Part shown: positions 1 through 64,000 of the stretch, piece after piece
Position numbering within the stretch: the stretch's first letter is position 1
How the letters are laid out: each line of letters starts with the position of its first letter
Source of the DNA: Acidobacteriota bacterium
GTDB lineage: Bacteria; Acidobacteriota; Terriglobia; Acidiferrales; UBA7541
DNA: 64,000 nucleotides
Direction: 5' to 3'
Assembly (NCBI GenBank): GCA_013289695.1
Contig: JABCZK010000019.1
Coordinates: 1 to 64,000 of the forward strand
Notes under the pieces: generated by a model
Told to the model about the DNA's origin: nothing
Seen by the model: the letters and a program-made list of their open reading frames with translations, nothing else
Database searches by the model: none
Made by a program: the position numbers and the translations under genes

Positions 1-100
1 AAATTCGCCTTTCCACATTGCGCTACTCTCGAGCAAATATTTGCGGTTTACTACGCCATGCGAGACTTGAAACTCGCATAACGTAGTGCCAGCTTCCTTC

Positions 101-114
101 AGTTGTCAAAGAAC
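101..114 (-). promoter_or_regulatory. boxA-like antitermination element of an rRNA leader
   Basis: On the minus strand the sequence reads GTTCTTTGACAACT. This closely matches the boxA/leader element found shortly upstream of bacterial 16S rRNA genes, where NusB-NusE antitermination complexes assemble. It implies a 16S gene on the minus strand starting just left of position 1. No rRNA sequence itself is inside the window, so the call rests on this motif and its position. Confidence 0.55.
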
Positions 115-210
115 TTCAATCCTGTCATCAACTTCCGACTGGATTGTCTCCCCTCCCGGGGGAGCGCGCGAGCGGTTTGGAGCCGCAGCCGCGAAAACTG
201 TTTTTTGCAA

Positions 211-236
211 TAAAAAACCCGGCGTCGAGCGCCGGG
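211..236 (-). terminator. Intrinsic terminator
   Basis: A perfect 7-bp GC stem (CCCGGCG / CGCCGGG, loop TCGAG, 218-236) is followed on the minus strand by six T residues. This is a textbook rho-independent terminator. It lies about 170 nt downstream of the promoter at 407-434 and upstream of the boxA element. Confidence 0.8.
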
Positions 237-400
237 CGGATCCGCCGATCCTGCGGGCCAAACTTCCTGGCCTCTAGGGCGGACGTGCTCGATGCTCGAT
301 TTCTTTCTACCCGGTGTTTGTATCCAAACTCACCTCTTGGTTAGAAGGCGGAAACCGGTTCGTCAGCGATGCCCACGCCTTCGCAGGCGTGTACTCGCAT
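212..400 (-). ncRNA. Candidate structured small RNA of about 190 nt
   Basis: The unit runs from a near-consensus promoter to an intrinsic terminator, with no plausible ORF inside. The predicted RNA is rich in local stems: ACGCCT-GCGA-AGGCGT nested inside GATGC/GCATC, then CCGGT/ACCGG enclosing GTTTG-GATA-CAAAC, then CCGCC/GGCGG, then the terminator. The length would fit a 6S-type RNA, but I cannot match its single-stranded bubble, so the family is open. It could instead be an attenuated part of the rRNA leader. Confidence 0.4.
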
Positions 401-406
401 CAGGGG

Positions 407-434
407 AGTATAGCAAGTCTAGGAATTTCGTCAA
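407..434 (-). promoter_or_regulatory. Strong sigma-70 type promoter
   Basis: On the minus strand, TTGACG (434-429) and TATACT (412-407) are separated by 16 nt, close to consensus at both hexamers. Transcription would run leftward through the structured RNA towards the presumed rRNA operon. Confidence 0.7.
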
Positions 435-531
435 GTGTTTATGAATTATTTTTACAGCGTTCTTCTGTGGATTTCGACTGCTTCTGTGGATATTAACGCG
501 CGCAAGGAATGCGGCCTGGATTTGATCGCTC

Positions 532-669
532 TCAGCCTTTGTTGTGTTTGAAGAATTCCACTTGGCGCAGGCGCTTTTCGGCCTCCTCGCGCGTCTTGTA
601 CGGACCGCCCAGATTCTTGCCTTCCTTCTCGGAAAGCACTTTGTAACCGCCTTTCACTTTTTTGATCAT
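532..669 (-). CDS. Small basic protein of unknown function, 45 aa
   Basis: The ORF starts at ATG (669-667) with a GGAGGG ribosome-binding site six bases upstream and ends in TGA. The product is short and rich in Lys, Arg and Glu, with an N-terminal MIKKVKGGY and a C-terminal EAEKRLRQVEFFKH segment. I recall similar small proteins with a short beta strand followed by one charged helix, annotated as hypothetical in many bacteria. No enzymatic motif is present. It stands alone between the RNA unit and the divergently transcribed SDR gene. It was found by direct translation because of its good ribosome-binding site. Confidence 0.65.
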   Translation of the reverse strand: MIKKVKGGYKVLSEKEGKNLGGPYKTREEAEKRLRQVEFFKHNKG

Positions 670-791
670 GCGCTACCCTCCTGCGCTAGTTTTCCCCTAC
701 GACTCAGCAGAGTCAATACTCTGCTTGCTGTAGACCTGCTCGCCAGCGGCGGCTTTCTGCGATATGTTCTCACCCTGCCGGGAGGCGCACA

Positions 792-1700
792 GTGACGCCA
801 CACACGCAATCGGGCGATGGCCGAATCGCATTAATCACGGGCGGTACGGATGGCTTAGGCCGCGCTACCTCCGTGATGCTGGCCGAGCGCGGGTATCGCG
901 TCGTCGCCGGCGGGCGCAGCGCGGAGCGCATTGCTGCGCTGCAGCAACTGGCGCGGGAGCGCAAGCTGCCGCTCACGGCGACGGAACTGGATGTTTGCGA
1001 CGAGGCCTCCGTGGACCGCGCTGTGACGGAAATCGAGAAGAGCGCCGGAACGGTGGACGTGCTGGTGAATAACGCCGGCATTGCCATCGCCGCCGTGATG
1101 GAAGAAATCACGCTCGCCGATTTACACAAACAATTCGAAACGAATTTTTTCGGCCTGGTGCGCATGTCGCAGCGGGTACTGCCGGCGATGCGGCGAAAGC
1201 TCAGCGGCCGCATCATTAATATGAGTTCCATTGCGGGCAAGCTGGCCTCGCCGCTTTTCGGACCCTACAGCTCGAGCAAGCACGCGGTGGAAGCAGTCAG
1301 CGACGCGATGCGCCTGGAAGTCTATCCGTTCGGGATTCAAGTCGTGCTGATCGAGCCGGGTTACATCCCCACCAGCATGAATCGCAACGCGGGCGAATTA
1401 TCCTCCGCCTACGCGAAGGGAGCGGAACAGAGCCCCTACAAATCGCTGTATCAGGGGTTTCTCAAGTCGTGGAGCAAAACCACGAAGGCATCGCGCTACA
1501 CGCCGGAAGATTGTGCGCGGGTGATTCTGCGCGCCATCGAAGACGATCTCCCGCGAGCACGCTACGCGGTAACGCGCGAAGCGAAAATCGGCATCCTCGT
1601 CCGCCGCCTGCTCACCGATCGCGCCATGGACCGCCAAATGCGCAAGACGATGGGCATCGCCGACTTTCACCGCACGCCGCAAACAGACACGCGAAAGTAA
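792..1700 (+). CDS. Short-chain dehydrogenase/reductase (SDR)
   Basis: A classical SDR with a Rossmann fold that binds NAD(P) and oxidises or reduces an alcohol/ketone substrate not predictable from sequence. TGGTDGLG (residues 16-23) is the cofactor glycine motif, NNAG (93-96) the structural motif, and Ser145/146, Tyr159 and Lys163 form the catalytic set. PG near residue 182 is the usual motif after the active site. At 302 residues it is slightly longer than the usual ~250, with a C-terminal extension of the type seen in retinol-dehydrogenase-like SDRs. The GTG start is chosen because GGGAGG lies six bases upstream. It appears monocistronic; the next gene is convergent. Confidence 0.85.
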   Translation: MTPHTQSGDGRIALITGGTDGLGRATSVMLAERGYRVVAGGRSAERIAALQQLARERKLPLTATELDVCDEASVDRAVTEIEKSAGTVDVLVNNAGIAIAAVMEEITLADLHKQFETNFFGLVRMSQRVLPAMRRKLSGRIINMSSIAGKLASPLFGPYSSSKHAVEAVSDAMRLEVYPFGIQVVLIEPGYIPTSMNRNAGELSSAYAKGAEQSPYKSLYQGFLKSWSKTTKASRYTPEDCARVILRAIEDDLPRARYAVTREAKIGILVRRLLTDRAMDRQMRKTMGIADFHRTPQTDTRK

Positions 1701-1723
1701 TTGCCAGGCAATTGCGAGCGACG

Positions 1724-2134
1724 TCAAGCCGCCGATTCGCTGCAGATTCCCGCGACGATTAGTCCCAGAATGATGAGTTGAATGCCGCCCGCGACCATCC
1801 ACTTGATCGCCAGCTGGTACGGCACAATGTACACGACGTATTCACCCAGCGCGGTGGGGATCACCGTAAGGAAGGCGATGAGGATACCGTAGCGGATGCC
1901 CTGGACGATCCACGGCTTTTTCTCGGCTCCGCGCGTATAAATGTACGCAAAGAGCGCCGAAAAAAAGAACTGGCCAACGGCCATGGCCCAGAAACGGTGC
2001 ATGATTCCCGCGTTGGAGCGATGGCTTGCGGGAATCGCCGCGTAGTCGCTCATCAGCCACACTTCGTGCACCAGATAGTTCGTGAGCATCAGCACGATAT
2101 AAGTCGCCACAATCGCCAGTAGCAGTTTCTTCAT
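1724..2134 (-). CDS. Four-helix membrane protein of unknown function
   Basis: The 136-residue product consists almost entirely of four predicted membrane helices (about residues 4-24, 50-70, 80-105 and 108-130). Short connecting loops contain a conserved-looking HEVW and an AEKKPW segment. There is no signal cleavage site and no catalytic motif. The start was set at the ATG giving MKKLLL, which is preceded by AGGAGG 11 bases upstream, and not at a longer upstream reading that would add a basic, non-membrane extension. The gene is convergent with the SDR and is followed upstream by a separate small exported protein gene. It resembles DUF1761-like inner-membrane proteins, but I cannot confirm the family. 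Confidence 0.6.
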   Translation of the reverse strand: MKKLLLAIVATYIVLMLTNYLVHEVWLMSDYAAIPASHRSNAGIMHRFWAMAVGQFFFSALFAYIYTRGAEKKPWIVQGIRYGILIAFLTVIPTALGEYVVYIVPYQLAIKWMVAGGIQLIILGLIVAGICSESAA

Positions 2135-2360
2135 GGCCGTGATCGCCTCCTGCCGCCAGATTTGTGCGCTCCGGGGAAAAAACGTGAGAAGGAAATGCTC
2201 CGAGCGCGTGTTGACGCACTCCGGTAGGAGCAGCCTAGCACCGCCGTGGTGGGGACGATAGCGATATTTGCGCCGCGCTAGCGCAGACCGGAGTTTTAGC
2301 GGAAGGTCGCTCGCTGCTCGATTTCTCAGCGGTTTGAAGGTCGTGTTTGCGCGGCGGCAA

Positions 2361-2762
2361 TTACGGATTCGTGACTTGAATCGAGACGCTGGCCGCGCGC
2401 AGCGGAACATACTGCGCTTCCCAAGCCGCATGCGCGGGACTTTCGGCGTAAGCGTCGGCGGCGGCGCGATCGCGAAATTCGATGGCGTAGGCGGCGTTGA
2501 AATCGCGCGGCTGCATGCGTTCACCTTTGATCCAAATGTTCTTGATGCCGGGAATTTTGGCAGCCATGTCCTTGATGCCGTCAATCGCTTGTTGCTTTTC
2601 GGCGTCGCTGGCCGCGGGGCTCCATTTCAGCTCGACGACATGCAGAATTGTCTTCGGCTGGCCGAAGCGGTTCTGTCCCGCCACGTAGCCACTCGCAAAC
2701 AAGGCCGCCGCCGCGAGCGCGCCACAAAAAATCTTTCCCGCATTCGTAACTCGGATTCGCAT
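2361..2762 (-). CDS. Exported Dabb-domain (stress-responsive alpha/beta-barrel) protein
   Basis: The 133-residue product has an N-terminal hydrophobic segment (about residues 10-30, ending SGYVAGQ) that acts as a signal peptide or anchor. A Dabb-type ferredoxin-like domain follows (about 38-125): HVVELKW strand, a helix with IDGIKDMAAKIPGI, the AYAIEF strand and a final AWEAQYVPLR. Dabb proteins are small dimeric barrels of mostly unknown function. The start is the ATG with GGAGA six bases upstream. Extra-cytoplasmic location is inferred from the leader. A separate gene from the membrane protein at 1724-2134, with 226 bp between them. Confidence 0.7.
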   Translation of the reverse strand: MRIRVTNAGKIFCGALAAAALFASGYVAGQNRFGQPKTILHVVELKWSPAASDAEKQQAIDGIKDMAAKIPGIKNIWIKGERMQPRDFNAAYAIEFRDRAAADAYAESPAHAAWEAQYVPLRAASVSIQVTNP

Positions 2763-2966
2763 TGATTCTCCTTCGACAAAATTGCAGATAACGAGTTTAA
2801 GCGAGGTTGCGCCAGACTCGCAACGGATGTCGAGCGATACGTTGCGTGCATGGAACTTCGCCGCGCGACGCAGCACGAATTGCATTGACCCGCCGCTTCC
2901 CGCTTGGATACGATGCGCAACAATGTTCTCAGATGCGCGGCCCCAGCGCGGCTGCGCGGAGGCGTC

Positions 2967-3611
2967 ATGTACTGTTCAAAGTGCGGGGCTAATGTTGCGG
3001 ACGGTACTGCTTTCTGCAGCGCATGCGGCCAGCCGATGGTGGGATTCTCGGTCGGGCAAGCCGCGGCCACTCCGCCAGCCGCTGCGCCGGCTGGGACAGT
3101 TTACGCGCCGCCCGCGCAAGCGGCCTGGCAAGCTCCGGCAGCGCGCTCGGCCGTGGCTTACGCGGGTTTTTGGCTGCGCTTGGTGGCCGCTATCATCGAC
3201 GGGCTAATCCTCTATTTTGTCGGGATGATCCTGTTTCTTCCCTTTGCGGCTTCGATGGGTATGGGCATGCGCGGAATGATGACGGGCCGCCCGCCGAACC
3301 TGGAAGGACTGTTGCCGTTGATCCACGCAATGATCCGGATCACGCTGCTGCGCACGGTTCTCCACTGGCTCTATTACTCGCTGCTGGAAAGCTCCGCCTG
3401 GCAGGCGACGCTGGGCAAGAAGGCGCTGGGACTGGAAGTTACCGATCTTGACGGGAACCGCATCAGTTTCGGCCGCGCTACCGGCCGGTTCTTCGCGAAA
3501 ATTATTTCCAGTATCATCCTCTTCATCGGTTACATCATGGCGGGGTTCACGGAGAAGAAACAAGCGCTGCACGATATTCTGGCTGGCACGCTGGTCATCC
3601 GCAAATTGTAG
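2967..3611 (+). CDS. Zinc-ribbon plus RDD-family membrane protein (first of a tandem pair)
   Basis: The 214-residue product begins with a zinc ribbon (MYCSKCG at 1-7 and FCSACGQ near 17-23, two CxxC pairs). A proline/alanine-rich linker follows, then an RDD domain with three or four membrane helices from about residue 67 on. The RDD core is visible as GFWLRLVAAIIDG, with TLGKKALGLEVTD and the closing FTEKKQALHDILAGT. RDD proteins are integral membrane proteins, some implicated in ion transport or stress tolerance. The start is set at the ATG of the zinc ribbon, with GGAGG four bases upstream. It is followed after 45 bp by a close paralogue. Confidence 0.8.
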   Translation: MYCSKCGANVADGTAFCSACGQPMVGFSVGQAAATPPAAAPAGTVYAPPAQAAWQAPAARSAVAYAGFWLRLVAAIIDGLILYFVGMILFLPFAASMGMGMRGMMTGRPPNLEGLLPLIHAMIRITLLRTVLHWLYYSLLESSAWQATLGKKALGLEVTDLDGNRISFGRATGRFFAKIISSIILFIGYIMAGFTEKKQALHDILAGTLVIRKL

Positions 3612-3656
3612 GAACATCTGGCGGTGCAACTGCGTAGTTGTATTTAAGGGAGCGCA

Positions 3657-4289
3657 ATGTTCTGTTCAAAGTGCGGGGCAAACGTCACGGATGGTGCGGC
3701 ATTTTGCAGTGCGTGTGGACAGCCCACCAGCACCGTGACGCCGATTGGGACCGCGCCCGTACCTGCGGCTCCTGGACTTCCCGCGCCCTATGCTCCGCCT
3801 GCGCTCGCGCCAGTCCTGCCGTCGCCTTACGCCGGATTTTGGCTGCGGGTTGTGGCGCACTTGATTGACGATCTGCTGTTAGGCATTGGCTTCGGGATCT
3901 TGGTCCTGATTGCCGTCGCGACGATCGGCGTCGGGTCTCTTCGCACCATGATCGAAGGCATGAACGGCGAAGACCCCCAGATACCCGCGGCAATGATCTC
4001 GGCGATCATCTTCGTGGGCCTGGCGTGGATGCTGCTCGCTTGGATTTACAATGCCGGGATGGAAAGTTCCCGGCATCAAGGAACACTCGGGAAAATGGCG
4101 CTGGGATTGATCGTCACGGATCTGCAAGGGCGGCCAATCGGATTCGGCCGTGCCAGCGGAAGGTATTTTGCAAAGATCATCACCGGGCTGATTCCCCTGG
4201 GGATTGGTTACGCGCTGGCGGGATTTACCGAAAAGAAGCAAGCGCTGCACGACATGATTGCGAGCTGCCTCGTCTTGAGGAGAACGTAG
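3657..4289 (+). CDS. Zinc-ribbon plus RDD-family membrane protein (second of a tandem pair)
   Basis: The 210-residue paralogue of the preceding gene has the same architecture: MFCSKCG and FCSACGQ zinc-ribbon pairs, a Pro/Ala linker, then RDD helices starting at GFWLRVVAHLIDD and closing with FTEKKQALHDMIAS. The termini are nearly identical to the neighbour while the membrane middle differs, which points to an old duplication with divergence of the transmembrane part. The ribosome-binding site GGGAG precedes the ATG. The two genes probably form one transcript. Confidence 0.8.
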   Translation: MFCSKCGANVTDGAAFCSACGQPTSTVTPIGTAPVPAAPGLPAPYAPPALAPVLPSPYAGFWLRVVAHLIDDLLLGIGFGILVLIAVATIGVGSLRTMIEGMNGEDPQIPAAMISAIIFVGLAWMLLAWIYNAGMESSRHQGTLGKMALGLIVTDLQGRPIGFGRASGRYFAKIITGLIPLGIGYALAGFTEKKQALHDMIASCLVLRRT

Positions 4290-4347
4290 AATCCGCCTAT
4301 CAACGGCGGCCGTGGAAGGGCGGGGCTTTCGCCCCTGAAGCCGTCGC

Positions 4348-5469
4348 CTACACTCCCCACCCGTACCGCTCGGAATGAACCAGCGCGTCGTGCAGTTCCG
4401 CGCGAATGTGCTCTGTGAATTCAGAGCTGCGCAGAACGCGCCCGCCGGTCTCGGCGATATCAATGGTGCGAAAACCGTGATCCAGAACGCGGTCCACGGC
4501 TGCTTCAATCCACTGCGCTTCAATCTCCAAGCCGAATGATTCGCGCAGCAGCAGCACCGCGGAAAAGATTGCGCCGAGTGGACACGCAATATCTTTGCCT
4601 GCAAGCGATGGCGCGGAACCGTGAATCGGCTCGTACAACGCGGGCTGGCCGTCGTCGCCGCAACTGAGCGAAGGAATCAGCCCGATGGAGCCGGCGAGCG
4701 CCGCAGCCTCATCGCTGAGAATGTCGCCGAAAAGATTTCCCGTAAGGATCACGTCGAACTGCGCCGGGCGCAGCAGCAACTGCATCGCGGCATTATCAAC
4801 GTAAAGGTGCTCGAGCGTAACTTCGGGATAATCGCGAGCGATGCGCGTCACGGTGTTACGCCACAGCGCTGAAGTCGCCAGCACGTTCGCCTTATCCACG
4901 CTGGCCACGCGGCGATTGCGCCCGGCGGCTCGCTCGAAGGCGTAACGCGTCACGCGTTCGATCTCCGCGGCGGTATATTCGGCCACGTCCCGCGCGCGTG
5001 CTCCGCTGCCTTCTCCAGCGAGTGAATGCTCGCCAAAATAAATGTCTCCAGCCAATTCGCGAACAATCTCGAAATCGCAATCGTCAATGCGCTCGCGGCG
5101 CAGCGGAGAAATGCCGCTCAGCGCCGGACGCAGCCGAATGGGCCGCAAATTAATGTATAGACCGAGCGCCTTGCGCAGGCCCAGCAAGCCAGCTTCCGGG
5201 CGCTTATCGAGCGCCAGACCATCCCATTGCGGTCCCCCGATCGCGCCAAGCAAAATCGCGTCGGCAGAGCGGCAGCCTGCCAGCGTCTCGGCAGGCAGCG
5301 GCGAGCCAAAACGCTCGATGGCGGCTCCGCCAAAAGCAAATTCGCGGAATTCAAATTTGTGGTCGAAAGATTTCGCGCAGTCTCCGAGGATTTGTACCGC
5401 GGCATGCGTGACTTCGGGTCCGATTCCGTCGCCCGGCAATACGGCGATGGTCTTCCTCACTCCAGACAT
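4348..5469 (-). CDS. leuB: 3-isopropylmalate dehydrogenase
   Basis: The enzyme oxidatively decarboxylates 3-isopropylmalate with NAD in leucine biosynthesis. The 373-residue length is typical. Family signatures are visible: LPGDGIGPEV near the N-terminus, LLGAIGGPQWD, the substrate-binding Arg region, VDKANVL, and the C-terminal YEPIHGSAPSLAGKDIA nucleotide-binding motif. The active-site strand reads VRELAGDIYFG. It lies 36 bp downstream of leuA on the same strand, so the two are probably co-transcribed. leuC and leuD are not in the window. Confidence 0.95.
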   Translation of the reverse strand: MSGVRKTIAVLPGDGIGPEVTHAAVQILGDCAKSFDHKFEFREFAFGGAAIERFGSPLPAETLAGCRSADAILLGAIGGPQWDGLALDKRPEAGLLGLRKALGLYINLRPIRLRPALSGISPLRRERIDDCDFEIVRELAGDIYFGEHSLAGEGSGARARDVAEYTAAEIERVTRYAFERAAGRNRRVASVDKANVLATSALWRNTVTRIARDYPEVTLEHLYVDNAAMQLLLRPAQFDVILTGNLFGDILSDEAAALAGSIGLIPSLSCGDDGQPALYEPIHGSAPSLAGKDIACPLGAIFSAVLLLRESFGLEIEAQWIEAAVDRVLDHGFRTIDIAETGGRVLRSSEFTEHIRAELHDALVHSERYGWGV

Positions 5470-5505
5470 GACTGTCGTCTCCCGTGGCGATGAAAATTGT
5501 TCACT

Positions 5506-6708
5506 TCAGCGCGTCACTCCTGCAGCTGCCGTTTGTTGCGCAGGCGCATGGGTGCGCGCGCGGCGCACCCTGTGAATGATCGAAAGCAGGTCGCGATCGG
5601 TGACTTGCTTCGCGGCGTCGGCGCGCGCCGTCGCCAGGCCGTAGCACTCGGCGAGTTCCGTGTCGCTCGTCGTGTAGCCCAGCTCTTCCAAGCGCGCGCG
5701 CAAAGCGTTGCGTCCGGAATGCTTGCCCAGCACCAGGCGTCGCGCCGGAACGCCCACTTTTTCCGGCAAAATAATTTCGTACGTAAGCGGGTTTTTTAGA
5801 ATGCCGTCCTGGTGAATGCCCGCCTCGTGCGCGAAGGCGTTCGCGCCCACCACCGCCTTATTCGGTGGCACGTTGACGCTGGTGATGGCGGAGAGCATCC
5901 GGCTGGTGGCGTAAATCTTCTCGAGCGAAATATTGGTGTGCACCGCGAAGTGGCTCTTGCGCACCTGCAGCGCCACCGCAATCTCTTCGAGCGAAGCGTT
6001 TCCGGCGCGTTCGCCGATGCCGTTGATCGTGCATTCCACTTGGCGCGCGCCCGCGGCAATGGCCGCCAGAGAATTGGCGACGGCGAGGCCCAGGTCGTCG
6101 TGGCAATGCGCGCTGAAAATGATTTTAGGATAGGCGGCGAGTTGCTTGCGCGCGGCGCGGAACATATCTCCATATTCATTCGGGGTGGTGTAGCCAACCG
6201 TGTCCGGAAGATTAATGACGTTGGCGCCCGCCGCGGCCGCCGCTTCGATCGCCTCGAATAGGAAATCCAAATCGGTGCGGCTCGCGTCTTCTGCGGAAAA
6301 TTCCACATCGTCGCAATGCGTACAGCCGTAGGCAACCGCTTGGGAGATCTGCGCGAGCGCCTCGCTGCGCGAAATGCGCAGCTTGTGTTTCAGGTGCAGG
6401 TCCGAGGTGGCCAGAAAAATGTGCAAGCGCGGTTTGGCGGCCGGTTCGATGGCGCGCAGCGCCGCGTCCACATCTTCCTGCCGGGCGCGCGCGAGCGCCG
6501 CCACACCACAATCCTTGATTTCCGCCGCCACGGCGCGCACCGCTGCCAGGTCGCCGGGAGACGAAATAGGAAAGCCCGCTTCGATCACGTCCACGCCCAA
6601 CTGCTCCAGCTGGCGCGCCAGCTGCAGCTTCTCTTCCGTGTTCATGGAGAAGCCGGGCGACTGCTCTCCGTCGCGCAGCGTAGTGTCAAAAATGTGAACG
6701 TGTTCCAT
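5506..6708 (-). CDS. leuA: 2-isopropylmalate synthase lacking the leucine-sensing domain
   Basis: The enzyme condenses 2-oxoisovalerate with acetyl-CoA, the committed step of leucine synthesis. The HMGL-like TIM barrel is complete: [12 protein letters not shown] (8-19), [10 protein letters not shown], the [14 protein letters not shown] motif, and the linker domain [13 protein letters not shown]. At 400 residues it is about 110 shorter than the standard enzyme: the C-terminal LeuA dimer domain that binds leucine is absent. The stop lies 36 bp before leuB, with no room for a frameshifted remainder, so the short form seems native. A related homocitrate or citramalate synthase activity cannot be excluded, but linkage to leuB favours isopropylmalate. 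Confidence 0.88.
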
Positions 6709-6781
6709 GCAGACTCCTTTGGACCCTACCAGTGTTTCGTGTGCAACGCGAGGAGTCCAATTTATAATTCTTGCATGTGAG

Positions 6782-6796
6782 ATAAATCTCTCTTAT
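6782..6796. promoter_or_regulatory. LysR-type operator (T-N11-A palindrome)
   Basis: ATAA-N7-TTAT is a perfect dyad containing the T-N11-A core bound by LysR-type regulators. It sits in the 117-bp divergent gap between leuA and the lysR-like gene, 30 bp upstream of the regulator start, where such regulators normally bind to control both themselves and the divergent operon. Confidence 0.5.
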
Positions 6797-6825
6797 ACAA
6801 GATGCTGCGCCCGGAGGTGCATTTC

Positions 6826-7743
6826 ATGGACCTGGCGGCATTGCAGATGTTTCAGACGGTGGCAAACGAGCGCAGCTACTCGCGCGCGGCAGTAAAACTG
6901 TTTCGTACTCAGCCGGCGATCAGCATCGCCATGCGCAAACTGGAGGACTGGGTGGGCCAGCCGCTCTTCGTGCGCGGTTCGGGCGCCCGCACCCTCACGG
7001 ACGCGGGCACGCTGCTGCTGGAATACGCCGAGCGGATGTTGAACATGCGCGAGGAGATTCGCAAGGGTTTGCAGGAACTGCGCGGGTTGGAGCGCGGCCA
7101 GCTGTCCCTGGGCGTGAACGAAAGTTCGATCCATGCCCTGCTGCCGGCCCTCGAGCGCTACCGGCGCTTGCATCCCGGGATCCACATTCGCGTGCACCGC
7201 GTGTTCTCGCGCGAAGTCCCGCGCGAATTGCTGAATCATCAGCTGGACATCGGCGTAATTTCGTATTTGCCGGAAGAACGCGAACTCACCACCGCGGAAT
7301 TCTATCGCGACGCGCTGGTGCTGGTGGTCTGGCCCGGCCATCGCCTGGCAAAACGCAAGGACGTGGACATCACCGAGCTGGGCGAGGAGACTTTTGTCGC
7401 GCACATCGTGGAGTCACCCTATCGCCACCGCGTGGTCCAATTGTTCGCGAAGCATAAAGTGCCGCTGCGGATGGAAGTGGAGCTGCCCACCATCGAAAGC
7501 ATCAAGCGGTTCGTAGAGATGAAAAAAGGCGTGGCCATCGTGCCGCGCATGTGCGTCGAAGGCGAACTCGCGCGCGGCGACTTGCGCGAATTGCGAATCA
7601 AGCAGATGCGCGTGGAGCGGAAGCTATATTTAGTGTACCGGCAAGACCGCCCGCTGACCGCCGCAGCGCGCGCGCTGGTGGACATTATTCTTCCGCGGAA
7701 AAAGGCGCATGCGAAAGTGAAGACCGGCCCGCTCCAACATTAG
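6826..7743 (+). CDS. LysR-family transcriptional regulator
   Basis: The 305-residue length is typical. The N-terminal winged helix-turn-helix (residues 1-60) shows the family pattern LQMFQTVANERSYSRAAVKLFRTQPAIS, and the effector-binding domain follows (about 85-290). The start is set at the ATG preceded by GGAGGT seven bases upstream. An ATG eight codons earlier lacks such a site. The gene is divergent from leuA-leuB with a T-N11-A dyad between them, so it probably controls leucine synthesis in response to a pathway intermediate. Its stop overlaps the stop of the convergent aminotransferase by 4 bp. Confidence 0.85.
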   Translation: MDLAALQMFQTVANERSYSRAAVKLFRTQPAISIAMRKLEDWVGQPLFVRGSGARTLTDAGTLLLEYAERMLNMREEIRKGLQELRGLERGQLSLGVNESSIHALLPALERYRRLHPGIHIRVHRVFSREVPRELLNHQLDIGVISYLPEERELTTAEFYRDALVLVVWPGHRLAKRKDVDITELGEETFVAHIVESPYRHRVVQLFAKHKVPLRMEVELPTIESIKRFVEMKKGVAIVPRMCVEGELARGDLRELRIKQMRVERKLYLVYRQDRPLTAAARALVDIILPRKKAHAKVKTGPLQH

Positions 7744-8837
7744 CCCTTTGCCGCCAACTCATCCAGCGCCGCGCCGATGCGCGCCAGGCCTTCGCGCACG
7801 TCCTCGGTCTTCCCGCCGATGCCGACGCGAAAGTGTTCCGGCATTTCGAAGAACCTGCCGGGCACCACGCTGGTCTCGTATTTGTCGCGCAGCAGTTGGC
7901 AGAAAGCGTCAGCGTGGCCGCTGGTGAACTGCGGAAACGCAATCGTTCCCGCTTCGGGCCAGATCGCCAGCAAGTCTCTGCGGCTCTTGAAAAATTCCTT
8001 CAGCAACGCACGGTTCGTTTCCAGCAACTGCTTCCCACGCGCGGCAATCTCCGGCAAATGTTCGAGAGCGAGCACGCTCAGCAGTTCGACGGGATGCGGC
8101 GCCATCACGCCGAACAAGTCGTTCAACCGCCACATGCGCTCCGCCAGCGGCTTCGCGGCAAAAATCCAGCCGCAACGCAATCCGCTTAAGCCATAGGCTT
8201 TCGTCAAACTGCTGGCGGTTACGAAATTCGGGCCGAGCAGGAAGGCCGTCTGCCACGGCGAATCAAAACACGCTTCCAGGTACACCTCGTCCACCAGCAC
8301 GTGCGCGCCCATGCTACGCGCAATTTCCCCCACCATGCGCAGCTTGGCGTCAGTCGTGCGCACGCCGCTGGGATTGTGCAGGTTGGTGATGACGATCAGC
8401 CGCGTGCGCGCGGAAATATTGCGTTCTACTTCGCGCGGATCCAGCTGAAAGCCCGATTCGAATTTGCGCGCGAAACGCCGGATCTTGGCGCCCAGATATT
8501 CCGCGGTGGAAACAATCGCCCCGTAAGAAGGCTCTTCGATTAAAACTTCATCGCCCGGCTCTACCAGCGCGGCCATGGCCAGATGGTTGGCCATCGAGGT
8601 GCCTTGCGCCTGAACAATGCATTCCACCGCCACGCCGGATTTTGCCGAGAGCTTTTGCAGCAGCGGTTGGTATCCGTAGCCGTCGGTACCGGAAATCTCC
8701 AGGTCTGCGATGCTCGCGTGTAAATCCGCCAGCGGAAAATGCACCACGTCGCTGCTCGCCAGATTGTAACGGGCTTGGGAGCGCAGCTTCGCCCATTCAA
8801 TATAGCTAGAACGAATTTCTCGTCGTTGTGGACTCAT
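7740..8837 (-). CDS. PLP-dependent aminotransferase, class I/II fold
   Basis: A fold-type I aminotransferase of 365 residues. The PLP lysine is Lys213 in SSLTKAYGLSGLRCGW. Asn155-Pro156 (HNPSG), Asp183 and Tyr186 in the LVDEVYLEA strand bind the cofactor, and Arg221 lies in the usual carboxylate region. The specific amino donor cannot be read from sequence. It lies 20 bp downstream of an APC permease on the same strand, so the pair may import and transaminate the same amino acid or related amine. Confidence 0.85.
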   Translation of the reverse strand: MSPQRREIRSSYIEWAKLRSQARYNLASSDVVHFPLADLHASIADLEISGTDGYGYQPLLQKLSAKSGVAVECIVQAQGTSMANHLAMAALVEPGDEVLIEEPSYGAIVSTAEYLGAKIRRFARKFESGFQLDPREVERNISARTRLIVITNLHNPSGVRTTDAKLRMVGEIARSMGAHVLVDEVYLEACFDSPWQTAFLLGPNFVTASSLTKAYGLSGLRCGWIFAAKPLAERMWRLNDLFGVMAPHPVELLSVLALEHLPEIAARGKQLLETNRALLKEFFKSRRDLLAIWPEAGTIAFPQFTSGHADAFCQLLRDKYETSVVPGRFFEMPEHFRVGIGGKTEDVREGLARIGAALDELAAKG

Positions 8838-8857
8838 GGGCCGGACTCATTGGATTC

Positions 8858-10336
8858 TTATTTAGAACCGAGCAAGCGCCGTGCGCGGCCGCGGAACAGG
8901 AAATAGACGGGGACCCCAGCGAAGAGGATACACAGAGCGACGCCCGCATTGCGAGGATATTTGTAGATGGTGTTGAGGACAACTAACCACGCGACGGCAA
9001 CAAAAACGCCGGTGGTCCAGGGATGTCCGGGGACTCGGTATCCAAGATCCTGTGCCGCTGCTCCCGCGCGCCTTGCGTCGCGCGCGCGAAAGACGAAGAG
9101 GCAGCTCGCGGACAAGCCGAAAAATAGCCAATCCATCACCACCACGTAACTGAGGATCTGCTCGTACGTGCCCAGCAGCACGGTAGCGCTGATCAATGTC
9201 CCCAACAGAGCGATCGCGGCAACCGGCGCGCGACTGCGCGAGCCCAGCCGCGCGAAGACGCCCGGCAGTACGCCGTCCTCCGCCATTGCGAAGGCCACGC
9301 GCGGATAGCTCAGCATCGCCTGGCTCAGAAAACCGAGCGTGGAAATCGCGATGGCCACGGCGATCAATGAGCCTCCCAGCGCGCCGAGCGCTCGGCTCAT
9401 TACCGCCGATGCCGGAGTGGCACTGGCAGCCAGACCCGCGGGAGAAAGCGCCTGCACGTAAATGAAATTCGCGCAAACATAAAGAACGATAACGCCCATC
9501 ACGCCGAGCAGCAGCGCTTTCGGTAAGTTTTTGCGCGGCTCACGAATTTCCCCTGCGACGTAGTTGGAAGTCTGAAAGCCTCCGTAGGCGAAAAGCACCG
9601 GAATCATGGTCGCGCCGAAAACAGTCAGCAGATCGAACGACGGCGGACGATCAAGCAGCGGAAACCATGCGGTGTGCGCGGCGTTTGCCGGCGTCCAGAA
9701 AATCAGTCGCGCGCCGCAGGCGACGATCATGGCGATCGCCACCATGCGCAGCAGCATGAAGACGCTTTGCACGCCGCCTCCGGCGCGCACGCCCAGGCAA
9801 TTCACCACCGTGAACACCAGCACCACCGCGACCGCGATCAATTTTTCGGGAATCGCGCTGCGCGAAAATACGTGGAAATATTTCGCGAAAGTCACGGCCA
9901 CCGCGGCGCTGCCTCCCGCGTGAATCACCAGCAGACAGATCCAACCGTACAAGAAACCGAGCAGCGGATGGTACGCCTCGCGGATGTAGGCATACTGGCC
10001 GCCAACTTTTGGCAGGCGGTCCGCCAGCTCCGCGTAAATAAATGCTCCGGCCAGAGCAATCGCTCCGCCAGCAAGCCACGCGCCAAGAATCAACGCGGGT
10101 GTGTGGACCAGCCCGGCGACGACGTACGGATTGATGAATATGCCGGAGCCTACGATGCCGCCCATCACCAGCATCGTGGCGTCAAATAACCCCAGGCGCG
10201 CAGCGAGCGTCGGGCGCGGCTCCGACTGCGAAGAGAGCCTTTGTGCTCCGCGCGATGGAGTGTTGGGTGGCAAGCATTGACGCGCCCGCGACGAACGCTG
10301 AATCTCCAGAAGGCAAGCGCGGCGCGAATCTATCAT
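8858..10336 (-). CDS. APC-superfamily amino-acid permease
   Basis: An inner-membrane amino-acid/polyamine transporter with about 12 predicted helices. The first helix carries the family GGIVGSGIFINPY motif and ELADRLPKVGGQYAYIREA follows helix 2. FGYRVPGHPW-like sequence near the C-terminus (LGYRVPGHPW) is also typical. The first ~45 residues are not membrane-like, so translation may start later than the ATG taken here, which lacks a good ribosome-binding site. It is the first gene of a pair with the aminotransferase 20 bp downstream. Confidence 0.82.
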   Translation of the reverse strand: MIDSRRACLLEIQRSSRARQCLPPNTPSRGAQRLSSQSEPRPTLAARLGLFDATMLVMGGIVGSGIFINPYVVAGLVHTPALILGAWLAGGAIALAGAFIYAELADRLPKVGGQYAYIREAYHPLLGFLYGWICLLVIHAGGSAAVAVTFAKYFHVFSRSAIPEKLIAVAVVLVFTVVNCLGVRAGGGVQSVFMLLRMVAIAMIVACGARLIFWTPANAAHTAWFPLLDRPPSFDLLTVFGATMIPVLFAYGGFQTSNYVAGEIREPRKNLPKALLLGVMGVIVLYVCANFIYVQALSPAGLAASATPASAVMSRALGALGGSLIAVAIAISTLGFLSQAMLSYPRVAFAMAEDGVLPGVFARLGSRSRAPVAAIALLGTLISATVLLGTYEQILSYVVVMDWLFFGLSASCLFVFRARDARRAGAAAQDLGYRVPGHPWTTGVFVAVAWLVVLNTIYKYPRNAGVALCILFAGVPVYFLFRGRARRLLGSK

Positions 10337-10566
10337 CCTTAGCTACGTGAACCAAGGGTGGTGCTACCCGTGGTGTACTAATCTGACCTGCGAATTTTCT
10401 TCGCGTATGGATGTGACCTGTGGGTAACGGTGCAATGCTGAAATTCCTTGCGGGCCAGTTTGGTTCGGCGCATATCTTTCTTGGGGTGCGTGTGGGTTTG
10501 GCGAGATTTTTCTCCTGGATAGGGGGGAGGCACGGCCGCCGATTTGTTCGAAAGGCGGGAAAGAAA

Positions 10567-10890
10567 ATGACCGAGTTACTGCTCGATCAGCGCCGGGCGC
10601 AGCGTTTGCCGATTTACCTGCCGGTGCAGGTGTACGGCAAGCTGGACGGTGTGCCGTTTTCTGAAAGCACCGAGACCATCAATGTGAGCGCCTGCGGCGG
10701 ATTGGTGCCGCTTTCCGCCGGCGTCGTGCGCGCGCAAAAATTGATTCTGACGAACCTGCAAACGGATCAGGACCTGACTTGCCAGGTGGCGCGCCTGATT
10801 CGCAGCGAAAGGGGCCAGGTGTTGGCAGGTTTGGAATTTCTGCAATCCGCCCCGGGGTTTTGGCGCTCGTCGCCGGCAGCAAACGGCTGA
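10567..10890 (+). CDS. PilZ-domain protein (c-di-GMP binding)
   Basis: The 107-residue protein is a single PilZ domain. RRAQR (residues 9-13) supplies the RxxxR motif, and NVSACGG supplies the (D/N)xSxxG motif that together bind cyclic di-GMP. There is no partner domain, so it would act through protein contacts. The ATG is chosen so that the RxxxR motif lies at the N-terminus; the upstream in-frame extension is unlike PilZ proteins. With the HD-GYP protein at 29823 it suggests c-di-GMP signalling in this organism. Confidence 0.75.
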   Translation: MTELLLDQRRAQRLPIYLPVQVYGKLDGVPFSESTETINVSACGGLVPLSAGVVRAQKLILTNLQTDQDLTCQVARLIRSERGQVLAGLEFLQSAPGFWRSSPAANG

Positions 10891-11158
10891 GTCCCGCCGA
10901 TCCCCGCAGAATAGCTCCGAAGCTGCCGCTAATTGTCCATGGATCGATCCCGGCGATTTGTTCTCCAACGATGGATGGTTTCGGATGTAGACTTGCGCGC
11001 GTGCGAATAATCCATTTTTTCGAAGACGGCTGCGCTGGGAACGAGGTGTTTTGATGAGGTACCGCTCCAGACGTGGGTTTGCGGCGACGAACGCTGACAG
11101 CCGCGAGTTGCTCGCCTCTGCTATTGCTCACAATGTGCGTAATCGCCCTTGCGCGCCT

Positions 11159-12301
11159 ATGGCTCGCCTGCTGATTTTTGCCGCATTATTTTTGGCAATT
11201 CTTGCGCCACCGGCGACGGCACAAACATCGCCAAAAACTCAAACACCCGCGCCGTCGTCTTCTAGCCCTGCACAGGACTACCTGGTCTATGTGGTCTGCG
11301 AGTCAGCCGACAAAGTCGTGCTCCTGCGCTTCGGGCCGCACGGCTTGCGCGAAGAGCATGAAACGCACGTCGGCCTGTTGCCCGTCGATATCAATGGTCC
11401 ACACGGAATCGCCGTATCCCCAGACAAACAATTTGTGTACGTGTCCGTAGGGCATGGCCGCCCTGACGGCTCCGCGTGGAAACTAAAGGCCGGCACGGAA
11501 GAAGTGGTGAAGTACACGCCGCTGGGTTTGTTCCCAGCAACTGCGGACATTTCCAAGGATGGCGAATTTCTCTACGTCGCTAACGCGAATTTTCACGGCG
11601 ATATGGTGCCCTCCTCGATTTCCGTGGTGGCCACCGGTGCGATGCTCGAAGTGAAGCGCATCACCACTTGCACCATGCCGCACGGTTCGCGCCTCAGCCC
11701 CGATGGCAGCAGGCATTATTCCGCCTGCATGATGGACGACATGCTCGCGGAAATTGACACGCAAAAATTCGCGGTTTCGCGTTACTTCATGCTCTCCGTT
11801 GGAACAGAAATGGGCATGGCGGGCGCGCCGCAGTCGCAGATGAAAATGAGCGACCTCACCTGCGTGCCCACCTGGGCGCAGCCTTCAAACGACGGTTCGG
11901 AAATTTACGTCGCTTGCAACAAATCGAACGACATCGTCGTGGTGGACACCGCCTCCTGGAAAATGGTTAAGCGCTTTCCCGCCGCCAATGGCGTTTACAA
12001 CCTGGCGATGACCAAAGATGGCCGCCTCGTCGCCACCAACAAGCGCGACCAGTCCGTTTCCATCTTCGATCCCAAGTCGGGTAAAGAGCTGGCACGCCTG
12101 CCGACCAAGCGGAAGGTAGTCCACGGCGCGGTGGTCACGCCAGATAATCGCTACGCGTTCATTTCGGTGGAAGGCATAGGTTCCGATCCCGGCACGGTGG
12201 AGGTGATTGACCTTGACACCCTCAAGACCGTCGCAACTCTCGATGTCCCCACCCAAGCCGCCGGGATAGACTTCTGGAAGATGGAGCCGAGCAACCCGTA
12301 A
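11159..12301 (+). CDS. Secreted YVTN-type beta-propeller protein
   Basis: The 380-residue product has a signal peptide (MARLLIFAALFLAILAPPATAQ, cleavage after the AxA near residue 20), a short Thr/Pro/Ser linker, and then repeated four-stranded blades with the usual FVYVS, LYVAN, IYVACNKSNDIVVVD and YAFISVEG strand signatures. These proteins sit in the periplasm or at the cell surface; some bind redox partners or ligands, but no specific function is visible. The start is the ATG at the signal peptide, because the upstream extension is charged and would spoil the leader. No clear ribosome-binding site precedes it. Confidence 0.7.
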   Translation: MARLLIFAALFLAILAPPATAQTSPKTQTPAPSSSSPAQDYLVYVVCESADKVVLLRFGPHGLREEHETHVGLLPVDINGPHGIAVSPDKQFVYVSVGHGRPDGSAWKLKAGTEEVVKYTPLGLFPATADISKDGEFLYVANANFHGDMVPSSISVVATGAMLEVKRITTCTMPHGSRLSPDGSRHYSACMMDDMLAEIDTQKFAVSRYFMLSVGTEMGMAGAPQSQMKMSDLTCVPTWAQPSNDGSEIYVACNKSNDIVVVDTASWKMVKRFPAANGVYNLAMTKDGRLVATNKRDQSVSIFDPKSGKELARLPTKRKVVHGAVVTPDNRYAFISVEGIGSDPGTVEVIDLDTLKTVATLDVPTQAAGIDFWKMEPSNP

Positions 12302-12347
12302 AAGGCCGCTCTCAATTCCGCCGCTCGACCCCGCACTGACCTATTCG

Positions 12348-12380
12348 CCGTCACCCCGAGCGCAGCGCAGGATCTCTCTT
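12348..12380. repeat. Intergenic repeat-like element
   Basis: The segment CGTCACCCCGAGCGCAGC and its continuation to GGATCTCTCT resembles dispersed intergenic elements known from several soil-bacterial genomes. Only one copy is seen in this window, so repeat status is inferred from familiarity with the pattern. Confidence 0.25.
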
Positions 12381-12467
12381 CGTCGTCCGCAGCGACTCAA
12401 TCGCCAATCACCCTCCGCTCGATTCTCTTGTAGAATCCCGGTTCCACATCTTGGTTTGGGGGTCCGC

Positions 12468-13994
12468 ATGACTTTTCTGTCCAAGATCGTCGCTTCGGTG
12501 TGCGTCGCCGCCTATTGTCTGGCTGTGGCCGCGCCATCGCTGTCACCCACCGACCGCACCGCGCAATTTCTGGAATCGGCGCGCAACAATCCGGCGGCGC
12601 TGATGGATTTTCTGGCGCGCATGCCCAAGGGTGGCGATTTGCACCACCACCTTACCGGCGCGGTCTATGCGGAAAGCTACATTGACTATGCCGTGGCAGA
12701 CGGGCTGTGCCTCGATCGCGTGGTTGCGACTCTCGCGCCGCCGCCCTGCGATCCCGCGCAAGGCAAAGTGCCCGCCGCGCAGGCGCTCACGGATTTTCCC
12801 CTGCGCAACCACGTGATTGACGCCTGGTCGATCCGCAATTTTGTGCCGGCCCCGGACGACCGCGACGTGCGCCATCATTTTTTCGCCACGTTTGGAAAAT
12901 TCGACCCGGTCACCAACAAGCACTGGGGCGAAATGCTTGCCGAAGTGGTGCACCGCGCGGGCGCGCAACATGAAATATACCTGGAAACGATGCTGACGCC
13001 CGATCAGGGCGAAGCCACGAAACTAGGACGCACGCTCGGCTGGAACGAAGATTTCGCTGCGATGCGCTCGCGCTTGCTCGCCGGAGGCATGGCGCAGGTG
13101 GTCGCCGACGGCCGCAAGAATCTCGACGCCGGCGAGAACGTCATGAGGGAAATTTTGGGATGCGCGAAGGCGGAACCCGACATCGGCTGCAGCGTGACGC
13201 TGCGTTTTCAGAATCAGGTGCTCCGCGCGTACCCCAAGGAAGAAGTTTTCGCCCAGATGCTCGCCGGATTTGAGCTAGCCAGCGCGGATCCGCGCGTGGT
13301 GGCCGTGAACCTGGTGCAATCGCAGGATGAATACCGCGCTCTGCTCGATTTCCATCTGCACATGCGCATGCTCGATTATCTGCATGGGATGTATCCCGGC
13401 GTTCACATATCGCTGCACGCGGGCGAGCTGACTCCCGGCGAGGTAAAGCCAGAAGAGCTGCTCGCTTCGCACATTCGCGAATCCATTGAAGTGGGCCACG
13501 CCGAACGCATCGGCCACGGGCTGGACGTCTTGTATGAAGCCGACGTGCCGGGGCTGCTGGCGGAAATGGCGCAGCGCCACATCCTCGTGGAAGATTGCCT
13601 GTACAGCCACGAAGTGGTGCGCGGCATGACGGGTTCGGAAAATGTGCTGCCGGTTTACCTGCGCGCGGGCGTGCCAGTGGCGCTGGCGACGGACGACGAA
13701 GGCATCGTGCGCTCCGAGCTGACCTGGTATTTCAAGCGCGCGGTCGAGGGATATCGCGCCGATTACCCCACTTTGAAACGCATGGTGCGCGACAGCCTGG
13801 ACCATGCGTTCGTACCGGGTGCCAGTCTTTGGGTCGCGCCTGAGAATTTCACGATGGTCCCGGCTTGCTCGAACCAGCGTCTGGAAACGGAGCCGCAATC
13901 CGCAGCCTGCCGAAATTTTTTGGCGGGCAGCGAACGTGCGCGGCTCGAATGGAAGGAGGAAACCCGATTCAGCCGGTTCGAAGCACAGTTCTAG
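12468..13994 (+). CDS. Exported adenosine-deaminase-like metallohydrolase
   Basis: The 508-residue protein has a signal peptide (about 1-22) and an adenosine deaminase TIM barrel. His59 and His61 in GGDLHHHLTG form the HxH zinc pair. SLHAGEL provides the third zinc histidine and catalytic Glu. HAERIGHGLDV is the next signature and LATDDEGIVRS supplies the catalytic Asp pair. The architecture with a leader and long N-terminal part resembles secreted ADGF/ADA2-type enzymes more than cytosolic Add. The likely role is hydrolysis of extracellular adenosine or a related purine. The ATG is preceded by GGGGG five bases upstream. Confidence 0.85.
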   Translation: MTFLSKIVASVCVAAYCLAVAAPSLSPTDRTAQFLESARNNPAALMDFLARMPKGGDLHHHLTGAVYAESYIDYAVADGLCLDRVVATLAPPPCDPAQGKVPAAQALTDFPLRNHVIDAWSIRNFVPAPDDRDVRHHFFATFGKFDPVTNKHWGEMLAEVVHRAGAQHEIYLETMLTPDQGEATKLGRTLGWNEDFAAMRSRLLAGGMAQVVADGRKNLDAGENVMREILGCAKAEPDIGCSVTLRFQNQVLRAYPKEEVFAQMLAGFELASADPRVVAVNLVQSQDEYRALLDFHLHMRMLDYLHGMYPGVHISLHAGELTPGEVKPEELLASHIRESIEVGHAERIGHGLDVLYEADVPGLLAEMAQRHILVEDCLYSHEVVRGMTGSENVLPVYLRAGVPVALATDDEGIVRSELTWYFKRAVEGYRADYPTLKRMVRDSLDHAFVPGASLWVAPENFTMVPACSNQRLETEPQSAACRNFLAGSERARLEWKEETRFSRFEAQF

Positions 13995-14169
13995 TTCGAA
14001 AAGCGTTTGTCGCAGCGGAGGAGTTTGATTGGGTGGTTGGCCGCAAGGCCTGTGGAATTTCTATCGGATTTTGAGCCGAAAACCGATGCTCGCGGCTCTT
14101 GGGTTTGCAGCTAACCATCTTATATATATAGAGTTACGGTCACGTTGTCGCAAATCTTGCCGCGCTCCG

Positions 14170-14238
14170 TATAATTCACAGGTCCTGCCTATAATTCACA
14201 GGATCGAACTACTTTCGCGCGCCCCGGCACTGTATAAT
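14170..14238 (+). promoter_or_regulatory. Repeated TATAAT boxes upstream of the zinc-ribbon gene
   Basis: Perfect TATAAT hexamers occur at 14170, 14190 and 14233. The first two belong to an exact 13-bp direct repeat (TATAATTCACAGG) with a 20-bp period. They precede the GTG start at 14285 and look like stacked promoters. A reasonable -35 (TTGTCG, 19 bp away) is visible only for the first. Confidence 0.4.
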
Positions 14239-14284
14239 GTACCTTCCTACCCGGTCCAAGAATAACTTCGAATTGAGGTGTCCA

Positions 14285-14593
14285 GTGAACCAGGCAATCG
14301 TAACGCAGCAATACTCTGGAGTCTATTGTCGCGCCTGTGGTGAACCAATTTCACTGCCCAGCCGAGCGGAAAAAGCGTTGGCAGCGCATCAGGCTGATGC
14401 CTCTGAACCGGCGGCGGAGATCCAGCCGGTCGTGTTCAATTTGCGCTGCAAGGCCTGCGAGAAGGAAAATTTCTACGGCGCGAAGGACGTCGCCAATATC
14501 CACGGCACTCCCCGGGCAGCCAGGCCACGGCCGCGGGCGGCAAGCTCGCTCCTGCGTCCGGACATCAAGCTGGCGCGCACCGCAAACGCCTAG
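14285..14593 (+). CDS. Zinc-ribbon-like small protein
   Basis: The 102-residue protein has two CxxC pairs (CRACGE near residue 15 and CKACEK near 57) that should bind one zinc ion. A basic, Pro/Arg-rich tail follows the second pair. The GTG start is chosen because GAGGTG lies just upstream; a longer in-frame reading exists but has no ribosome-binding site. There is no recognisable enzymatic domain and the gene stands alone. The zinc ribbon may contact nucleic acid or protein; function is unknown. Confidence 0.6.
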   Translation: MNQAIVTQQYSGVYCRACGEPISLPSRAEKALAAHQADASEPAAEIQPVVFNLRCKACEKENFYGAKDVANIHGTPRAARPRPRAASSLLRPDIKLARTANA

Positions 14594-14764
14594 AGCTTTT
14601 GGCAGCGAATGGTTCCGTCGCGAGCATCGTTCCGACGGGACCTGAGTTCGTCGGCCAGCAATATCTACTATTTATTTAGTTTTCGCGGGCTCGACAAAGA
14701 GTTAAGAAGCCTTGGTCGATGCTCTGTCGCCGGAGCGACCGCGTAATCCCGTCTCGCAGTAACC

Positions 14765-16213
14765 TCAAAAACGGTAGTTGAATTCCGTAAAGCCCAACGC
14801 ACCGTTGGAATTCGCGGGATAGATTGCTTTGATCACCTGCCCGCCTTGCGCCCAACCGAAATACAGTCCCACGGTAATTCCATGCCGCCAGCTGTAGTCT
14901 CCGCTGATGTCGTACAGGTTGGCGAGCTTTGAAGCTCCACTGGATGGCCGGCCGCTGAAGCCGAAAGTCCATGGCTGAAACGCGCCGCCGCCCGTGTACC
15001 AAAGGTCCGAAGAGCTCGCGAGCCAGAGTCCGTGAATGTCGCTGCGCACTGTGAAATTCTTCGTCGGGCGCAGCATCACTTCGCCGAAAAGATCGCGGTT
15101 GTTCATGGAATTGAAAAACGGAAACCGTGCATACACGCGCGGCGTGGGCAGCACTGCGAAGAAAGTTCCGTGCGTTCGGTCGGCCGCGTTCCCATCGCCG
15201 CTCGAGTAGTAGTAGCCCGCGCGGAACCAGGGACGCAAGCGCTCGACGGCTGTGGGTTGAAAGCCGGCTTCAATCGCGCCCGCTCCCGAGCGCTGTGTGA
15301 GCGCTCCCCATTGTCCACTCTGCAAAACCCCCCATCCCAGCAGATCAAAGGTACCCGCGTCCGTCGCGGTCGCCATGATGTAGTGCCCGCCGTAGGTCCC
15401 GATGGCGATGCTGCCGTGATCCGCCGCGCGCACCGCTGCGGGCCGATTGTCGGTCTTCAGCACGTTGCGATCGTCGTAGTAAAACAGTCCGAAGGCCCGC
15501 CATTCCGCATGGCTCGATCCGAAGTCCGCCTGCTTGGTCAGTGCCGCGTAAGTGATCGGCGTGTCCACCCAGCCCCAGCCGTCAACCTGGAAAACGCCGC
15601 GTGTGGGAATCGCGCTGACGGCCGTGAAATTCCACGAACCGTTGGAGTAAGCATAGCGCAAGCCGTCGAAGCTGCGCATCACATCGGAATAACCAAACGT
15701 GCCGAGCAGGCGCTGGCCGATGCGGTCGTTCTTGAGTGCGGCAAGCGTCGGGTCATTGGGTTTCACCTCGCTGCCGTCGCTGAATTCGAAGCGGCCCGCC
15801 TGCAAACTGGAATGATCCCATTTGAAGCGCACCAAGGCTTGCTTGGGAAATAGGAACGCCGTGTACTGGTCGCCGTGATTCGCGGCGAAGTAGTTCCCTC
15901 CAAGCCCGAGTTGCCCCTGCGGCGCCGCCACCACCGCTCCGTTCGGAATGCCCAACAGCACCGGCACGGCCATCTCAATGTTCCAGTCGTAATTCTGTTT
16001 TTTCTGCGAGAGAGAGAAGCGCATGAGCGTGCCGGAATACCCGTAGAGGTTTTGGCCCGCGGCCGGCGTAAACCAATCCCAAGCCTCATAGCGCTCACGA
16101 ATGCTTCCCGAGAACGTCACCCCGTCGATTTCCAGCGGCGCGGGTTGGTCGGACTGCGCCAGCACGGGTGAGGCCAGAAAAAACAGCACGATGCAAAGCC
16201 AGAACGTCTTCAA
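14765..16213 (-). CDS. Outer-membrane beta-barrel, alginate-export family-like
   Basis: The 482-residue product has a signal peptide ending SPVLAQ, a region starting with GSIRERYEAWDWF, and many alternating strands rich in Tyr, Trp and Phe. It ends in NYRF, a terminal aromatic typical of outer-membrane barrels recognised by BAM. Layout and N-terminal motif resemble the alginate-export domain porins. The real start is probably TTG at 16213, with GGAGG five bases upstream; a TTG four codons earlier is placed inside that site. It is an isolated gene; transport substrate is unknown. Confidence 0.7.
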   Translation of the reverse strand: MKTFWLCIVLFFLASPVLAQSDQPAPLEIDGVTFSGSIRERYEAWDWFTPAAGQNLYGYSGTLMRFSLSQKKQNYDWNIEMAVPVLLGIPNGAVVAAPQGQLGLGGNYFAANHGDQYTAFLFPKQALVRFKWDHSSLQAGRFEFSDGSEVKPNDPTLAALKNDRIGQRLLGTFGYSDVMRSFDGLRYAYSNGSWNFTAVSAIPTRGVFQVDGWGWVDTPITYAALTKQADFGSSHAEWRAFGLFYYDDRNVLKTDNRPAAVRAADHGSIAIGTYGGHYIMATATDAGTFDLLGWGVLQSGQWGALTQRSGAGAIEAGFQPTAVERLRPWFRAGYYYSSGDGNAADRTHGTFFAVLPTPRVYARFPFFNSMNNRDLFGEVMLRPTKNFTVRSDIHGLWLASSSDLWYTGGGAFQPWTFGFSGRPSSGASKLANLYDISGDYSWRHGITVGLYFGWAQGGQVIKAIYPANSNGALGFTEFNYRF

Positions 16214-16619
16214 CGGAGCCTCCAAGAAATTGAATTAGGCGGCGAAGCAACGAAACTGCCGGCGGGTGCTAAACTTGAGCTGCCGCCGAACTGCTGGATA
16301 CACAACTGCGCCGCCGTCGCGAAATCTCCACGGCACAACGAACGAAAAACATGCGCATAAGCGCGCTACGGTTCAAAAGTGGCGAGATTGTAGTACGCAG
16401 GTAAAAACGGGCAATACTCTAAACATACTACTGTGTGGGGACAAGCTGCGGCATGGCCAGAAACCTAACGACGGGGGCGCGCCGAACGCGGTGCGGAGCC
16501 AGTGCTGCTCAAAATCCGGCGAACTCCACGAAATCCGAACAGATTGGGAACCCGGTGACGGACTTCTCACCGGGTCCCAATCCAGCCGGGATGCAAATGC
16601 GAGCGCAAGCCCCGAGCGG
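16214..16619. other. Intergenic region without a recognised gene
   Basis: The gap lies upstream of the barrel gene and downstream of the SYLF gene. I see no credible ORF with a ribosome-binding site, RNA gene or repeat. It probably contains the barrel promoter. Confidence 0.5.
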
Positions 16620-17333
16620 CTACTTATTGCGCGCGGATTCCTTCGATTCGTTATGCGGTGAATTTTTCTGCAATACGTCAACCAGGTGGCGGCCGGACGG
16701 AGGAACTCCGACGTGGCCCTCAATCACGATTTCTCTGGCGGTGAGCCTGCGCCCATAGACGTCCGCTGTAGCGTCATCATCCGGACGAAGCGTGGATCCT
16801 TCCAGGGAAACTCCGGCAAAAAGACCACGCGTGCGCGAATAGCTGAGAATTTCGGCGCGCATGAATGCATCGGTGTCCGCGGAAGCGTCGCGGCCTACCG
16901 GGCCCGCGGCGATCGAGGCATCTCCGCCCAGCTTCACTTTGCTGCTGAGAATCGACTGTGCGCCCCGGTCATTCATAATTAGCAGAACGAGATCAGTAGC
17001 TTGTCCGCCGATTTGGAATCCAATGCTACCGCCTTCGAGCGCAAACATCGCTGGCGAGCCCCACGGTCCGTGAAATTCCTTGCCGGTGCGGCAAACCATC
17101 GCGCCGCGGCCATAACTGGCGCCGACGACGAATGCCGCTTTGAGAACGGACGGAAAGACGATGACGCATTCTGCTCTTTCCATTACATCCTGAGGAATAT
17201 TGTCCGGCAGGTTCATAATCTCCTGCATCACCACCCCGGAATTTTCCAGGCGCTCTTGTTCCTTGTTCTTGGCAAAAAGCGTCGTGCTTGCGAGCAGTCC
17301 CAAACAGACGACCAGAATTGATTTGCGTATCAT
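16620..17333 (-). CDS. Exported SYLF-domain (lipid-binding) protein
   Basis: The 237-residue product has a signal peptide ending TLFAKN and a SYLF (YSC84-type) domain: IPQDVMERAECVIVFPSV, GASYGRGAMVCR, PAMFALEGGSIGFQIGGQATDLVLLIMN, and SYSRTRGLFAGVSLEGS are all family signatures. SYLF proteins bind phosphoinositides in eukaryotes; the bacterial members are exported and of unclear role. GGAGGT precedes the ATG by six bases. The C-terminal tail is charged and disordered. It opens a stretch of small membrane and secreted proteins. Confidence 0.85.
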   Translation of the reverse strand: MIRKSILVVCLGLLASTTLFAKNKEQERLENSGVVMQEIMNLPDNIPQDVMERAECVIVFPSVLKAAFVVGASYGRGAMVCRTGKEFHGPWGSPAMFALEGGSIGFQIGGQATDLVLLIMNDRGAQSILSSKVKLGGDASIAAGPVGRDASADTDAFMRAEILSYSRTRGLFAGVSLEGSTLRPDDDATADVYGRRLTAREIVIEGHVGVPPSGRHLVDVLQKNSPHNESKESARNK

Positions 17334-17476
17334 TGCTGACCTCCATGATCAGAGTTGCGGCTCCCGGAAGTTGCGCTCTCCGAGACCTTTGTGAGGGCGC
17401 AGGAAACCACGCCGTGAGCCGGGGGAGCCCGTCGAATGAAATCCGTCCTCCAGCTATCCCCAACCGGGAAATTCCG

Positions 17477-17701
17477 TTACGAGTTTTTCTTAGCGCCGGC
17501 GAAAAGCAGAAATGCTCCGCCCAGAATCGCGAGGCCTCCGACGATGGGAGGCAGTGGTATGTGCTTCTGGGTGTCCGCGGTGGCATGGATCGGCCCCACA
17601 TCGAGCACCGTTTCGCGATGTGTGTAATTGATGCCTTGATAGGCAAGCGCCAGCGCGCCCAAGACGACCAACAAAATGCCGGCTAGAGAGGTTGGTTTCA
17701 T
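17477..17701 (-). CDS. Small two-helix membrane protein, DUF3185-like
   Basis: The 74-residue protein has an N-terminal helix (about 5-24, ending in AYQGINYTHRE) and a C-terminal helix (about 50-68, ending FLLFAGAKKNS). The segment between them reads VLDVGPIHATAD and PLPPIVGG, matching the DUF3185 pattern. GGAG lies nine bases before the ATG. It is the downstream partner of a 50-residue membrane protein 16 bp away and probably shares its transcript. Function unknown; related genes are often stress-induced. Confidence 0.7.
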   Translation of the reverse strand: MKPTSLAGILLVVLGALALAYQGINYTHRETVLDVGPIHATADTQKHIPLPPIVGGLAILGGAFLLFAGAKKNS

Positions 17702-17717
17702 AATGTCGGCTCCACGA

Positions 17718-17870
17718 TCAGGAAACTACGCTTCGGCCCTGCAGGACCCGAATCAGCAGGACCACGATGGCCAGGACCAATAAGATATGGATGAACCCGC
17801 CGAGCGTGTAAGAGGTGACGATTCCCAACAGCCACAAAATCACCAAGATCACGAATATTGTCCAAAGCAT
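17718..17870 (-). CDS. Lmo0937-family membrane protein, 50 aa
   Basis: Direct translation of the minus strand gives a 50-residue protein. Two hydrophobic segments (about 2-18 and 26-43) flank TSYTLGGFIH, the recognisable centre of the Lmo0937 family. AGGGG lies five bases before the ATG. These are tiny inner-membrane proteins of unknown function, common in Acidobacteriota and often near other small membrane proteins, as here. Confidence 0.75.
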   Translation of the reverse strand: MLWTIFVILVILWLLGIVTSYTLGGFIHILLVLAIVVLLIRVLQGRSVVS

Positions 17871-18041
17871 GTTGACCCCTTAACCCTCTTACTTTGTGCA
17901 GGTTCAAGGCCAAGTCGGCTGGAGTGCAGTGCGCGAACCGGGCTGCCGTACCACCCTGAGTCTCACGCGATACGAAAGTCTAGTCTGAATCGCCACGACT
18001 ATCTGTTCACTTGTGCACACCAGGAGATGTTGCTCGCGCGG

Positions 18042-19379
18042 TCACTTTGCGGCGCTCGCCGCGAGAACAGGCGCGGGAGTGGCCACCTTCAAATGATCGA
18101 GATCGGCCAAGACGCTTTGCCAGCGCGCAGCGTCCCTTTTTGTCTCGATCGGAGCGGAAAGATCCCCATAGAAGTTCAGAATGTTGTCGCGCAGCTCCGC
18201 TGAGGTGCGATCGAACTTCTTGTCCGTCAGTTGCGCCAGCAACTTTGCATAGGTTTCATCCGTGAGCGTGTACTCCGCTGCCCGGGTCTGGTTGCCGCTA
18301 TCGAGGTCCATATTCGTCAACTGTAGCGAGCCTGCGCGCACTTCTTCCAAGTGGGCGCGATACTGGTCCACAGTCGTATCGATGCTCTTGAAATACTTGT
18401 TCTCGGTGTCCGCGGTCGGATTATTGAACGCCATCGCCTTGAACGGACCGATTTTCGGCGTATATCGCAAGAGAATGGCGAGCACCCGGGTCGTGAATCC
18501 CGGCTTCGCGTAATCCTTTCCCCACTCCTTCTCATAGTCGGAGCGCGATAGGCGGTAGAGGAACTTCTTTTTCGCAAAATCAGGCTGCTCGCGCATCATG
18601 TCCTTCTGATGGGTTCGCAGCGCAACCTGCGTCAACTCCGGAATCATCCGGCTGACCGCAAAGCGATAGGAACCAACGGCGAGATCCTCGCGCGGCAACA
18701 CGTCCTTCAACTCCAATCCGTAAACCACGGGAAACGTCCGCTCCAGCAGAGGCTTGGATACCTGGAACCCGATGAAATCGTGATATTGCTTCGACGCGTA
18801 ACGATTCTTCGCGACCTGTACCATGTCAAATCCGAACTCCGTCTTCAGATGCGCGGTATGGTTTTCGGCGTACTTCACTGAATTTCCGTACTTCGCGCGA
18901 AGTTTCGGATACTCGATCGCTACTGCCTCGTTGACTGCGGGATGCCCCGCAGCATCAGCCGTGTAATGTGCCAGCGCACCCAGAGCGAACGCGTACTCGT
19001 TGGAGTCCTGACTTTGCGCCAGCAGCTCCCGCACGAAGTCACCGCTGCGAACGTAGTGCACCAAGTTGCTGAATTCCACGCTGCCAAACGGGTAATAGCC
19101 GAGGTCCTGGATCACGGCGCCGCCGTAGGCATAGGCGTGCGCTTCCGTGAGCTGGCCTTCGGTAAGGGTTGGAAATCGCTGGAGGAGAAGTGGGCGGAGC
19201 TCATCGGTCCACACCAAGTCCACGATTTCCTCGTGGGTCAGCACGGAGTATGCGAAGGAATGGCCGTGGCACAGGAGCACGGCGAGAACAATCGCCACGA
19301 TGCGGATTGACCAGCGGCTCCGGTTAGCGAACGTAGCAGTTTGCGGGACTCGCGTTCTAATCTGATTTCCTGAGCTCAT
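18042..19379 (-). CDS. Exported zinc-dependent phospholipase-C-like protein
   Basis: The 445-residue product has an N-terminal leader with a hydrophobic core at about 28-42 and a probable cleavage after SFA. The mature part begins YSVLTHEEIVD, and LGALAHYTADAAGHPAVN provides the His/Asp cluster typical of the zinc-dependent phospholipase C / S1-P1 fold. The rest, including KYAENHTAHLKTEF, is family-like but divergent. Substrate unknown. The ATG used overlaps the upstream 67-residue ORF by 23 bp and has no ribosome-binding site, so expression may rely on translational coupling; a later start is possible. Confidence 0.65.
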   Translation of the reverse strand: MSSGNQIRTRVPQTATFANRSRWSIRIVAIVLAVLLCHGHSFAYSVLTHEEIVDLVWTDELRPLLLQRFPTLTEGQLTEAHAYAYGGAVIQDLGYYPFGSVEFSNLVHYVRSGDFVRELLAQSQDSNEYAFALGALAHYTADAAGHPAVNEAVAIEYPKLRAKYGNSVKYAENHTAHLKTEFGFDMVQVAKNRYASKQYHDFIGFQVSKPLLERTFPVVYGLELKDVLPREDLAVGSYRFAVSRMIPELTQVALRTHQKDMMREQPDFAKKKFLYRLSRSDYEKEWGKDYAKPGFTTRVLAILLRYTPKIGPFKAMAFNNPTADTENKYFKSIDTTVDQYRAHLEEVRAGSLQLTNMDLDSGNQTRAAEYTLTDETYAKLLAQLTDKKFDRTSAELRDNILNFYGDLSAPIETKRDAARWQSVLADLDHLKVATPAPVLAASAAK

Positions 19380-19560
19380 GGACGAGTTTCTTGGCCTCTT
19401 TCATTCTTTCTTTGTAAAACGAGGGGCTGGTCAGAGCTTTGTTCGCGCTGGCGCGCAGGTGCTCCCTGACGCCCTTCTTCGACAAAAATAGAGATAAGGC
19501 TGTATACGTTTTGATTTCTTTCTCGAGAAACCTGACGGCTTGTTGTTTCGCGTCATGCAT
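19357..19560 (-). CDS. Small charged helical protein, 67 aa
   Basis: The ATG (19560-19558) is preceded by GGAGGTGGGCG, a strong ribosome-binding site, which supports a real gene. The product is lysine/glutamate-rich and probably all-helical, with the segment FLSKKGVREHLRASANKALTS. No membrane helix or catalytic motif is visible. Its 3' end overlaps the start of the phospholipase-like gene by 23 bp, so the two are probably translated together. Function unknown. Confidence 0.5.
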   Translation of the reverse strand: MHDAKQQAVRFLEKEIKTYTALSLFLSKKGVREHLRASANKALTSPSFYKERMKEAKKLVHELRKSD

Positions 19561-19666
19561 CGCCCACCTCCAAGCTGACAGACTCGCGCTGGCTGAGAAA
19601 TGGAATATCGCTACGTGCATCACACTTCTTCCAGCTATGCCGCAGGCGCATCCGGCGGCGAAGAGT

Positions 19667-19822
19667 CTAAATACGTCCGAGAATCACGAGAATCACAACC
19701 ACCAGCAGCACCAGGCCCAAACCGCCCGTCGGGAAATAGCCCCACTCGCGACTGTGACCCCAGCGCGGGAAGGCGCCGACGAGCGCCAGGATCAAAAAGA
19801 TAATCAAGATTGTTCCAAGCAT
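19667..19822 (-). CDS. DUF3309-like small membrane protein, 51 aa
   Basis: Direct translation gives a 51-residue protein with two hydrophobic helices (about 2-16 and 32-49) joined by FPRWGHSREWGYFPTGGLG, the hallmark central segment of the DUF3309 family. GGAG precedes the ATG by six bases. A member of the local set of tiny membrane proteins; function unknown. Confidence 0.75.
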   Translation of the reverse strand: MLGTILIIFLILALVGAFPRWGHSREWGYFPTGGLGLVLLVVVILVILGRI

Positions 19823-19941
19823 TTTTTTCTCCTCTTATCCGATGGAAGCAGGTCCGAAACTTTCTGATTCTGCCGGCGCTGCTGGGGCGATTCGATCCGT
19901 ACGGCTCGCAATCGCCCCCTGAAGCAAGCGGGGACGGACGG

Positions 19942-20619
19942 TTAGAGTACGACGCTGATGGAAACGCGCGTATCGGGATAATACGGGTTGTACAGGTAAT
20001 ACCCGCCGTCAATGTAATCAACGTACACGTCGTCGGTGTAGTACCAGCCCACCGGCCACGGCTGCACAAATCCGAACCAAAACCCGCCGTACTGAAAGCG
20101 CGAATATCCTCCGACCATCTCGGGTTGGCTGATGACGAAAACGTGCTCGCGGCCGAAATTGGCGCGGAAGCGATCGTCAGGTATGCGAGCGCTGCCTCGG
20201 GCGCTTAGGCGCAGTGCCGGCACCGCGCGTTGCCTCTGCTCTTCGGCCGGAGTCCGCTGCGCATGTTGCTGGTTATTCGATTTGGCCTGCTCTGGCTGGC
20301 CCTTCGCCTCTTGCTGTTTTTCAGGCTTGGCCGCATCCTGTTTCGCCGACTTGGTGTCCTCTTGTTTCGCGGGTTTGGCTTCTTGCTGTTTTTCAGGCTT
20401 AGCTGCTTCCTGTTTCACCGGCTTGGTCTCTTCTTGTTTCGCGGGTTTGGCCTCCGGTTTGTTTTCAGGCTTGGCTGCTTCCTGTTTCGCCGGTTTGGCT
20501 TCTGGCTTGTTTTCAGGCTTGGCTTCCTGTTCGTGCTGCTCTTGACGTGCATAAGCACTCGCAGTACTGCCGAGTAGCAAAAGCAACGCCGCTGTGCTGA
20601 GAACTCCGAATCGTTTCAT
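19942..20619 (-). CDS. Secreted Lys/Pro/Glu-repeat protein with a C-terminal Tyr-rich domain
   Basis: The 225-residue product has a signal peptide ending SAYARQ. A low-complexity middle (about 31-115) is built from repeats of the type EAKPAKQEAAKPE, followed by a compact C-terminal part with GGFWFGFVQPWPVGWYY, DDVYVDYIDGGYYLYNPYYP. That tail resembles the short YXO-type domains common in periplasmic acidobacterial proteins. The repeats form a highly charged extended linker. GGAGG lies eight bases before the chosen ATG. Probably periplasmic or envelope-associated; function unknown. Confidence 0.7.
   Translation of the reverse strand: MKRFGVLSTAALLLLLGSTASAYARQEQHEQEAKPENKPEAKPAKQEAAKPENKPEAKPAKQEETKPVKQEAAKPEKQQEAKPAKQEDTKSAKQDAAKPEKQQEAKGQPEQAKSNNQQHAQRTPAEEQRQRAVPALRLSARGSARIPDDRFRANFGREHVFVISQPEMVGGYSRFQYGGFWFGFVQPWPVGWYYTDDVYVDYIDGGYYLYNPYYPDTRVSISVVL
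20275..20529 (-). repeat. Imperfect tandem repeats encoding the KPAKQE linker
   Basis: The coding strand shows recurring units of about 48-60 bp that encode variants of AAKPENKPEAKPAKQE. Identical GCTTGGC/TTTCAGG stretches recur several times on the plus strand. Such a tract can expand or contract by slippage and would change linker length only. Confidence 0.7.
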
Positions 20620-20746
20620 GAGTCGTGCCTCCATTCGTATGAATCCGCGCGCCGTCGCTCTTCGCGTCTGGCGCGATAATTCCTTCGCCGCGTTGCGCCA
20701 GATTGGCGCGCGGCGGCTGTTTGAATTACGGTCAATTCCGGACTGT

Positions 20747-20938
20747 TTACGTCCCGACGTGCATCCGCGACAGGGAGTGAAAAAGTCCAAAAATGTTCAG
20801 CAACCACAAGACAGTGGCGATCACCACCACGGCGTTCAGAAGTGACTTGATCGATCCCGCCATCGGTATGAAGTTGTTCACCAGCCACAGCAGAACTCCC
20901 ACCACAATCAGAACCATCAATATCTGAAGTAACGGCAT
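20747..20938 (-). CDS. Thivi_2564-like small membrane protein, 63 aa
   Basis: The 63-residue protein has two membrane helices (about 3-21 and 34-52) around the conserved NNFIPMAGSIKSLLN segment, as in the Thivi_2564 family. AAGGGG lies upstream of the ATG at a rather long distance (11 bases). An in-frame extension to 21043 is possible but charged and lacks family similarity. It is probably expressed with the other small envelope genes of this cluster. Confidence 0.7.
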   Translation of the reverse strand: MPLLQILMVLIVVGVLLWLVNNFIPMAGSIKSLLNAVVVIATVLWLLNIFGLFHSLSRMHVGT

Positions 20939-21245
20939 AAGCTTTTTTACCCCTTTCTCTTTACAGGCAGACACTTCGGCCTGTCCCAAGTTGTCGCGCG
21001 AAATTTCTGGCTTGATCCAAAGACCTGTTACCGGCGGCTGCACTGAGAGGAAACCTGCGATCTCCGGTGTCTTTCAGGCGAAGTCTCTTGGACTTGGTTC
21101 CGGCCTGCTACGTTGACTTCACCTAGGGCAACATCTTAGATGGGTCCAATGGGCATATCTGTTCACTACAGCACATTACCGGGATTTTGATTGTGCCGGT
21201 TCGCACCGATGGTAAAATGTCGGATTCGCGAAAGGAGTTTCAGAA
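20939..21245. other. Divergent promoter region
   Basis: This gap separates the minus-strand small membrane protein from the plus-strand Crp/Fnr regulator. No ORF or RNA gene is visible. It should contain the promoters of both. Confidence 0.5.
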
Positions 21246-21938
21246 GTGGCAACTAAAGCGCAAAGTCACCCGACGACCACCAGGAGCAAGCCCGGCGGGA
21301 AGAAAACCTTCAGCGCCCAGGATTTTCTGCAGTCCTCCGGAGTCGCGAGAAAGGTCGCCGAGTTTGCGAAGAAAGAAACGATCTTCTCGCAAGGTGATCT
21401 CTCGAAAGATGTGTTGTACATCCAAAAAGGTGGCGTGCGGCTCTCGGTCGTAAATGAAGCCGGCAGGGAAGCGGTGGTGGCTGTCTTGGGACCGGGCGAT
21501 TTTTTTGGCGAAGGATGCCTGGCCGGCCAGCCGATCCGCATCGGGTCGGCGACGGCGATCGCCCCGACCAGTCTACTGGTCATCGAAAAGAAGGAAATGA
21601 TCCGCGTCCTGCACCACGAACACGAATTTTCCGACCGCTTCATCACGTACATGCTTTCGCGCAACATCCGCATCGAAGAAGATCTGGTTGATCAGCTTTT
21701 TAATTCCAGCGAGAAGCGCCTGGCGCGCACGCTGTTGCTGCTGGCCCGTTACGGCACCGAAGATAAACCGCAGCGAGTTCTGCCAAAGATCTCACAGGAG
21801 ACGCTGGCGGAAATGGTAGGCACCACGCGCTCACGCGTGAATTTTTTCATGAACAAATTCCGCAAGCTCGGTTTCATCAAGTACAACGGCGGCTTGCAGA
21901 TCAACACCTCCCTGTTGAGCGTCGTGCTGCACGAATAA
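21246..21938 (+). CDS. Crp/Fnr-family transcriptional regulator
   Basis: The 230-residue protein has a cyclic-nucleotide-binding-fold sensor (about 40-150: FSQGDLSKDVLYIQKGGVRLSV, GPGDFFGEGCLAG) and a C-terminal HTH_Crp domain (about 160-225, ISQETLAEMVGTTRSRVNFFMNKFRKLGFI). The Fnr N-terminal iron-sulfur cysteines are absent, so a Crp-like or other ligand response is more likely than oxygen sensing by a cluster. The GTG start is preceded by AAAGGAG. It is divergent from the small membrane protein cluster, which it may regulate. Confidence 0.85.
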   Translation: MATKAQSHPTTTRSKPGGKKTFSAQDFLQSSGVARKVAEFAKKETIFSQGDLSKDVLYIQKGGVRLSVVNEAGREAVVAVLGPGDFFGEGCLAGQPIRIGSATAIAPTSLLVIEKKEMIRVLHHEHEFSDRFITYMLSRNIRIEEDLVDQLFNSSEKRLARTLLLLARYGTEDKPQRVLPKISQETLAEMVGTTRSRVNFFMNKFRKLGFIKYNGGLQINTSLLSVVLHE

Positions 21939-22016
21939 CTTCAGCGAATTACCTCTGGCATCTCCGCCAGCTCCCTTCGCCCGGCGGCGCGCGATTCCAA
22001 AGCAGCGTCGTCGCTC

Positions 22017-22979
22017 CTACGGGATCAGCACGATTTTGCCGTACGCGCCCCCGGCCATGATCGCGCTATGCGCGCGTGCCGCTTCGGCGAGAGGAATTTC
22101 CTGGCCGATCACAGGACGAAGCGTTTTGTTCTCCAATCCCGCAACCAGCGCGGCATGAACGCTGATCAGCTCCTGGGGTGTGGCGTTCGCCATGCTCATG
22201 CCCAGGATCGCGCCATCTCGTCCCATGATGTCGCGCGGAGTAATCTCCGCGTTGCCGCGGCTGCCAACGACGGAAACGCGGCCGTGAGGCGCGAGAATCG
22301 CGAGATCGCGGCCCAGATTCACGTTAGCGAGCATCTCGACGATCAAGTCGTAACCGCGGCCGCCCGTTGCCGCCAGAGCTTCCTCAAAATGATTGGCAGC
22401 AGAATGATCGAGCACCTGGTGCGCTCCCTCGGCCAACACGAGTTTTCGTCCACGCTCGGAACCAACGGTCCCGATCACGCGCAGCCCTGCGGCGCGCGCC
22501 AGTTGCACTGCGGCGATTCCGACGCCACCGCTCGCGCCATGCACCAGCAAAGTTTCGCCAGCCAAAGCATGCGCGCGATGAAATAACGCGCGAAAAGCCG
22601 TGACGTACGGAACGTGCATCGCAGCGCCTTGGGCGAAGGAGACATGCGCAGGCAGCGGAAACACGAACTGCTCCTCGCACAGCGCCAGCTCCGCATACGT
22701 ACCGGACAAGCTGCCGGCCAAATACACGCGCTCTCCCGGTTTGCAGCGCTTCGCATCCGGGCCGGCCGATTCCACCGTGCCGGCGCCGTCGCTGCCTGGC
22801 GTGTAGGGGAGCGTTGGCTTGCGGGGATAGGTGCCTGAGCGCATGTACACTTCCACGGGGTTGACGCCGGCGGCGCGAATGCGCACCACCACCTGCGCGC
22901 CAGAGGCTTTTGGATCGGGCACTTCTTCCAGCCGCATTACTTCTGGGCCGCCGAAATCTTTCACGCGAATTGCTTTCAT
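22017..22979 (-). CDS. NADPH:quinone-oxidoreductase-type MDR enzyme
   Basis: The 320-residue medium-chain dehydrogenase/reductase has the GroES-like N-terminal domain (GGPEVMRLEEVPDPK, GVNPVEVYMRSG, PGSDGAGTVESAG) and the Rossmann motif HGASGGVGIAAVQLARAAG. The structural zinc cysteines of alcohol dehydrogenases are absent, which puts it in the quinone oxidoreductase branch. It reduces quinones or enones with NADPH. AGGAG precedes the ATG. It is 52 bp from the next minus-strand gene, a hydroxyacid dehydrogenase. Confidence 0.87.
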   Translation of the reverse strand: MKAIRVKDFGGPEVMRLEEVPDPKASGAQVVVRIRAAGVNPVEVYMRSGTYPRKPTLPYTPGSDGAGTVESAGPDAKRCKPGERVYLAGSLSGTYAELALCEEQFVFPLPAHVSFAQGAAMHVPYVTAFRALFHRAHALAGETLLVHGASGGVGIAAVQLARAAGLRVIGTVGSERGRKLVLAEGAHQVLDHSAANHFEEALAATGGRGYDLIVEMLANVNLGRDLAILAPHGRVSVVGSRGNAEITPRDIMGRDGAILGMSMANATPQELISVHAALVAGLENKTLRPVIGQEIPLAEAARAHSAIMAGGAYGKIVLIP

Positions 22980-23031
22980 GGCTTCTCCTGTTCTCGTGTG
23001 CCCCGCGAAATCACGCGAGAAATTAATCGAC

Positions 23032-24000
23032 TTAGAGTTTCAATAGCGAGGGCGCGGGCTTGCCGGCCAGCACAGCGTCAATATTGTCTAGCGCGAGCAT
23101 GCCCATCGCTGTGTTGGTCTCCAGAGTGGCGCTTCCGATATGCGGCAGCAAAAAGGTATTCTGCAGCCGGATATACCCAGGATTAATGTTCGGCTCACCC
23201 TCGAACACATCCAAACCCGCGGCGGCCACGCGGCCGGTCTTCAGCGCCGCGATCAGAGCTTCATCTTCCACCAGTCCCCCGCGCGCCGAATTGATCACAA
23301 TCGCTCCCGCCGGCAGCAGCGCAATGTTCTGCGCATTCAGAAAATGATGCGTCTCCGGCGTGTGCGGCGCATGCAGGCTCAGGAACTGGCTGACGCGCAG
23401 CAAACCCTGCGCACTTCGGTGAAAGACAGCGTCTCCCGCAAGCTCCTGAGTCAGCGGATTGCGATTGTAATAGTGGATCTTCATGCCAAGCGCGCGCGCC
23501 CGTCGCGCCACGGCCTGGCCGATGCGCCCCATCCCGAAAATGCCCAGCACTTTGCCGGCACAATCCCATCCCAGCAGCCGGGCACCAGAACTCATCTTCG
23601 CCCAAGCCCCGGTCCGCACCAATTGTTCTGCCTCGTAAGCCCGCCGCGCAGCCCCCAGCAGCAACAGCATCGCCAAGTCCGCCGTCGCATCGGTCAGCAC
23701 GCCCGGAGTATTGGCAATCGGCATGTTCCTTGCAGCTGCCGCGCGCAGATCAATGTGATCGTAGCCCACCGAAAAAGTCGCGATCACTTTCACCGACGCC
23801 GCAACGCGGCGAAAGAATTCCGCATCCAGCTTCACCACCGGGCTGATAAAAAGCGCATCCGCTCCTTCCGCCGCGCGCAGCACGTCCTCATATCGAGTCG
23901 GCGCGTCACTGGATACGCGCCGCACCGTGAAATCCCGCGCGATGCGCCCTTCCACATCCTCGGTGAATTGCCCCAACACCACCAGAATTGCTTTGCTCAA
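23032..24000 (-). CDS. D-2-hydroxyacid dehydrogenase (glyoxylate/hydroxypyruvate reductase type)
   Basis: The 322-residue enzyme has the NAD-binding GIFGMGRIGQAVARRA motif, SLHAPHTPETHHFLN, INSARGGLVEDEALIAAL, and the catalytic Glu and His in DVFEGEP and LLPHIGSAT. It is closest in pattern to D-glycerate dehydrogenases that reduce glyoxylate or hydroxypyruvate. The TTG at 24000 is taken as start because homology begins exactly there and a GGCGGA lies just upstream; the longer upstream reading is unlike the family. Probably co-transcribed with the quinone reductase. Confidence 0.85.
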   Translation of the reverse strand: MSKAILVVLGQFTEDVEGRIARDFTVRRVSSDAPTRYEDVLRAAEGADALFISPVVKLDAEFFRRVAASVKVIATFSVGYDHIDLRAAAARNMPIANTPGVLTDATADLAMLLLLGAARRAYEAEQLVRTGAWAKMSSGARLLGWDCAGKVLGIFGMGRIGQAVARRARALGMKIHYYNRNPLTQELAGDAVFHRSAQGLLRVSQFLSLHAPHTPETHHFLNAQNIALLPAGAIVINSARGGLVEDEALIAALKTGRVAAAGLDVFEGEPNINPGYIRLQNTFLLPHIGSATLETNTAMGMLALDNIDAVLAGKPAPSLLKL

Positions 24001-24235
24001 ATTCCGCCGCCCTTCCCGCGCCGGCGATTTTGCCGCGCCAAGAGATTTTACCCGATTCGCGAAAAGATGCCTGCAAAGGTAGCGGTAAGGCACGCCCGAA
24101 ATTAACGAACGTATTGCCAGCCGGGGATTACAGGCGTACACTCTCGCCGATGAAACCCGGGGAAGCAGACAGCCCCTAACCATTGCTCGGTGTGTCCCTC
24201 CCCCGCTGCCTGCATCCCAACCTAGGAGAAGGACT

Positions 24236-25189
24236 ATGCGAAAATCATTGTTTTTGGCGCTGTTCTTGGTGTGTCTACAGCCTGCCGCGTGGGGCCAGGC
24301 AACACTGATACCTGCGGGAACCCTGCTCCATTGCACGATAGACGATCCCACTATTTCTCCGAAAACCGCGCAAGTTGGCGACCCGGTGCTCTGCCACCTC
24401 AGCCAGTTCACCGAGTTCGGTCACGCCGCATTCCCGCGCGGCTCCTACCTGGAAGGACGCCTGGAAGCAGCCAAGCAGCCGGGCCACTTTATTGGCAAGG
24501 GATATCTCGATATCGTTTTCGATCACATCGGCATGCCGAATACAGACGCCGACCTGAACGCCAGAATCGTGGCAGCGCAGGGTCAGCACGTGGATAAACA
24601 GGGCGACATCATGGGGCACGGCCACGCCAAGCGCGACATGATCGAATGGGCGATTCCCCCGCTGTGGCCCTGGAAGGTGCTCACCCTGCCAGCCCGCGGA
24701 CCACAACCCAAGCTGAAGAGCGAGCAAATGATCACTCTAAAAGTAATGCAAGACGTCGAGCTGCCTCGCCTAACGGCATATGTATCCCCGACGCCGTCGC
24801 GCTACTACGGAGACCCGAATGCACGTGCGAATGTAGCGCCGCGCGCGCAATCTTACGCCCAGCCATCCAGCGGCCCGGTCGCGACACAATCTTCGCCGGG
24901 TGTGTACTACGTGCCGTCACCGTCCAGCACTCCCGCCGCCCCGCCCGCTTCGCTGGGCCCGGCGCAACCGGAACTGCCCAGCCGCGCCCTTACGCTGGTA
25001 GCGTTGAAGTCGGAGGCGATCTACCCAGCCAGGGATTACTGGGTCGCCGGCCGCCTGCTTTTCTACGTGCTGCCAGACGGCAGCGAGGCGTCCACCGACC
25101 TCAAGAGTATTGATTGGCAGCGCACCACGGACCTGAACGCTGAACGCGGAGTCCGCATCACATTGCGGACCACGCCCACCCAGTTCTAG
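24236..25189 (+). CDS. Secreted protein of unknown function
   Basis: The 317-residue product has a clear signal peptide (1-21, ending PAAWGQ). The mature N-terminal part (about 22-165) begins ATLIPAGTLLHCTIDDPTIS and looks like a beta-rich domain of a type I have seen in other acidobacterial secreted proteins. A Pro/Ser/Ala-rich linker (about 185-245) follows and a second beta-rich segment (about 255-317, ALTLVALKSEAIYPARDYWV) ends the protein. GGAGAAGG lies just before the ATG. No enzyme motif is visible. Confidence 0.6.
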   Translation: MRKSLFLALFLVCLQPAAWGQATLIPAGTLLHCTIDDPTISPKTAQVGDPVLCHLSQFTEFGHAAFPRGSYLEGRLEAAKQPGHFIGKGYLDIVFDHIGMPNTDADLNARIVAAQGQHVDKQGDIMGHGHAKRDMIEWAIPPLWPWKVLTLPARGPQPKLKSEQMITLKVMQDVELPRLTAYVSPTPSRYYGDPNARANVAPRAQSYAQPSSGPVATQSSPGVYYVPSPSSTPAAPPASLGPAQPELPSRALTLVALKSEAIYPARDYWVAGRLLFYVLPDGSEASTDLKSIDWQRTTDLNAERGVRITLRTTPTQF

Positions 25190-25476
25190 AGGCGAAAATT
25201 CCCGGCCCCAAGCGCGACGCCCAGCCAGCCACGGGCGCCACCCCACCAGTTTGCCCGGCTGGCCTTACGCAATGCGGAAAACTGAACGTAGGCCAAGGTT
25301 TCGACTTTGTAGCGGCCAGCTTTAGCTGGGCGCCTTTGACTCTTGCAGTCCTCGCACAGCGTCCAACCCCGCACCCTTCAAGTCGAAGCCCAGCCCACCC
25401 GCCCCCGCTCGTTTTCATCTCAAGAACCAAAATTCCAGTTAAAATTCCGCGAATTCTCAAGGAAGGCCGCGACGCA

Positions 25477-26088
25477 ATGAAATTTCTAGTACGAAAAGCA
25501 GCCCCAGAAGATGTCCCGCGCCTGCGCGAACTAATTGAAGCCTCCGTCCGCGGCCTGCAAGCGGCCGATTACACCCCGGCGCAAATCGCGGGCGCGCTCG
25601 AATCGGTCTATGGAGTAGATACCCAACTAATCGCCGATGGGACCTATTTTGCCGTGGAGCGTGTAGCAGTGCGTGAAGAAGACGAGCCCGCAGCGCCTCC
25701 TCCACTCGTCACTAATCACTCATCACGAATCACTGTTCCCGTCGCCTGCGGCGGATGGAGCAAGCGCAAAACTCTCTATGGCGGCGATCAATATGCCCGC
25801 CGCGAGGACTCCCTGCTCGATCCCGCCCGCGATGCCGCGAAGATTCGCGCCTTCTTCGTCCATCCCCAATGGGCGCGGCGCGGCATTGGCACCTTAATCC
25901 TCGAAGCTTGCGAGAACGCCGCCCGCGCAGCCGGCTTCACCCGCCTGGAAATGGGCGCAACGTTGAGCGGCGTCGCGTTCTATTGCGCGAAGGGCTACGC
26001 CGCGCTGGAAAATTTGCAAGTGCCCCTGAGTAACGGAGAAATACTCCCCATCGTGAGAATGGCGAAGGAAATCAAACGCAAGTTCTGA
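25477..26088 (+). CDS. GNAT-family N-acetyltransferase
   Basis: The 203-residue protein has a GNAT fold. RKAAPEDVPRLRELI is the usual N-terminal strand-helix, FFVHPQWARRGIGTLILEACE is the acetyl-CoA-binding motif A, and MGATLSGVAFYCAKGYA is motif B with a Tyr. Substrate unknown. Between about residues 62 and 86 it carries an unusual polar insertion (EEDEPAAPPPLVTNHSSRIT) encoded by a short imperfect CAC/TCA-rich tandem tract. The ATG is chosen because homology begins there; an upstream in-frame extension is Pro-rich. Confidence 0.75.
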   Translation: MKFLVRKAAPEDVPRLRELIEASVRGLQAADYTPAQIAGALESVYGVDTQLIADGTYFAVERVAVREEDEPAAPPPLVTNHSSRITVPVACGGWSKRKTLYGGDQYARREDSLLDPARDAAKIRAFFVHPQWARRGIGTLILEACENAARAAGFTRLEMGATLSGVAFYCAKGYAALENLQVPLSNGEILPIVRMAKEIKRKF

Positions 26089-26277
26089 GAGCGAGGGGCT
26101 AAGTCGCGCCTAGTGCGGCGCGCGATCATACCACTCGGATAGTTGACGTAGAAGTTGATTAGTGTTTGAGTATGCCGTTGGTTCTGCAGTTCCGGGTGCC
26201 GACCCTGATTCGCGGCGAGCGTGGGGCGCCGGCCCCGTGAAAAAGCGGGCGTGACCTTTGAGCGAAAGGCTAAGCGC

Positions 26278-27600
26278 ATGAATCGAAGAACAATGCTACT
26301 CGTCGCGATCTTCCTCGCCTACCTTGTAGCAGCTGTGTGCACGTCCGCACAGGAAAAGCTGAATCGGGTCGAGCAAGAGCAGGCGCGCGCGATTCTTCAT
26401 CAGGTTGAAGAGACGATTGAGAAAAATTACTTCGACCCGACATTCCGCGGTATCGACCTGCATGCGCGATTCCAAGAGGCCAATAAGAAGCTTAACGATG
26501 TTCCAAATCTCGTCGCCGGACTTGGCGTGGTCGTGTCGGCGGTCGAGGGTTTGAGTGATTCCCACACGATCTTCGTGCCTCCTGCCCGCAACGTAGTTGT
26601 CTACAGTGGTTGGCAAATGGAAATGGTAGGTGAGAACTGCATCATTACGGCGGTCGAGCCGAACTCGGACGCATGGGAAAAGGGGCTTCGGCCCGGCGAT
26701 CAGGTCCTGAAGATCCAAGGCTACGAACCGAGGCGGTCCACGTTTCGAATCATCGATCAGCGAATCAATCAGCTGCTGCCGCTAGCGGAATATCGACTGG
26801 TAGTCGCCAGCCCCGGCCAGGCCTCCCGCGAAATCATCACCAAAAGCCAGTTGGTCACTTTGCCGCAAACATCGAACTACTTCCTGGGGGGAGACGGCCA
26901 ACATCAAATCCGGCGCCTCATTGAGGGTTATCAGCTTTTGACCAGGCCGCGAACGAACGAATTAAATGACAAGCTGATGATTTGGAAGATGCCACGCTTC
27001 ATCCTCCCGAAGTCAGAAATCGACCGTCTCTTCGGAACCGCTCGCAAGCACGAAGTCTTGATACTCGACCTGCGCGACAACTCCGGCGGCGCAGAGGATG
27101 CCTTGCGCTCGATGATAAGCAATGTTTTCGATCACGACATCGTTGTCGGAGACATGATCGAACGCAGCGGAAGCGGTCCTCTGCGAATCTCCTCCAGGGG
27201 CGATCGAGCATTCGGCGGAAAGCTCATCGTGCTGGTGAACAGCGCCTCAGGTTCCGCGGCGGAGATTTTCGCACGCGCCGTACAACTCGAAAAACGAGGC
27301 ACGGTTATCGGGGACACGACCGAAGGAGCCGTTCGCCGCGCAAAAATCTTTCCCCTGATGTTACAGGGGGCTACGTTCATCGCGTACTCCGTGGAGGTTT
27401 CGATTGCCAGGCTGAAAATGCCGGACGGCGGGGAGTTGGAAGGAACGGGCGTGACACCTGACGTCAAGGTCATTCCATCACCGTCCGACCTCGCTGAAGG
27501 GCGTGATCCTGTTCTCGCGATTGCCGCACAGCTAGCTGGCGCTCCACTGTCGGGCGAACAAGCCGGCAAGCTGTTTCCCGTCGTGTGGGCGACTCACTGA
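26278..27600 (+). CDS. Exported S41-family (tail-specific) protease
   Basis: The 440-residue protein has a signal peptide (about 1-24), a PDZ-like region (about 115-180, GWQMEMVGENCIITAVEPNSDAWEKGLRPGDQVLKI) and an S41 catalytic domain. LILDLRDNSGGAEDALR and the nucleophile segment SASGSAAE (322-329) match the family; the conserved VIGDTTEGA follows. S41 proteases cleave near C-termini of periplasmic substrates. The exact catalytic Lys cannot be assigned with confidence. It appears to be a single gene in a 580-bp convergent gap. Confidence 0.8.
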   Translation: MNRRTMLLVAIFLAYLVAAVCTSAQEKLNRVEQEQARAILHQVEETIEKNYFDPTFRGIDLHARFQEANKKLNDVPNLVAGLGVVVSAVEGLSDSHTIFVPPARNVVVYSGWQMEMVGENCIITAVEPNSDAWEKGLRPGDQVLKIQGYEPRRSTFRIIDQRINQLLPLAEYRLVVASPGQASREIITKSQLVTLPQTSNYFLGGDGQHQIRRLIEGYQLLTRPRTNELNDKLMIWKMPRFILPKSEIDRLFGTARKHEVLILDLRDNSGGAEDALRSMISNVFDHDIVVGDMIERSGSGPLRISSRGDRAFGGKLIVLVNSASGSAAEIFARAVQLEKRGTVIGDTTEGAVRRAKIFPLMLQGATFIAYSVEVSIARLKMPDGGELEGTGVTPDVKVIPSPSDLAEGRDPVLAIAAQLAGAPLSGEQAGKLFPVVWATH

Positions 27601-28184
27601 CGGCGGATGGCGCACCCTTCGGGTGGAGGCTGTGAAAAAACCAATTTGCCTCGTTTTACGCGCATTTTTTGTACCAGGAAAACGTCTAGCCGAGTTCCCC
27701 ATCCTTCGCGCCTTTGTTTCATGCGAAGGGTGGGGGTTTAGATGCACGTTGCGACAACCGTTCCGTCGAACTCCTACCTCGCGTGCTGGCCCGACGCTGC
27801 AGACGTTCTCCGCCTGGGCGGCGCTTCGATCCCGCGCTGCCGGATCGCAGGATGCATCGCGCTGCAGCCCGATTCACAAAACCTGTACCAAACCTGTCCG
27901 TCGCAGCTGCTACAGGTTTAGCGCGATTTCGGACAGGTAGTACTGGTTCTAGACCAATTCTGTTCCATCGCACAGCTGTTTCCGCTGCGGCTTCGCGCTC
28001 CATTCGATCGCAAACTAAAATATGAAACTGTATACAAAATCGCCTCGCGCCAGCTGTCCCCGCAACGCGGGACTGCCGCGATTTCCATTTCCTCGCTCCA
28101 CGCGGTCCGGCAAAACCTAATCGGTGGTGAGCGAAATATTAAAAACGGCTGCAAATGACTGAATACAAACAACAGCGACCCATT
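27601..28184. other. Convergent intergenic region with overlapping dyads
   Basis: No ORF here has both a ribosome-binding site and plausible composition. The region lies between the 3' ends of the S41 protease gene and an APC permease gene, so it should hold terminators. The only structured part is the set of dyads at 27878-27938. Confidence 0.5.
27878..27938. repeat. Direct repeat plus two mutually exclusive inverted repeats
   Basis: AAACCTGT occurs at 27879-27886 and 27890-27897. The second copy can pair with ACAGGTTT (27912-27919) or, shifted by two bases, ACCTGTCCG (27892-27900) can pair with CGGACAGGT (27930-27938). The two stems share an arm and cannot form together, like the alternative hairpins of attenuators. 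No flanking leader peptide or U-run supports a defined function. Confidence 0.5.
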
Positions 28185-29672
28185 CTAAGCGGTGGTGTTC
28201 TTGGCGTTTTCCGGGTTACGCGGCGAAACAGCGCGAAACAAAAAATACACGGGCAGACCGCTGGCGATCAGCACCAGCCCCGGCAGAGTCGTCGCAGCAC
28301 GATAGCGAAGCAGGACGACGAGAATTACGCTGGCGCCGACGATGTACAGCGCCGGCACCACGGGATAACCAAACGTCTTGTACGGCCGCTCCGCCAACGG
28401 CTTGGTTCGACGCAACCGAAAAATTCCAATGATCGTCAAAATGTAAAAAATCAGAACGGCGGAGACCACATAGTCCAGCAGATTGCTATAAAGGTTGCCA
28501 TATTTTCCGCTGAGGGGATCGTAGGTACGCGGCAGAACCAGAAACGCGGCCCACACGCCTTGCACCAGCAACGCGATGCCGGGAACTCCGGCGCGATTCA
28601 GAATTCCGGTGCGCTGGAAGAACAGCCCATCGCGCGCCATGGCGTAATAGGCGCGAGAACCCGTGAGCAACATGCCGTTGATGCAGCCGAAAGTGGAAAC
28701 CATGATGGCCAGAGCCATGAGCGTAACGCCCAGTCCGGGAAAGACGGCTTGCAAAGTGGCCGTCGCGACGCGATCGGATTCGGCGTGCTGGATCGCGTTG
28801 AGCGGAAGCGTGAAAAGATAAGCGAGATTCACCAGCAGGTACAATCCAATCACCATGCCGGTGCCGAGCGCGAGCGAAAGCGGAATGTTGCGCCGCGGAT
28901 TTTTCACTTCGCCGGCCGTGAACGTGATGTTGTTCCAGGCATCCGCGGCAAAAAGCGAGCCGACCTGCGAAACGCACAGCGCGACGAAAAGTCCGAAGCC
29001 AGTGGCGGCGCTGATTCCAGAGGCGATCGGCACGTATCCGCTGCGCGACCACATCGCGCTGAAGTTCGCATGAATCGCCGCGGTGTTGCGTCCAAACAGA
29101 ATGCCCGCAACGATCAGCCCGGCCAGCGACGCGATCTTGCAGGTGGTGAAAACGTTTTGGATTGCCTTGCCGTAGTTCAGCCCGCGCGTGTTGCTCCATG
29201 TGAGCAGCAGAATCACCAGCACCGCAACCAGTTGCGCGGTCGAAAGTGAAATCGCGTAGCCAGAGGAGATGTGCAATGGCTCGATCAGGTAGTGAGATTC
29301 GCTCACGGTCGGCCACAACACGCCGAGAAACCGCGCGAAGCCAATCGCCACAGCCGCAACGGTTCCGGTTTGAATGATGAGGAACAGCGTCCAGCCGTAC
29401 AGGAATCCCAGAGTCGGCGAAAACGATTCCCGCAGATACACATACTGGCCGCCCGCGTGCGGCATCATGGATGCCAGTTCGCCGTAGGAGAGCGCCGCGG
29501 TGATGGTGAGGACGCCGGCGATAACCCACGAGAGCAACAGCCAGCCGGAACTGCCGAGCTGCCTGGACATTTCGGCGGAGACGATGAAAATGGCCGAGCC
29601 GATCATGGACCCGGCCACGATCATAGTGCTGTCAAACAAGCCGAGGCCGCGACTGAAACCGCGCGCGCTCAC
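28185..29672 (-). CDS. APC-superfamily amino-acid permease
   Basis: The 495-residue inner-membrane transporter has about 12 helices. MIVAGSMIGSAIFIVSAEMS in helix 1, SYGELASMMPHAGGQYVYLRES, and TFGYPVVPALYIV near the C-terminus are typical. Sequence features are very close to the APC permease at 46860-48416, suggesting paralogues with related substrates. The GTG start is inferred from homology; the nearby AGGA lies too close for a normal site. Gene order gives no substrate hint. Confidence 0.82.
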   Translation of the reverse strand: MSARGFSRGLGLFDSTMIVAGSMIGSAIFIVSAEMSRQLGSSGWLLLSWVIAGVLTITAALSYGELASMMPHAGGQYVYLRESFSPTLGFLYGWTLFLIIQTGTVAAVAIGFARFLGVLWPTVSESHYLIEPLHISSGYAISLSTAQLVAVLVILLLTWSNTRGLNYGKAIQNVFTTCKIASLAGLIVAGILFGRNTAAIHANFSAMWSRSGYVPIASGISAATGFGLFVALCVSQVGSLFAADAWNNITFTAGEVKNPRRNIPLSLALGTGMVIGLYLLVNLAYLFTLPLNAIQHAESDRVATATLQAVFPGLGVTLMALAIMVSTFGCINGMLLTGSRAYYAMARDGLFFQRTGILNRAGVPGIALLVQGVWAAFLVLPRTYDPLSGKYGNLYSNLLDYVVSAVLIFYILTIIGIFRLRRTKPLAERPYKTFGYPVVPALYIVGASVILVVLLRYRAATTLPGLVLIASGLPVYFLFRAVSPRNPENAKNTTA

Positions 29673-29822
29673 TTCCTGAAGATCGGCCGGAGCTTTGGCA
29701 TCAGACGTAAGATTTCTCCCGTGGCGAAAACGGATGATACCACCGCGGTAGTGTAGTGAACGCAGAAGTCGATTGGTCTGTTGCTTTGCGGTTACGTTTG
29801 CGGATGCTTGGCGCGCGGGGTG

Positions 29823-30605
29823 TTAGAGGGCGGTCGAGACCGCGGTGCCGGCGGCGGCAAACACGGAGGCCATTTCGGCTCGCGCGAGCGGGAGGAAGCG
29901 TTCGACGACGCGGGCATCGAACTGCGTGCCGCTCGCCTGCAACAGGCGACGTTCGGCTTCCTCGAACGGCAGGCCCTGGCGGTAGGGCCGCGAGGAAACC
30001 ATCGCATCGAAGGCGTCAATCACGGAGACGATGCGCGAGCCAATCGGAATTTCCTCGCCTTGCAACCCGCCGGGATAGCCTTTGCCGTCGTAACTTTCGT
30101 GGTGGTGAAGAATGATTAAGCTGGCGCGCTCCATTCCCGGAACCTGGCGCAGCACAGCCCAGCCGTACTCGGGATGCTTCTTCATCAGCTCGTATTCTTC
30201 AGCAGTCAGTTTTGCTGGTTTGTTCAAGATGGCATCGGAGATGCCGATTTTTCCGATGTCGTGCAGCAGCGCCGCAACTTCGATGTCGCCCAAATAGCTT
30301 TGCTCCAGGCCAAGCTCGCCTGCAACGTGCAGCGCCCATTCCGCCAGGCGCGTGCTGTGTACTCCTGTATTCAAATCCTTCAAGTCCAGCAGTTGATTGA
30401 ACGCGCAGATCAAAGAGCTGCGCAACGCGCCAATCTGTTCTTCCATTTGCTTTACGTGAACACCGGCAGAAACCCACGGCATGGCGGTTTTCGGAGCGGC
30501 GCCTCCGGAAAATATGGCGCGCTCGGCGGCTTCACCGATTCGTGGAACCGGATTGAAGCCGCCGCTCGCTAGTTGCATGTCGTTCGCTGGCGTTGCCATT
30601 TGCAT
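29823..30605 (-). CDS. HD-GYP domain protein (c-di-GMP phosphodiesterase)
   Basis: The 260-residue protein carries an HD-GYP domain from about residue 60 on: His83, HDIGKIG (115-121), His144, the HHH at 167-169 and DGKGYPGG (173-180) followed by EEIP. These are the residues that bind the metal site and degrade cyclic di-GMP. The N-terminal 60 residues are unstructured; no receiver or sensor domain is seen. It ends near the S8 protease gene on the same strand (9 bp gap), so it may be transcribed as the last gene of that operon. Confidence 0.85.
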   Translation of the reverse strand: MQMATPANDMQLASGGFNPVPRIGEAAERAIFSGGAAPKTAMPWVSAGVHVKQMEEQIGALRSSLICAFNQLLDLKDLNTGVHSTRLAEWALHVAGELGLEQSYLGDIEVAALLHDIGKIGISDAILNKPAKLTAEEYELMKKHPEYGWAVLRQVPGMERASLIILHHHESYDGKGYPGGLQGEEIPIGSRIVSVIDAFDAMVSSRPYRQGLPFEEAERRLLQASGTQFDARVVERFLPLARAEMASVFAAAGTAVSTAL

Positions 30606-30614
30606 TATTTCATT

Positions 30615-31994
30615 CTACTGGAGCAAGCCCTGGATGGGATTGTAGGCCGATAAAGATCCGTAGACATCCAGCCGTCCGTTGCCCATGTTCAGGCCGATCC
30701 ATTTCGCGTGAGCAATGGCCCACGACGCTTGATTCTGGCTGGTTGTGGATTGCATGTTCACGAGCAAGGACGCGGTTCCGGCGACCATCGGCGAGCTGAA
30801 TGACGTGCCCCATCCCGCGGCATACGTCGCGAAAGGATACGTGGTGATGACGCCTTCGCCGGGCGCGGCGACCCACACGATCTGATTGCCGTAATTCGAG
30901 AACGTGGAACGCTGGTCTTGATTGTTTGTCGAGGCCACGCCCATCACATTCTGCAATCCGGCCGGATAAACCATCTCCTGCTTGCCGTCGTTGCCGGAGG
31001 AAGCCGCAAGAATCACATTGTTGCTGTTGGCATAGTTGATCGCGGTGCCTAATTCGGTCGAACTCGTCGTCAAGTCGAAGCTCATGTTGATGACATTCGC
31101 GTGGTTCTGCACGGCGTAGTAAATCGCCGCGAGGATGTTCGAGAGCGATCCGTTTCCGTTCGCGCTGAAGGATTTCAGCGGCAGTAGTTTCGCGGTCGGC
31201 GCGACCAGGTGAATCACGCCCATCACCATGGTGCCGTGTCCGAACGCCGCGTACTGAGATCCATCCAGCATCGCGGCCGTGTGCTGATCGAGCATCGCCG
31301 CGGTGTGTTGGTTTACGTAGGCCGCAGCGCAAGTCTCACAGGGCGGCGGAGCGGACATAGATATATCGTTCAGTTCCGATCCGCCCGGCTGGTTCCGCGT
31401 AAAGTCATAACCGGCAAGCAGCACACCCTGCAGTGCTGGATGGTTGGGATCCACGCCCGTGTCTATGTCCGCAACTATTCCTGCGCCGCTCACATTGAAA
31501 ACGCTGTGTGCTTGAGCAACGCGAATAATTTGGGCCGCGGGCTGATTCACATATCCGTGTGTAACCGAAGTCCCGTAGTAGTTGACCGGAATGGTGTCCC
31601 ACAAACCCTGCGGGGCGGTGGACGCAGTGGTCTGGTTATTTTCGTTCGGTGGAATCATGAGACTCTGGTCGGGTTCGGCATCGAGAATTCCGGTTACCAG
31701 TTTCAGCACGTCCGCGAGCAGTTGCGCCAGCAAACCCTGCGCCGGCCGCACCAGAAATAGCTGCCCAACGTTTCCGTCCAGATTGCCCACGACGGTGCAG
31801 CCGTTGGATGAGCAAGCGTTCTGCAGTCCCGCTCGGCCCAGAGTTGTCCGGACGATCACTCCCTGTTGCTGATTCTGACCGGTCAGCACCTGGCTGACGG
31901 TATTGAGCAGGCCGCCCAAGAGTCCTTGCGCCCTAGCTGGCTGGCCCCAGCATCCCAGCGTTAGAAGTATAGAAAGTCCGATTAGACGCCTCAT
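30615..31994 (-). CDS. Exported S8 (subtilisin-like) serine protease
   Basis: The 459-residue protein has a signal peptide ending QPARAQ and a ~140-residue N-terminal region that may act as a pro-domain. The catalytic triad is Asp178 (VADIDTGVD), His253 (FGHGTMV) and Ser398 (GTSFSSPMVAG), with the oxyanion Asn in AASSGNDG. The segment HTAAMLDQHTAAMLDG just before His253 is a tandem 8-residue duplication. The ATG at 31994 gives a proper leader and AAAGGAG upstream. It ends the run sigma, TPR-CHAT, zinc-finger, S8; the export signal suggests it acts outside the cytoplasm. Confidence 0.85.
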   Translation of the reverse strand: MRRLIGLSILLTLGCWGQPARAQGLLGGLLNTVSQVLTGQNQQQGVIVRTTLGRAGLQNACSSNGCTVVGNLDGNVGQLFLVRPAQGLLAQLLADVLKLVTGILDAEPDQSLMIPPNENNQTTASTAPQGLWDTIPVNYYGTSVTHGYVNQPAAQIIRVAQAHSVFNVSGAGIVADIDTGVDPNHPALQGVLLAGYDFTRNQPGGSELNDISMSAPPPCETCAAAYVNQHTAAMLDQHTAAMLDGSQYAAFGHGTMVMGVIHLVAPTAKLLPLKSFSANGNGSLSNILAAIYYAVQNHANVINMSFDLTTSSTELGTAINYANSNNVILAASSGNDGKQEMVYPAGLQNVMGVASTNNQDQRSTFSNYGNQIVWVAAPGEGVITTYPFATYAAGWGTSFSSPMVAGTASLLVNMQSTTSQNQASWAIAHAKWIGLNMGNGRLDVYGSLSAYNPIQGLLQ

Positions 31995-32121
31995 GATTCG
32001 CCGTGCTCCTTTTAAGTGTCGCCCAGTAGCCGATGTGCCGTGAAGCTGTCGCTCTTGTATCTTGGTACGGGCGACCAACCTCGAACAATGGTACAAGCGG
32101 CTACTTTCCGCACTCACCGCG

Positions 32122-32829
32122 TCAATCTTTAGTTCTAGTACCCTTTTTCTTGATTCCGGATGTCTTTCTAATGCTTTTATTTTCAGCAATGTGCGTGGAA
32201 ATCTCTGCCGGGTTGATCACTGGTTCGACCAGCTGGAGACTTACCTCTCTCCCCGCGGGCAGCCTTACCACTAGCCGAAAACTCTCTTTCAGTTCGCACT
32301 CAATCTGGAACTCGCCGAAGTCGCTTGTGACCGATTCGGCCAGTATCTTTCGTCCCTTCAATAAGGTAATCGGCACCGCCGCCAAGCGCTCGTCAGGGTC
32401 GGCTGCGTTGAGCACCTGGCCGATCAGAACCACTTTTTCGGAGTCGTTCTGTGGCTCGATTCGGACATCAATCCGGTAGTCACCTGCACCGTAAAGCAAC
32501 TGCTGTGAGGCGCTTGCGGCCGATCGCACTCCGGCCAATAAAGGACCGCGAAGGCTATCGAACAGCAGCGACGCTACCTCCGACTTCGCGTGCCGCAACT
32601 GGCCAGCCGACCGGTTAGCGAATGTGGCATTCACCGTCCGCACGGCGCCTGCCGACGGCGAATAGGCCGACTCGCGCCGCGCAACTTGCTGCAAACGCTG
32701 CCACATGCCCAACTCTTTCGAGCATGTTGTGCAACCGGTCTGTAGATGGCTTTGCATCTCGATCTTTTCGTCCTCGCCAATCACGTTCCGTGCAAAATCA
32801 ACCCACTTTTCCAACGAATAGTGTCGCAT
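32122..32829 (-). CDS. Zinc-finger (anti-sigma-like) protein with beta-sandwich C-terminus
   Basis: The 235-residue protein starts with a helical segment containing His28, Cys33 and Cys36 (SHLQTGCTTC), the putative zinc-finger pattern of anti-sigma factors. No membrane helix follows. Residues about 105-190 (DYRIDVRIEPQNDSEKVVLI, GQVLNAADPDERLAAVPI, SDFGEFQIECEL) look like a carboxypeptidase-regulatory-type beta-sandwich, and the tail is Lys-rich. GGGGG precedes the ATG. Its position 129 bp after the CHAT gene and in the same operon as a sigma factor suggests it inhibits or partners that sigma; it is also a candidate CHAT substrate. Both roles are inference. Confidence 0.6.
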   Translation of the reverse strand: MRHYSLEKWVDFARNVIGEDEKIEMQSHLQTGCTTCSKELGMWQRLQQVARRESAYSPSAGAVRTVNATFANRSAGQLRHAKSEVASLLFDSLRGPLLAGVRSAASASQQLLYGAGDYRIDVRIEPQNDSEKVVLIGQVLNAADPDERLAAVPITLLKGRKILAESVTSDFGEFQIECELKESFRLVVRLPAGREVSLQLVEPVINPAEISTHIAENKSIRKTSGIKKKGTRTKD

Positions 32830-32958
32830 CCCATTCCCCCTAAATTGATATCCCTACCTTGCCCAAAGAACTGCCCCGCCACCCAATAGCGCCTTCAACT
32901 CATAAGGGTGGGCACCTGCTGAAAAAATATAGGGGCATCGAAAAAAAATAGCGTGACG

Positions 32959-35826
32959 TCAGACGGGGGAAACCTTGCCAATCAGCGTGAAGGGGGCCCA
33001 GTGATAGGGATGGGGGTAGCGTGCGCGCAATGCAATCATCGCGCTCCGCAGAGCGGCGGCGTTGCCAGCCCCGTCCTGGAGGCGCCGGTAGAAAATAGCC
33101 ATAAAATCCGCGGTGCTCTGGTCGTGAACGTCCCACAGAGTCAAGAGCAGCGAGTGTGCTCCGGCATAAAGAAGTCCGCGTATCAGGCCGAGCAGTTCGT
33201 CTCCGGGAGTAACTACGTTCCATCCCGTCGCGCATCCGCTCAACGTCACCAGTTCAGCATTCAACTTGAGCTGGTAGAGGTCGTAGAGATTCAGGTACGC
33301 GTCGCCCAATCGAATCCCGGAAAACATTGGATTGTCCTGCCGGAATTTGCCATGCGTCGCGATATGAATCAGCCTGCTTTGCAACCCTTTCTCGCGCAAC
33401 TCCTGCTCGTTGGCTTGCGCGCCCAACAACAATTCCGAATCAGGCACGATCTCCGCAACCGCGCGAACTTCCTCCAGGATCAGCGGCGCGCGCGCATCGG
33501 GAATCCCCAGAACAAGAGACCGACCGCTGGTGTGCGCCGGCTTTTCCTGGCAGTGCGCAAAAATACTGGCGCTCGGCGCATAAGAAATTGTGAAGGAATC
33601 GATCAGGTATCCCGTATCGTCCATCAAAGCGTGGAACGGAAGATAGTGCAGTACGCCGTGCGGCACGATGATCAGGTGTCGCGCGGAAATGTGCGCGCGA
33701 ACCGGCGCGAACACTTCTTCGTGAAGCTGGCGCAAGTGTGCTTGCACGACGCCCAACATTGATTTTTCAAACGTCCGCGCATAGTCCGCGCCCAGCTTGA
33801 ATTTCGATATTTGGAAATGCAGCACGCGCAGCAGGTTGATCACCCGCGACAGCGGCGTCAGCGGTACGATTTTCAATCCTTCGTGCGTCACCACGGCGGC
33901 AATGAACTGATCCTTCAGGCTGAAATACTCGACCAGCGCAGCATCCGGCGGCATGCTGGCGCGAATCGTGGCCAGCGATCTGATTGCCGGTCCGTGGCTT
34001 GCGCTTTCCGATTGCGGCATTTCCCGCAGCACGTGCAGCAGCTCGTTTTCGTGCGCCAGAGCCTCTTTCTGGAGCTTTTCGATGCGCTCGGGCGACGGCT
34101 CTTCCGCGCGCAACTGCTCAATTTCGATGCGCCGGTAATACCAGTTGAGCTCCTCGCGCTTTTCGCGGATGCGGCGCACCAGGTCGCTCTGTCCCGCGTC
34201 AGCCGGCCTGATTGCCGGACCGGAGCGCATCAGAAGTTCCGCCAGGCTGCGCGACTTGGCCATTTCGATATAACCGAACGACTCCTCCGCCCCATCCGGC
34301 CTTTCCGCGCGAATCAGGCAAAGCTCGACCAGGCTCTCGTAAACCTCCAGCCGATTTTTCATGAACGCGATTTTTAGTTCTTCGCCGTGCAAGCTGCTGC
34401 GCAGCGTTTCCAAGGATTCTCGCGCCTTCTGGCAGGAATCGTAAGCGCCGGAAAGGTCGCCGGAAGCCTGCTGAATCTGCCCCAGCAGGAAATGCGCCTG
34501 ATAGTGGAGCACGGGAGCTTCCAAACGCGCGAGGCGTTCGATCGCGCGAGACGACTCCGCATGTGCGGCCTCCAGCTCGCCGGTTCGCAGAGAGAGCCGA
34601 GCGAGCAGCAAGTGGCAAAGGACGGCCTTGCTGGGCAGGAAGGAGCCATCAAAAAATGTAGCCGCGCCCGCACAGAGCCGTCGCGCTTCAAACAAGCGGC
34701 CTTCGTTGTAAAGAACCACGGCTTGGTACAAATCCATCAGCCACGGCCACACCAGATTTTTCTCGTTGACAAATTTCGCCCGCGCCTGCGCAAACAATTC
34801 CAGCGAACCCAGCGCCTTTCCCATCTGGCTGGAAGCCATCGCTTCATAAGCCTGGCACTTCGCTTCCTCGTAACCCATGCCCAGCTTCTGGAAACGCAGA
34901 TAGCCTTCGTGCGCCGATTCCTTCGCTTCACTGCTCAGATTCAATTCCAGATAGATTTCCGAGAGATCCAGATAGCAGAGCGCCAGCACGTGCGCGTCCC
35001 CATTTTTCTCGCACTCCTCGCGCGTGGCACGCAGCATCTCGATTGCCCGGCTGTATTCGCCGCGCAGATAATAAAGGTAGGCAATGTTGTAATCGCTTTG
35101 CGTCACCAGCAGCGTCATGCCGTGGCTAAGGCACATTTCCCGGGCGCGCTGGTAAGTCGCGAGCGCGCGCGGAAAATCATTCAGTGTAATCAGGCACACC
35201 GCCATGTTGTAGAGCGCCACCGCCAGCCCTTCGGAATCGCGAAAAGGCAGCAGCATCTCATAGGCGCGTTCGTAGCACGCCAGTCCTTCCTCGAAACGGT
35301 CCTGCCGGTGGTAAATATTCCCAAGATTGATCTCCACGTGCGCCCAGCGTTTGTCGTCGCCCAATTGCCGGAAGATATTCTTGGCGTCTTCCGCGGCTGT
35401 GAATGCCTGGTCGTATTTTCCCAGCAGGATAAAAGGCTGAATGGACGGAATCAGTGTGCGCGCTTCTTCCTCCGCGTTGCCAATGTCGCGAAAGATGTGC
35501 AAAGCGTCGGCATGAAAATCCAGCGCCTGCTGATTCTCTCCCAGCATGTAAAGAGCGTTGGCTTTCGAGCGCAAACTGCGCCCCAGCGCCGCTCGATTGC
35601 GCAAGCGTCGCGCGATCGCCACGCTCGCTTCCGCCAAATAAAGCGCCGCGCGAGCGTTTTCGCGCAATTTGCCGCGCACCACTTCATTTAGTTGCTGCAC
35701 CACGCGGTCGTTCAGCAGCCGCGGATGGGCCGCAATGAATTTGTTGCGGCTGGATTCTGTCGCGAGATTCGCCAGCTCGCGCAGCAGCTTCTCGGAAAGA
35801 GGGTGTTTCTTGGTTTCCGGCTTCAC
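32959..35826 (-). CDS. TPR-CHAT caspase-like protease
   Basis: The 955-residue protein has an array of tetratricopeptide helices (about residues 40-480), a helical linker (about 520-610), and a C-terminal CHAT domain (about 630-955). The catalytic pair is His825 (HIATHGKF) and Cys865 (LSGCATGW). The domain continues with GDELLGLIRGLLYAGA, LLLTLWDVHDQSTADF and the final HPYHWAPFTLIG, so it is complete. CHAT enzymes are caspase-related cysteine proteases. The GTG start at 35826 overlaps the sigma gene stop (GTGA), with AGGA five bases upstream, which indicates translational coupling; a longer in-frame start at 35871 is less likely. Confidence 0.88.
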   Translation of the reverse strand: MKPETKKHPLSEKLLRELANLATESSRNKFIAAHPRLLNDRVVQQLNEVVRGKLRENARAALYLAEASVAIARRLRNRAALGRSLRSKANALYMLGENQQALDFHADALHIFRDIGNAEEEARTLIPSIQPFILLGKYDQAFTAAEDAKNIFRQLGDDKRWAHVEINLGNIYHRQDRFEEGLACYERAYEMLLPFRDSEGLAVALYNMAVCLITLNDFPRALATYQRAREMCLSHGMTLLVTQSDYNIAYLYYLRGEYSRAIEMLRATREECEKNGDAHVLALCYLDLSEIYLELNLSSEAKESAHEGYLRFQKLGMGYEEAKCQAYEAMASSQMGKALGSLELFAQARAKFVNEKNLVWPWLMDLYQAVVLYNEGRLFEARRLCAGAATFFDGSFLPSKAVLCHLLLARLSLRTGELEAAHAESSRAIERLARLEAPVLHYQAHFLLGQIQQASGDLSGAYDSCQKARESLETLRSSLHGEELKIAFMKNRLEVYESLVELCLIRAERPDGAEESFGYIEMAKSRSLAELLMRSGPAIRPADAGQSDLVRRIREKREELNWYYRRIEIEQLRAEEPSPERIEKLQKEALAHENELLHVLREMPQSESASHGPAIRSLATIRASMPPDAALVEYFSLKDQFIAAVVTHEGLKIVPLTPLSRVINLLRVLHFQISKFKLGADYARTFEKSMLGVVQAHLRQLHEEVFAPVRAHISARHLIIVPHGVLHYLPFHALMDDTGYLIDSFTISYAPSASIFAHCQEKPAHTSGRSLVLGIPDARAPLILEEVRAVAEIVPDSELLLGAQANEQELREKGLQSRLIHIATHGKFRQDNPMFSGIRLGDAYLNLYDLYQLKLNAELVTLSGCATGWNVVTPGDELLGLIRGLLYAGAHSLLLTLWDVHDQSTADFMAIFYRRLQDGAGNAAALRSAMIALRARYPHPYHWAPFTLIGKVSPV

Positions 35827-36434
35827 GCGAATCCTGTTTCCAGCAGGCGTTTGCGCAGTCGCTCCAGGCACCGCTGCCGGATGAATCCGATTGAGCCCAC
35901 CGCAATCCCCAGCGTCGCGGCAATTTCCTGATACGGTCGCACCGGCTCGTCATAGAAAAGCATGCGCACCAGTTGGCGGCAGCGCGGCGGCAACTCAGCC
36001 ATGGCCTGCCGCAAACTTTGCTCGTCTTGCGCCTCCCGCAAAATGTCCTCAGCGCGGGACGGAGTGCTCTTCTGGAATTCCTTGGCGGCCGGATCCAGAA
36101 CTTCCGTGCGTTGTTGCTGTTGTTTCCGATGAAAGCATTTATGCGCAGTGACCTGCATGATCCATTTCGGCAGTGCCTTCACTTTGCGCAATTTAGGTAG
36201 TTCCGACAAGAGATCCAGGCAGACCGCCTGAAAAATGTCCGTCGAATCGTCCGCGGAGAATCCGTACTTCACGGGGATCGAAAAAATGAGGTTCTTATAC
36301 TTGAAGATCAGTGCGCACCAGGCCTCTTCACTGCCTCCGATGCATTCACGGACCAGGCGCGCGTCTGGCCAGGCCGCGCGCACGTCATCGTGCGCCGGAG
36401 TTTTTCGGGCAGCGTTGCGGCTCAGGCTCGCCAT
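35823..36434 (-). CDS. ECF-like sigma-70 family RNA polymerase sigma factor
   Basis: The 203-residue protein has region 2 (about 25-95: LVRECIGGSEEAWCALIFKYKNLIFSIPVKYGF, DIFQAVCLDLL, KALPKWIMQVTAHKCF) and region 4 (about 140-200: LRQAMAELPPRCRQLVRMLFY, YQEIAATLGIAVGSIGFIRQRCLERLRK). Regions 1 and 3 are absent, as in ECF sigma factors. Its ATG follows directly on the stop of the binding-protein gene (TAAATG), and its own stop overlaps the CHAT start. There is no own ribosome-binding site, so it depends on translation of the upstream gene. Confidence 0.85.
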   Translation of the reverse strand: MASLSRNAARKTPAHDDVRAAWPDARLVRECIGGSEEAWCALIFKYKNLIFSIPVKYGFSADDSTDIFQAVCLDLLSELPKLRKVKALPKWIMQVTAHKCFHRKQQQQRTEVLDPAAKEFQKSTPSRAEDILREAQDEQSLRQAMAELPPRCRQLVRMLFYDEPVRPYQEIAATLGIAVGSIGFIRQRCLERLRKRLLETGFA

Positions 36435-38183
36435 TTATTGCACGTAAAGCTGTTCGATATTCCACAGCGCGTAAGGAACCAAAATGGCCGGGCGAAAGTT
36501 TCCCACACGATTGGCGGCACCCACTAATATATTGGGGCTCACCAGGCAAATTATCGGCAGGTCCTCGGCGACGATTTCCTGCACGCGGTCGTATAAATTC
36601 TTGCGCTTGGCATAGTCCAGAGTGACGAGCTGCTGTTGCATCAAGCGATCCATCTCGGATTCCCACGCGGTGGCCGGCTTTTCCTGGCGCGGATGCCACA
36701 GGTGAGTTTCGCCGCTGGATAGCCACACGTTCATTTCCGACGTTGGATCGGCATCGCCGCTGACCAATCCCATTACTGCCGCTTCATAGTTGTACGTATT
36801 GGTCAGCCGGTCCACCAAGGCGTGAAATTCCAACGGTACGACCTGCACCGTCATTCCCAATTGGCTCAAATCGTCTTGAACAATTGTCGCGATTTTTGTC
36901 CGCTGCGCATTCGAGGAACTGGTGAGGATCGAAAATTCCACGGAGTTGCCGTGCGGATCCACCAGGGCGCCATCGCTCTTCCAGGAGAAGCCCGCGGATT
37001 CGAGCAGCTGGCGCGCCTGTTCCAGCGAGCGCGCCGGATGCGCAATTTTCTCGTCCAGCCATAACTTGTTTCCCGGCGTCACCTGATCCCAGAGCGGAGT
37101 CGCGCGTCCGTTATAAACCAGGCGGACGATTCCCGCGCGGTCAATCGCCGCCGAAACAGCCTGCCGGAAGCGCAAGTCCTGAAACCAAACCTGCTTCTTG
37201 GCAATTTCGGGAGGCCCTTGCGCAGCCAGATCGTTCATATTGAAAAACAAAAAATTGTATTCCAGCCCCGCGCCCAGATCGTCCAGATGATAGCCCTTCG
37301 TCGCTTGCTGCTTCTGCAGCACCGCGAAATTGTCCGCGCTGAACCGGCTGAGCACGTCCGTATCTCCGGACTGGAAGCGGATGACCTGCGCGTCTTCGCT
37401 GGGCACGAACAGAAAAACAATCTCGTTCAAATATGGCAGTTGGTTTCCGGCGCGGTCAGCCTTCCAATAATATGGATTGCGCTCCAGCACCACGCGTTGC
37501 CCCGCAATGTATTCCTTCAAACGAAATGGGCCGAGCCCGGCGAATTGGCTGGGCGGCATGGAAAGACTCCACGCCCGAGAAAACGTGCCATCGCGGTAGC
37601 CGCTCTCCAGCAAATGGCGCGGCAAAATGGCGATGCTATCGAACAACCGTTCGGCCGCGGCATAGGGCTGCGCCAATTCAAAGCGGACGGCGAAGTCATT
37701 CACCTTCACGACGGTGATCGGCTTTCCGCCCACGATCAGCAGATCTCGCTGTGAAGAATCAACTTTTTCGTCGAGGTAAATCTGAAAACTGAAAATCACG
37801 TCGTCTGCGTTGAACGGTTCGCCATCGGAAAACCGCAATCCGCGGCGAAGTTGCAGCGTGTATTGCCGCCCGTCGCGCGAGACGCTCCACGATTTTGCCA
37901 GCGCAGGTTCAGTCTTCAGTGACTCGCGATTGATGTGAATCAAATCAGCGGTGAGGCAACGAATCACGTCGCGTGAAGGTTCATCCAACGCCAGAGCGGG
38001 ATTCAGAGTTTTCGGTTCCGAACGCAAAGCAATCACGAGCCTGCCGCCCGCGTGGCCCGGAGTACCGTCGGCGATCATCCGGTCGTCGCTAGCGTGCGAA
38101 GGGAGGGCACGCGCGCCCGCGTAGGCGCACGAAATCGCCACGATCAACACGACGCACGCCTTAGCCAGCCGAATTCTCCTCAC
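36435..38183 (-). CDS. Peptide-type ABC transporter substrate-binding protein
   Basis: The 582-residue protein is a family 5 solute-binding protein of the DppA/OppA type. It has an export signal (about 1-26), GGRLVIALRSEPKTLNPAL, LAKSWSVSRDGRQYTLQLRRGLRFSDG, and a late region FRQAVSAAIDRAGIVRLVYNGRATP, all family signatures. It captures peptides or nickel-like or sugar ligands in the periplasm; the substrate is not certain. It is the last importer gene and its stop codon touches the sigma start. Confidence 0.87.
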   Translation of the reverse strand: MRRIRLAKACVVLIVAISCAYAGARALPSHASDDRMIADGTPGHAGGRLVIALRSEPKTLNPALALDEPSRDVIRCLTADLIHINRESLKTEPALAKSWSVSRDGRQYTLQLRRGLRFSDGEPFNADDVIFSFQIYLDEKVDSSQRDLLIVGGKPITVVKVNDFAVRFELAQPYAAAERLFDSIAILPRHLLESGYRDGTFSRAWSLSMPPSQFAGLGPFRLKEYIAGQRVVLERNPYYWKADRAGNQLPYLNEIVFLFVPSEDAQVIRFQSGDTDVLSRFSADNFAVLQKQQATKGYHLDDLGAGLEYNFLFFNMNDLAAQGPPEIAKKQVWFQDLRFRQAVSAAIDRAGIVRLVYNGRATPLWDQVTPGNKLWLDEKIAHPARSLEQARQLLESAGFSWKSDGALVDPHGNSVEFSILTSSSNAQRTKIATIVQDDLSQLGMTVQVVPLEFHALVDRLTNTYNYEAAVMGLVSGDADPTSEMNVWLSSGETHLWHPRQEKPATAWESEMDRLMQQQLVTLDYAKRKNLYDRVQEIVAEDLPIICLVSPNILVGAANRVGNFRPAILVPYALWNIEQLYVQ

Positions 38184-38214
38184 GCATCAACTCTTAGCAG
38201 AGATTTCCCGATTT

Positions 38215-39249
38215 TTACAGCGGCACGGACTTGTGAAGTTCCTGCAGGGCATCGGCGGCTGCGTAAAACACCACGAACAGTGGAATCAACAGCAGAGCGG
38301 GCAGGAACATCCACCAGTATGAAGAAAGAACCGAATACTGCTGCAGCGAAGATAACAGCGCGCCCCAGCTGGGCATCGGCTCGCCAACGCCCAGCCCTAG
38401 AAAAGTGAGAGTCACTTCCGCGAGAACATACTGAGGGATGAGGAGCGTGATTTGCGTGAGCAGCACCGCGTAAGTCTGCGGAAGCACATGCCGCCGCAGC
38501 AGGTACGCGTCGGAAGCTCCGAAACCGCGCGCTGCGAGCACAAAATTGCGTTCCTTCGCGCTAAGCACCACGCCACGAATCAGGCGCGCAGGACGCGCCC
38601 AGCCGATCAGGCCCATCACCGAAATGAGCAGCAGGAAAACCTGCCATTGCGAAATGTGCAGGGGCAGCGCTGCTCGCACCGCGAACAAGAGATAGAGCCA
38701 GGGCAACGCGAGAAACAGTTCTCCGCCGCGCATCAGAAGTTCATCAATCCATCCGCCGTAGTACCCGGCGATTCCGCCCGCAAGGATTCCGATAGCGACC
38801 GAAAGAATTGCCGCGATCAGCCCGGCGAGCAGAGAAATCTGGCTGCCATAGAGAAACCGCGACAATTGATCGCGGCCGTATCCATCTGAACCCATCAGGA
38901 ATATGCGCGCGGGCCTTGCAACGCCGAACAAATGCGCGCGCGACGTGAAGACGCAGGCGATTTTGTAAGGTGCGCCGAGTACGAACCAGCGGAGCGGATA
39001 GGGCTGATCCGAACCCTGTGCAGAACTCTCAGCGCTTTGGCCTGAATCGCCCGGACCGTAAACGAAGGGACGAATGTGAAAAGTTCCACCGGCATCCACA
39101 AAATGAATAGCGGTTGGCGGCGCGAACGGTGTGTCGCGATCCTGGGTCGCGAAATCATACGGAGCGAAAAAGCCGGCGAAGAGTACGACACAACAGAACG
39201 CCGCTAATGCGACGACCGGCCACGCGAGTTTGCGCCGTTGCGTCAGCAC
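38215..39249 (-). CDS. Peptide-type ABC transporter permease (DppC-like)
   Basis: The 344-residue permease has a cytoplasmic N-terminus, a first helix at about 12-32, a long periplasmic segment, and five further helices. The EAA loop is visible near RNFVLAARGFGASDAYLLRRHVLPQ. The GTG at 39249 starts one base after the stop of the preceding permease, with GGATGG upstream; the longer upstream reading belongs to the other permease. It pairs with the DppB-like protein to form the channel. Confidence 0.85.
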   Translation of the reverse strand: MLTQRRKLAWPVVALAAFCCVVLFAGFFAPYDFATQDRDTPFAPPTAIHFVDAGGTFHIRPFVYGPGDSGQSAESSAQGSDQPYPLRWFVLGAPYKIACVFTSRAHLFGVARPARIFLMGSDGYGRDQLSRFLYGSQISLLAGLIAAILSVAIGILAGGIAGYYGGWIDELLMRGGELFLALPWLYLLFAVRAALPLHISQWQVFLLLISVMGLIGWARPARLIRGVVLSAKERNFVLAARGFGASDAYLLRRHVLPQTYAVLLTQITLLIPQYVLAEVTLTFLGLGVGEPMPSWGALLSSLQQYSVLSSYWWMFLPALLLIPLFVVFYAAADALQELHKSVPL

Positions 39250-39250
39250 G

Positions 39251-40213
39251 TCAGTCCATCCGAATCCGCGGATCCGTAGCGAAAAGCAATGCGTCCGCGA
39301 CGAGGTTCCCAGCCACCAGAAAAACAGACGAGAGCATAACCGCGCCGACAACCACGTAAACATCTTTCGCCAGTATGGCATCCACCAGCAAAGGCCCAAC
39401 CCCTGGCCAGCTCAACACCATTTCCACAAGCAAAGAGGCACTTAGCATCGCAGCAATCGAATATCCGAAAAGTGTAATCAGGGGATTGGCGGCAACCGGT
39501 AGCGCATAGCATAGGAGCACACGGCGTTCCGGAATCCCGTGCGCGCGCGCGGCACGCACGAAGGGAGCTTCCAACACTTCGATCATCGCCGAGCGCACAT
39601 GCCGGACCAGCGGCGGCAGAGTCGCGAGCACCAGCCCGAGTGCAGGCAAAAAAAGATGAATGGCGAGATTCTTTACTTTCCCGGCAACGCCCAGGTCTTC
39701 GAATCCGGCGGACATCATTCCGCCCGTTGGAAACCATCCCGTGCGCACAGCCACCAGCAGCAGCGCGAGAAACAAGACCAGATCCGGCACAGTAAGCAAC
39801 GAAGAAGTCAAAATTCCGCCGGCACGGTCGCTCCATTTTCCGCGCCGCGCCGCGCTCCATATTCCGAAGGGAATCGCGAGCAACCATGCCAGCAGCAGCG
39901 AGGTTCCGGTCAAGAGCAGAGTATTGCGCGCGCGCACGGCCAAAAGCGGCGCAACCGGCGTGCCGTATGCAAAAGAAGTTCCAAAATCCCCGCGCCAAAC
40001 AGAACGCAGCCAATGTTCGTAGCGAATCGGCAAGGGTTTATCGAGGCCGTATTGCGAGCGCAGTGCGGCAACGGTATGCGCGGAAATCTGTGGGTTCAGA
40101 CGGATCGGCGTAAAAAAGTCCCCTGGCGCCAGTTGCAGAATCGCAAACGAAAAAATCGAAACTGCGAAGAGCAGGAGCGTCGAGTGCACGATTCTTCGCG
40201 CAAGGTATCTCAT
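39251..40213 (-). CDS. Peptide-type ABC transporter permease (DppB-like)
   Basis: The 320-residue permease has the DppB-type N-terminus MRYLARRIVHSTLLLFAVSIFSFAILQLAPGDF, and the family segment RSQYGLDKPLPIRYEHWL, followed by five helices and the EAA-like PFVRAARAHGIPERRVL. The ATG is eight bases after the stop of the upstream ATPase gene; the longer ORF reading extends into that gene and is rejected. Confidence 0.87.
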   Translation of the reverse strand: MRYLARRIVHSTLLLFAVSIFSFAILQLAPGDFFTPIRLNPQISAHTVAALRSQYGLDKPLPIRYEHWLRSVWRGDFGTSFAYGTPVAPLLAVRARNTLLLTGTSLLLAWLLAIPFGIWSAARRGKWSDRAGGILTSSLLTVPDLVLFLALLLVAVRTGWFPTGGMMSAGFEDLGVAGKVKNLAIHLFLPALGLVLATLPPLVRHVRSAMIEVLEAPFVRAARAHGIPERRVLLCYALPVAANPLITLFGYSIAAMLSASLLVEMVLSWPGVGPLLVDAILAKDVYVVVGAVMLSSVFLVAGNLVADALLFATDPRIRMD

Positions 40214-40221
40214 GGCGGCGC

Positions 40222-41064
40222 TTACGCGGACCGCTCGAGCAGGATCGATTGCACGGAGCGCACACTGGCGAGAAGTTCCCTGGTGTAAGAATGCTCGGGC
40301 GATGCAAACAGATTCCGAGTGCTCTTCCACTCCACAATCCTGCCCAAGCGCATGACCGCAACTTCGTCGGCAAACTCGGAAACCAAACGCAGATCGTGCG
40401 AAATGTGCAGGAAGCTCAGCGAGTGCGCCGCCTGCAGCTCCGCCAGCAATTTCAGAATCAAAGTCTGGTTCGCTGCGTCGAGATTCGCAAGCGCCTCGTC
40501 CAGAATCAGCAGATGCGGGCCGAGTGCGAGGGCTCTGGCGATCGCGACGCGCTGGCGTTGGCCGCCGCTGAACTCCAATGGCCGTTTGCGCTCCCATGCG
40601 GGGTCCAGTCCGACTTGCTCCATCAGTTGTAACGCTCGCGCACGCCGCTGCGATTTCGTCCCCTCGCCCTGAATCAGCAGCGGCTCGGCGATAATCTCGC
40701 AGGCAGTCAACCGGGGGTTCAGCGCGGATGACGGGTCTTGAAAAATGAGTTGAACTTCGCGCCGCATCGAAAAAAGTTCCTTCCCGCTGAGTGCCGCCAA
40801 ATTCGTTCCTGCGAGTTCGACGGTTCCATTCGTCGCTGGTTCCAATAAGGCGATGCACCGCGCCAAACTGGACTTCCCGGCGCCAGACTCTCCCACCACC
40901 GCCAGCGTCTTACCTGGAAAAATCGTCAGGGAAACATCCTGAAATGCATCGACCGCAATCTTCGTGTGTGAAAACGGCCGCCGTTGCAAGTATTGTTTGC
41001 CCAGGCCGGAGACGCGCAGCAACGGCTCGAGCTGGCTGCCATTCGATCGCGGCCCGGGATTCAT
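40222..41064 (-). CDS. Peptide-type ABC transporter ATP-binding protein (DppF-like)
   Basis: The 280-residue ATPase has a Walker A (GESGAGKSS), Q-loop (FQDPSSALNPR), signature (FSGGQRQRVAIARAL), Walker B (LLILDEALANLD) and His switch (HISHDLRLV). The ATG at 41064 has AGGAG six bases upstream and is preferred to an in-frame start inside the upstream gene. It energises import together with the second ATPase. Confidence 0.88.
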   Translation of the reverse strand: MNPGPRSNGSQLEPLLRVSGLGKQYLQRRPFSHTKIAVDAFQDVSLTIFPGKTLAVVGESGAGKSSLARCIALLEPATNGTVELAGTNLAALSGKELFSMRREVQLIFQDPSSALNPRLTACEIIAEPLLIQGEGTKSQRRARALQLMEQVGLDPAWERKRPLEFSGGQRQRVAIARALALGPHLLILDEALANLDAANQTLILKLLAELQAAHSLSFLHISHDLRLVSEFADEVAVMRLGRIVEWKSTRNLFASPEHSYTRELLASVRSVQSILLERSA

Positions 41065-41105
41065 GCTCTGCTCCTGTCGTTCTGGCATCGCGGCGCAATA
41101 AACAG

Positions 41106-41930
41106 CTACGTGACCATCTCGAAATCCATGTCTGCGGCAACGCTCGCCGGCGCCGCGGTTCGCAGCATCGCCCGCGTACAGGCATGGGAAGGATTCCGAT
41201 AGAGTTGCTCGAACGGTCCCCGTTCCACGATCCGGCCGTTGGCCATCACCATCAAACGGTCCGCGAGGCTCGCCTGAACTTCCGGCGCGTGGCTGATCAG
41301 CAAAATCGAAATTTGTAATTCCCGCTGCAATTCCCGCAATAACGCCAGAATTTCGCACTGGCTGCGCGCATCGAGCGAAGCCGCCGGCTCGTCTGCAATT
41401 AGCAGCGCCGGTTTGCAGGCAAGCGCCTGCGCCAGGACCACGCGTTGCCGCTGCCCTCCGCTCAATTGGTGCGGATACGCCGAAGAGATCCGTCGGACGT
41501 CAGAAAAGCCAACGCGCGCAAGCGCCAATTCCGCATCCGCGCGGCAGCGCTCCCATTTACAGTCGTTGTGCGCGTGAATCACTTCCGCGACCTGATCTCT
41601 TATTTTCATTACCGGGCTCAGTGCGAGCTCGGGTTCCTGGAACACCAGCGAAATTCCCGCTCCGCGGATTGCGCGCAGCGAACTTCGTTCCTTCGAGAGC
41701 AATTCTTCGCCGCGAAACTGGATTGAACCCGAGACATCGGCCTGCTCCTCCGAAAGCAAGCCGAGCAAAGCGAGTGCCATGCTCGTCTTGCCGCACCCTG
41801 ATTCGCCCATTAGGCCCAAAACTTCACCCTCGCCGATTTCGAAGCTCACTTGCTGCACGGCGTGGTGCCGGCTCGGGCCAGCCCCGCGGTAGGAGACATC
41901 CAAGTTTTTTACTCGAAGCAAAACTTCCAT
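41106..41930 (-). CDS. Peptide-type ABC transporter ATP-binding protein (DppD-like)
   Basis: The 274-residue ATPase has Walker A (GESGCGKTS), Q-loop (FQEPELALSP), signature (LSGGQRQRVVLAQAL), Walker B (ALLIADEPAASLD) and the His switch (LISHAPEV). The ATG at 41930 is preceded by GGAAGG; a further upstream start at 41996 is possible. It is the first gene of the run that continues through the importer to the sigma, CHAT and S8 genes. Confidence 0.88.
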   Translation of the reverse strand: MEVLLRVKNLDVSYRGAGPSRHHAVQQVSFEIGEGEVLGLMGESGCGKTSMALALLGLLSEEQADVSGSIQFRGEELLSKERSSLRAIRGAGISLVFQEPELALSPVMKIRDQVAEVIHAHNDCKWERCRADAELALARVGFSDVRRISSAYPHQLSGGQRQRVVLAQALACKPALLIADEPAASLDARSQCEILALLRELQRELQISILLISHAPEVQASLADRLMVMANGRIVERGPFEQLYRNPSHACTRAMLRTAAPASVAADMDFEMVT

Positions 41931-42387
41931 CAAGACCTTCCCGGGTGTTTTCCAAGCGCAACATTTGCCAGCCAGCGCGAACTGCAACGAGCGCATCGCA
42001 AGCGTATTTGGGCGAAACCGGGCCCAAGTCGCTCGCGAGGAGACCTGTCGTAGGCTTCAGTTATTAAGGTAGGGATGCACTGCGCAGGTGTCGATGGGCC
42101 GTTGGCTCTGGTAGCCCTGTAAGTTACTGGTACTAAGGTACTAAGGCGATGCTAGGTCGTGAAAAATAGCGGCTCGTCCCGCCAAAAACCAAGGCGCGGC
42201 TCCATGCTTGCTCGTACCAGAAACCGGCGTGCGTCCAGTCAGGTATGCCGCCATTTTCACATCGCGCACAGCGACGCCGGCCGCGCTCCCTGCCGCTGGC
42301 CGCTCGGCTCTCCGGGGAGGCGAACACACCATAAATAAGGATAGAATCCAGCTCTTGCTTCCGTTCGAGCGTTTTGGAGGTTTATCA
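41931..42387. other. Divergent promoter region with a small tandem repeat
   Basis: This gap separates the importer operon (minus) from the tolC-emrAB operon (plus). GGTACTAA occurs twice in tandem near 42129-42144. A TAGAAT lies near 42343, about 45 bp before the TolC-like start, and could be its -10 element. No ORF is credible. Confidence 0.45.
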
Positions 42388-43728
42388 ATGGCCGCGAATT
42401 TCCGGCATATATTTGTCGTGCTCGTCCTAATTCTGCAGGTATCGCTGCCGTTCGATACTTCCGCGCAGCAGCAGCCGGCGGCCCCGCCCCTACCGCTGCA
42501 GCTCACGCTGCAACAAGCCGTGCGACTCGCGCTTAAGCAAAATCCCCAGCGCGTGATCGCTCAACTTCTCGTTTCCGAAAGCGACCGCAATAGTCAGATT
42601 GCCCGCTCCGCGCTGCTTCCCCACGCGGACATCGAGGGGCAGGCCTTCATCAACCAATACAACGTTCAAAGCATCGAGCGTGCGCCGCAGCGCGCAGGGC
42701 TCGGTCCCTATCAGCTCATCCAAGTCGGCCCTGCGTTTTCGCAGACCATCCTGAACTTCCAGAAAATTCGCGCGTACCAAATCGGCCGCGAAGGCACGCA
42801 CCAAGCGCGCGCCGACGAACAGACCACGCGCGAAATTGTGGTAAACGCCGTCGTGGACCAATACCTGCTCATTCTTAGCGCTCTTGCTACCCGCGACGCC
42901 GCGAACGCACGCGTGGCACTTGCCCAGCGGCTCTACGACCAGGCTGGGGAATTGCAGAAAACAGGAATCGGTTTGAGCATAGACACGGTGCGAGCCAACG
43001 TCGAACTGCAGAACGAGCGTCAAAATCTGATTGATGCCGAAACGCTGACCCATACCACCAAGTACAGCTTGGCCGCGCTGCTCGATCTGCCTCGCGACCT
43101 GGATCTTGAAGTCAGCGACCGCCTCGATTTCTACGACCTTCCGACGCTCGACAAACAAACGCTGCTCGATCAAGCATTAACCGCGCGCCCGGAGATTCGC
43201 TCCTTGAATTCGCAGCAACGCATCGCCAAACTCACGACGGATGCGGCGGGCGAGCAGCGCCTTCCGCAATTGGATTTCGCCGGATTCTGGTTCTATCAGG
43301 GTTCCCGCTTCAATAATGGCATTCCGGCCTACAACTATACCGTCGCTCTTGAATTTCCACTTTTCACCGGTGGCCGCATTCGCGCGGAAGAAGCGCGAGC
43401 CAAGCTCGAAGCGCAGCACGTCGCGGAGAATCGCCGCCAGCTGGAAGCGCAAATCGTGAATGAAGTAAAATCCGCTCTCGATGAACTCAGGGCCGCGCGA
43501 AATTCCGTGGACGTCGCCAATCTTGGTCTGCAGCTGGCGCAGGAAGAAGTGGCTCAGGCGCAGCGCCGTTTTGCGGCCGGTGTCACCACTAACGTCGAAG
43601 TCATCACCGCGCAGGATGAGCTGGCTCGCGCCAACGATAATCAAATCGGCGCGCTTTATCAATTCAATCTGTCTCGCGCGTCGCTGGCACGCGCCACGGG
43701 CCAGGTCGAAGCAATGTACACGAAGTGA
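42388..43728 (+). CDS. TolC-family outer-membrane efflux protein
   Basis: The 446-residue protein has a signal peptide ending TSAQQQ and two OEP repeats typical of TolC (about 30-230 and 245-440). The pattern LTLQQAVRLALKQNPQ is the usual start of the first repeat; FPLFTGGRIRAEEARAKLEAQ marks the second. It forms the trimeric outer-membrane duct for the adjacent emrAB genes. TGGAGG precedes the ATG. Confidence 0.87.
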   Translation: MAANFRHIFVVLVLILQVSLPFDTSAQQQPAAPPLPLQLTLQQAVRLALKQNPQRVIAQLLVSESDRNSQIARSALLPHADIEGQAFINQYNVQSIERAPQRAGLGPYQLIQVGPAFSQTILNFQKIRAYQIGREGTHQARADEQTTREIVVNAVVDQYLLILSALATRDAANARVALAQRLYDQAGELQKTGIGLSIDTVRANVELQNERQNLIDAETLTHTTKYSLAALLDLPRDLDLEVSDRLDFYDLPTLDKQTLLDQALTARPEIRSLNSQQRIAKLTTDAAGEQRLPQLDFAGFWFYQGSRFNNGIPAYNYTVALEFPLFTGGRIRAEEARAKLEAQHVAENRRQLEAQIVNEVKSALDELRAARNSVDVANLGLQLAQEEVAQAQRRFAAGVTTNVEVITAQDELARANDNQIGALYQFNLSRASLARATGQVEAMYTK

Positions 43729-43743
43729 AAGGTGAACTAGATT

Positions 43744-45051
43744 ATGAGCTCCACGCCTGCTACGCCAACGCCGCAACCCAGCGCCCCCGCTCCTGCTGCG
43801 GCGCCGCAGATTCCGCCGGAATCTTTTTCGTTGCGGCACTGGCTGCAACATCTGCATCCCGTCGTGAAGGGCGCGTTCGTCGCCGTCCTCATCTTGCTCG
43901 CAGTCGCGTGGTACATCTTCACCGGCCGCGTCAGCACCGACGACGCCCAGGTGGATTGCCACATCACCGCCGTCGCTCCGCAGGTTCCCGGCTACGTTGT
44001 GGACCTGCTCATCAACGACAATACTCCGGTCAAGGTAGGCGACCTGTTGGTGCAAGTCGATCCCCGCGAATATGAAGCCGAAGTGGCACAGGCCAAAGCC
44101 AATCTGGAATTCGCCGAAGCCCAGGCAAATTCCGCGAAAATCCAAATCGGCCTGACGCGCGAAACCACCACCCACAGCACCAGCGGCGCCGTCCATCAGA
44201 AAGAATCCGATGCCGCCGATTACGCCAGCTCCCAGGCGCAACTCGAACAATCCGCCACCGCGAATCTCCAGGTCGCCGAGGCTAACGTCGCTGCCAAGCG
44301 CGCCACCAACGATCGCGCGCAAAGTGATCTGGCCCGTTACACACCTTTGCTCGGCACCGACGATGTCTCCAAATTTCAATTCGATGCCGTGGATGCCGCC
44401 GCGCGCGTGTCCAAAAGCGATCTTGCCGCCGCCGAACAGCAGCTCTCCGCCGCGCAACAAGCGGTCGTGATTGCCCGCGCGAATGCGCGTTCAGCCGAAG
44501 CGCGCGTATCGCGCTCGCAAGCTCAATTTATGGAGACCAAAGCTCGCGAGCAGCAAGTCCCCATCGCCGAAGCCACCTACAAATCCGCGCTCGCCGCCGT
44601 CGAACGCGCCAAAGCTGCGCTGCAACAAGCCGAGCTGAATCTCGCCTACACTCACATCACCGCCCCCATCACCGGACAAGTCACCCAGAAGTCCGTGGAC
44701 CTGGGCCAGTACGTTTCCCCGGGGCAATTACTTTTCACCATCGTCCCTCTCGATCAGGTGTACGTCACCGCGAATTTCAAGGAAACGCAACTCGAACACG
44801 TCGCGCCCGGTCAGAAAGTTCGCATCCACGTGGACACTTACCGCGAAGAGTTCGCAGGCGTGGTAGATTCCCTCGCGGGTGCGGCCGGTTCGCGCCAAGC
44901 CTTGCTGCCCCCGCAAAACGCCACCGGAAATTTCATTAAAGTGGTGCAGCGTATTCCGGTGAAAATCCTGGTCAAGCCAAACAAGAATCCGAATCTCGTG
45001 CTGCGGCCTGGCATGAATGTGGAAGCGACTATTTACACTCGCTCACGGTGA
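43744..45051 (+). CDS. EmrA/HlyD-family membrane-fusion protein
   Basis: The 435-residue adaptor has a Pro/Ala-rich cytoplasmic N-terminus, one membrane helix (about 42-60), then the biotinyl-lipoyl-like TDDAQVDCHITAVAPQVPGYV, a long coiled-coil region (about 115-300), and a beta-barrel with NLAYTHITAPITGQV and VTANFKETQL. It bridges the inner-membrane EmrB-type pump to TolC. It starts 15 bp after the TolC gene with an AAAGGTG site. Confidence 0.87.
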   Translation: MSSTPATPTPQPSAPAPAAAPQIPPESFSLRHWLQHLHPVVKGAFVAVLILLAVAWYIFTGRVSTDDAQVDCHITAVAPQVPGYVVDLLINDNTPVKVGDLLVQVDPREYEAEVAQAKANLEFAEAQANSAKIQIGLTRETTTHSTSGAVHQKESDAADYASSQAQLEQSATANLQVAEANVAAKRATNDRAQSDLARYTPLLGTDDVSKFQFDAVDAAARVSKSDLAAAEQQLSAAQQAVVIARANARSAEARVSRSQAQFMETKAREQQVPIAEATYKSALAAVERAKAALQQAELNLAYTHITAPITGQVTQKSVDLGQYVSPGQLLFTIVPLDQVYVTANFKETQLEHVAPGQKVRIHVDTYREEFAGVVDSLAGAAGSRQALLPPQNATGNFIKVVQRIPVKILVKPNKNPNLVLRPGMNVEATIYTRSR

Positions 45052-45060
45052 AGAAGCGCA

Positions 45061-46704
45061 ATGGCCTTTCTAGCTGGTACTCGCCCAGAATCCTGGGAAC
45101 TCGAAGAGGAACGGTTCCTCGGTAGCCTCGTGTCGCGCCTGTCCTACGGGCGCCGCATGGCCATGCTCCTGACCGTTGGCATGGTTGCCGCCATCGAAAT
45201 TTCCAACCGCCTCTCGATCAACGTGTTCCTCCCGGACATGCAGGGCAACGTAGGCGCCAGCTCGGATGAAATCAGCTGGGTGATCATTCTGTACAACGTC
45301 GGCTACCTCTGCTCCATTGCACTGTCGTCTTGGATGACGCGCGTCATTGGCACCAGGCGGCACTTGCTGCTAAGCATCGCAATCTATGCCACCGGTGCGA
45401 TGGGCTGCGTGCTGAGCAGCGGCAATCTGGGGCAACTTCTGACTTCACGCTTGATTATGGGATTCGGCGGCGGCGCCTTTCTGGTGCGCGTCGTGATTCT
45501 CTCCGGGGTGCTGTTTCCCGGGAGAGCGAGGCCGGCGGCGGTCACCCGGCTTTACCTCGTTCTTGCTGCTTTCGAAGTCCCATATCCGACCGTCATGGGG
45601 TGGGTCACCGACACCTTTCACTGGAATTACGCCTTCCTGGTTGATTTTCCCTTTCTGGCGATCGGCGCTTTTCTTATCTGGAAAATTGTTCCACCAGGTC
45701 GCATTTTTCAGCGCAGGAAAGAGGGTCACGTCGATGTGTGGGGCGCGCTGCTGCTGATTGCCTCGCTGGGCTGTCTGGAAACTGCCATCAGCCGCGGCGA
45801 GCAGGATCTGTGGCTGCAGTCGAACTGGATTGCTGCCGCACTGGTTGCGGCTGCCATTTTCTTTATCGCGTTTCTCTGGTGGGACTACCGGCCCGAGAAC
45901 CCCTCGCCGGTCTTGCACTTGCGCATGGTCGTGCGGAACGCGTCTCTGCGCTCCTACTTCCTGGTGATACTGATCGTGGGAGCGTTCTTCGGCGCCGGGC
46001 TTTATGTCGTGCCGCAATACCTTCGCTTCGTCCAGGACTACAGCGCCTTGCAGGCGGGCGGTTTTATTTCGATGTACACGCTCGGCCTTGGGTTAGGGCT
46101 GCAGTTCGCCTTGCACTTGCTGGTTCCCCGCTTGGGCGGCGTGCGCACGCTGGGCGGCGGATTGCTGATCTTGGTCTCGGCCTACCTCGCGATCTGCTAT
46201 ATCTGGACCCCCACCACCCCCACCATCGTCTTGGCGCCTGTAATTTTCCTGCAAGGCTTTTGCATCGGGCCCGTTATCCTCGCTGCCGGAAACGTTGTCT
46301 CCGCCAATGCGCCGGTGGCCGACGTCAATGACATTTCGACCACGTACTTCTTCGTGCGCCAGCTCGGAAACACATTTGGCGTGACCGCGGCGACCGTGAT
46401 GTTCGATCGCCGCATGACGCTGCATTCCTCGCGGCTCTTGGACATCTCCAATCGTCTGGACGCCACCACTCGGTCCACTCTGGCCCAATACGCGGATCTG
46501 ATTCACCGCAGCGGCGGCGCCAGCAGCGACCCGGCGCTGGGCGCGTTGCAGCTTTTTCAAAATAATGTGATCACCCAGAGCAGATTGTTCTCCTACATAG
46601 ACATCTACTTCGGCCTGGCGACGCTGGGCGTGGTCGCCTTGATCTCGATAGCCATTACGCAAATCAGGTCTAAGACTGGCCCGCACCATTTTCTCCCTTG
46701 GTAG
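45061..46704 (+). CDS. EmrB/QacA-family (DHA2) MFS drug transporter
   Basis: The 547-residue protein has about 14 predicted membrane helices. The segment VFLPDMQGNVGASSDEISWVI and the nearby LSSWMTRVIGTRRHLL carry the MFS DHA2 motifs. It exports drugs or small molecules by proton antiport through EmrA and TolC. It starts 9 bp after the emrA-like gene. The order tolC-emrA-emrB is a self-sufficient tripartite exporter. Confidence 0.88.
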   Translation: MAFLAGTRPESWELEEERFLGSLVSRLSYGRRMAMLLTVGMVAAIEISNRLSINVFLPDMQGNVGASSDEISWVIILYNVGYLCSIALSSWMTRVIGTRRHLLLSIAIYATGAMGCVLSSGNLGQLLTSRLIMGFGGGAFLVRVVILSGVLFPGRARPAAVTRLYLVLAAFEVPYPTVMGWVTDTFHWNYAFLVDFPFLAIGAFLIWKIVPPGRIFQRRKEGHVDVWGALLLIASLGCLETAISRGEQDLWLQSNWIAAALVAAAIFFIAFLWWDYRPENPSPVLHLRMVVRNASLRSYFLVILIVGAFFGAGLYVVPQYLRFVQDYSALQAGGFISMYTLGLGLGLQFALHLLVPRLGGVRTLGGGLLILVSAYLAICYIWTPTTPTIVLAPVIFLQGFCIGPVILAAGNVVSANAPVADVNDISTTYFFVRQLGNTFGVTAATVMFDRRMTLHSSRLLDISNRLDATTRSTLAQYADLIHRSGGASSDPALGALQLFQNNVITQSRLFSYIDIYFGLATLGVVALISIAITQIRSKTGPHHFLPW

Positions 46705-46859
46705 CCCGCGCGCATTCCGGCCGTTGACTTTCGTAGCGTCGGCGTCCCGCCGGCCGCATTTCTCTTCCGTCCAACCATCCGCTCGTCCCGCACCTTCCGT
46801 GCTCACATTGCAGTTTCTTGAAACTCATTCATCCGGTGTAATGTTGCGCATCGTCGCCC

Positions 46860-48416
46860 ATGCCCGAGCGAATCCAGCCGCAACCCGCAGCCAAAGTCGT
46901 CGTCGAATCCGGACTGGTCAAAAGCCTCGGCCTGCTCGACGCCAGCATGATCGTCGCCGGCTCGATGATCGGCTCGGGAATTTTCATCGTTTCGGCCGGC
47001 ATCGCCCGCCAAGTTGGCAGCCCTGCCTTGCTGCTGATTGTCTGGCTGGTCAGCGGTCTGATGACCACCATGGCGGCGCTTTGTTACGGCGAGCTTGCCG
47101 CGGCGATGCCCATCGCCGGCGGCGAATACATTTTCTTGCGCGAATCCCTCGGCCCGATGTGGGGCTTCTTGTACGGATGGACTACTCTGCTGGTCATTCA
47201 GACGGCCACCATAGCGGCGGTGGCCATCGCGTTCGCAAATTTCACCGGCGTGCTGTTCTCAGTGGTGTCACCCTCCGCGTGGATTTGGAAGCTGGGGACA
47301 TTCGGCCCCTACAAAATGTGGTTCGGTGCGTTGGGTCCGTACAGTGTCGGGCTGAACACACTGAACTTGCTGGCTATCTCCTCGATCGTCTTTCTCACTT
47401 GGATGAACACACGCGGCCTGCGTGTAGGCGCCGTCGTGCAGAATATTTTCACATCCGCAAAAGTTGCCGCGCTGGCCGGATTAACTCTCCTCGGCTTCGT
47501 ATTCGCGACGCAAACAGCGCGCCATTCGAACTTCAGCAATTTTTGGCGGGACGCGAATTTCTCCAGATTGCATCAATATCAAGCCGGCCAAAATACGGTG
47601 GGGATCAGCGTCCTGACGCTGATAGGCCTCGCTATGGTCGGCGCGCTTTTTTCCTCCAGCGCTTGGACCAACCTCACCTACATCGCCTCCGAAGTGCGGA
47701 ATCCAAAGCGCAACCTGCCTCTCGCTCTGGCCCTGGGCACCGGGATCGTGACGGTTCTCTACGTTCTGGCCAATCTCGCGTATTTAAATGTTCTGCCGCT
47801 GGCTGGAACTCCCGATGGAGCATCCGTCCTGGCCCGTGGACTGGAGTTCGCAACCGGCGATCGCCTGGGCACGGCCGTCGCCGAAGTGATCGTGGGCTCG
47901 AGCGGTGCAGTCCTGGTGGCCATTGCAGTGATGATTTCCACATTTGGCTGCAACAACGGACTGATTCTGGCCGGGGCGCGCGTTTATTACGCGATGGCCA
48001 AAGACGGCCTGTTCTTCAGAAGTGTGGGCGAAGTAAACGGACACAACACTCCTTCGGTTGCTCTCTGGGTTCAATGCATCTGGGCCTGTGTCTTATGTCT
48101 TTCCGGTACCTACGGACAATTGCTCGACTTTCTGGTTTTCGCAGTCGTCATGTTTTATATACTGACGATCCTCGGTCTTTTTCTTTTGCGTTTTCAGCGG
48201 CCCAATATGGAACGGCCCTACCAAGTCTTTGGTTACCCGGTGCTTCCGGCGCTGTATCTCTCGCTCGCTTTGTTCATCGAAATGCAATTGTTGCGCTACA
48301 AGCCGCAATACACTTGGCCGGGACTAATTCTGATTTTATCGGGGGTGCCGGTTTACTGGTTGTGGCGAAAGTCGCAGAGCGCGAGATTGCGCAGAAACCC
48401 AGAGACGCAAAGCTAG
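46860..48416 (+). CDS. APC-superfamily amino-acid permease
   Basis: The 518-residue transporter has about 12-13 helices. SMIGSGIFIVSAGIARQVG and the loop YGELAAAMPIAGGEYIFLRES define the family; the C-terminal region carries FGYPVLPALYLS. It closely resembles the permease at 28185-29672. It lies between the efflux operon and the convergent pxpBCA operon, overlapping pxpA by 4 bp at the stop codons. Uptake of 5-oxoproline or a related amino acid is a reasonable guess. No ribosome-binding site precedes the ATG. Confidence 0.83.
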   Translation: MPERIQPQPAAKVVVESGLVKSLGLLDASMIVAGSMIGSGIFIVSAGIARQVGSPALLLIVWLVSGLMTTMAALCYGELAAAMPIAGGEYIFLRESLGPMWGFLYGWTTLLVIQTATIAAVAIAFANFTGVLFSVVSPSAWIWKLGTFGPYKMWFGALGPYSVGLNTLNLLAISSIVFLTWMNTRGLRVGAVVQNIFTSAKVAALAGLTLLGFVFATQTARHSNFSNFWRDANFSRLHQYQAGQNTVGISVLTLIGLAMVGALFSSSAWTNLTYIASEVRNPKRNLPLALALGTGIVTVLYVLANLAYLNVLPLAGTPDGASVLARGLEFATGDRLGTAVAEVIVGSSGAVLVAIAVMISTFGCNNGLILAGARVYYAMAKDGLFFRSVGEVNGHNTPSVALWVQCIWACVLCLSGTYGQLLDFLVFAVVMFYILTILGLFLLRFQRPNMERPYQVFGYPVLPALYLSLALFIEMQLLRYKPQYTWPGLILILSGVPVYWLWRKSQSARLRRNPETQS

Positions 48417-49198
48417 CTGCGCAAATCCTCGCGCGATCTTCGCGCGAGCGCGCTGAGTTCGACGCCGGCTTCCCGTAACGTTTTCGCCACCGCTGCCGCG
48501 ATCGCAGGGGCGCCCGGAGTGTCGCCGTGGATGCAAATGGTCTGCGCGTTCGTGGCTAGTTCGGTCCCGCCGCAGGCAACCACCGTCCCGCGTTCGGCGA
48601 TGCGCAATGCCTGCTGCCCTGCTTCCGCGGGATCGCGTATCAGCGCATCCTCAAATTTGCGCGAACGCAAGCTGCCATCGGCCTCGTACCGCCGGTCCGC
48701 AAACGCTTCCGCGGCCACACCGAAGCCTGCCTCTCGAAACACGTCCAACATCAGCGATCCAGCGAGCCCGACAAGCGCGACGTCCCGGCTCCAACGCGCG
48801 ACCCCGTCAGCGATCGCTACGGCCACCAAACGATCCCGCGCAGCCTGGTTGTAAAGTGCGCCGTGCGCTTTCACGTGCGTTACGCGGGCACCGCACCGGG
48901 TAGCGATGTCGGCGAGCGCTCGCACTTGCTCGAACACGGACTCGGCGATTATTTCCGGCGGCAGCTGCAATTCCAGGCGGCCAAAATTCGCGCGATCTGG
49001 GTATCCGGGATGCGCGCCCAGGTCCAGGTTCCAGCGCAGCGCCTGCTCGATCGTGGCCCTCATGGTTTGCGAATCGCCGGCATGTCCGCCGCAGGCGATG
49101 TTCACCGACGTCAGCGATGCCATCAACGACTCCTGAGAACCGTCGCTAATCGCTTCCGGCAGTTCGCCCATGTCGCAATTCAGATCCATGCGCTTCAT
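48413..49198 (-). CDS. pxpA: 5-oxoprolinase subunit A
   Basis: The 261-residue LamB/YcsF-family protein starts MKRMDLNCDMGE and has SVNIACGGHAGD, DLGAHPGYPDR, VTHVKAHGALYNQAA and the final ICIHGDTPGA, all hallmark motifs. With PxpB and PxpC it cleaves 5-oxoproline to glutamate with ATP. Its ATG overlaps the stop of pxpC (ATGA). Confidence 0.93.
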   Translation of the reverse strand: MKRMDLNCDMGELPEAISDGSQESLMASLTSVNIACGGHAGDSQTMRATIEQALRWNLDLGAHPGYPDRANFGRLELQLPPEIIAESVFEQVRALADIATRCGARVTHVKAHGALYNQAARDRLVAVAIADGVARWSRDVALVGLAGSLMLDVFREAGFGVAAEAFADRRYEADGSLRSRKFEDALIRDPAEAGQQALRIAERGTVVACGGTELATNAQTICIHGDTPGAPAIAAAVAKTLREAGVELSALARRSREDLRS

Positions 49199-50136
49199 TC
49201 CAGAATCAACTCCCGCGATGCCAAAAGTGTTTCCTGTTTGGTCAGCAAAGATCGGGCTGCGTCGAACGTCACCAGTTCGAATCGTATCTCATCGCGAGGG
49301 CGGAGTTGTCCGAGGCGATGAAGGTCCGCGGAAATCACATTCGCGATCTTCGGATATCCGCCGGTGGTTTGTTGGTCCACAAACAAGATGATGGGCGAGC
49401 CTCCGGCGGGCACCTGGATAGCACCGAGCGAGACGCCTTCGGTAATCAACTCGCGCGCGCCACGCTGTGTGACCGCAGCGCCTTCCAGTCGCAGGCCCAT
49501 GCGATTCGACTGCTCGCCGACGCGATAAGTACGCGCATAAAATGAGCGCAGTGATGACTCGGAAAACCAACCAGCCTGTGGGCCGAGAGTCACTCGCAAG
49601 ACCTCGCGACGCGACAAATGCTCCGCCGCTTGCGGAGCGATCGCTCTCTTGCGGAATGGCTCGGTCGTGGACCCGATGCGCAACACGTCTCCCTTCTGCA
49701 GAGCCCTGCCCTCCAAACCGCCGAGCCCGCTCAAGATGTGCGTGGAGGCGCTCCCCAGAAACGGCTGCACCGCGATTCCGCCGTGCACGCAAAGGTAGCA
49801 ACGTGCTCCCGAACTCGTGGGACCGAGGCGAAGCGCTTGGCCCGGCCGCACCTCGACCGAGGTGCCTATCTCGAGGCGGAGGTCATCCAACATCGCGCCG
49901 AAGTCCGAGCCTGTCAGCGCTAGGATCGCGCCTTCGGGAAAAACAAATGTTCCACCGAGCAGCATCATCTCCAGCCCAGCCGCGTTCTCGTCATTGGCAA
50001 CCAGCTGATTTCCAAGTCGCAGCGAGATCGGATCGGCAGCCCCAGACGGCGAAACACCAATGGGACCAAAGCCGTTTCGTCCCAGATCCTGCACCGTGGT
50101 CTGAAGACCCGGGGCCTGAGTTTCAATCGTGCTCAC
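49195..50136 (-). CDS. pxpC: 5-oxoprolinase subunit C (KipA-like)
   Basis: The 313-residue biotin-dependent carboxyltransferase-like protein shows TTVQDLGRNGFGPIGVSPSGAADPISLRLGNQLVAND, and NRMGLRLEG, TEGVSLGAIQVPAGGSPIILFVDQQTTGGYPKIA near the C-terminus. It acts with PxpA and PxpB. Overlap of 4 bp with both neighbours suggests one translation-coupled operon. Confidence 0.93.
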   Translation of the reverse strand: MSTIETQAPGLQTTVQDLGRNGFGPIGVSPSGAADPISLRLGNQLVANDENAAGLEMMLLGGTFVFPEGAILALTGSDFGAMLDDLRLEIGTSVEVRPGQALRLGPTSSGARCYLCVHGGIAVQPFLGSASTHILSGLGGLEGRALQKGDVLRIGSTTEPFRKRAIAPQAAEHLSRREVLRVTLGPQAGWFSESSLRSFYARTYRVGEQSNRMGLRLEGAAVTQRGARELITEGVSLGAIQVPAGGSPIILFVDQQTTGGYPKIANVISADLHRLGQLRPRDEIRFELVTFDAARSLLTKQETLLASRELILE

Positions 50137-50831
50137 GCGTTCTCCATCGTGGCGAATCGCGCTGCAGAAATCGGCGTAAAACGCACACGATCGCCGATGG
50201 ATAGAAAACTCATGGCCTCGCGGTCCGGGCGGAACATCGCGATGGGCGTGCGTCCAATCAATCGCCAGCCGCCGGGCGCGGCAAAGGGATACACACCGGT
50301 CTGATTGCCGGCGATTCCCACGCTGCCCGGCGGCGTGCTTCGGCGCGGGCTATCGAGTCGCGGTGTCGCCAGCGCTTCCGGCAATTCGCCGAGATACGCG
50401 AAGCCGGGAAGGAATCCGAGAAAGTAAACGACGTAAGTAACCGAGGCGTGCAATTCGATTACTCGGTCAGGCGTCATCCCATGCAGGCTAGCTACTTCGT
50501 TCAAGTCTGGAGCAAACTCCGGTCCGTAACACACGGGGATTTGCAGCTCTCGCCCTTCTGGAATCTGCATCGCGTCCAGCCGGTCGAGATAACTGCCCAG
50601 AATTTCTTGCAACGTCCCGTGGTTCAACCGCAACGCGTTGAAGCTGATAAGAATCGAGCAATACGCGGGGTTGAGATTGCGCACGCCGGCGATTGGTTCC
50701 TGCTCCAACAAGCGGAGCAATTGCCTCACTCGCTGATGAGCGCCGATCGTAATTTGTTGCCCGAAGTAAAGCAAAAGCGATTGGTCGCTCGCGGGTTGGA
50801 ATTGCGCGTCGTTGATCGTCAATGTCCGCAT
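50133..50831 (-). CDS. pxpB: 5-oxoprolinase subunit B (KipI-like)
   Basis: The 232-residue allophanate-hydrolase-subunit-1-like protein has the PVCYGPEFAPDLNEVA motif and the later FLGFLPGFAYLGELPEALATPRLDSPR and GNQTGVYPFAAPGGWRLIGRTP. It is the first gene of the pxpBCA operon. No strong ribosome-binding site precedes the ATG. Confidence 0.93.
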   Translation of the reverse strand: MRTLTINDAQFQPASDQSLLLYFGQQITIGAHQRVRQLLRLLEQEPIAGVRNLNPAYCSILISFNALRLNHGTLQEILGSYLDRLDAMQIPEGRELQIPVCYGPEFAPDLNEVASLHGMTPDRVIELHASVTYVVYFLGFLPGFAYLGELPEALATPRLDSPRRSTPPGSVGIAGNQTGVYPFAAPGGWRLIGRTPIAMFRPDREAMSFLSIGDRVRFTPISAARFATMENA

Positions 50832-51034
50832 TTCGCGGGAATTATATAGTAAGCGCGATTGTTTGAGGGCGGATGCAGCAGCACTTTGGCGGCAAGGCAG
50901 CCCGCTCAGAGGCCAGACCGTCGCGCTTTGCGGAGAATTATCGGATGGCGCGCGCCACTCGGCCTGCCTAACCCATGCCGGTTGCGTAACCCCAAAAACG
51001 ATCGCGAGACGCGCACGTCCATCGTTCCCCAGGG

Positions 51035-51520
51035 CTAGTTGAGGTTCAGTTTCCGCAGCGCGTCCTGGACGACTTCCTCTGGCGTGTCGCTCGCGCGCAG
51101 GGATAACGCATCGCGCGGCTCTTCGAGGTCCGAATATTGTTCAGCCAAGATCGCTCCGCCGGCAAAATGTCCGCTGCGGTTCTCGAGGCATGTTTCGATT
51201 TCACTATACGTTCCCTGCAGGTGACAGATCCGCAGAACCACACCCGAGGCGAGCGTTTCACGGTAACTTTGCTTCCGGGCGGAGCAGGCCAGCACCGCAT
51301 CCTGATTTTTCGCGGCACACTTCAGCAGTGCCGCGTGGAGCGCAGCCAGCCACGGTTCGCGGTCTTGGTCGGGGAGCGAAACCCCGTGCTTCATCTTTTC
51401 AATGTTCTGGGGAGGGTGAAAATCGTCGGCATCCAGAAACAGCCAGGCTAATTTCCGGGCGAGAAGCTTTCCCGCGGTCGTCTTCCCCGACCCGGTCACA
51501 CCCATTACCAGCATAATCAT
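51035..51520 (-). CDS. gntK: Gluconokinase
   Basis: The 161-residue P-loop kinase has GVTGSGKTT (7-15), LDADDFHPPQNIEKMKHGVSLPDQDREPWL and the conserved ACSARKQSYRETL. The order and the short length match the gluconate kinase family, which phosphorylates gluconate to enter the pentose-phosphate or Entner-Doudoroff route. It precedes a sugar-oxidoreductase operon on the same strand, which fits sugar catabolism. Confidence 0.88.
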   Translation of the reverse strand: MIMLVMGVTGSGKTTAGKLLARKLAWLFLDADDFHPPQNIEKMKHGVSLPDQDREPWLAALHAALLKCAAKNQDAVLACSARKQSYRETLASGVVLRICHLQGTYSEIETCLENRSGHFAGGAILAEQYSDLEEPRDALSLRASDTPEEVVQDALRKLNLN

Positions 51521-51593
51521 CGGCCAAGATTATCCCCGATCTCAGGCCTTGTTTGCGGATCGTCACTAACTCACAGCGAAAATATTCTGTCGG

Positions 51594-52454
51594 CTACGCC
51601 ATGCCCGCCAGGACGCCTCGCATATACGCGAAGCTGCTGATGACGCCCGGCATGGGATCGTCGGGATGGACCTCGTACTCCAGATCGACGAAGCCCGGGT
51701 ACCGCATCGCGATAAGTGCTGCAAACATTGCGCGCAGCGGCATGATGCCGTCTCCTACCGCTACCTGGCTTTCCTTGCTTTGGAAGCTCGTGAGATCCTT
51801 CATGTGCAAGTTAAATAGCCTCGGGCCTGCTTCGTGGATCGCCTGAACCACGTCAGTCCCCGCACGAGCCGCATGCCCGACGTCAATGCAGCACCCGATG
51901 CGCGGATCCATACCCTTAACCGCCTTTAATACGTCGAGCGGCGAATGCCATATCCGATCTTCCGGCCCGTGATTGTGAATCGCGATGCGGATGTCGAACT
52001 CCTTGACGAACTTTTCGATCCGCGGCAGGGTTTCCGGTGCGGGGTCGCCTGCGACAATCACCGCAATACCTGCACGCTTGCAGTATTCGAACTTAGAGCG
52101 GATGTCCGCGTCTTCATCTTTCGCGAAATAGATGGCTCCCGCAGCGTGCAGCCTGATACCCGCCGCGGCGTAGTCCGCCAGCGCAGTCGCCTCCGCTTGC
52201 GGATCCATCGGGAGATGATCTTTGACATCCTTCACATTCAGCGCGAACACGTTGAGCTGCTTCATGAAACCGAGCAGCTGCGCACGATTGAAGTTACGGA
52301 ACGTGTAGCTAGCCAGGCCCAAACGAACCGGCGATGCTTCGACAGTTGTCGGGTGTTGCTGAGCCAGTAGGAAGACGTCGCTCGAAGCAGTGAACGCTGC
52401 CGCAGCGAGGGCTCCGGTGCGAATGAAATCGCGACGGGGGAAGCTATTTTTCAT
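51594..52454 (-). CDS. Tat-exported sugar phosphate isomerase/epimerase-like TIM-barrel protein
   Basis: The 286-residue protein has a twin-arginine leader (RRDFIRTGALAAAAF) and a xylose-isomerase-like TIM barrel. LGLASYTFRNF, IAIHNHGPEDR, CIDVGHAARAGTD and PGFVDLEYEVHPDDP provide the metal-binding pattern. GGAG precedes the ATG. It is the last gene in a three-gene set with an oxidoreductase and another isomerase-like protein. Confidence 0.82.
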   Translation of the reverse strand: MKNSFPRRDFIRTGALAAAAFTASSDVFLLAQQHPTTVEASPVRLGLASYTFRNFNRAQLLGFMKQLNVFALNVKDVKDHLPMDPQAEATALADYAAAGIRLHAAGAIYFAKDEDADIRSKFEYCKRAGIAVIVAGDPAPETLPRIEKFVKEFDIRIAIHNHGPEDRIWHSPLDVLKAVKGMDPRIGCCIDVGHAARAGTDVVQAIHEAGPRLFNLHMKDLTSFQSKESQVAVGDGIMPLRAMFAALIAMRYPGFVDLEYEVHPDDPMPGVISSFAYMRGVLAGMA

Positions 52455-52555
52455 ATAGGGCTCCTCACTCGCTCTCTGCTGAGAATGCTTTCATAACTGG
52501 CTGCTACTCTGCGCTTCTTCCGACCTGATATTCGCTCGGACGCTACCGGCGCACG

Positions 52556-53875
52556 CTAGACACGCGGCGCCCAGCCATTCTCATATTCGCGGCCCCACAT
52601 CTTCATCGCCTCCGGGTCGCCCTGGATCCGGCCGTCTTTCGTGTCGAGGCGCAGCTCGCGGCTCACTTCCCACGCGATGTTGGAAAGCTGCAGCATCGTG
52701 ACGGAGATATTGCCGACCGAGACGGGAGCGTTGAGTTTTTCGCCATTGCGGATTCCCGCGATGAAGTTGGCGAAGTGGGCGTCCGTCATGGAGTCGCGGC
52801 CGACGAGGTCTGAAGATGAGGTTGTGCTGCCAGCCCTGAACTCGCTCGTCTTCTTGCCTTCGAGGTCGTAAACCTCGTAGCCGGAGCGATCGACGAGCAC
52901 CGTGCCAGTCGTCCCCATGATTGCGGAACCACGATCACGGCCGTAATACTTCATTCCCTGGCAACTCTTGCCCTCCCAGGAGATCATCTTGTCTTGGTAG
53001 GCGAAGCTTGTCACCAGCGTGTCGTAGAATTGCCAGTCGTCTTTGAATTGGTATCTGCCGCCTATCGAGCTGATCCGGTCCGGATAGTCAACGCCCAGCG
53101 CCCAGCGGCAGACATCAACCTCGTGCGTGCCGTTATTGAGTGTTTCGCCGGTACCGTAAATTTTGAACCAGTGCCAGTTATACGGGTGCACATTGTCACG
53201 ATACGGACGGCGTGGCGCCGGACCCTGCCACAAGTCCCAATCAAGCTGCGGCGGGATGGGCGCGTCTTTTCCCGTGCCAATAGACTTCCTCACGTTGCTG
53301 TACCAGGCCTTCGCGAAGTACGGCCTGCCGATGATGCCTGCGTGGATCTTTTCGACGATCTCAATGGTGTGTGGCGAAGACCGCTGCTGTGTGCCCATCT
53401 GCACGAGTTTTTGATACTTCTGCTGCGCCCGCACCAGCATTTCTCCCTCAGCCGCATTGTGGCTGCACGGCTTTTCCACATAGACGTGCTTGCCCGCTTG
53501 CAGTCCGGCGATGGCCATGGGTGCATGCCAATGGTCTGGGGCGGCAACGCTGATGGCGTCCACATCCTTCTGCTCGAGGATCCTGCGAAAGTCTTTGTCT
53601 GTTGCAGGGACCTCACCCATTTCCTGCTGCGCCCTGTCTGCGAATTTTCTAAGAATCTTGTCGTCCACATCGCAGACATGCGAGATGCGGGCAGCGTTCC
53701 GGTTCGCCTTGAGCGCCGAGAGATGCGCGTAGGCGCGCCCGTTAAGGCCGATAACGGCAAAATTGAGACGATCATTGGAACCAAGGATTCGGCTATAGCT
53801 CCTTGCCGTAGCTCCCACGGCCAGCGTCGCCGCGCTCACCGCAAGTGCATCCAGAAACTCGCGTCGTGTGGCCAT
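52556..53875 (-). CDS. Tat-exported Gfo/Idh/MocA-family oxidoreductase
   Basis: The 439-residue protein has a Tat-type leader (RREFLDALAVSAATLAVG), an NAD-binding Rossmann fold (FAVIGLNGRAYAHL), the GKHVYVEKPCSHNAAEGE motif, and the YGTGETLNNGTHEVDVCRWAL catalytic region with Lys and His. It oxidises or reduces a sugar or cyclitol. AAGGA precedes the ATG. The three exported neighbours suggest periplasmic modification of a sugar derivative. Confidence 0.87.
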   Translation of the reverse strand: MATRREFLDALAVSAATLAVGATARSYSRILGSNDRLNFAVIGLNGRAYAHLSALKANRNAARISHVCDVDDKILRKFADRAQQEMGEVPATDKDFRRILEQKDVDAISVAAPDHWHAPMAIAGLQAGKHVYVEKPCSHNAAEGEMLVRAQQKYQKLVQMGTQQRSSPHTIEIVEKIHAGIIGRPYFAKAWYSNVRKSIGTGKDAPIPPQLDWDLWQGPAPRRPYRDNVHPYNWHWFKIYGTGETLNNGTHEVDVCRWALGVDYPDRISSIGGRYQFKDDWQFYDTLVTSFAYQDKMISWEGKSCQGMKYYGRDRGSAIMGTTGTVLVDRSGYEVYDLEGKKTSEFRAGSTTSSSDLVGRDSMTDAHFANFIAGIRNGEKLNAPVSVGNISVTMLQLSNIAWEVSRELRLDTKDGRIQGDPEAMKMWGREYENGWAPRV

Positions 53876-53936
53876 AATTTTCCTTTTATCGGGCGGCGCT
53901 TGACGCTCCGCCGCCAGCTGACAGGTTAATTTGTGA

Positions 53937-54944
53937 TCAGCAGGAGATTCCAGCCTTCGTCAGCGTTTTCCGGAGTCCGTCCATGCTGATACGGGTGGAT
54001 GCTTCGGGCGTGCCTGCGCCGCGCCAGTGAGTTTCGAGGCTTATCGCGTTGTGGAAGCCGTCGCGCTGCAAAGCCTGAAATTGCCCGACCCAATCCACGA
54101 TGCCGCCGCCTACCGGAGCCCAGTCGTATTTGTGGTCCGGCTTACGCACCACGTCTTTGCAGTGGCAGTGCCCAATCCGATTTTTGGGCAGCAACTGGTA
54201 GCCGGTCGGATAGGGCGTACTTCCGAGTGCTGCGGCATTGCCGGGGTCCCAGTTCAACATGAAGTTTTTGTGCGGAATCGCCTTCAGGACGGCAGCCGCC
54301 TCTTCGCCCGTTGCCGTGTTGCAGGACATCTCGTTTTCGAGCAGCAGGATGATATCGTCTTTGGCGCAGCGCCCCGCAGCTTGCTGCAGTTTGGCATTGA
54401 TCGCTTCCCGATACGGCCTTTGATCATCCAGTCGCCAGAAGTCGAAACAGCGAATCCTGTCCGTAGCGAAAAATTTCGCGAGCGAAATACACCGGTCCAG
54501 CAGCTTATCCTGTGCGCTTGCATCGAAGTCCGCATGGAACTGGTCGCGGTTTTCGCTCTGAGACGACCGGGGAGCCCCAGGCCAGTCAGTTTTGAACAAA
54601 GGGCTCGCGATATCCGTCACTTGCAGTTTGTATTCGCCGAGGAGCTTTCGCGCATCTTCCAGCTCCTTCGCGTTGAGTTCAGTCATATTCTTGTTCCACG
54701 CCGAGCGCAGCTCGATCCACTGCAGACCGAAATCTCGAGACACGATCTGACATGCTTTCTGGAAGTCCTGCGTGATCTCGTCATTGATCACCGCCAGCCT
54801 GAACGGGCACGCGCCTGTGCCCGTTTTCGCCGCCAGCGGTGCCGTCGGTGAGAATGCTTCGGCTTTCTTCGCAAGTGGAGGCATCACCGCCTCAAGTGCC
54901 GCCAGTCCTAAGCCTGCGAGCACGCTGCGTCGTGGGTACTCCAT
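53937..54944 (-). CDS. Tat-exported sugar phosphate isomerase/epimerase-like protein
   Basis: The 335-residue protein has a Tat-type leader (RRSVLAGLGLAAL) and a TIM barrel with LAVINDEITQDFQKA, LLENEMSCNTATG, LNWDPGNAAALG and ISLETHWRGAG as the metal-binding pattern. The start is set at the ATG that gives MEYPRRS; the longer upstream reading would bury the leader. It opens the operon with the oxidoreductase 61 bp downstream. Confidence 0.8.
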   Translation of the reverse strand: MEYPRRSVLAGLGLAALEAVMPPLAKKAEAFSPTAPLAAKTGTGACPFRLAVINDEITQDFQKACQIVSRDFGLQWIELRSAWNKNMTELNAKELEDARKLLGEYKLQVTDIASPLFKTDWPGAPRSSQSENRDQFHADFDASAQDKLLDRCISLAKFFATDRIRCFDFWRLDDQRPYREAINAKLQQAAGRCAKDDIILLLENEMSCNTATGEEAAAVLKAIPHKNFMLNWDPGNAAALGSTPYPTGYQLLPKNRIGHCHCKDVVRKPDHKYDWAPVGGGIVDWVGQFQALQRDGFHNAISLETHWRGAGTPEASTRISMDGLRKTLTKAGISC

Positions 54945-55340
54945 GGGTTCGTCTTCGGCACCTTTGAGAGTGATTGAAGCTATCTGACACGCAACGGTTT
55001 CGAGTTCACCGATTGTCCGATTGGCTTTCCGGCCGAGATTGTACCGAAACCGTTCGCATGGTGTCTCCCCTTTTTGCTCCTCCCTCTGCCGCGGTATTTC
55101 TGCTCGCTGGCCGGGGCGCACATCGGAGGGCGCAACGTCAGGAATCTAGAGTTCTCCGGCGCATGATGAACGTTGCGGTAGAAAAAAACTCCAAGCGGCG
55201 AATCCATGCTTGGGTGTTGAGTTCCCGGATGGAGTAAGGATGATTCTGGTGAGTGTCTTACAATCAGGGAAAAAGTTGGTGGACTTGACCGGGATCGAAT
55301 CGGTGACCCCCTGCCTGCAAAGACGAGAAAGAGAATCTAT
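54945..55340. other. Intergenic region containing a tRNA-Ala fragment
   Basis: No credible ORF is found. The notable element is the tRNA-Ala 3' fragment at 55277-55321, which marks the start of the accessory region to the right. Confidence 0.6.
55277..55321 (-). repeat. 3' fragment of a tRNA-Ala gene (attachment-site-like)
   Basis: Read on the minus strand, the segment has the 3' half of tRNA-Ala(TGC): anticodon loop TTTGCAG, anticodon stem GCAGG, variable GGGTC, T-arm ACCGATTCGATCCCGGT, acceptor CAAGTCC, A, and CCA. No 5' half is next to it. The T-stem has one mismatch (A for G at the loop-closing pair), so it cannot be a functional tRNA. Integrases that target tRNA 3' ends leave such duplicates, so this is probably an old att site. 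Confidence 0.75.
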
Positions 55341-56240
55341 CTAGTTGGTTCGCTCGGCTTTATTCTGTGTCGTAGTATTCGGTTCTGTACCTAATTCGGC
55401 GGCAAATGGAGCGAAGCTGGACCCAAATTGTCGAACGTGGTTGTTGAGATGGAAGTGCAGAGCACATTGCGACAGCCGTTCGACGGCGTCTGAGCTCGTT
55501 ACGATCCCGCAAACCGTTAGTGCCGAAAATTCCAGCTGGTCCCGCAGGATGGTCTTACACGATAACCGTTCGCGCGAGAGAAGTTGCAGCATTGCGCCCA
55601 GGCTGGAAGGCCGCACTGTCTTTGGGGAATTGCGGGCAAATAAAAAGAATGCGATTCCCCAGATCACCAGCAGCACCGCCACACCTCGAAAAATGTTTTG
55701 CCAGCCCACTGCGACGGCTAGAACGGGCCCCAGGAATACGGCCGCCGATTGACCGATGTTGCCGAGACCGTAAATGCCGAGCGCGCCTCCCTGTCTTTCC
55801 GGTGGAAACCAACGGGAGACAAATCCCGTTCCGACGGCAAACGAGCTTCCAGCCATGCCTAAGAAAAGCGCGACGTACAGCAGCATCCGATAGTTGGGGA
55901 CCGTGGGCACGATATAGGACGGCGCGGCCACGGCAATCATCAGCAGCGCAAAAACCGCCCTGCCGCCAAAGCGGTCTGCGAGCATTCCGGTTGCAATCCT
56001 CAGCAGTGCCCCGAGAAGAACAGGAACTGCTATCAGGAAGGCTGTCTGGGTCGCGCTCAAGTGAAACTCTTCCCGGAAACGCGGAGCGAATGCGCTGATC
56101 AGGCCCCATGCGGCAAAGCAAGCCGTGAAGGAGAATGTCCCCAGGGCTAGCTGCAAGTTTGGCTGATAGGTATCTTCGCTACCTTGTCCGCGGAGAGGAT
56201 TTCGCTCTGAAGTAGTCGCCACCTTTGGCTCGTACATCAT
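55341..56240 (-). pseudogene. Truncated MFS transporter (NarK/OFA-like)
   Basis: The N-terminal half is clear MFS: LALGTFSFTACFAAWGLISAFAPRF, GMLADRFGGRAVFALLMI and FVSRWFPPERQGGALGIYGLGNIGQ, with six helices. Homology stops after about residue 225 (LLSRERLS, near 55560); the remaining ~75 residues are not membrane-like, so the second six-helix half is missing. The likely ATG lies at 56240 and overlaps the upstream PNPOx-like gene. The break is 240 bp from the tRNA fragment, which suggests an insertion or deletion event. Confidence 0.72.
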
Positions 56241-56823
56241 CTGTTCCCCAATGAATCTCCTCATCGATTTTCTGCAGGCGTGGAATGTGCTTGGAGCAAT
56301 GGATGTACGCTTCCACGACGGTTACTACCACCCACAGCTCCGCTCCGCGACCAGTCGCGGGAGGTTTATCCTCTCGGACAGGTTCGGAAGCAGCCGCATC
56401 TCGCAGGAACTCATCATTCGCAACGATACGGGCGCGTCCATTCACATGGAGCCCGATCTTGGCTTCGGTGAAATCCACGAAAAGAAGCCCCACGTGCGGA
56501 TTCTCGGAAATATTGCCAAGACTCGACATCAATCCGTTACCTCGATACTCAGGATAGGCAAGAGTTTTCTCGTCAAGCACGCGAACGAATCCAGGCAATC
56601 CCGCGCGAAACGAAGTGTCCGCTTCTCCGTGCTTGTCGGCAGTCCCAACAAACATCATTTCCTGCTTGCTGACGAAAGCCTGCATCAAGGAGTTGAGATA
56701 GCCGAGTACCTGATTCCGATAGAAGGCATTGGCACGCGGCCTGGTATTCCACTTTTCTTGAAGCTCATGCTCTCCATCGGACCCAGGGAGGCTAATTGGT
56801 TTGAGGATGGGACCTTCGTTCAC
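56179..56823 (-). CDS. PNPOx-like FMN-binding split-barrel protein
   Basis: The 214-residue protein has the pyridoxamine-5'-phosphate-oxidase-like fold: FVSKQEMMFVGTADKHGEADTSFRAG, PEYRGNGLMSSLGNISENPHVGLLFVD and HVNGRARIV. The C-terminal part differs from true PdxH. It binds FMN probably and reduces an unknown substrate. It precedes the truncated MFS gene with a 62-bp overlap; they are probably co-transcribed. Confidence 0.75.
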   Translation of the reverse strand: MNEGPILKPISLPGSDGEHELQEKWNTRPRANAFYRNQVLGYLNSLMQAFVSKQEMMFVGTADKHGEADTSFRAGLPGFVRVLDEKTLAYPEYRGNGLMSSLGNISENPHVGLLFVDFTEAKIGLHVNGRARIVANDEFLRDAAASEPVREDKPPATGRGAELWVVVTVVEAYIHCSKHIPRLQKIDEEIHWGTDDVRAKGGDYFRAKSSPRTR

Positions 56824-57034
56824 AACGGCTCCTTGAGTACTACTCTTCTCTATGAATCCAACTTCGCCCTACACAAGTAGGACGCTCAAGTGGCGGCGGG
56901 AGAATGTAAACAGCTTGTCAAACGCTTTTCGAAAATCAGTCCGGAACGTGCGCATGCCTCTAAAGCAACGACGCGATGCCCTACCCTTTGTAAAGCAGCG
57001 GACCCACCATCCCGGAGGCAAGAATCAAGAACGG

Positions 57035-57375
57035 TTATGGGATTTTCTTGAAACTGAGCAGTGCGAAAGTCGTCAGGGCAATGGAGACCGTTTGTAGATC
57101 AATGAACGAACGCCTGCCACGAATCAACACAACTCTCGCGATCGCTCCGACCGCTGCCGCCGTCACGTCCTGAACGAACGTCTTCGCTTGCAAGCTTTTT
57201 TGCGAAGCGGCGATAGTGCAGGGCGCGCGCAATCACCATCAGACATGGCGGTAGAAAAACAGCGATCGCTGCCATGGCAACTCCGGCCGCTCCTGCAACC
57301 AAGTACCCAATGAAACCAGTCGTGATCGCCACCGTCCCGGGACAGGAGAAGTCAATGGCAGCCGAATTACTCCTG
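57035..57375 (-). pseudogene. Chromate transporter (ChrA-like) C-terminal remnant
   Basis: Two frames share one ChrA match. The first gives FSCPGTVAITTGFIGYLVAGAAG and LPPCLMVIARALHYRRFAKK; the second, after a frameshift near 57190, gives FVQDVTAAAVGAIA, VLIRGRRSFIDLQTVSIALTTFALL and FKKIP. Together they follow the order of the C-terminal half of chromate ion transporters (CHR family). The N-terminal half is not found. A clear pseudogene. Confidence 0.7.
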
Positions 57376-57859
57376 GCTGGTCGGCGATCGCGAAGTAATT
57401 CAGTCGCGCAGCGGGCGATCGGTACCTGGAAGTCGGCTAGTGGCGAGAGATAATGCTCCCTACCACGACGTCGCAAGGAAGTCGCAACTAGCGTCGCGAA
57501 GGCGACGCCGCACAACCCGAACTTGGCCGTAGTGTGCGCTGCGGAGCAGATCGTTTGTGCATCGCTAGGCAAAGCGGACAACTGTCGGACGGAATATTCA
57601 AGTGGATCCGTAGAAAATCCGACGATACGCAAGACGATTGTGGATATTCTGGAAGGCCTTCCAAGGCTCCAACCACAGAGGGGTTCAAAAACTAAGCTGC
57701 ATAAGAAATTTTCTGCCAAGGTAAAACGAAGCACCAAGAACGATGCTTGCACCTAGGTCGTAGCGCCTCAGCTACAATTACATGGAGTTCATTCAGGATC
57801 GGTCGCTCGGTTAGGCCGGAATGCTCGGCTCGGCCATCCTTCGTCCGAGGGAGACGCTC
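57376..57859. other. Region between the ChrA remnant and the tautomerase gene
   Basis: A minus-strand reading frame stays open from 57752 into the ChrA fragment, but its sequence matches nothing I recognise and no ribosome-binding site is present. Probably degraded sequence plus the tautomerase promoter. Confidence 0.4.
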
Positions 57860-58252
57860 ATGCCATTGTTCACCGTGACGATGAACGCGGGCAGAGCCGC
57901 GAACGAAAAAAATGCGATCTCTCGTGCCATACATAAAGCAAGCGTCAAGGCAGGGTATCCGGACGACGACATGTTCCAACGTTTCTTATGTCTTGAACAG
58001 GCTGACCTGAAAGTCGATCTCCACTATCCTGGTTTGCCGAAACCGCGAACGGAGAAGCTGCTGATGATCGAAGTCCTGGTGTCGTCCGGGACTGACGCCG
58101 ACAGGAAGAGGCGTCTGCTGGCGGCCTTAGTCGAAGCGCTCAATGGTGCCGGCACCGATCCGAACGACATCATGGTGTTCTTCGGAGAGATCGATCGCGC
58201 CAGTAGCTCGTTCGGCGGCGGTCGGCTTGCGCCACCAGTCGCAAGCGTCTAA
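57860..58252 (+). CDS. Tautomerase-superfamily protein
   Basis: The 130-residue protein starts MPLFTVTMNAGR, so Pro2 becomes the catalytic N-terminal proline of tautomerases after removal of Met. GTDADRKRRLLAALVEAL and DIMVFFGEIDRASSSFGGG match the second half of the fold. The reaction (keto-enol tautomerisation or dehalogenation) is not predictable. GAGGGAG precedes the ATG, and the upstream in-frame reading would bury Pro2. Confidence 0.82.
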   Translation: MPLFTVTMNAGRAANEKNAISRAIHKASVKAGYPDDDMFQRFLCLEQADLKVDLHYPGLPKPRTEKLLMIEVLVSSGTDADRKRRLLAALVEALNGAGTDPNDIMVFFGEIDRASSSFGGGRLAPPVASV

Positions 58253-58353
58253 TCAAGCGACAGTCGCGGCTGCGGCGTTACGCACGGCGGTTGCAGGGAC
58301 CCGCAGGCGCAAAGACAATCAACGAACTCGTCACACGACAACAGGAGCCATTT

Positions 58354-58827
58354 GTGACCGATCCCAAGTACGCGGCCTTCACAGCGCTCGATCCGTTTTT
58401 CAAAATATCACAGCAGGGTTTGGCCGGTCTGGTCGACGGCGAACACTATTTTGATACCATCGCCGACGATGCGGTGTTCGAGTTTCGATATATTTTTCCA
58501 GGCTGGCCCCAAACATTGAAGGGTCGTCAGGCGCTCATGGCGCTCTACGCAGGTTACGGCAACAGTATCGTCCTGCACCGCGCGGACGCGCTCGTCATTC
58601 ACCGATCGCAGGACCCGCGTGTTGTGATCATCGAATACGAGGTACACGGCAAGGTAGTCGCGACCGGCGCCTCCTACGACAACCGGTTCATCTCTGTGAT
58701 TACCATCGAAGACCGCAAGATCGTGCATTGGCGGGACTACATGGACTCGCTGACGGCGATGACTGCGCTTAGCCAGGCATCAACGGGTGCATCGTTACCG
58801 CAAGGTTCGCTCCGCCGGGCAACGTAA
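58354..58827 (+). CDS. SnoaL/NTF2-like protein
   Basis: The 157-residue protein has an NTF2-like cone fold: FTALDPFFKISQQGLAGLVDGEHYFDTIADDAVFEFRY, GRQALMALYAGYG and FISVITIEDRKIVHWRDYMDS are typical. SnoaL-like domains bind small hydrophobic compounds and some act as cyclases or isomerases. The GTG start has AGGAG just upstream; an in-frame TTG at 58291 is an alternative. It follows the tautomerase gene by about 100 bp and may be in the same operon. Confidence 0.75.
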   Translation: MTDPKYAAFTALDPFFKISQQGLAGLVDGEHYFDTIADDAVFEFRYIFPGWPQTLKGRQALMALYAGYGNSIVLHRADALVIHRSQDPRVVIIEYEVHGKVVATGASYDNRFISVITIEDRKIVHWRDYMDSLTAMTALSQASTGASLPQGSLRRAT

Positions 58828-58939
58828 TTATCTGCAAGGCGCAGACGCACTCGCACGCACATGAGCCTACGATACCTGACGTGACGCCCCTGAGTAAGTA
58901 TGCAGCGGATGCAGTACGCTGAGTTGCCGGAGCGAAAGC

Positions 58940-59004
58940 CGGACTCTGAAATCAGCTCGGCCAGAACGCCTGTCGCGTCTAGCCAACCATGCCGTCAGAG
59001 TCCG
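58940..59004. repeat. Inverted repeat (10 bp)
   Basis: CGGACTCTGA (58940-58949) and TCAGAGTCCG (58995-59004) form a perfect 10-bp dyad with 45 nt between the arms. It lies between the convergent ends of the SnoaL-like and TIGR03118 genes. No U-run follows, so it is not a clear terminator. Confidence 0.45.
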
Positions 59005-59045
59005 ACTAAGGCCGCATTAAAAGATTCGTACGGCTCGCAACCGAA

Positions 59046-60185
59046 CTACTGCCCAAACGTGATTACGCCAAACAGACCATTGGCATAGTTATTCGGCCCC
59101 GCAGTAAAGAAGAGCTGGTTGACCGTTCCGTTGTTACTGGGGGGACCACCGACCTGCCCGTGCCCGAACTGAAGGGCCCAAACACTGTCTATCTCGATTG
59201 GATTCCCACTAGCGTCACGAAGCGGTCCGAGGAACTGACCTGTCTGCGGATTGAATGCATTAATGCGGCCTCGGGAGATGTTGTTGCTGATTAGAATCGC
59301 ATTGCTCATTGGACCGAAGTCCGGGGGAGCCTGCGCGAGGCCCCACGGTGAATGAAGAGGCCCGTGGGCCGCAAAGTGTTTGACTAAGATGCCCTCCGTA
59401 TCAAACACGTCCACGAATCCACCTTGGGCTTTATTGAGGGCCGTAAAGGTCACCCAAATCTGACCACCGATCGCCTGAATCCCGTACGGTGTGAAGTCTC
59501 GCGGGATGCCTGGGTCGTCAAAGGATTGTACCAGCGTGAATGTACTGTCGAACACGTCCACCCTGCGATTCGGACCGTCATCGGCAGCGTATAAGAAAGC
59601 CTTCCCCGAGCTGTTGACTGCGATGGCCAAGCCCGTATAGACAGCGCCAACGCCCGACCTGTCAGCCGCGACGGTCGCATGACTAAGTCCCGTGGTCGGA
59701 TCTACACCGTCAACCGTGGGATTCCATGCACTAATCGTGCCGTCCAGGGTGGCAAAAATAAAAATCGCCGCGCCGGACTTGTCATTTTCCGGATTCGTAA
59801 AGGTGAAGTCTTTTGGGTTCGTGCTAATGTTGCCGACGACGCCGGTCGGAGTCCCGAGGGTTCCCGCAGGGCTCGAAGGTGCAGGCGGAATTGTCACGAA
59901 CAGATGAGTCTGTTGGCCAGCTCCGTTGTAGAGGGTTGAGAATCCCGTGCCATTATCACTGACCCAGAACGGACTAGTAGGGAGTGCAACAAGACCCCAT
60001 CCGTTAACCAGGTGTCCGTCTTGAGCGGGCGCCACTCCCGCCTGATTGGAGACCAAATCAGTACGCGTGTATTGAGCGAAAACGGGCGTTACGAACAGGG
60101 ACAGACATATGAAGGTGGGAACCGCAAATGCAGCGCGCGAGAGAGTACGAAGGAGCTTTAAGCGCGCACTTCGGGAATAATTCAT
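59046..60185 (-). CDS. TIGR03118-family secreted protein
   Basis: The 379-residue protein has a signal peptide (ending PVFAQ) and a repeated beta-propeller-like pattern. The segments LVNGWGLVALPTSPFWVSDNGTG, FIFATLDGTISAWNP, VDVFDSTFTLVQSFDDPGIP and LHSPWGLAQAPPDFGPMSNAIL match the TIGR03118 family, which is frequent in Acidobacteriota. Role unknown. AGGAGG lies six bases before the ATG at 60185; an in-frame ATG six codons upstream is less well placed. Confidence 0.88.
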   Translation of the reverse strand: MNYSRSARLKLLRTLSRAAFAVPTFICLSLFVTPVFAQYTRTDLVSNQAGVAPAQDGHLVNGWGLVALPTSPFWVSDNGTGFSTLYNGAGQQTHLFVTIPPAPSSPAGTLGTPTGVVGNISTNPKDFTFTNPENDKSGAAIFIFATLDGTISAWNPTVDGVDPTTGLSHATVAADRSGVGAVYTGLAIAVNSSGKAFLYAADDGPNRRVDVFDSTFTLVQSFDDPGIPRDFTPYGIQAIGGQIWVTFTALNKAQGGFVDVFDTEGILVKHFAAHGPLHSPWGLAQAPPDFGPMSNAILISNNISRGRINAFNPQTGQFLGPLRDASGNPIEIDSVWALQFGHGQVGGPPSNNGTVNQLFFTAGPNNYANGLFGVITFGQ

Positions 60186-60444
60186 TGATTCCTCCTGTTT
60201 CAAGAATTGGCAGCCTTTCGTTAACTGCGGTTATTCGAGGTTGCTCTGAGAACGAGTCGGGCCCTTGTTCCTGATTCGGCCCAGATCGCTGGGATTGCTG
60301 AACGCCGCAATCTTGGATGAGGGTATGTAGCGACCGGTTGCGAACTGACAAAAATTTTACATTCGCTGGGTCAATCACGGGATGTCACCGCCAGCGGTCA
60401 CGGATCCGCTGCCCGCAGCGGCAGCGACGCACCTGCTGCATCGC

Positions 60445-60651
60445 CTACGGACCAGGTTGACTTCTAGCGCGGAAGCCGTGGCTGAACATGAAGCCCAACG
60501 AGGCTTTAAGCATCGCTTCGTACGCTTGCTGAAGGCAGGCTTCTTCGTCGCAGGCGAGGATTTTATGGGCAGGAGCGGGCTTCTTCTCGGCGCTTGCAAC
60601 GAAGCGCTCTATTTGCGCCCAGTCAACCGTGTGTGGCTTGAGTTTTTTCAG
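60445..60651 (-). pseudogene. Truncated HEPN-domain toxin
   Basis: Read directly from the minus strand, an ORF from CTG (60651) encodes KKLKPHTVDWAQIERF, then ILACDEEACLQQAYEAMLKASLGFMFSHGF and stops at a TAG after RSQPG. That is the start of a HEPN domain as found next to MNT nucleotidyltransferases. The usual catalytic R-x-H part after RSQPGHH is lost. The CTG start overlaps the MNT stop (CTGA), probably a decayed ATGA overlap. Confidence 0.7.
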
Positions 60652-60987
60652 GCGGTACCGACAAGTGGGACCCGCTTCGTGTGCCAGACGTTTTCAAGAA
60701 AGGCGTCCTTGCGGCCGCGCCGCGACTCCAGTTCCTTCCTCGTAAGAACCGTATAGTTGATTTCGCGTCCGAGTTGCCGTTCGAGTTTCTGCACTATTTC
60801 CGCCAGAGCGTCGCTTTTCGGCTTGCCGATCACGAGAATATCAACGTCGCTAGCCGCGTCCTGTTGGTTTCGCGCGAACGAGCCATACAAATAGGCCTCT
60901 TCTATTCCGTCGATCTTCTTGAGCGATTCTGCGAGCAGGGGAACCGCAGCGATGGTCTTTCCGATGACATCCGAATTTTTTAGTCAT
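60648..60987 (-). pseudogene. MNT-type nucleotidyltransferase antitoxin, frameshifted at the start
   Basis: The frame carries YLYGSFARN, DVDILVIGKPK and YTVLTRKELESRRGRKDAFLENVW, i.e. the GSx10DxD motif of minimal nucleotidyltransferases. No ATG or GTG lies in the same frame before LYGSF. An ATG at 60987 reads MTKKF; removing one base from the adjoining A6T2 tract would join it to the frame (SDVIGKTIAAVPLLAESL). So the gene has lost one-base frame, by decay or by slippage. Its partner HEPN gene overlaps. Confidence 0.7.
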
Positions 60988-61159
60988 TCCGTTTCGCAGG
61001 GAATTGATTCGCTGCGCCGCCCAAATTCCACATTTCAAGTTAGATGCCGGCTCGTAAAGAGTCCGCGTGCTCTCCTCATTGCCGGAGCAGTGGTAATCTG
61101 TTTTCGACGAGCCATGGAAACTGCCGGGCTCCAAAGCTTAAATCTGCTAGGAGGCGAGC

Positions 61160-61531
61160 TTGTCTGTATCCATCTTCCACATCGGGCTATCGCTGGATCA
61201 TCCATTAATCCCGGTAGCGGAGCGCGCAAAAATCAAGAAGAGGTTGCGTGACCTGCAGGAACGGATGAAACGCGCTGGCTATAAGTACGAAATCATCCAG
61301 GCATCACCCGAGAGCGGTCTCGATGGTTTCAAACATAAATTGAAGACACAACCTTGCGATGGCGTGCTAATCGGAGGTGGAGTTGTCGGCAACGAGGCGA
61401 TGTCATACTTCATGGAACAAATCATCGACGCAACTCACGAAGTGGCGCCCACAGCGAAAATTATGTTCTATAACCACTCAGTCGATGTGCGCGCAATTAT
61501 TGAGCGGTGGTTCGGATCCAGGTCTGACTAA
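61160..61531 (+). CDS. Conserved orphan protein of unknown function, 123 aa
   Basis: The TTG start has AGGAGG just upstream, which makes translation likely. The product starts MSVSIFHIGLSLDHP and has CDGVLIGGGVVGNEAMSYFMEQIID, a Rossmann-like strand-loop-helix, then TAKIMFYNHSVDVRAIIERWF. I recall similar hypothetical proteins in other bacteria, but no function. No signal peptide or membrane helix. It sits alone inside the decayed island and looks intact. Confidence 0.6.
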   Translation: MSVSIFHIGLSLDHPLIPVAERAKIKKRLRDLQERMKRAGYKYEIIQASPESGLDGFKHKLKTQPCDGVLIGGGVVGNEAMSYFMEQIIDATHEVAPTAKIMFYNHSVDVRAIIERWFGSRSD

Positions 61532-61955
61532 AGGCTTGCTGTCTCGCAAGCGGTGCTTTGCGCGACCACGCTGCAGCCCGTTTAGCCCGACGTCTCGTTC
61601 GGGTCGCTCTTGTGACACGCAATTTCGGATGTTGCGTTTGTTTGTGGGCCTGATTTGAATCAACGATCTCCGATGGCTCGGCGGTGCCCCTGCTCACTAG
61701 GCAGGCGTGTTCGGTAACTCTGCGCTGTGAAGGGCGTCAGCTTTTGAGTGGCTGTGGCTCGGAGGGCTCCACTCGCGAAACAAATGCGTGTCGCGGCAGA
61801 GGGCTGCACAAAGATTGTGCAGAATCTTTGTCCTATCGGAACATGGCGTAGCGTTCAGTCTCTTGGCAACATGGTTCCCTCGACAGCCTTGTCCGCTAGT
61901 GTGTTGGCATTGTGTATACGATGCTGTAGGGTTATTGTGCGGACGGGAGAAACGA
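61532..61955. other. Intergenic region upstream of the TacAT pair
   Basis: No credible ORF or RNA gene. The overlapping inverted repeats at 61804-61831 are the only structured part, 125 bp before the antitoxin start. Confidence 0.5.
61804..61831. promoter_or_regulatory. Two overlapping inverted repeats, possible TacA operator
   Basis: CTGCACAA-AGA-TTGTGCAG (61804-61822) and ACAAAGATT-GTGCAG-AATCTTTGT (61808-61831) share 15 bases and are both perfect dyads. Ribbon-helix-helix antitoxins bind such dyads upstream of their own gene. The distance to the TacA start is larger than usual, so the role is tentative. Confidence 0.4.
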
Positions 61956-62249
61956 ATGCGGACCACTGACCGAGGCGAACGCGGCACGCGGGGAGTTACG
62001 ATTAACCTTCGCGCAGATCATACGAAGCGGGCAATGATTGATCGAGCTGCGGAGAGAGTGGGCAAGAACCGGTCTGAATTCATGTTGGAGGCGGCGTGCC
62101 GCCAAGCGACCGAGGTGTTGCTCGACCAAAGATTGTTCCTGCTCGATGAAAAGGCGTACAAGCGATTCACCGACGCTCTCGACGCGCCGCCATCGGAAAA
62201 CAAGCGCCTGAAGCGCTTGATGATGTCTAAGGCACCCTGGGAGTCGTGA
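61956..62249 (+). CDS. DUF1778/TacA-family antitoxin
   Basis: The 97-residue protein has an N-terminal ribbon-helix-helix (RGVTINLRADHTKRAMIDRAAERVGKNRSEFMLEAA) and a C-terminal tail (LFLLDEKAYKRFTDALDAPPSENKRLKRLM) that wraps around a GNAT toxin. GGGAG precedes the ATG. It neutralises the toxin and represses the operon. The downstream toxin gene overlaps its stop (GTGA). Confidence 0.85.
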   Translation: MRTTDRGERGTRGVTINLRADHTKRAMIDRAAERVGKNRSEFMLEAACRQATEVLLDQRLFLLDEKAYKRFTDALDAPPSENKRLKRLMMSKAPWES

Positions 62250-62761
62250 GCGGTGCCATGGCAGAAATAAGCCCGCCGGAGCACTCAATATCTGCCCACG
62301 ATATAGCAACCTTCGACTGTGGCGTTCCTGATCTAAACCATTGGCTCAAAAAAAGAGCTTTGGCGAACGAGGAATCGGGAGCGTCCCGGACCTATGTGGT
62401 GTGTTCGGCGGACAAGGTTGTCGGCTACTACGCGCTGGCGAGCGGGGGTGTCGCGCTGACAAAAGCACCGAGTCGAATTCGCCGCAATATGCCAGACCCA
62501 TTGCCGGTGATGATTGTAGGGCGCCTGGCGGTAGAGCGTGGATGGCAGGGTCGCAACATCGGTAGGAGCCTCCTGCGAGACGCAATCTTGCGAACGCTAC
62601 AGGCTGCTCAAATCGGAGGCATCCGTGCAATTCTAGTTCATGCAATTTCCGAAGATGCCAAGCGGTTTTATGAGCGGCATGGCTTCGCTTCCTCGCCCGT
62701 TGATCCGATGACGCTTATGCTTTCCGTTGGGGACGCGAAGAAGGCTGTGTTTGACAGATGA
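62246..62761 (+). CDS. TacT-family GNAT toxin
   Basis: The 171-residue protein has DCGVPDLNHWLKKRALANEESGASRTYVV, GYYALASGGV, MIVGRLAVERGWQGRNIGRSLLRDAI, and a catalytic Tyr in DAKRFYERHGF. TacT toxins acetylate the amino group of charged aminoacyl-tRNA and block translation. The GTG start overlaps the antitoxin stop. The pair looks intact and is the best-preserved module of this island. Confidence 0.85.
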   Translation: MSGAMAEISPPEHSISAHDIATFDCGVPDLNHWLKKRALANEESGASRTYVVCSADKVVGYYALASGGVALTKAPSRIRRNMPDPLPVMIVGRLAVERGWQGRNIGRSLLRDAILRTLQAAQIGGIRAILVHAISEDAKRFYERHGFASSPVDPMTLMLSVGDAKKAVFDR

Positions 62762-62786
62762 AGGTTGTGCGCTATGACGCTTATCT

Positions 62787-63128
62787 AGAGCTCGTTTCAA
62801 AACCCTGCGTAAGGTGATCATGAAGCAGGCGATATGAAATAAAGCTTCGTAAATGGTGATCGAGCGATCGTAGCGAACCACCAACTGGCGAAAATTGCCG
62901 AGCCATGCCAAGGTGCGTTCGACTTTCCAGCGACGGCGGTAGCGGCGCAGCGCTCGGCCGTCTTGCGTGCGAGGTTTGCTGCGATTCCAGACGCCCTGCC
63001 GCATCCATCTCACCGAGGTAGGCCACCCCGCGCTGCCGTGGGCCTCGCGACGAACGATAACTCTCGACCAGCGCCCAGTAGCCATGGCGTTTGCCATCCT
63101 TGTTGCGATAGCAGCGACGCAACTACAT
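62787..63128 (-). mobile_element. Chimeric remnant of two transposases
   Basis: The upstream part, minus strand from 63128, reads ATG-TAG-TTG and then LRRCYRNKDGKRHGYWALVESY and GVAYLGEMDAAGRL, an IS1634/IS4-type transposase N-terminus with a stop at codon 2. From about 62980 the frame changes and gives RRWKVERTLAWLGNFRQLVVRYDRS and FHIACFMITLRRVL, the C-terminus of an IS5-family transposase. GAGCTCGTTTCAAAAC near 62787 resembles an IS5-type end. Neither transposase is complete. Confidence 0.75.
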
Positions 63129-63327
63129 ACCTCGATCCTACGCATGGCTACTCCATTTTCAAGAGGGTTGGTCTTCACTACAAAGACTTTTTCGCAGGAC
63201 ACGCAATACTTCCTGAGGACTCGCACTGAGGATAGGAAGGTTAAGAAATCTCTAGATTCGAATTACTCCGAAAATGTGCTCAAAAATATTCAAATCACCT
63301 CCGGCTGCGGAAGATGGGTTAGGATCT

Positions 63328-64000
63328 TTACTCGTACCGCAGGCAATCAATGGGGTCGAGGTTGGCCGCCATGCTAGCCGGATAATAGCCAAAGAAAACG
63401 CCCACCGCGGCGGAGATTGCGAAACCGATCGCCACCCACAGATACGAAAGCGTCGCGGGAATCGAAGGCACCAGAGTGCGCACCAATGTGGAAACTCCGG
63501 CGCCGATCAAGATCCCGATTGTGCCGCCGACCAGGGTGAGCACCACGGCTTCCAGCAGGAACTGCAAACGTATATCCGCGCGGCGGGCGCCGATCGCCTT
63601 GCGCACGCCGATTTCCTGCGTGCGCTCCGTCACGGAAATGAGCATGATGTTCATGACGCCGATGCCGCCGACCAGCAAACCGATGGAGCTGATCACCGTT
63701 GTCAGGATTACCAGTGCGCCAGTGAGCTGATTCCACAGATTGCTCAGAAAGTCCGGCGAGCTCAGTTCGAAATCATTTTCCTTCTCGGCGGGCACGTGGC
63801 GTAAGCGGCGCATCGCCTGAATCACTTCGCCTTGCGCCACTTCGATATTTGCATTCTTGGGAACCGCGAATGCCATCACCAATTCTCTAGACCCTGGGTA
63901 TTCCTTCCTGAAATTGCTCAGCGGGATGATGGCGAAGATGTCCACTCCCGGACCGAGAAACAATCCCTGGTCGTGCTCGAAAACGCCGATCACTTCGTAC
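63328..64000 (-). CDS. MacB/FtsX-type ABC transporter permease, 5' end outside the window
   Basis: Only the C-terminal ~223 residues are present; the reading frame continues beyond 64000. LTTVISSIGLLVGGIGVMNIMLISVTERTQEIGVRKAIGARRADI is the FtsX core signature, with three helices and a final GYYPASMAANLDPIDCLRYE, as in MacB-like permeases. Such proteins couple ATP hydrolysis in the cytoplasm to transport or protein remodelling in the periplasm. Confidence 0.88.
   Translation of the reverse strand, partial: YEVIGVFEHDQGLFLGPGVDIFAIIPLSNFRKEYPGSRELVMAFAVPKNANIEVAQGEVIQAMRRLRHVPAEKENDFELSSPDFLSNLWNQLTGALVILTTVISSIGLLVGGIGVMNIMLISVTERTQEIGVRKAIGARRADIRLQFLLEAVVLTLVGGTIGILIGAGVSTLVRTLVPSIPATLSYLWVAIGFAISAAVGVFFGYYPASMAANLDPIDCLRYE

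Follow-up and report, generated by a model that had tools for sequence, protein, structure and literature searches.

A ten-gene unit in a soil bacterium of the Acidobacteriota joins an Opp-like importer (oppD-F-B-C) and its solute-binding protein (SBP) to an ECF-type sigma factor (SIG), a caspase-like TPR-CHAT protease, a zinc-finger (ZF) protein, an S8 protease with a secretion signal and an HD-GYP domain protein, all encoded on the minus strand. The reading that we favor, with a probability of about 0.6, is that CHAT cuts ZF and thereby frees SIG, which would then transcribe the unit. Such an arrangement would form a self-amplifying, protease-gated sigma switch.

Organization of the Unit

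The window is the whole stretch of DNA that was analyzed, 64,000 nucleotides of contig JABCZK010000019.1. Open reading frames and Pfam matches confirm the genes that a sequence-only reading had placed there on one strand. The five-part arrangement described in that reading stands in that all of its parts were found, but the HD-GYP gene had been missed. The features are as follows.

42139..42173, minus strand: weak further match to the promoter motif, some 210 bp upstream of oppD (PWM, 15.9 bits)
41106..41930, minus strand: OppD-like ABC ATPase, start ATG at 41930 (Pfam ABC_tran, E 1.3e-29)
40222..41064, minus strand: OppF-like ABC ATPase (Pfam ABC_tran, E 6.9e-32)
39251..40213, minus strand: OppB-like permease (Pfam BPD_transp_1, E 3.6e-31)
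38215..39249, minus strand: OppC-like permease, probable GTG start (Pfam BPD_transp_1, E 4.7e-20)
36435..38183, minus strand: family-5 extracellular solute-binding protein, SBP (Pfam SBP_bac_5, E 2.3e-83)
35823..36434, minus strand: ECF-type sigma factor, SIG, 203 aa (Pfam Sigma70_r2 and r4; TIGR02937)
32959..35826, minus strand: TPR-CHAT protease, 955 aa, dyad His825/Cys865 (Pfam CHAT, E 2e-63, and TPRs)
32902..32931, minus strand: ECF-like promoter that precedes the ZF gene, TATATTT-N16-CCCTTAT (PWM, 36.8 bits)
32122..32829, minus strand: ZF protein with a helical anti-sigma-like N-terminus, a loop bearing Arg102 and a carboxypeptidase-regulatory-like beta domain at the C-terminus
30615..31994, minus strand: secreted S8 (subtilisin-like) protease, Sec-type signal from ATG 31994 (Pfam Peptidase_S8, E 2e-31)
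29823..30605, minus strand: HD-GYP domain protein, conserved in position (Pfam HD_5, E 8.5e-39)

The SBP stop abuts the SIG start (caataaATGgcg, with the SIG ATG at 36434), and the SIG stop overlaps the CHAT start, a GTG at 35826, in the sequence GTGA; both junctions are as originally read. The HD-GYP gene begins 9 bp past S8. About 130 bp separate CHAT from ZF and contain the conserved promoter, so a single transcript is not implied. Because this junction has its own promoter, the unit is probably expressed as two or more transcripts. Scanning the region for sigma-70 promoters gave one match against a shuffle mean of 3.9.

Linkage Across Phyla and Loss With the Catalytic Dyad

Linkage was counted at 71 dyad-intact CHAT loci, with duplicates collapsed and flanks of at least 2.5 kb, for partners encoded on the CHAT strand and no more than 5 kb away by domain coordinates. 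SIG and ZF both lie near CHAT in 56 of the 71 loci, at least one of them does in 65, and SIG, ZF and S8 are found together in 49. The core is also present in Chloroflexota, Actinomycetota (Rubrobacter), Armatimonadota and one Comamonadaceae MAG; two Rubrobacter loci (L120 and L126) have SIG, the beta-domain protein, CHAT and S8. The linkage of sigma factor, CHAT and ZF extends well beyond one genome, and the concern that it might be peculiar to this bacterium falls away. The HD-GYP homologue is clustered in 22 of 40 fetched neighborhoods. No open reading frame in 120 loci (L033-L152) fuses two of SIG, ZF, CHAT, S8, SBP and HD-GYP at scores above 25 bits. Linkage to an ABC importer, also proposed earlier, holds chiefly for Acidobacteriota, and the core stands without the importer in most loci of other phyla.

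The catalytic dyad is His825/Cys865, and the cysteine is the one named in the sequence-only reading. Both residues are retained in 117 of 124 CHAT rows; four lack the histidine (two of these also the cysteine) and three are unreadable. On the tree, the four dyad-less proteins require three or more separate losses. All four of their loci lack SIG, ZF and the promoter, and all four keep S8 and HD-GYP; the full importer is present in L067 only, with a short SBP remnant in L062. A beta-domain partner lies within 5 kb in 66 of 74 intact loci as opposed to none of four dyad-less loci (p 3.5e-4, Fisher; such p-values are optimistic because related genomes share descent), and SIG is present in 61 of 74 as opposed to none of four. 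Intactness of the dyad therefore tracks the presence of ZF, over four dyad-less rows and three events only. Where the sole CHAT found in a genome is dyad-less (G020), neither ZF (E<=1e-8) nor SIG (E<=1e-25) was found genome-wide.

Eight of the 74 intact loci have no beta-domain partner within 5 kb. Two of them encode kinase-like fusions with the loop, one (L066) has ZF farther upstream, one (L068, genome G087) has it on a different contig, and the other four are only distantly related. At ten intact loci the beta domain occurs with no SIG, so the substrate is not necessarily always an anti-sigma factor.

The ZF Protein as a Candidate Anti-Sigma Factor

ZF looks like an anti-sigma factor, as judged by profile matches to its N-terminus. 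No Pfam family matches it at E<=1. The profile of ZF searched against the PDB matches, at the N-terminus, RsiW (9e-5), 3hug (4e-4), which we take to be RslA, and DdvA (5e-4). The putative zinc ligands are H28-x4-C33-x2-C36. Many members outside Acidobacteriota lack them, and the set mostly without ligands still matches RskA (0.0014), DdvA (0.0015) and RsiW (0.004). The top PDB matches of the whole profile fall on the beta domain and not on anti-sigma factors, and a fold search against the PDB returned weak matches only, mainly beta sandwiches, with none at E<=0.001. The AlphaFold2 model has helices at residues 6-13, 19-30, 34-55 and 60-75, followed by a beta sandwich. A clear membrane segment was not found in 90 proteins, two of which are marginal. 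In having a helical RsiW/RskA-related domain and a gene beside an ECF sigma factor, the protein resembles class I anti-sigma (ASDI) proteins.

The N-terminus is connected to the beta domain by a loop of the form FDS..P..AGVRS, which bears Arg102. This arginine is kept in 75 of 75 ZF proteins and in all 102 beta-domain matches with a letter at that position. It is present even in L054, whose protein begins with a receiver-like domain, and the arginine-bearing loop is retained in L058 and L059, which have a histidine-kinase-like part in place of the beta domain. The conservation of Arg102 could instead be structural.

The Sigma Factor and the TPR-CHAT Protease

SIG scores 71.4 bits against TIGR02937 (cut-off 42.9), and sigma70-ECF superfamily is the sole NCBIfam model above its cut-off among the matches listed. 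The TPR arm of CHAT spans approximately residues 40-477, and no HTH family is among the Pfam matches of this protein. In a fold search with its AlphaFold2 model (pLDDT 88.7), an entry of the Csx29 complex, 8eey, ranks first. The closest folds come from Csx29 entries and separase, and DdvA follows at ranks 24 and 26. A score of 51.4 bits against the Csx29 family model NF041237, whose cut-off is 300, places the protein outside that family.

A Promoter Motif That Tracks the Unit

Of 121 genomes, 24 contain the exact motif TATATTT-N16-CCCTTAT, and 23 of these belong to the 46 that have CHAT (p 4.6e-11). In the 24th (G012), the ZF gene directly follows the motif at a contig edge. Two genomes (G062 and G067) have an exact site that precedes an unrelated gene, and p is 6.9e-10 without both. 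A PWM for which the ZF sites were the training set found 52 distinct sites of at least 14 bits across 63 loci; 39 of these precede ZF and four precede the opp operon. A total of 709 kb of shuffled sequence gave one match, and 11 of 47 intact loci have no site at this threshold. A scan of the 300 bp upstream of the other genes in the fetched loci, with a threshold of 12 bits, found the motif at one of 58 S8 genes and at none of those for OppD (0/30), OppF (0/30), OppB (0/28), OppC (0/29), SBP (0/43), SIG (0/50), CHAT (0/66) or HD-GYP (0/32). In the sister genus g5, strong copies lie 546-880 bp upstream of oppD, ahead of an extra gene. Among the fetched loci, this distal motif before the opp operon is confined to g5, and none of the fetched relatives has a counterpart of the window's weak copy in the 300 bp ahead of oppD.

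Sixteen of the 32 exact sites were inspected. Four precede ZF, five precede opp operons, one lies about 900 bp before S8 and six are elsewhere. The last group includes sites at an enoyl-CoA-hydratase-like gene (G062 and G067), at a response regulator gene and at a NusG-like gene (identified by eye), as well as a site on contig 109 of G025 with a partial ZF match just downstream. In the genus of the window, 13 sites match the motif with at most two mismatches, and 8 of them belong to the cassette or to a fragment of it; the remaining five have one or two mismatches, and a reversed control gave two matches. The motif is an ECF-like promoter that tracks the unit phyletically.

Proposed Mechanism

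In the favored reading, ZF would act as a soluble anti-sigma factor that keeps SIG inactive. The TPR arm of TPR-CHAT would take up a cue, upon which the CHAT His/Cys protease would cleave ZF, most likely after Arg102 in the exposed AGVR|S loop. We infer that SIG binds ZF and reads the motif: once freed, it would transcribe ZF-S8-HD-GYP from TATATTT-N16-CCCTTAT and may also drive the importer-SIG-CHAT operon through the second site, which is strong in g5 and weak in the window. Fresh ZF would reset the switch, and fresh SIG and importer would amplify it. The single arginine, the single promoter and the natural protease-dead relatives make this mechanism testable.

The Signal and Alternative Readings

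One rival reading, possible although on balance unlikely, is a nutritional regulon. S8 and Opp would then be outputs for protein scavenging, and the CHAT cue would be intracellular, for example starvation or misfolded protein. A secreted protease and a peptide importer form a natural scavenging pair, the motif lies before ZF-S8 and in g5 also before the opp operon, and S8 is kept in all four loci without the sigma arm. However, a mere output needs neither the tight SBP-SIG-CHAT junctions nor a TPR ladder that persists after dyad loss, and scavenging might include more genes than the cassette, where most of the genus sites lie.

A peptide input to the switch is plausible. In the full form of this extension, which we regard as tentative, S8 would make peptides outside the cytoplasm from proteins or a pro-peptide, Opp would import them, and binding in the TPR groove of CHAT would turn the protease on; this would resemble the RRNPP quorum sensing known from Gram-positive bacteria, with a protease-released sigma factor as its output. 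The SBP gene ends within 32 bp of SIG or overlaps it for 33 of 50 SIG genes, and importer genes stay nearby despite rearrangement (L050, L068 and L070) or permuted order (L054 and L066). S8 appears to be mostly exported, with a signal in 75 of 83 homologues by a crude test, and its D/H/S triad is intact in 82 of 83, the remaining one being incomplete. The concave face of the TPR arm has a helix-A ladder of N167 (86%), N207 (93%), N247 (80%) and D287 (70%), and conservation along this face exceeds that of the remaining non-core positions (p 0.002). The ladder and R86 and R174 are retained in the three dyad-less CHATs of the alignment, although SIG and ZF are gone, and S8 and HD-GYP persist in all four such loci. 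The TPR profile matches Rap phosphatases (E ~1e-12) and other peptide-binding TPRs, as most TPRs would. Against this version, most loci outside Acidobacteriota lack the importer, so the core functions without it, and only one of the four dyad-less loci (L067) retains it. The TPR conservation may be structural, and family-5 binding proteins also take other ligands. No pro-peptide gene was recognized in the neighborhoods.

A still broader proposal is doubtful as a whole. It holds that, in Acidobacteriota, peptides made by exported S8 and imported by Opp are read by the TPR ladder, and that CHAT then cuts a portable FDS..P..GVR|S loop, found in the anti-sigma factor and in some genomes in receiver- or histidine-kinase-like proteins. 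A cleavage loop common to different proteins, if real, would also be of practical use, as a tag that marks targets for an activatable protease.

Direct degradation of SIG by CHAT or S8, with no anti-sigma factor, is improbable. It follows the published proposal for ECF54 (PMC8999054, section 3.3), but the carboxypeptidase-like partner bears an anti-sigma-like N-terminus. Moreover, dyad-intact loci tend to have the beta-domain protein (66 of 74) as well as SIG (61 of 74), and the ten loci noted above have the beta domain and no SIG.

A phage-defense circuit like Craspase or DdvA/DdvS is very improbable. The fold neighbors of CHAT point in this direction, as does the Myxococcus defense island under DdvS control (PMC12288465). 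However, no CRISPR-like array was found in the window, in agreement with the sequence-only reading, and PADLOC gave no match at E<=1e-5 among ten flanking proteins, so that neither CRISPR nor defense is supported by these searches. The generic subtilase and TPR models of PADLOC do match S8 and CHAT. The genes around the unit encode efflux, dehydrogenase, peptidase and permease functions, and the motif sites of the genus are mostly at the cassette. A chance or neutral neighborhood of unrelated genes can be set aside, since linkage recurs over phyla in conserved order, with co-loss and a shared promoter.

Comparison With Known Systems

The arrangement had been thought undescribed, which is true only in part: precedents have been published in the gene context of ECF54, in Craspase and in DdvA. 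Within the literature library that was searched, no paper was found that combines a CHAT domain, an anti-sigma factor and subtilisin. A 2022 review (PMC8999054) describes ECF54 sigma factors with genes for CHAT, subtilase and carboxypeptidase in their neighborhood, lists ECF54 without an anti-sigma factor and relates proteolysis as its proposed control (citing Huang 2015; Casas-Pastor 2021). The neighbors in our unit have CHAT, subtilase and carboxypeptidase(-regulatory) domains, a match by gene context and not by a group sequence model. In contrast to the review's listing, the carboxypeptidase-like protein here has a predicted anti-sigma-like N-terminus with RsiW, 3hug, DdvA and RskA matches. 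The review's passages on ECF54 make no mention of the importer, HD-GYP or promoter. ZF is thus a candidate anti-sigma factor for sigma factors with a protease-rich context that were thought to have none.

In type III-E Craspase, as described in PMC10028731, the TPR-CHAT protease Csx29 has the sigma inhibitor Csx30 as its substrate and frees an ECF sigma factor (CASP-sigma), whose sites occur in its own locus. The unit shares the TPR-CHAT protease, with Csx29 as top fold match, the sigma factor, a candidate inhibitor and promoter sites in its own locus. It differs in its window free of CRISPR arrays and its lack of PADLOC matches among the ten flanking proteins, and in that a secreted protease and an importer belong to it. 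The putative inhibitor is an anti-sigma-domain/beta-domain protein with an invariant loop arginine, unlike the Csx30 cleavage site, which is called nonconserved (PMC11106740). The Csx29-Csx30-sigma switch can thus be placed next to a broader family whose members appear here without CRISPR.

DdvA/DdvS of Myxococcus xanthus (Bernal-Bernal 2024, as cited in PMC12288465) is the third precedent. PDB entries 8rot, 8rw5 and 8rlz are titled 'transmembrane anti-sigma factor DdvA' and contain a 991-aa CHAT-domain protein. By these titles and the chain name, DdvA unites an anti-sigma factor with CHAT, and both the ZF N-terminus and the CHAT model match it. It is titled transmembrane and is one chain, whereas the anti-sigma-like ZF and CHAT are encoded here by separate genes and ZF has no clear membrane segment.

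The likeness to RRNPP quorum sensing, whose members include Rap, PlcR and Rgg, is partial and consists of an Opp importer together with a cytoplasmic TPR protein. In Bacillus, exported S8-type proteases process Phr signals. The receptor here would be a TPR-CHAT protein instead of HTH-TPR or Rap, the unit is from Acidobacteriota and not Firmicutes, no pro-peptide was recognized, and a protease and a sigma factor would form the output. We know of no comparable peptide-sensing design in Gram-negative bacteria. If the broader peptide proposal is true, the unit would be a Gram-negative counterpart of RRNPP and a CRISPR-free general form of the Csx29-Csx30-sigma switch.

Organization of the gene unit

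The window is the initial 64 kb of an 82-kb contig from a 4.5-Mb draft genome (completeness 87%). Ten genes form a unit on its minus strand, in the order oppD, oppF, oppB, oppC, a family-5 solute-binding protein (SBP), an ECF-type sigma factor (SIG), a TPR-CHAT protease (CHAT), a zinc-finger protein (ZF), a subtilisin-like protease (S8) and an HD-GYP domain protein. All genes named in the sequence-only reading are present; the HD-GYP gene was not among them. From SBP to CHAT the genes are closely spaced, and the gaps that follow measure ~130 bp between CHAT and ZF and 127 bp between ZF and the S8 start. Mapped features of the window are as follows.

31994, minus strand: start of S8
42208-48413, plus strand: divergent block beside the unit (outer membrane efflux protein, HlyD-type fusion protein, MFS transporter, then amino acid permease)
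20303-20518: coding-like low-complexity repeat (72-nt unit, seven copies overlapping at 24-nt offsets)

The same genome encodes a second, distant CHAT protein (G000:C37:23101-23943; 34% identity over the CHAT domain).

Conservation and linkage

The CHAT protein matched 57 of 121 genomes at E<=1e-20, many over the generic CHAT domain alone, and 46 at E<=1e-100. Neighbourhoods came from two samples, 40 from among the best matches and 80 named loci (the best 80 of 557 in one scan of species genomes); both over-represent close relatives. Of the 80, 11 have a CHAT C-terminus identical to one in the 40. Read by eye, the nine genes from oppD to S8 keep the window's order in 17 of the 40 neighbourhoods, five more keep it to the limit of the stretch, two are permuted (L054, L066) and L052 has S8 as a fragment only. 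An HD-GYP homologue clusters with the cassette in 22 of the 40. Spacing is close: CHAT either overlaps the cassette gene before it or begins at most 3 bp away in 44/66 cases, SIG overlaps or lies within 32 bp of SBP in 33/50, and HD-GYP overlaps the cassette gene before it or begins at most 96 bp away in 31/32.

Collapsing identical C-termini reduced 124 CHAT matches to 113, of which 71 have an intact dyad and flanks of at least 2.5 kb. Within 5 kb of CHAT on the same strand, these loci have SIG (59), ZF (62), S8 (53), SBP (33) and HD-GYP (27). The linkage proposed from sequence alone extends beyond this genome, with SIG and ZF both near CHAT in 56 of the 71 loci and S8 as well in 49. The importer is rearranged in L050, L068 and L070, yet importer genes are nearby. 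The order SIG-ZF-CHAT-S8 occurs, mostly without the importer, in Chloroflexota, Rubrobacter, Chthonomonadales, Pyrinomonadaceae and one Comamonadaceae MAG. This distribution suggests that the importer and HD-GYP joined a more ancient core in Acidobacteriota. Second S8 genes adjoin the unit in L061, L064, L065, L089 and L078, the last with its own promoter motif.

The ZF protein and its arginine loop

A Pfam search with the window's ZF gave nothing at E<=1; at E<=0.01, 20 of 75 homologues match CarboxypepD_reg and eight match zf-HC2. In an AlphaFold2 model from the 75 sequences (pLDDT 86.5, pTM 0.58), N-terminal helices (6-13, 19-30, 34-55, 60-75) precede a beta sandwich at the C-terminus. In a profile search of the PDB, the top matches are to this beta domain (NOMO2, pyrogallol hydroxytransferase), and anti-sigma factors rank after. 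The N-terminus matches RsiW (E 9e-5), 3hug (RslA; E 4e-4) and DdvA (E 5e-4). It also matches, at E 0.008, the chain with the CHAT domain in 8rot/8rw5, entries titled DdvA. Members from other phyla, in which the zinc ligands are mostly absent, match RskA, DdvA and RsiW at E 0.001-0.004. Hydropathy gave no clear membrane segment in ZF (2 of 90 marginal).

Strong ZF matches (>=161 bits) are present in 19 of 61 genomes, namely 18 of the 21 CHAT genomes in the set plus G012, whose motif-ZF pair sits at a contig edge. Three CHAT genomes gave no strong match: G007 (CHAT 34% identical), G016 (55% complete) and G020 (dyad-less CHAT); the remaining genomes have weak and partial matches only. One contig (G031:C122:3044-9660) carries three ZF-family genes, with no CHAT match listed for it.

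A loop, F-D-S-x3-P-x3-G-x-R-S, connects helices to sandwich; it is modelled as coil (residues 92-108) in a less confident region (pLDDT block means 81 and 72). Arg102 is conserved in 75/75 homologues, D91 in 72 and G100 in 71, and the arginine in 102/102 of a wider beta-domain set. The loop accompanies a receiver-like domain in place of the anti-sigma part in L054:395-1180, and a histidine-kinase-like part replacing the beta domain in L058:6377-7351 and L059:6382-7473, more degraded in the latter (domains named by eye). In these fusions, FDS..P..GVR gives the impression of a CHAT site that can move between proteins. A conserved, flexible, portable loop with an arginine would suit a clan-CD protease with cleavage specificity for arginine. 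The same conservation could be due to a structural role of the loop and Arg102.

A dedicated promoter

The gap preceding ZF (the CHAT-ZF gap, or its equivalent in SIG-ZF-CHAT loci) was aligned in 45 sequences, the window's among them; TATATTTTT and CCCTTAT line up, at a fixed spacing in most. A matrix built from 33 of them found 52 distinct sites of at least 14 bits in 63 loci: 39 before ZF (36 loci), which are partly circular because the matrix was trained on ZF sites, four before the opp operon and one before a second S8, which are not circular, and eight elsewhere. Shuffled sequence gave one match in 709 kb. The window's own sites score 36.8 bits (before ZF) and 15.9 bits (before oppD); no counterpart of the latter was found within 300 bp upstream of oppD in the fetched relatives.

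Of 121 genomes, 24 carry the exact motif, and 23 of these belong to the 46 CHAT genomes (p 4.6e-11; 6.9e-10 without G062 and G067, where it precedes an unrelated gene), and the reversed motif matched once in total. In the window's genus, 6/9 genomes with CHAT have it versus 1/11 without (G012; p 0.017), and in the sister genus 9/14 versus 0/6 (p 0.014). Allowing up to two mismatches, the window's genus has 13 sites in 10 of 20 genomes, eight at a cassette or cassette fragment (reversed control, 2). Read naturally, these patterns point to SIG as the driver of its own unit.

In the sister genus, a small exported-looking protein (~145-170 aa), possibly an extra component, lies between motif and oppD in L184 and L187-L189; the L184 protein has no Pfam match at E<=0.1. 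Solitary motif copies in L195, L192, L183 and L185 precede genes named by inspection as NarL-type response regulator, NusG-like and enoyl-CoA-hydratase-like.

Joint loss of the dyad and the sigma arm

Among 124 CHAT rows, 117 keep both dyad residues (His825/Cys865 in the window), three are truncated at one of these positions or both, and four have lost His (His/Cys residues: L057 R/W, L062 Q/C, L067 E/C, L095 Q/S). At least three losses are needed on a quick-method tree of 84 proteins. SIG, ZF and the beta domain are absent from all four dyad-less loci, and a sensitive scan found no SIG or ZF remnants there. All four retain HD-GYP and a triad-bearing S8, which in L095 lies on the opposite strand; the full importer is present in L067 only, and a short remnant of SBP is left in L062. 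Among loci flanked by at least 2 kb, the beta domain is near CHAT in 66/74 dyad-intact versus 0/4 dyad-less loci (p 3.5e-4) and SIG in 61/74 versus 0/4; promoter sites of at least 14 bits occur in 36/47 versus 0/4 (p 0.005), these p-values being optimistic since loci share descent. G020, whose sole CHAT match in the 121-genome search is dyad-less, has no SIG (E<=1e-25) or ZF (E<=1e-8) genome-wide. G031 retains SIG and ZF beside another, dyad-intact CHAT copy (L061); in G041, ZF adjoins a second CHAT copy and a partial SIG lies on a third contig. Predicted loss of cleavage activity coincides with loss of the sigma arm.

A proposed switch and its input

Linkage, domain identities, the conserved loop, the co-loss and the promoter are observed; a probable explanation is a switch in which ZF would hold SIG. 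Engagement of the TPR arm would lead CHAT to cut ZF at Arg102, and the freed SIG would transcribe ZF, S8, HD-GYP and perhaps the importer-SIG-CHAT operon. Newly made ZF would then restore the off state.

In fold comparison, the nearest matches to CHAT are Csx29 entries and separase, and DdvA comes at ranks 24 and 26; this is consistent with a regulatory protease bearing a TPR-like arm. The arm has about ten 40-residue repeats, with the register assigned by us. N167, N207 and N247, at the same helix-A position of three consecutive repeats, make up a ladder with D287 of the following repeat; it should sit on the concave face. Concave positions are more conserved than other non-core positions (p 0.002), and the ladder is kept in all three dyad-less proteins of the alignment. 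Taken with Opp and an exported protease, the ladder suggests peptide sensing as a hypothesis. No pro-peptide was recognised in the neighbourhoods.

Comparison with known systems

According to PMC8999054, ECF54 sigma factors have CHAT, subtilase and carboxypeptidase genes as neighbours and are inferred to be controlled with no anti-sigma factor, whereas the unit here includes a protein with an anti-sigma-like N-terminus, a loop and a beta domain. Class I anti-sigma domains, of which about 35% are soluble, are treated in PMC7406223. Csx29, in the top-ranked fold group here together with separase, cleaves Csx30, an inhibitor of CASP-sigma (excerpt of PMC10028731). DdvS is mentioned in passages of PMC12288465 and PMC4374960, and DdvA in the latter; by PDB titles, DdvA has a CHAT-domain chain (8rot/8rw5), and both the ZF N-terminus and the CHAT fold here match DdvA entries. 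Relative to the literature consulted, three things appear new: an anti-sigma/loop/beta-domain protein that CHAT probably cuts, a promoter of the unit's own, and a link to secretion and peptide import.
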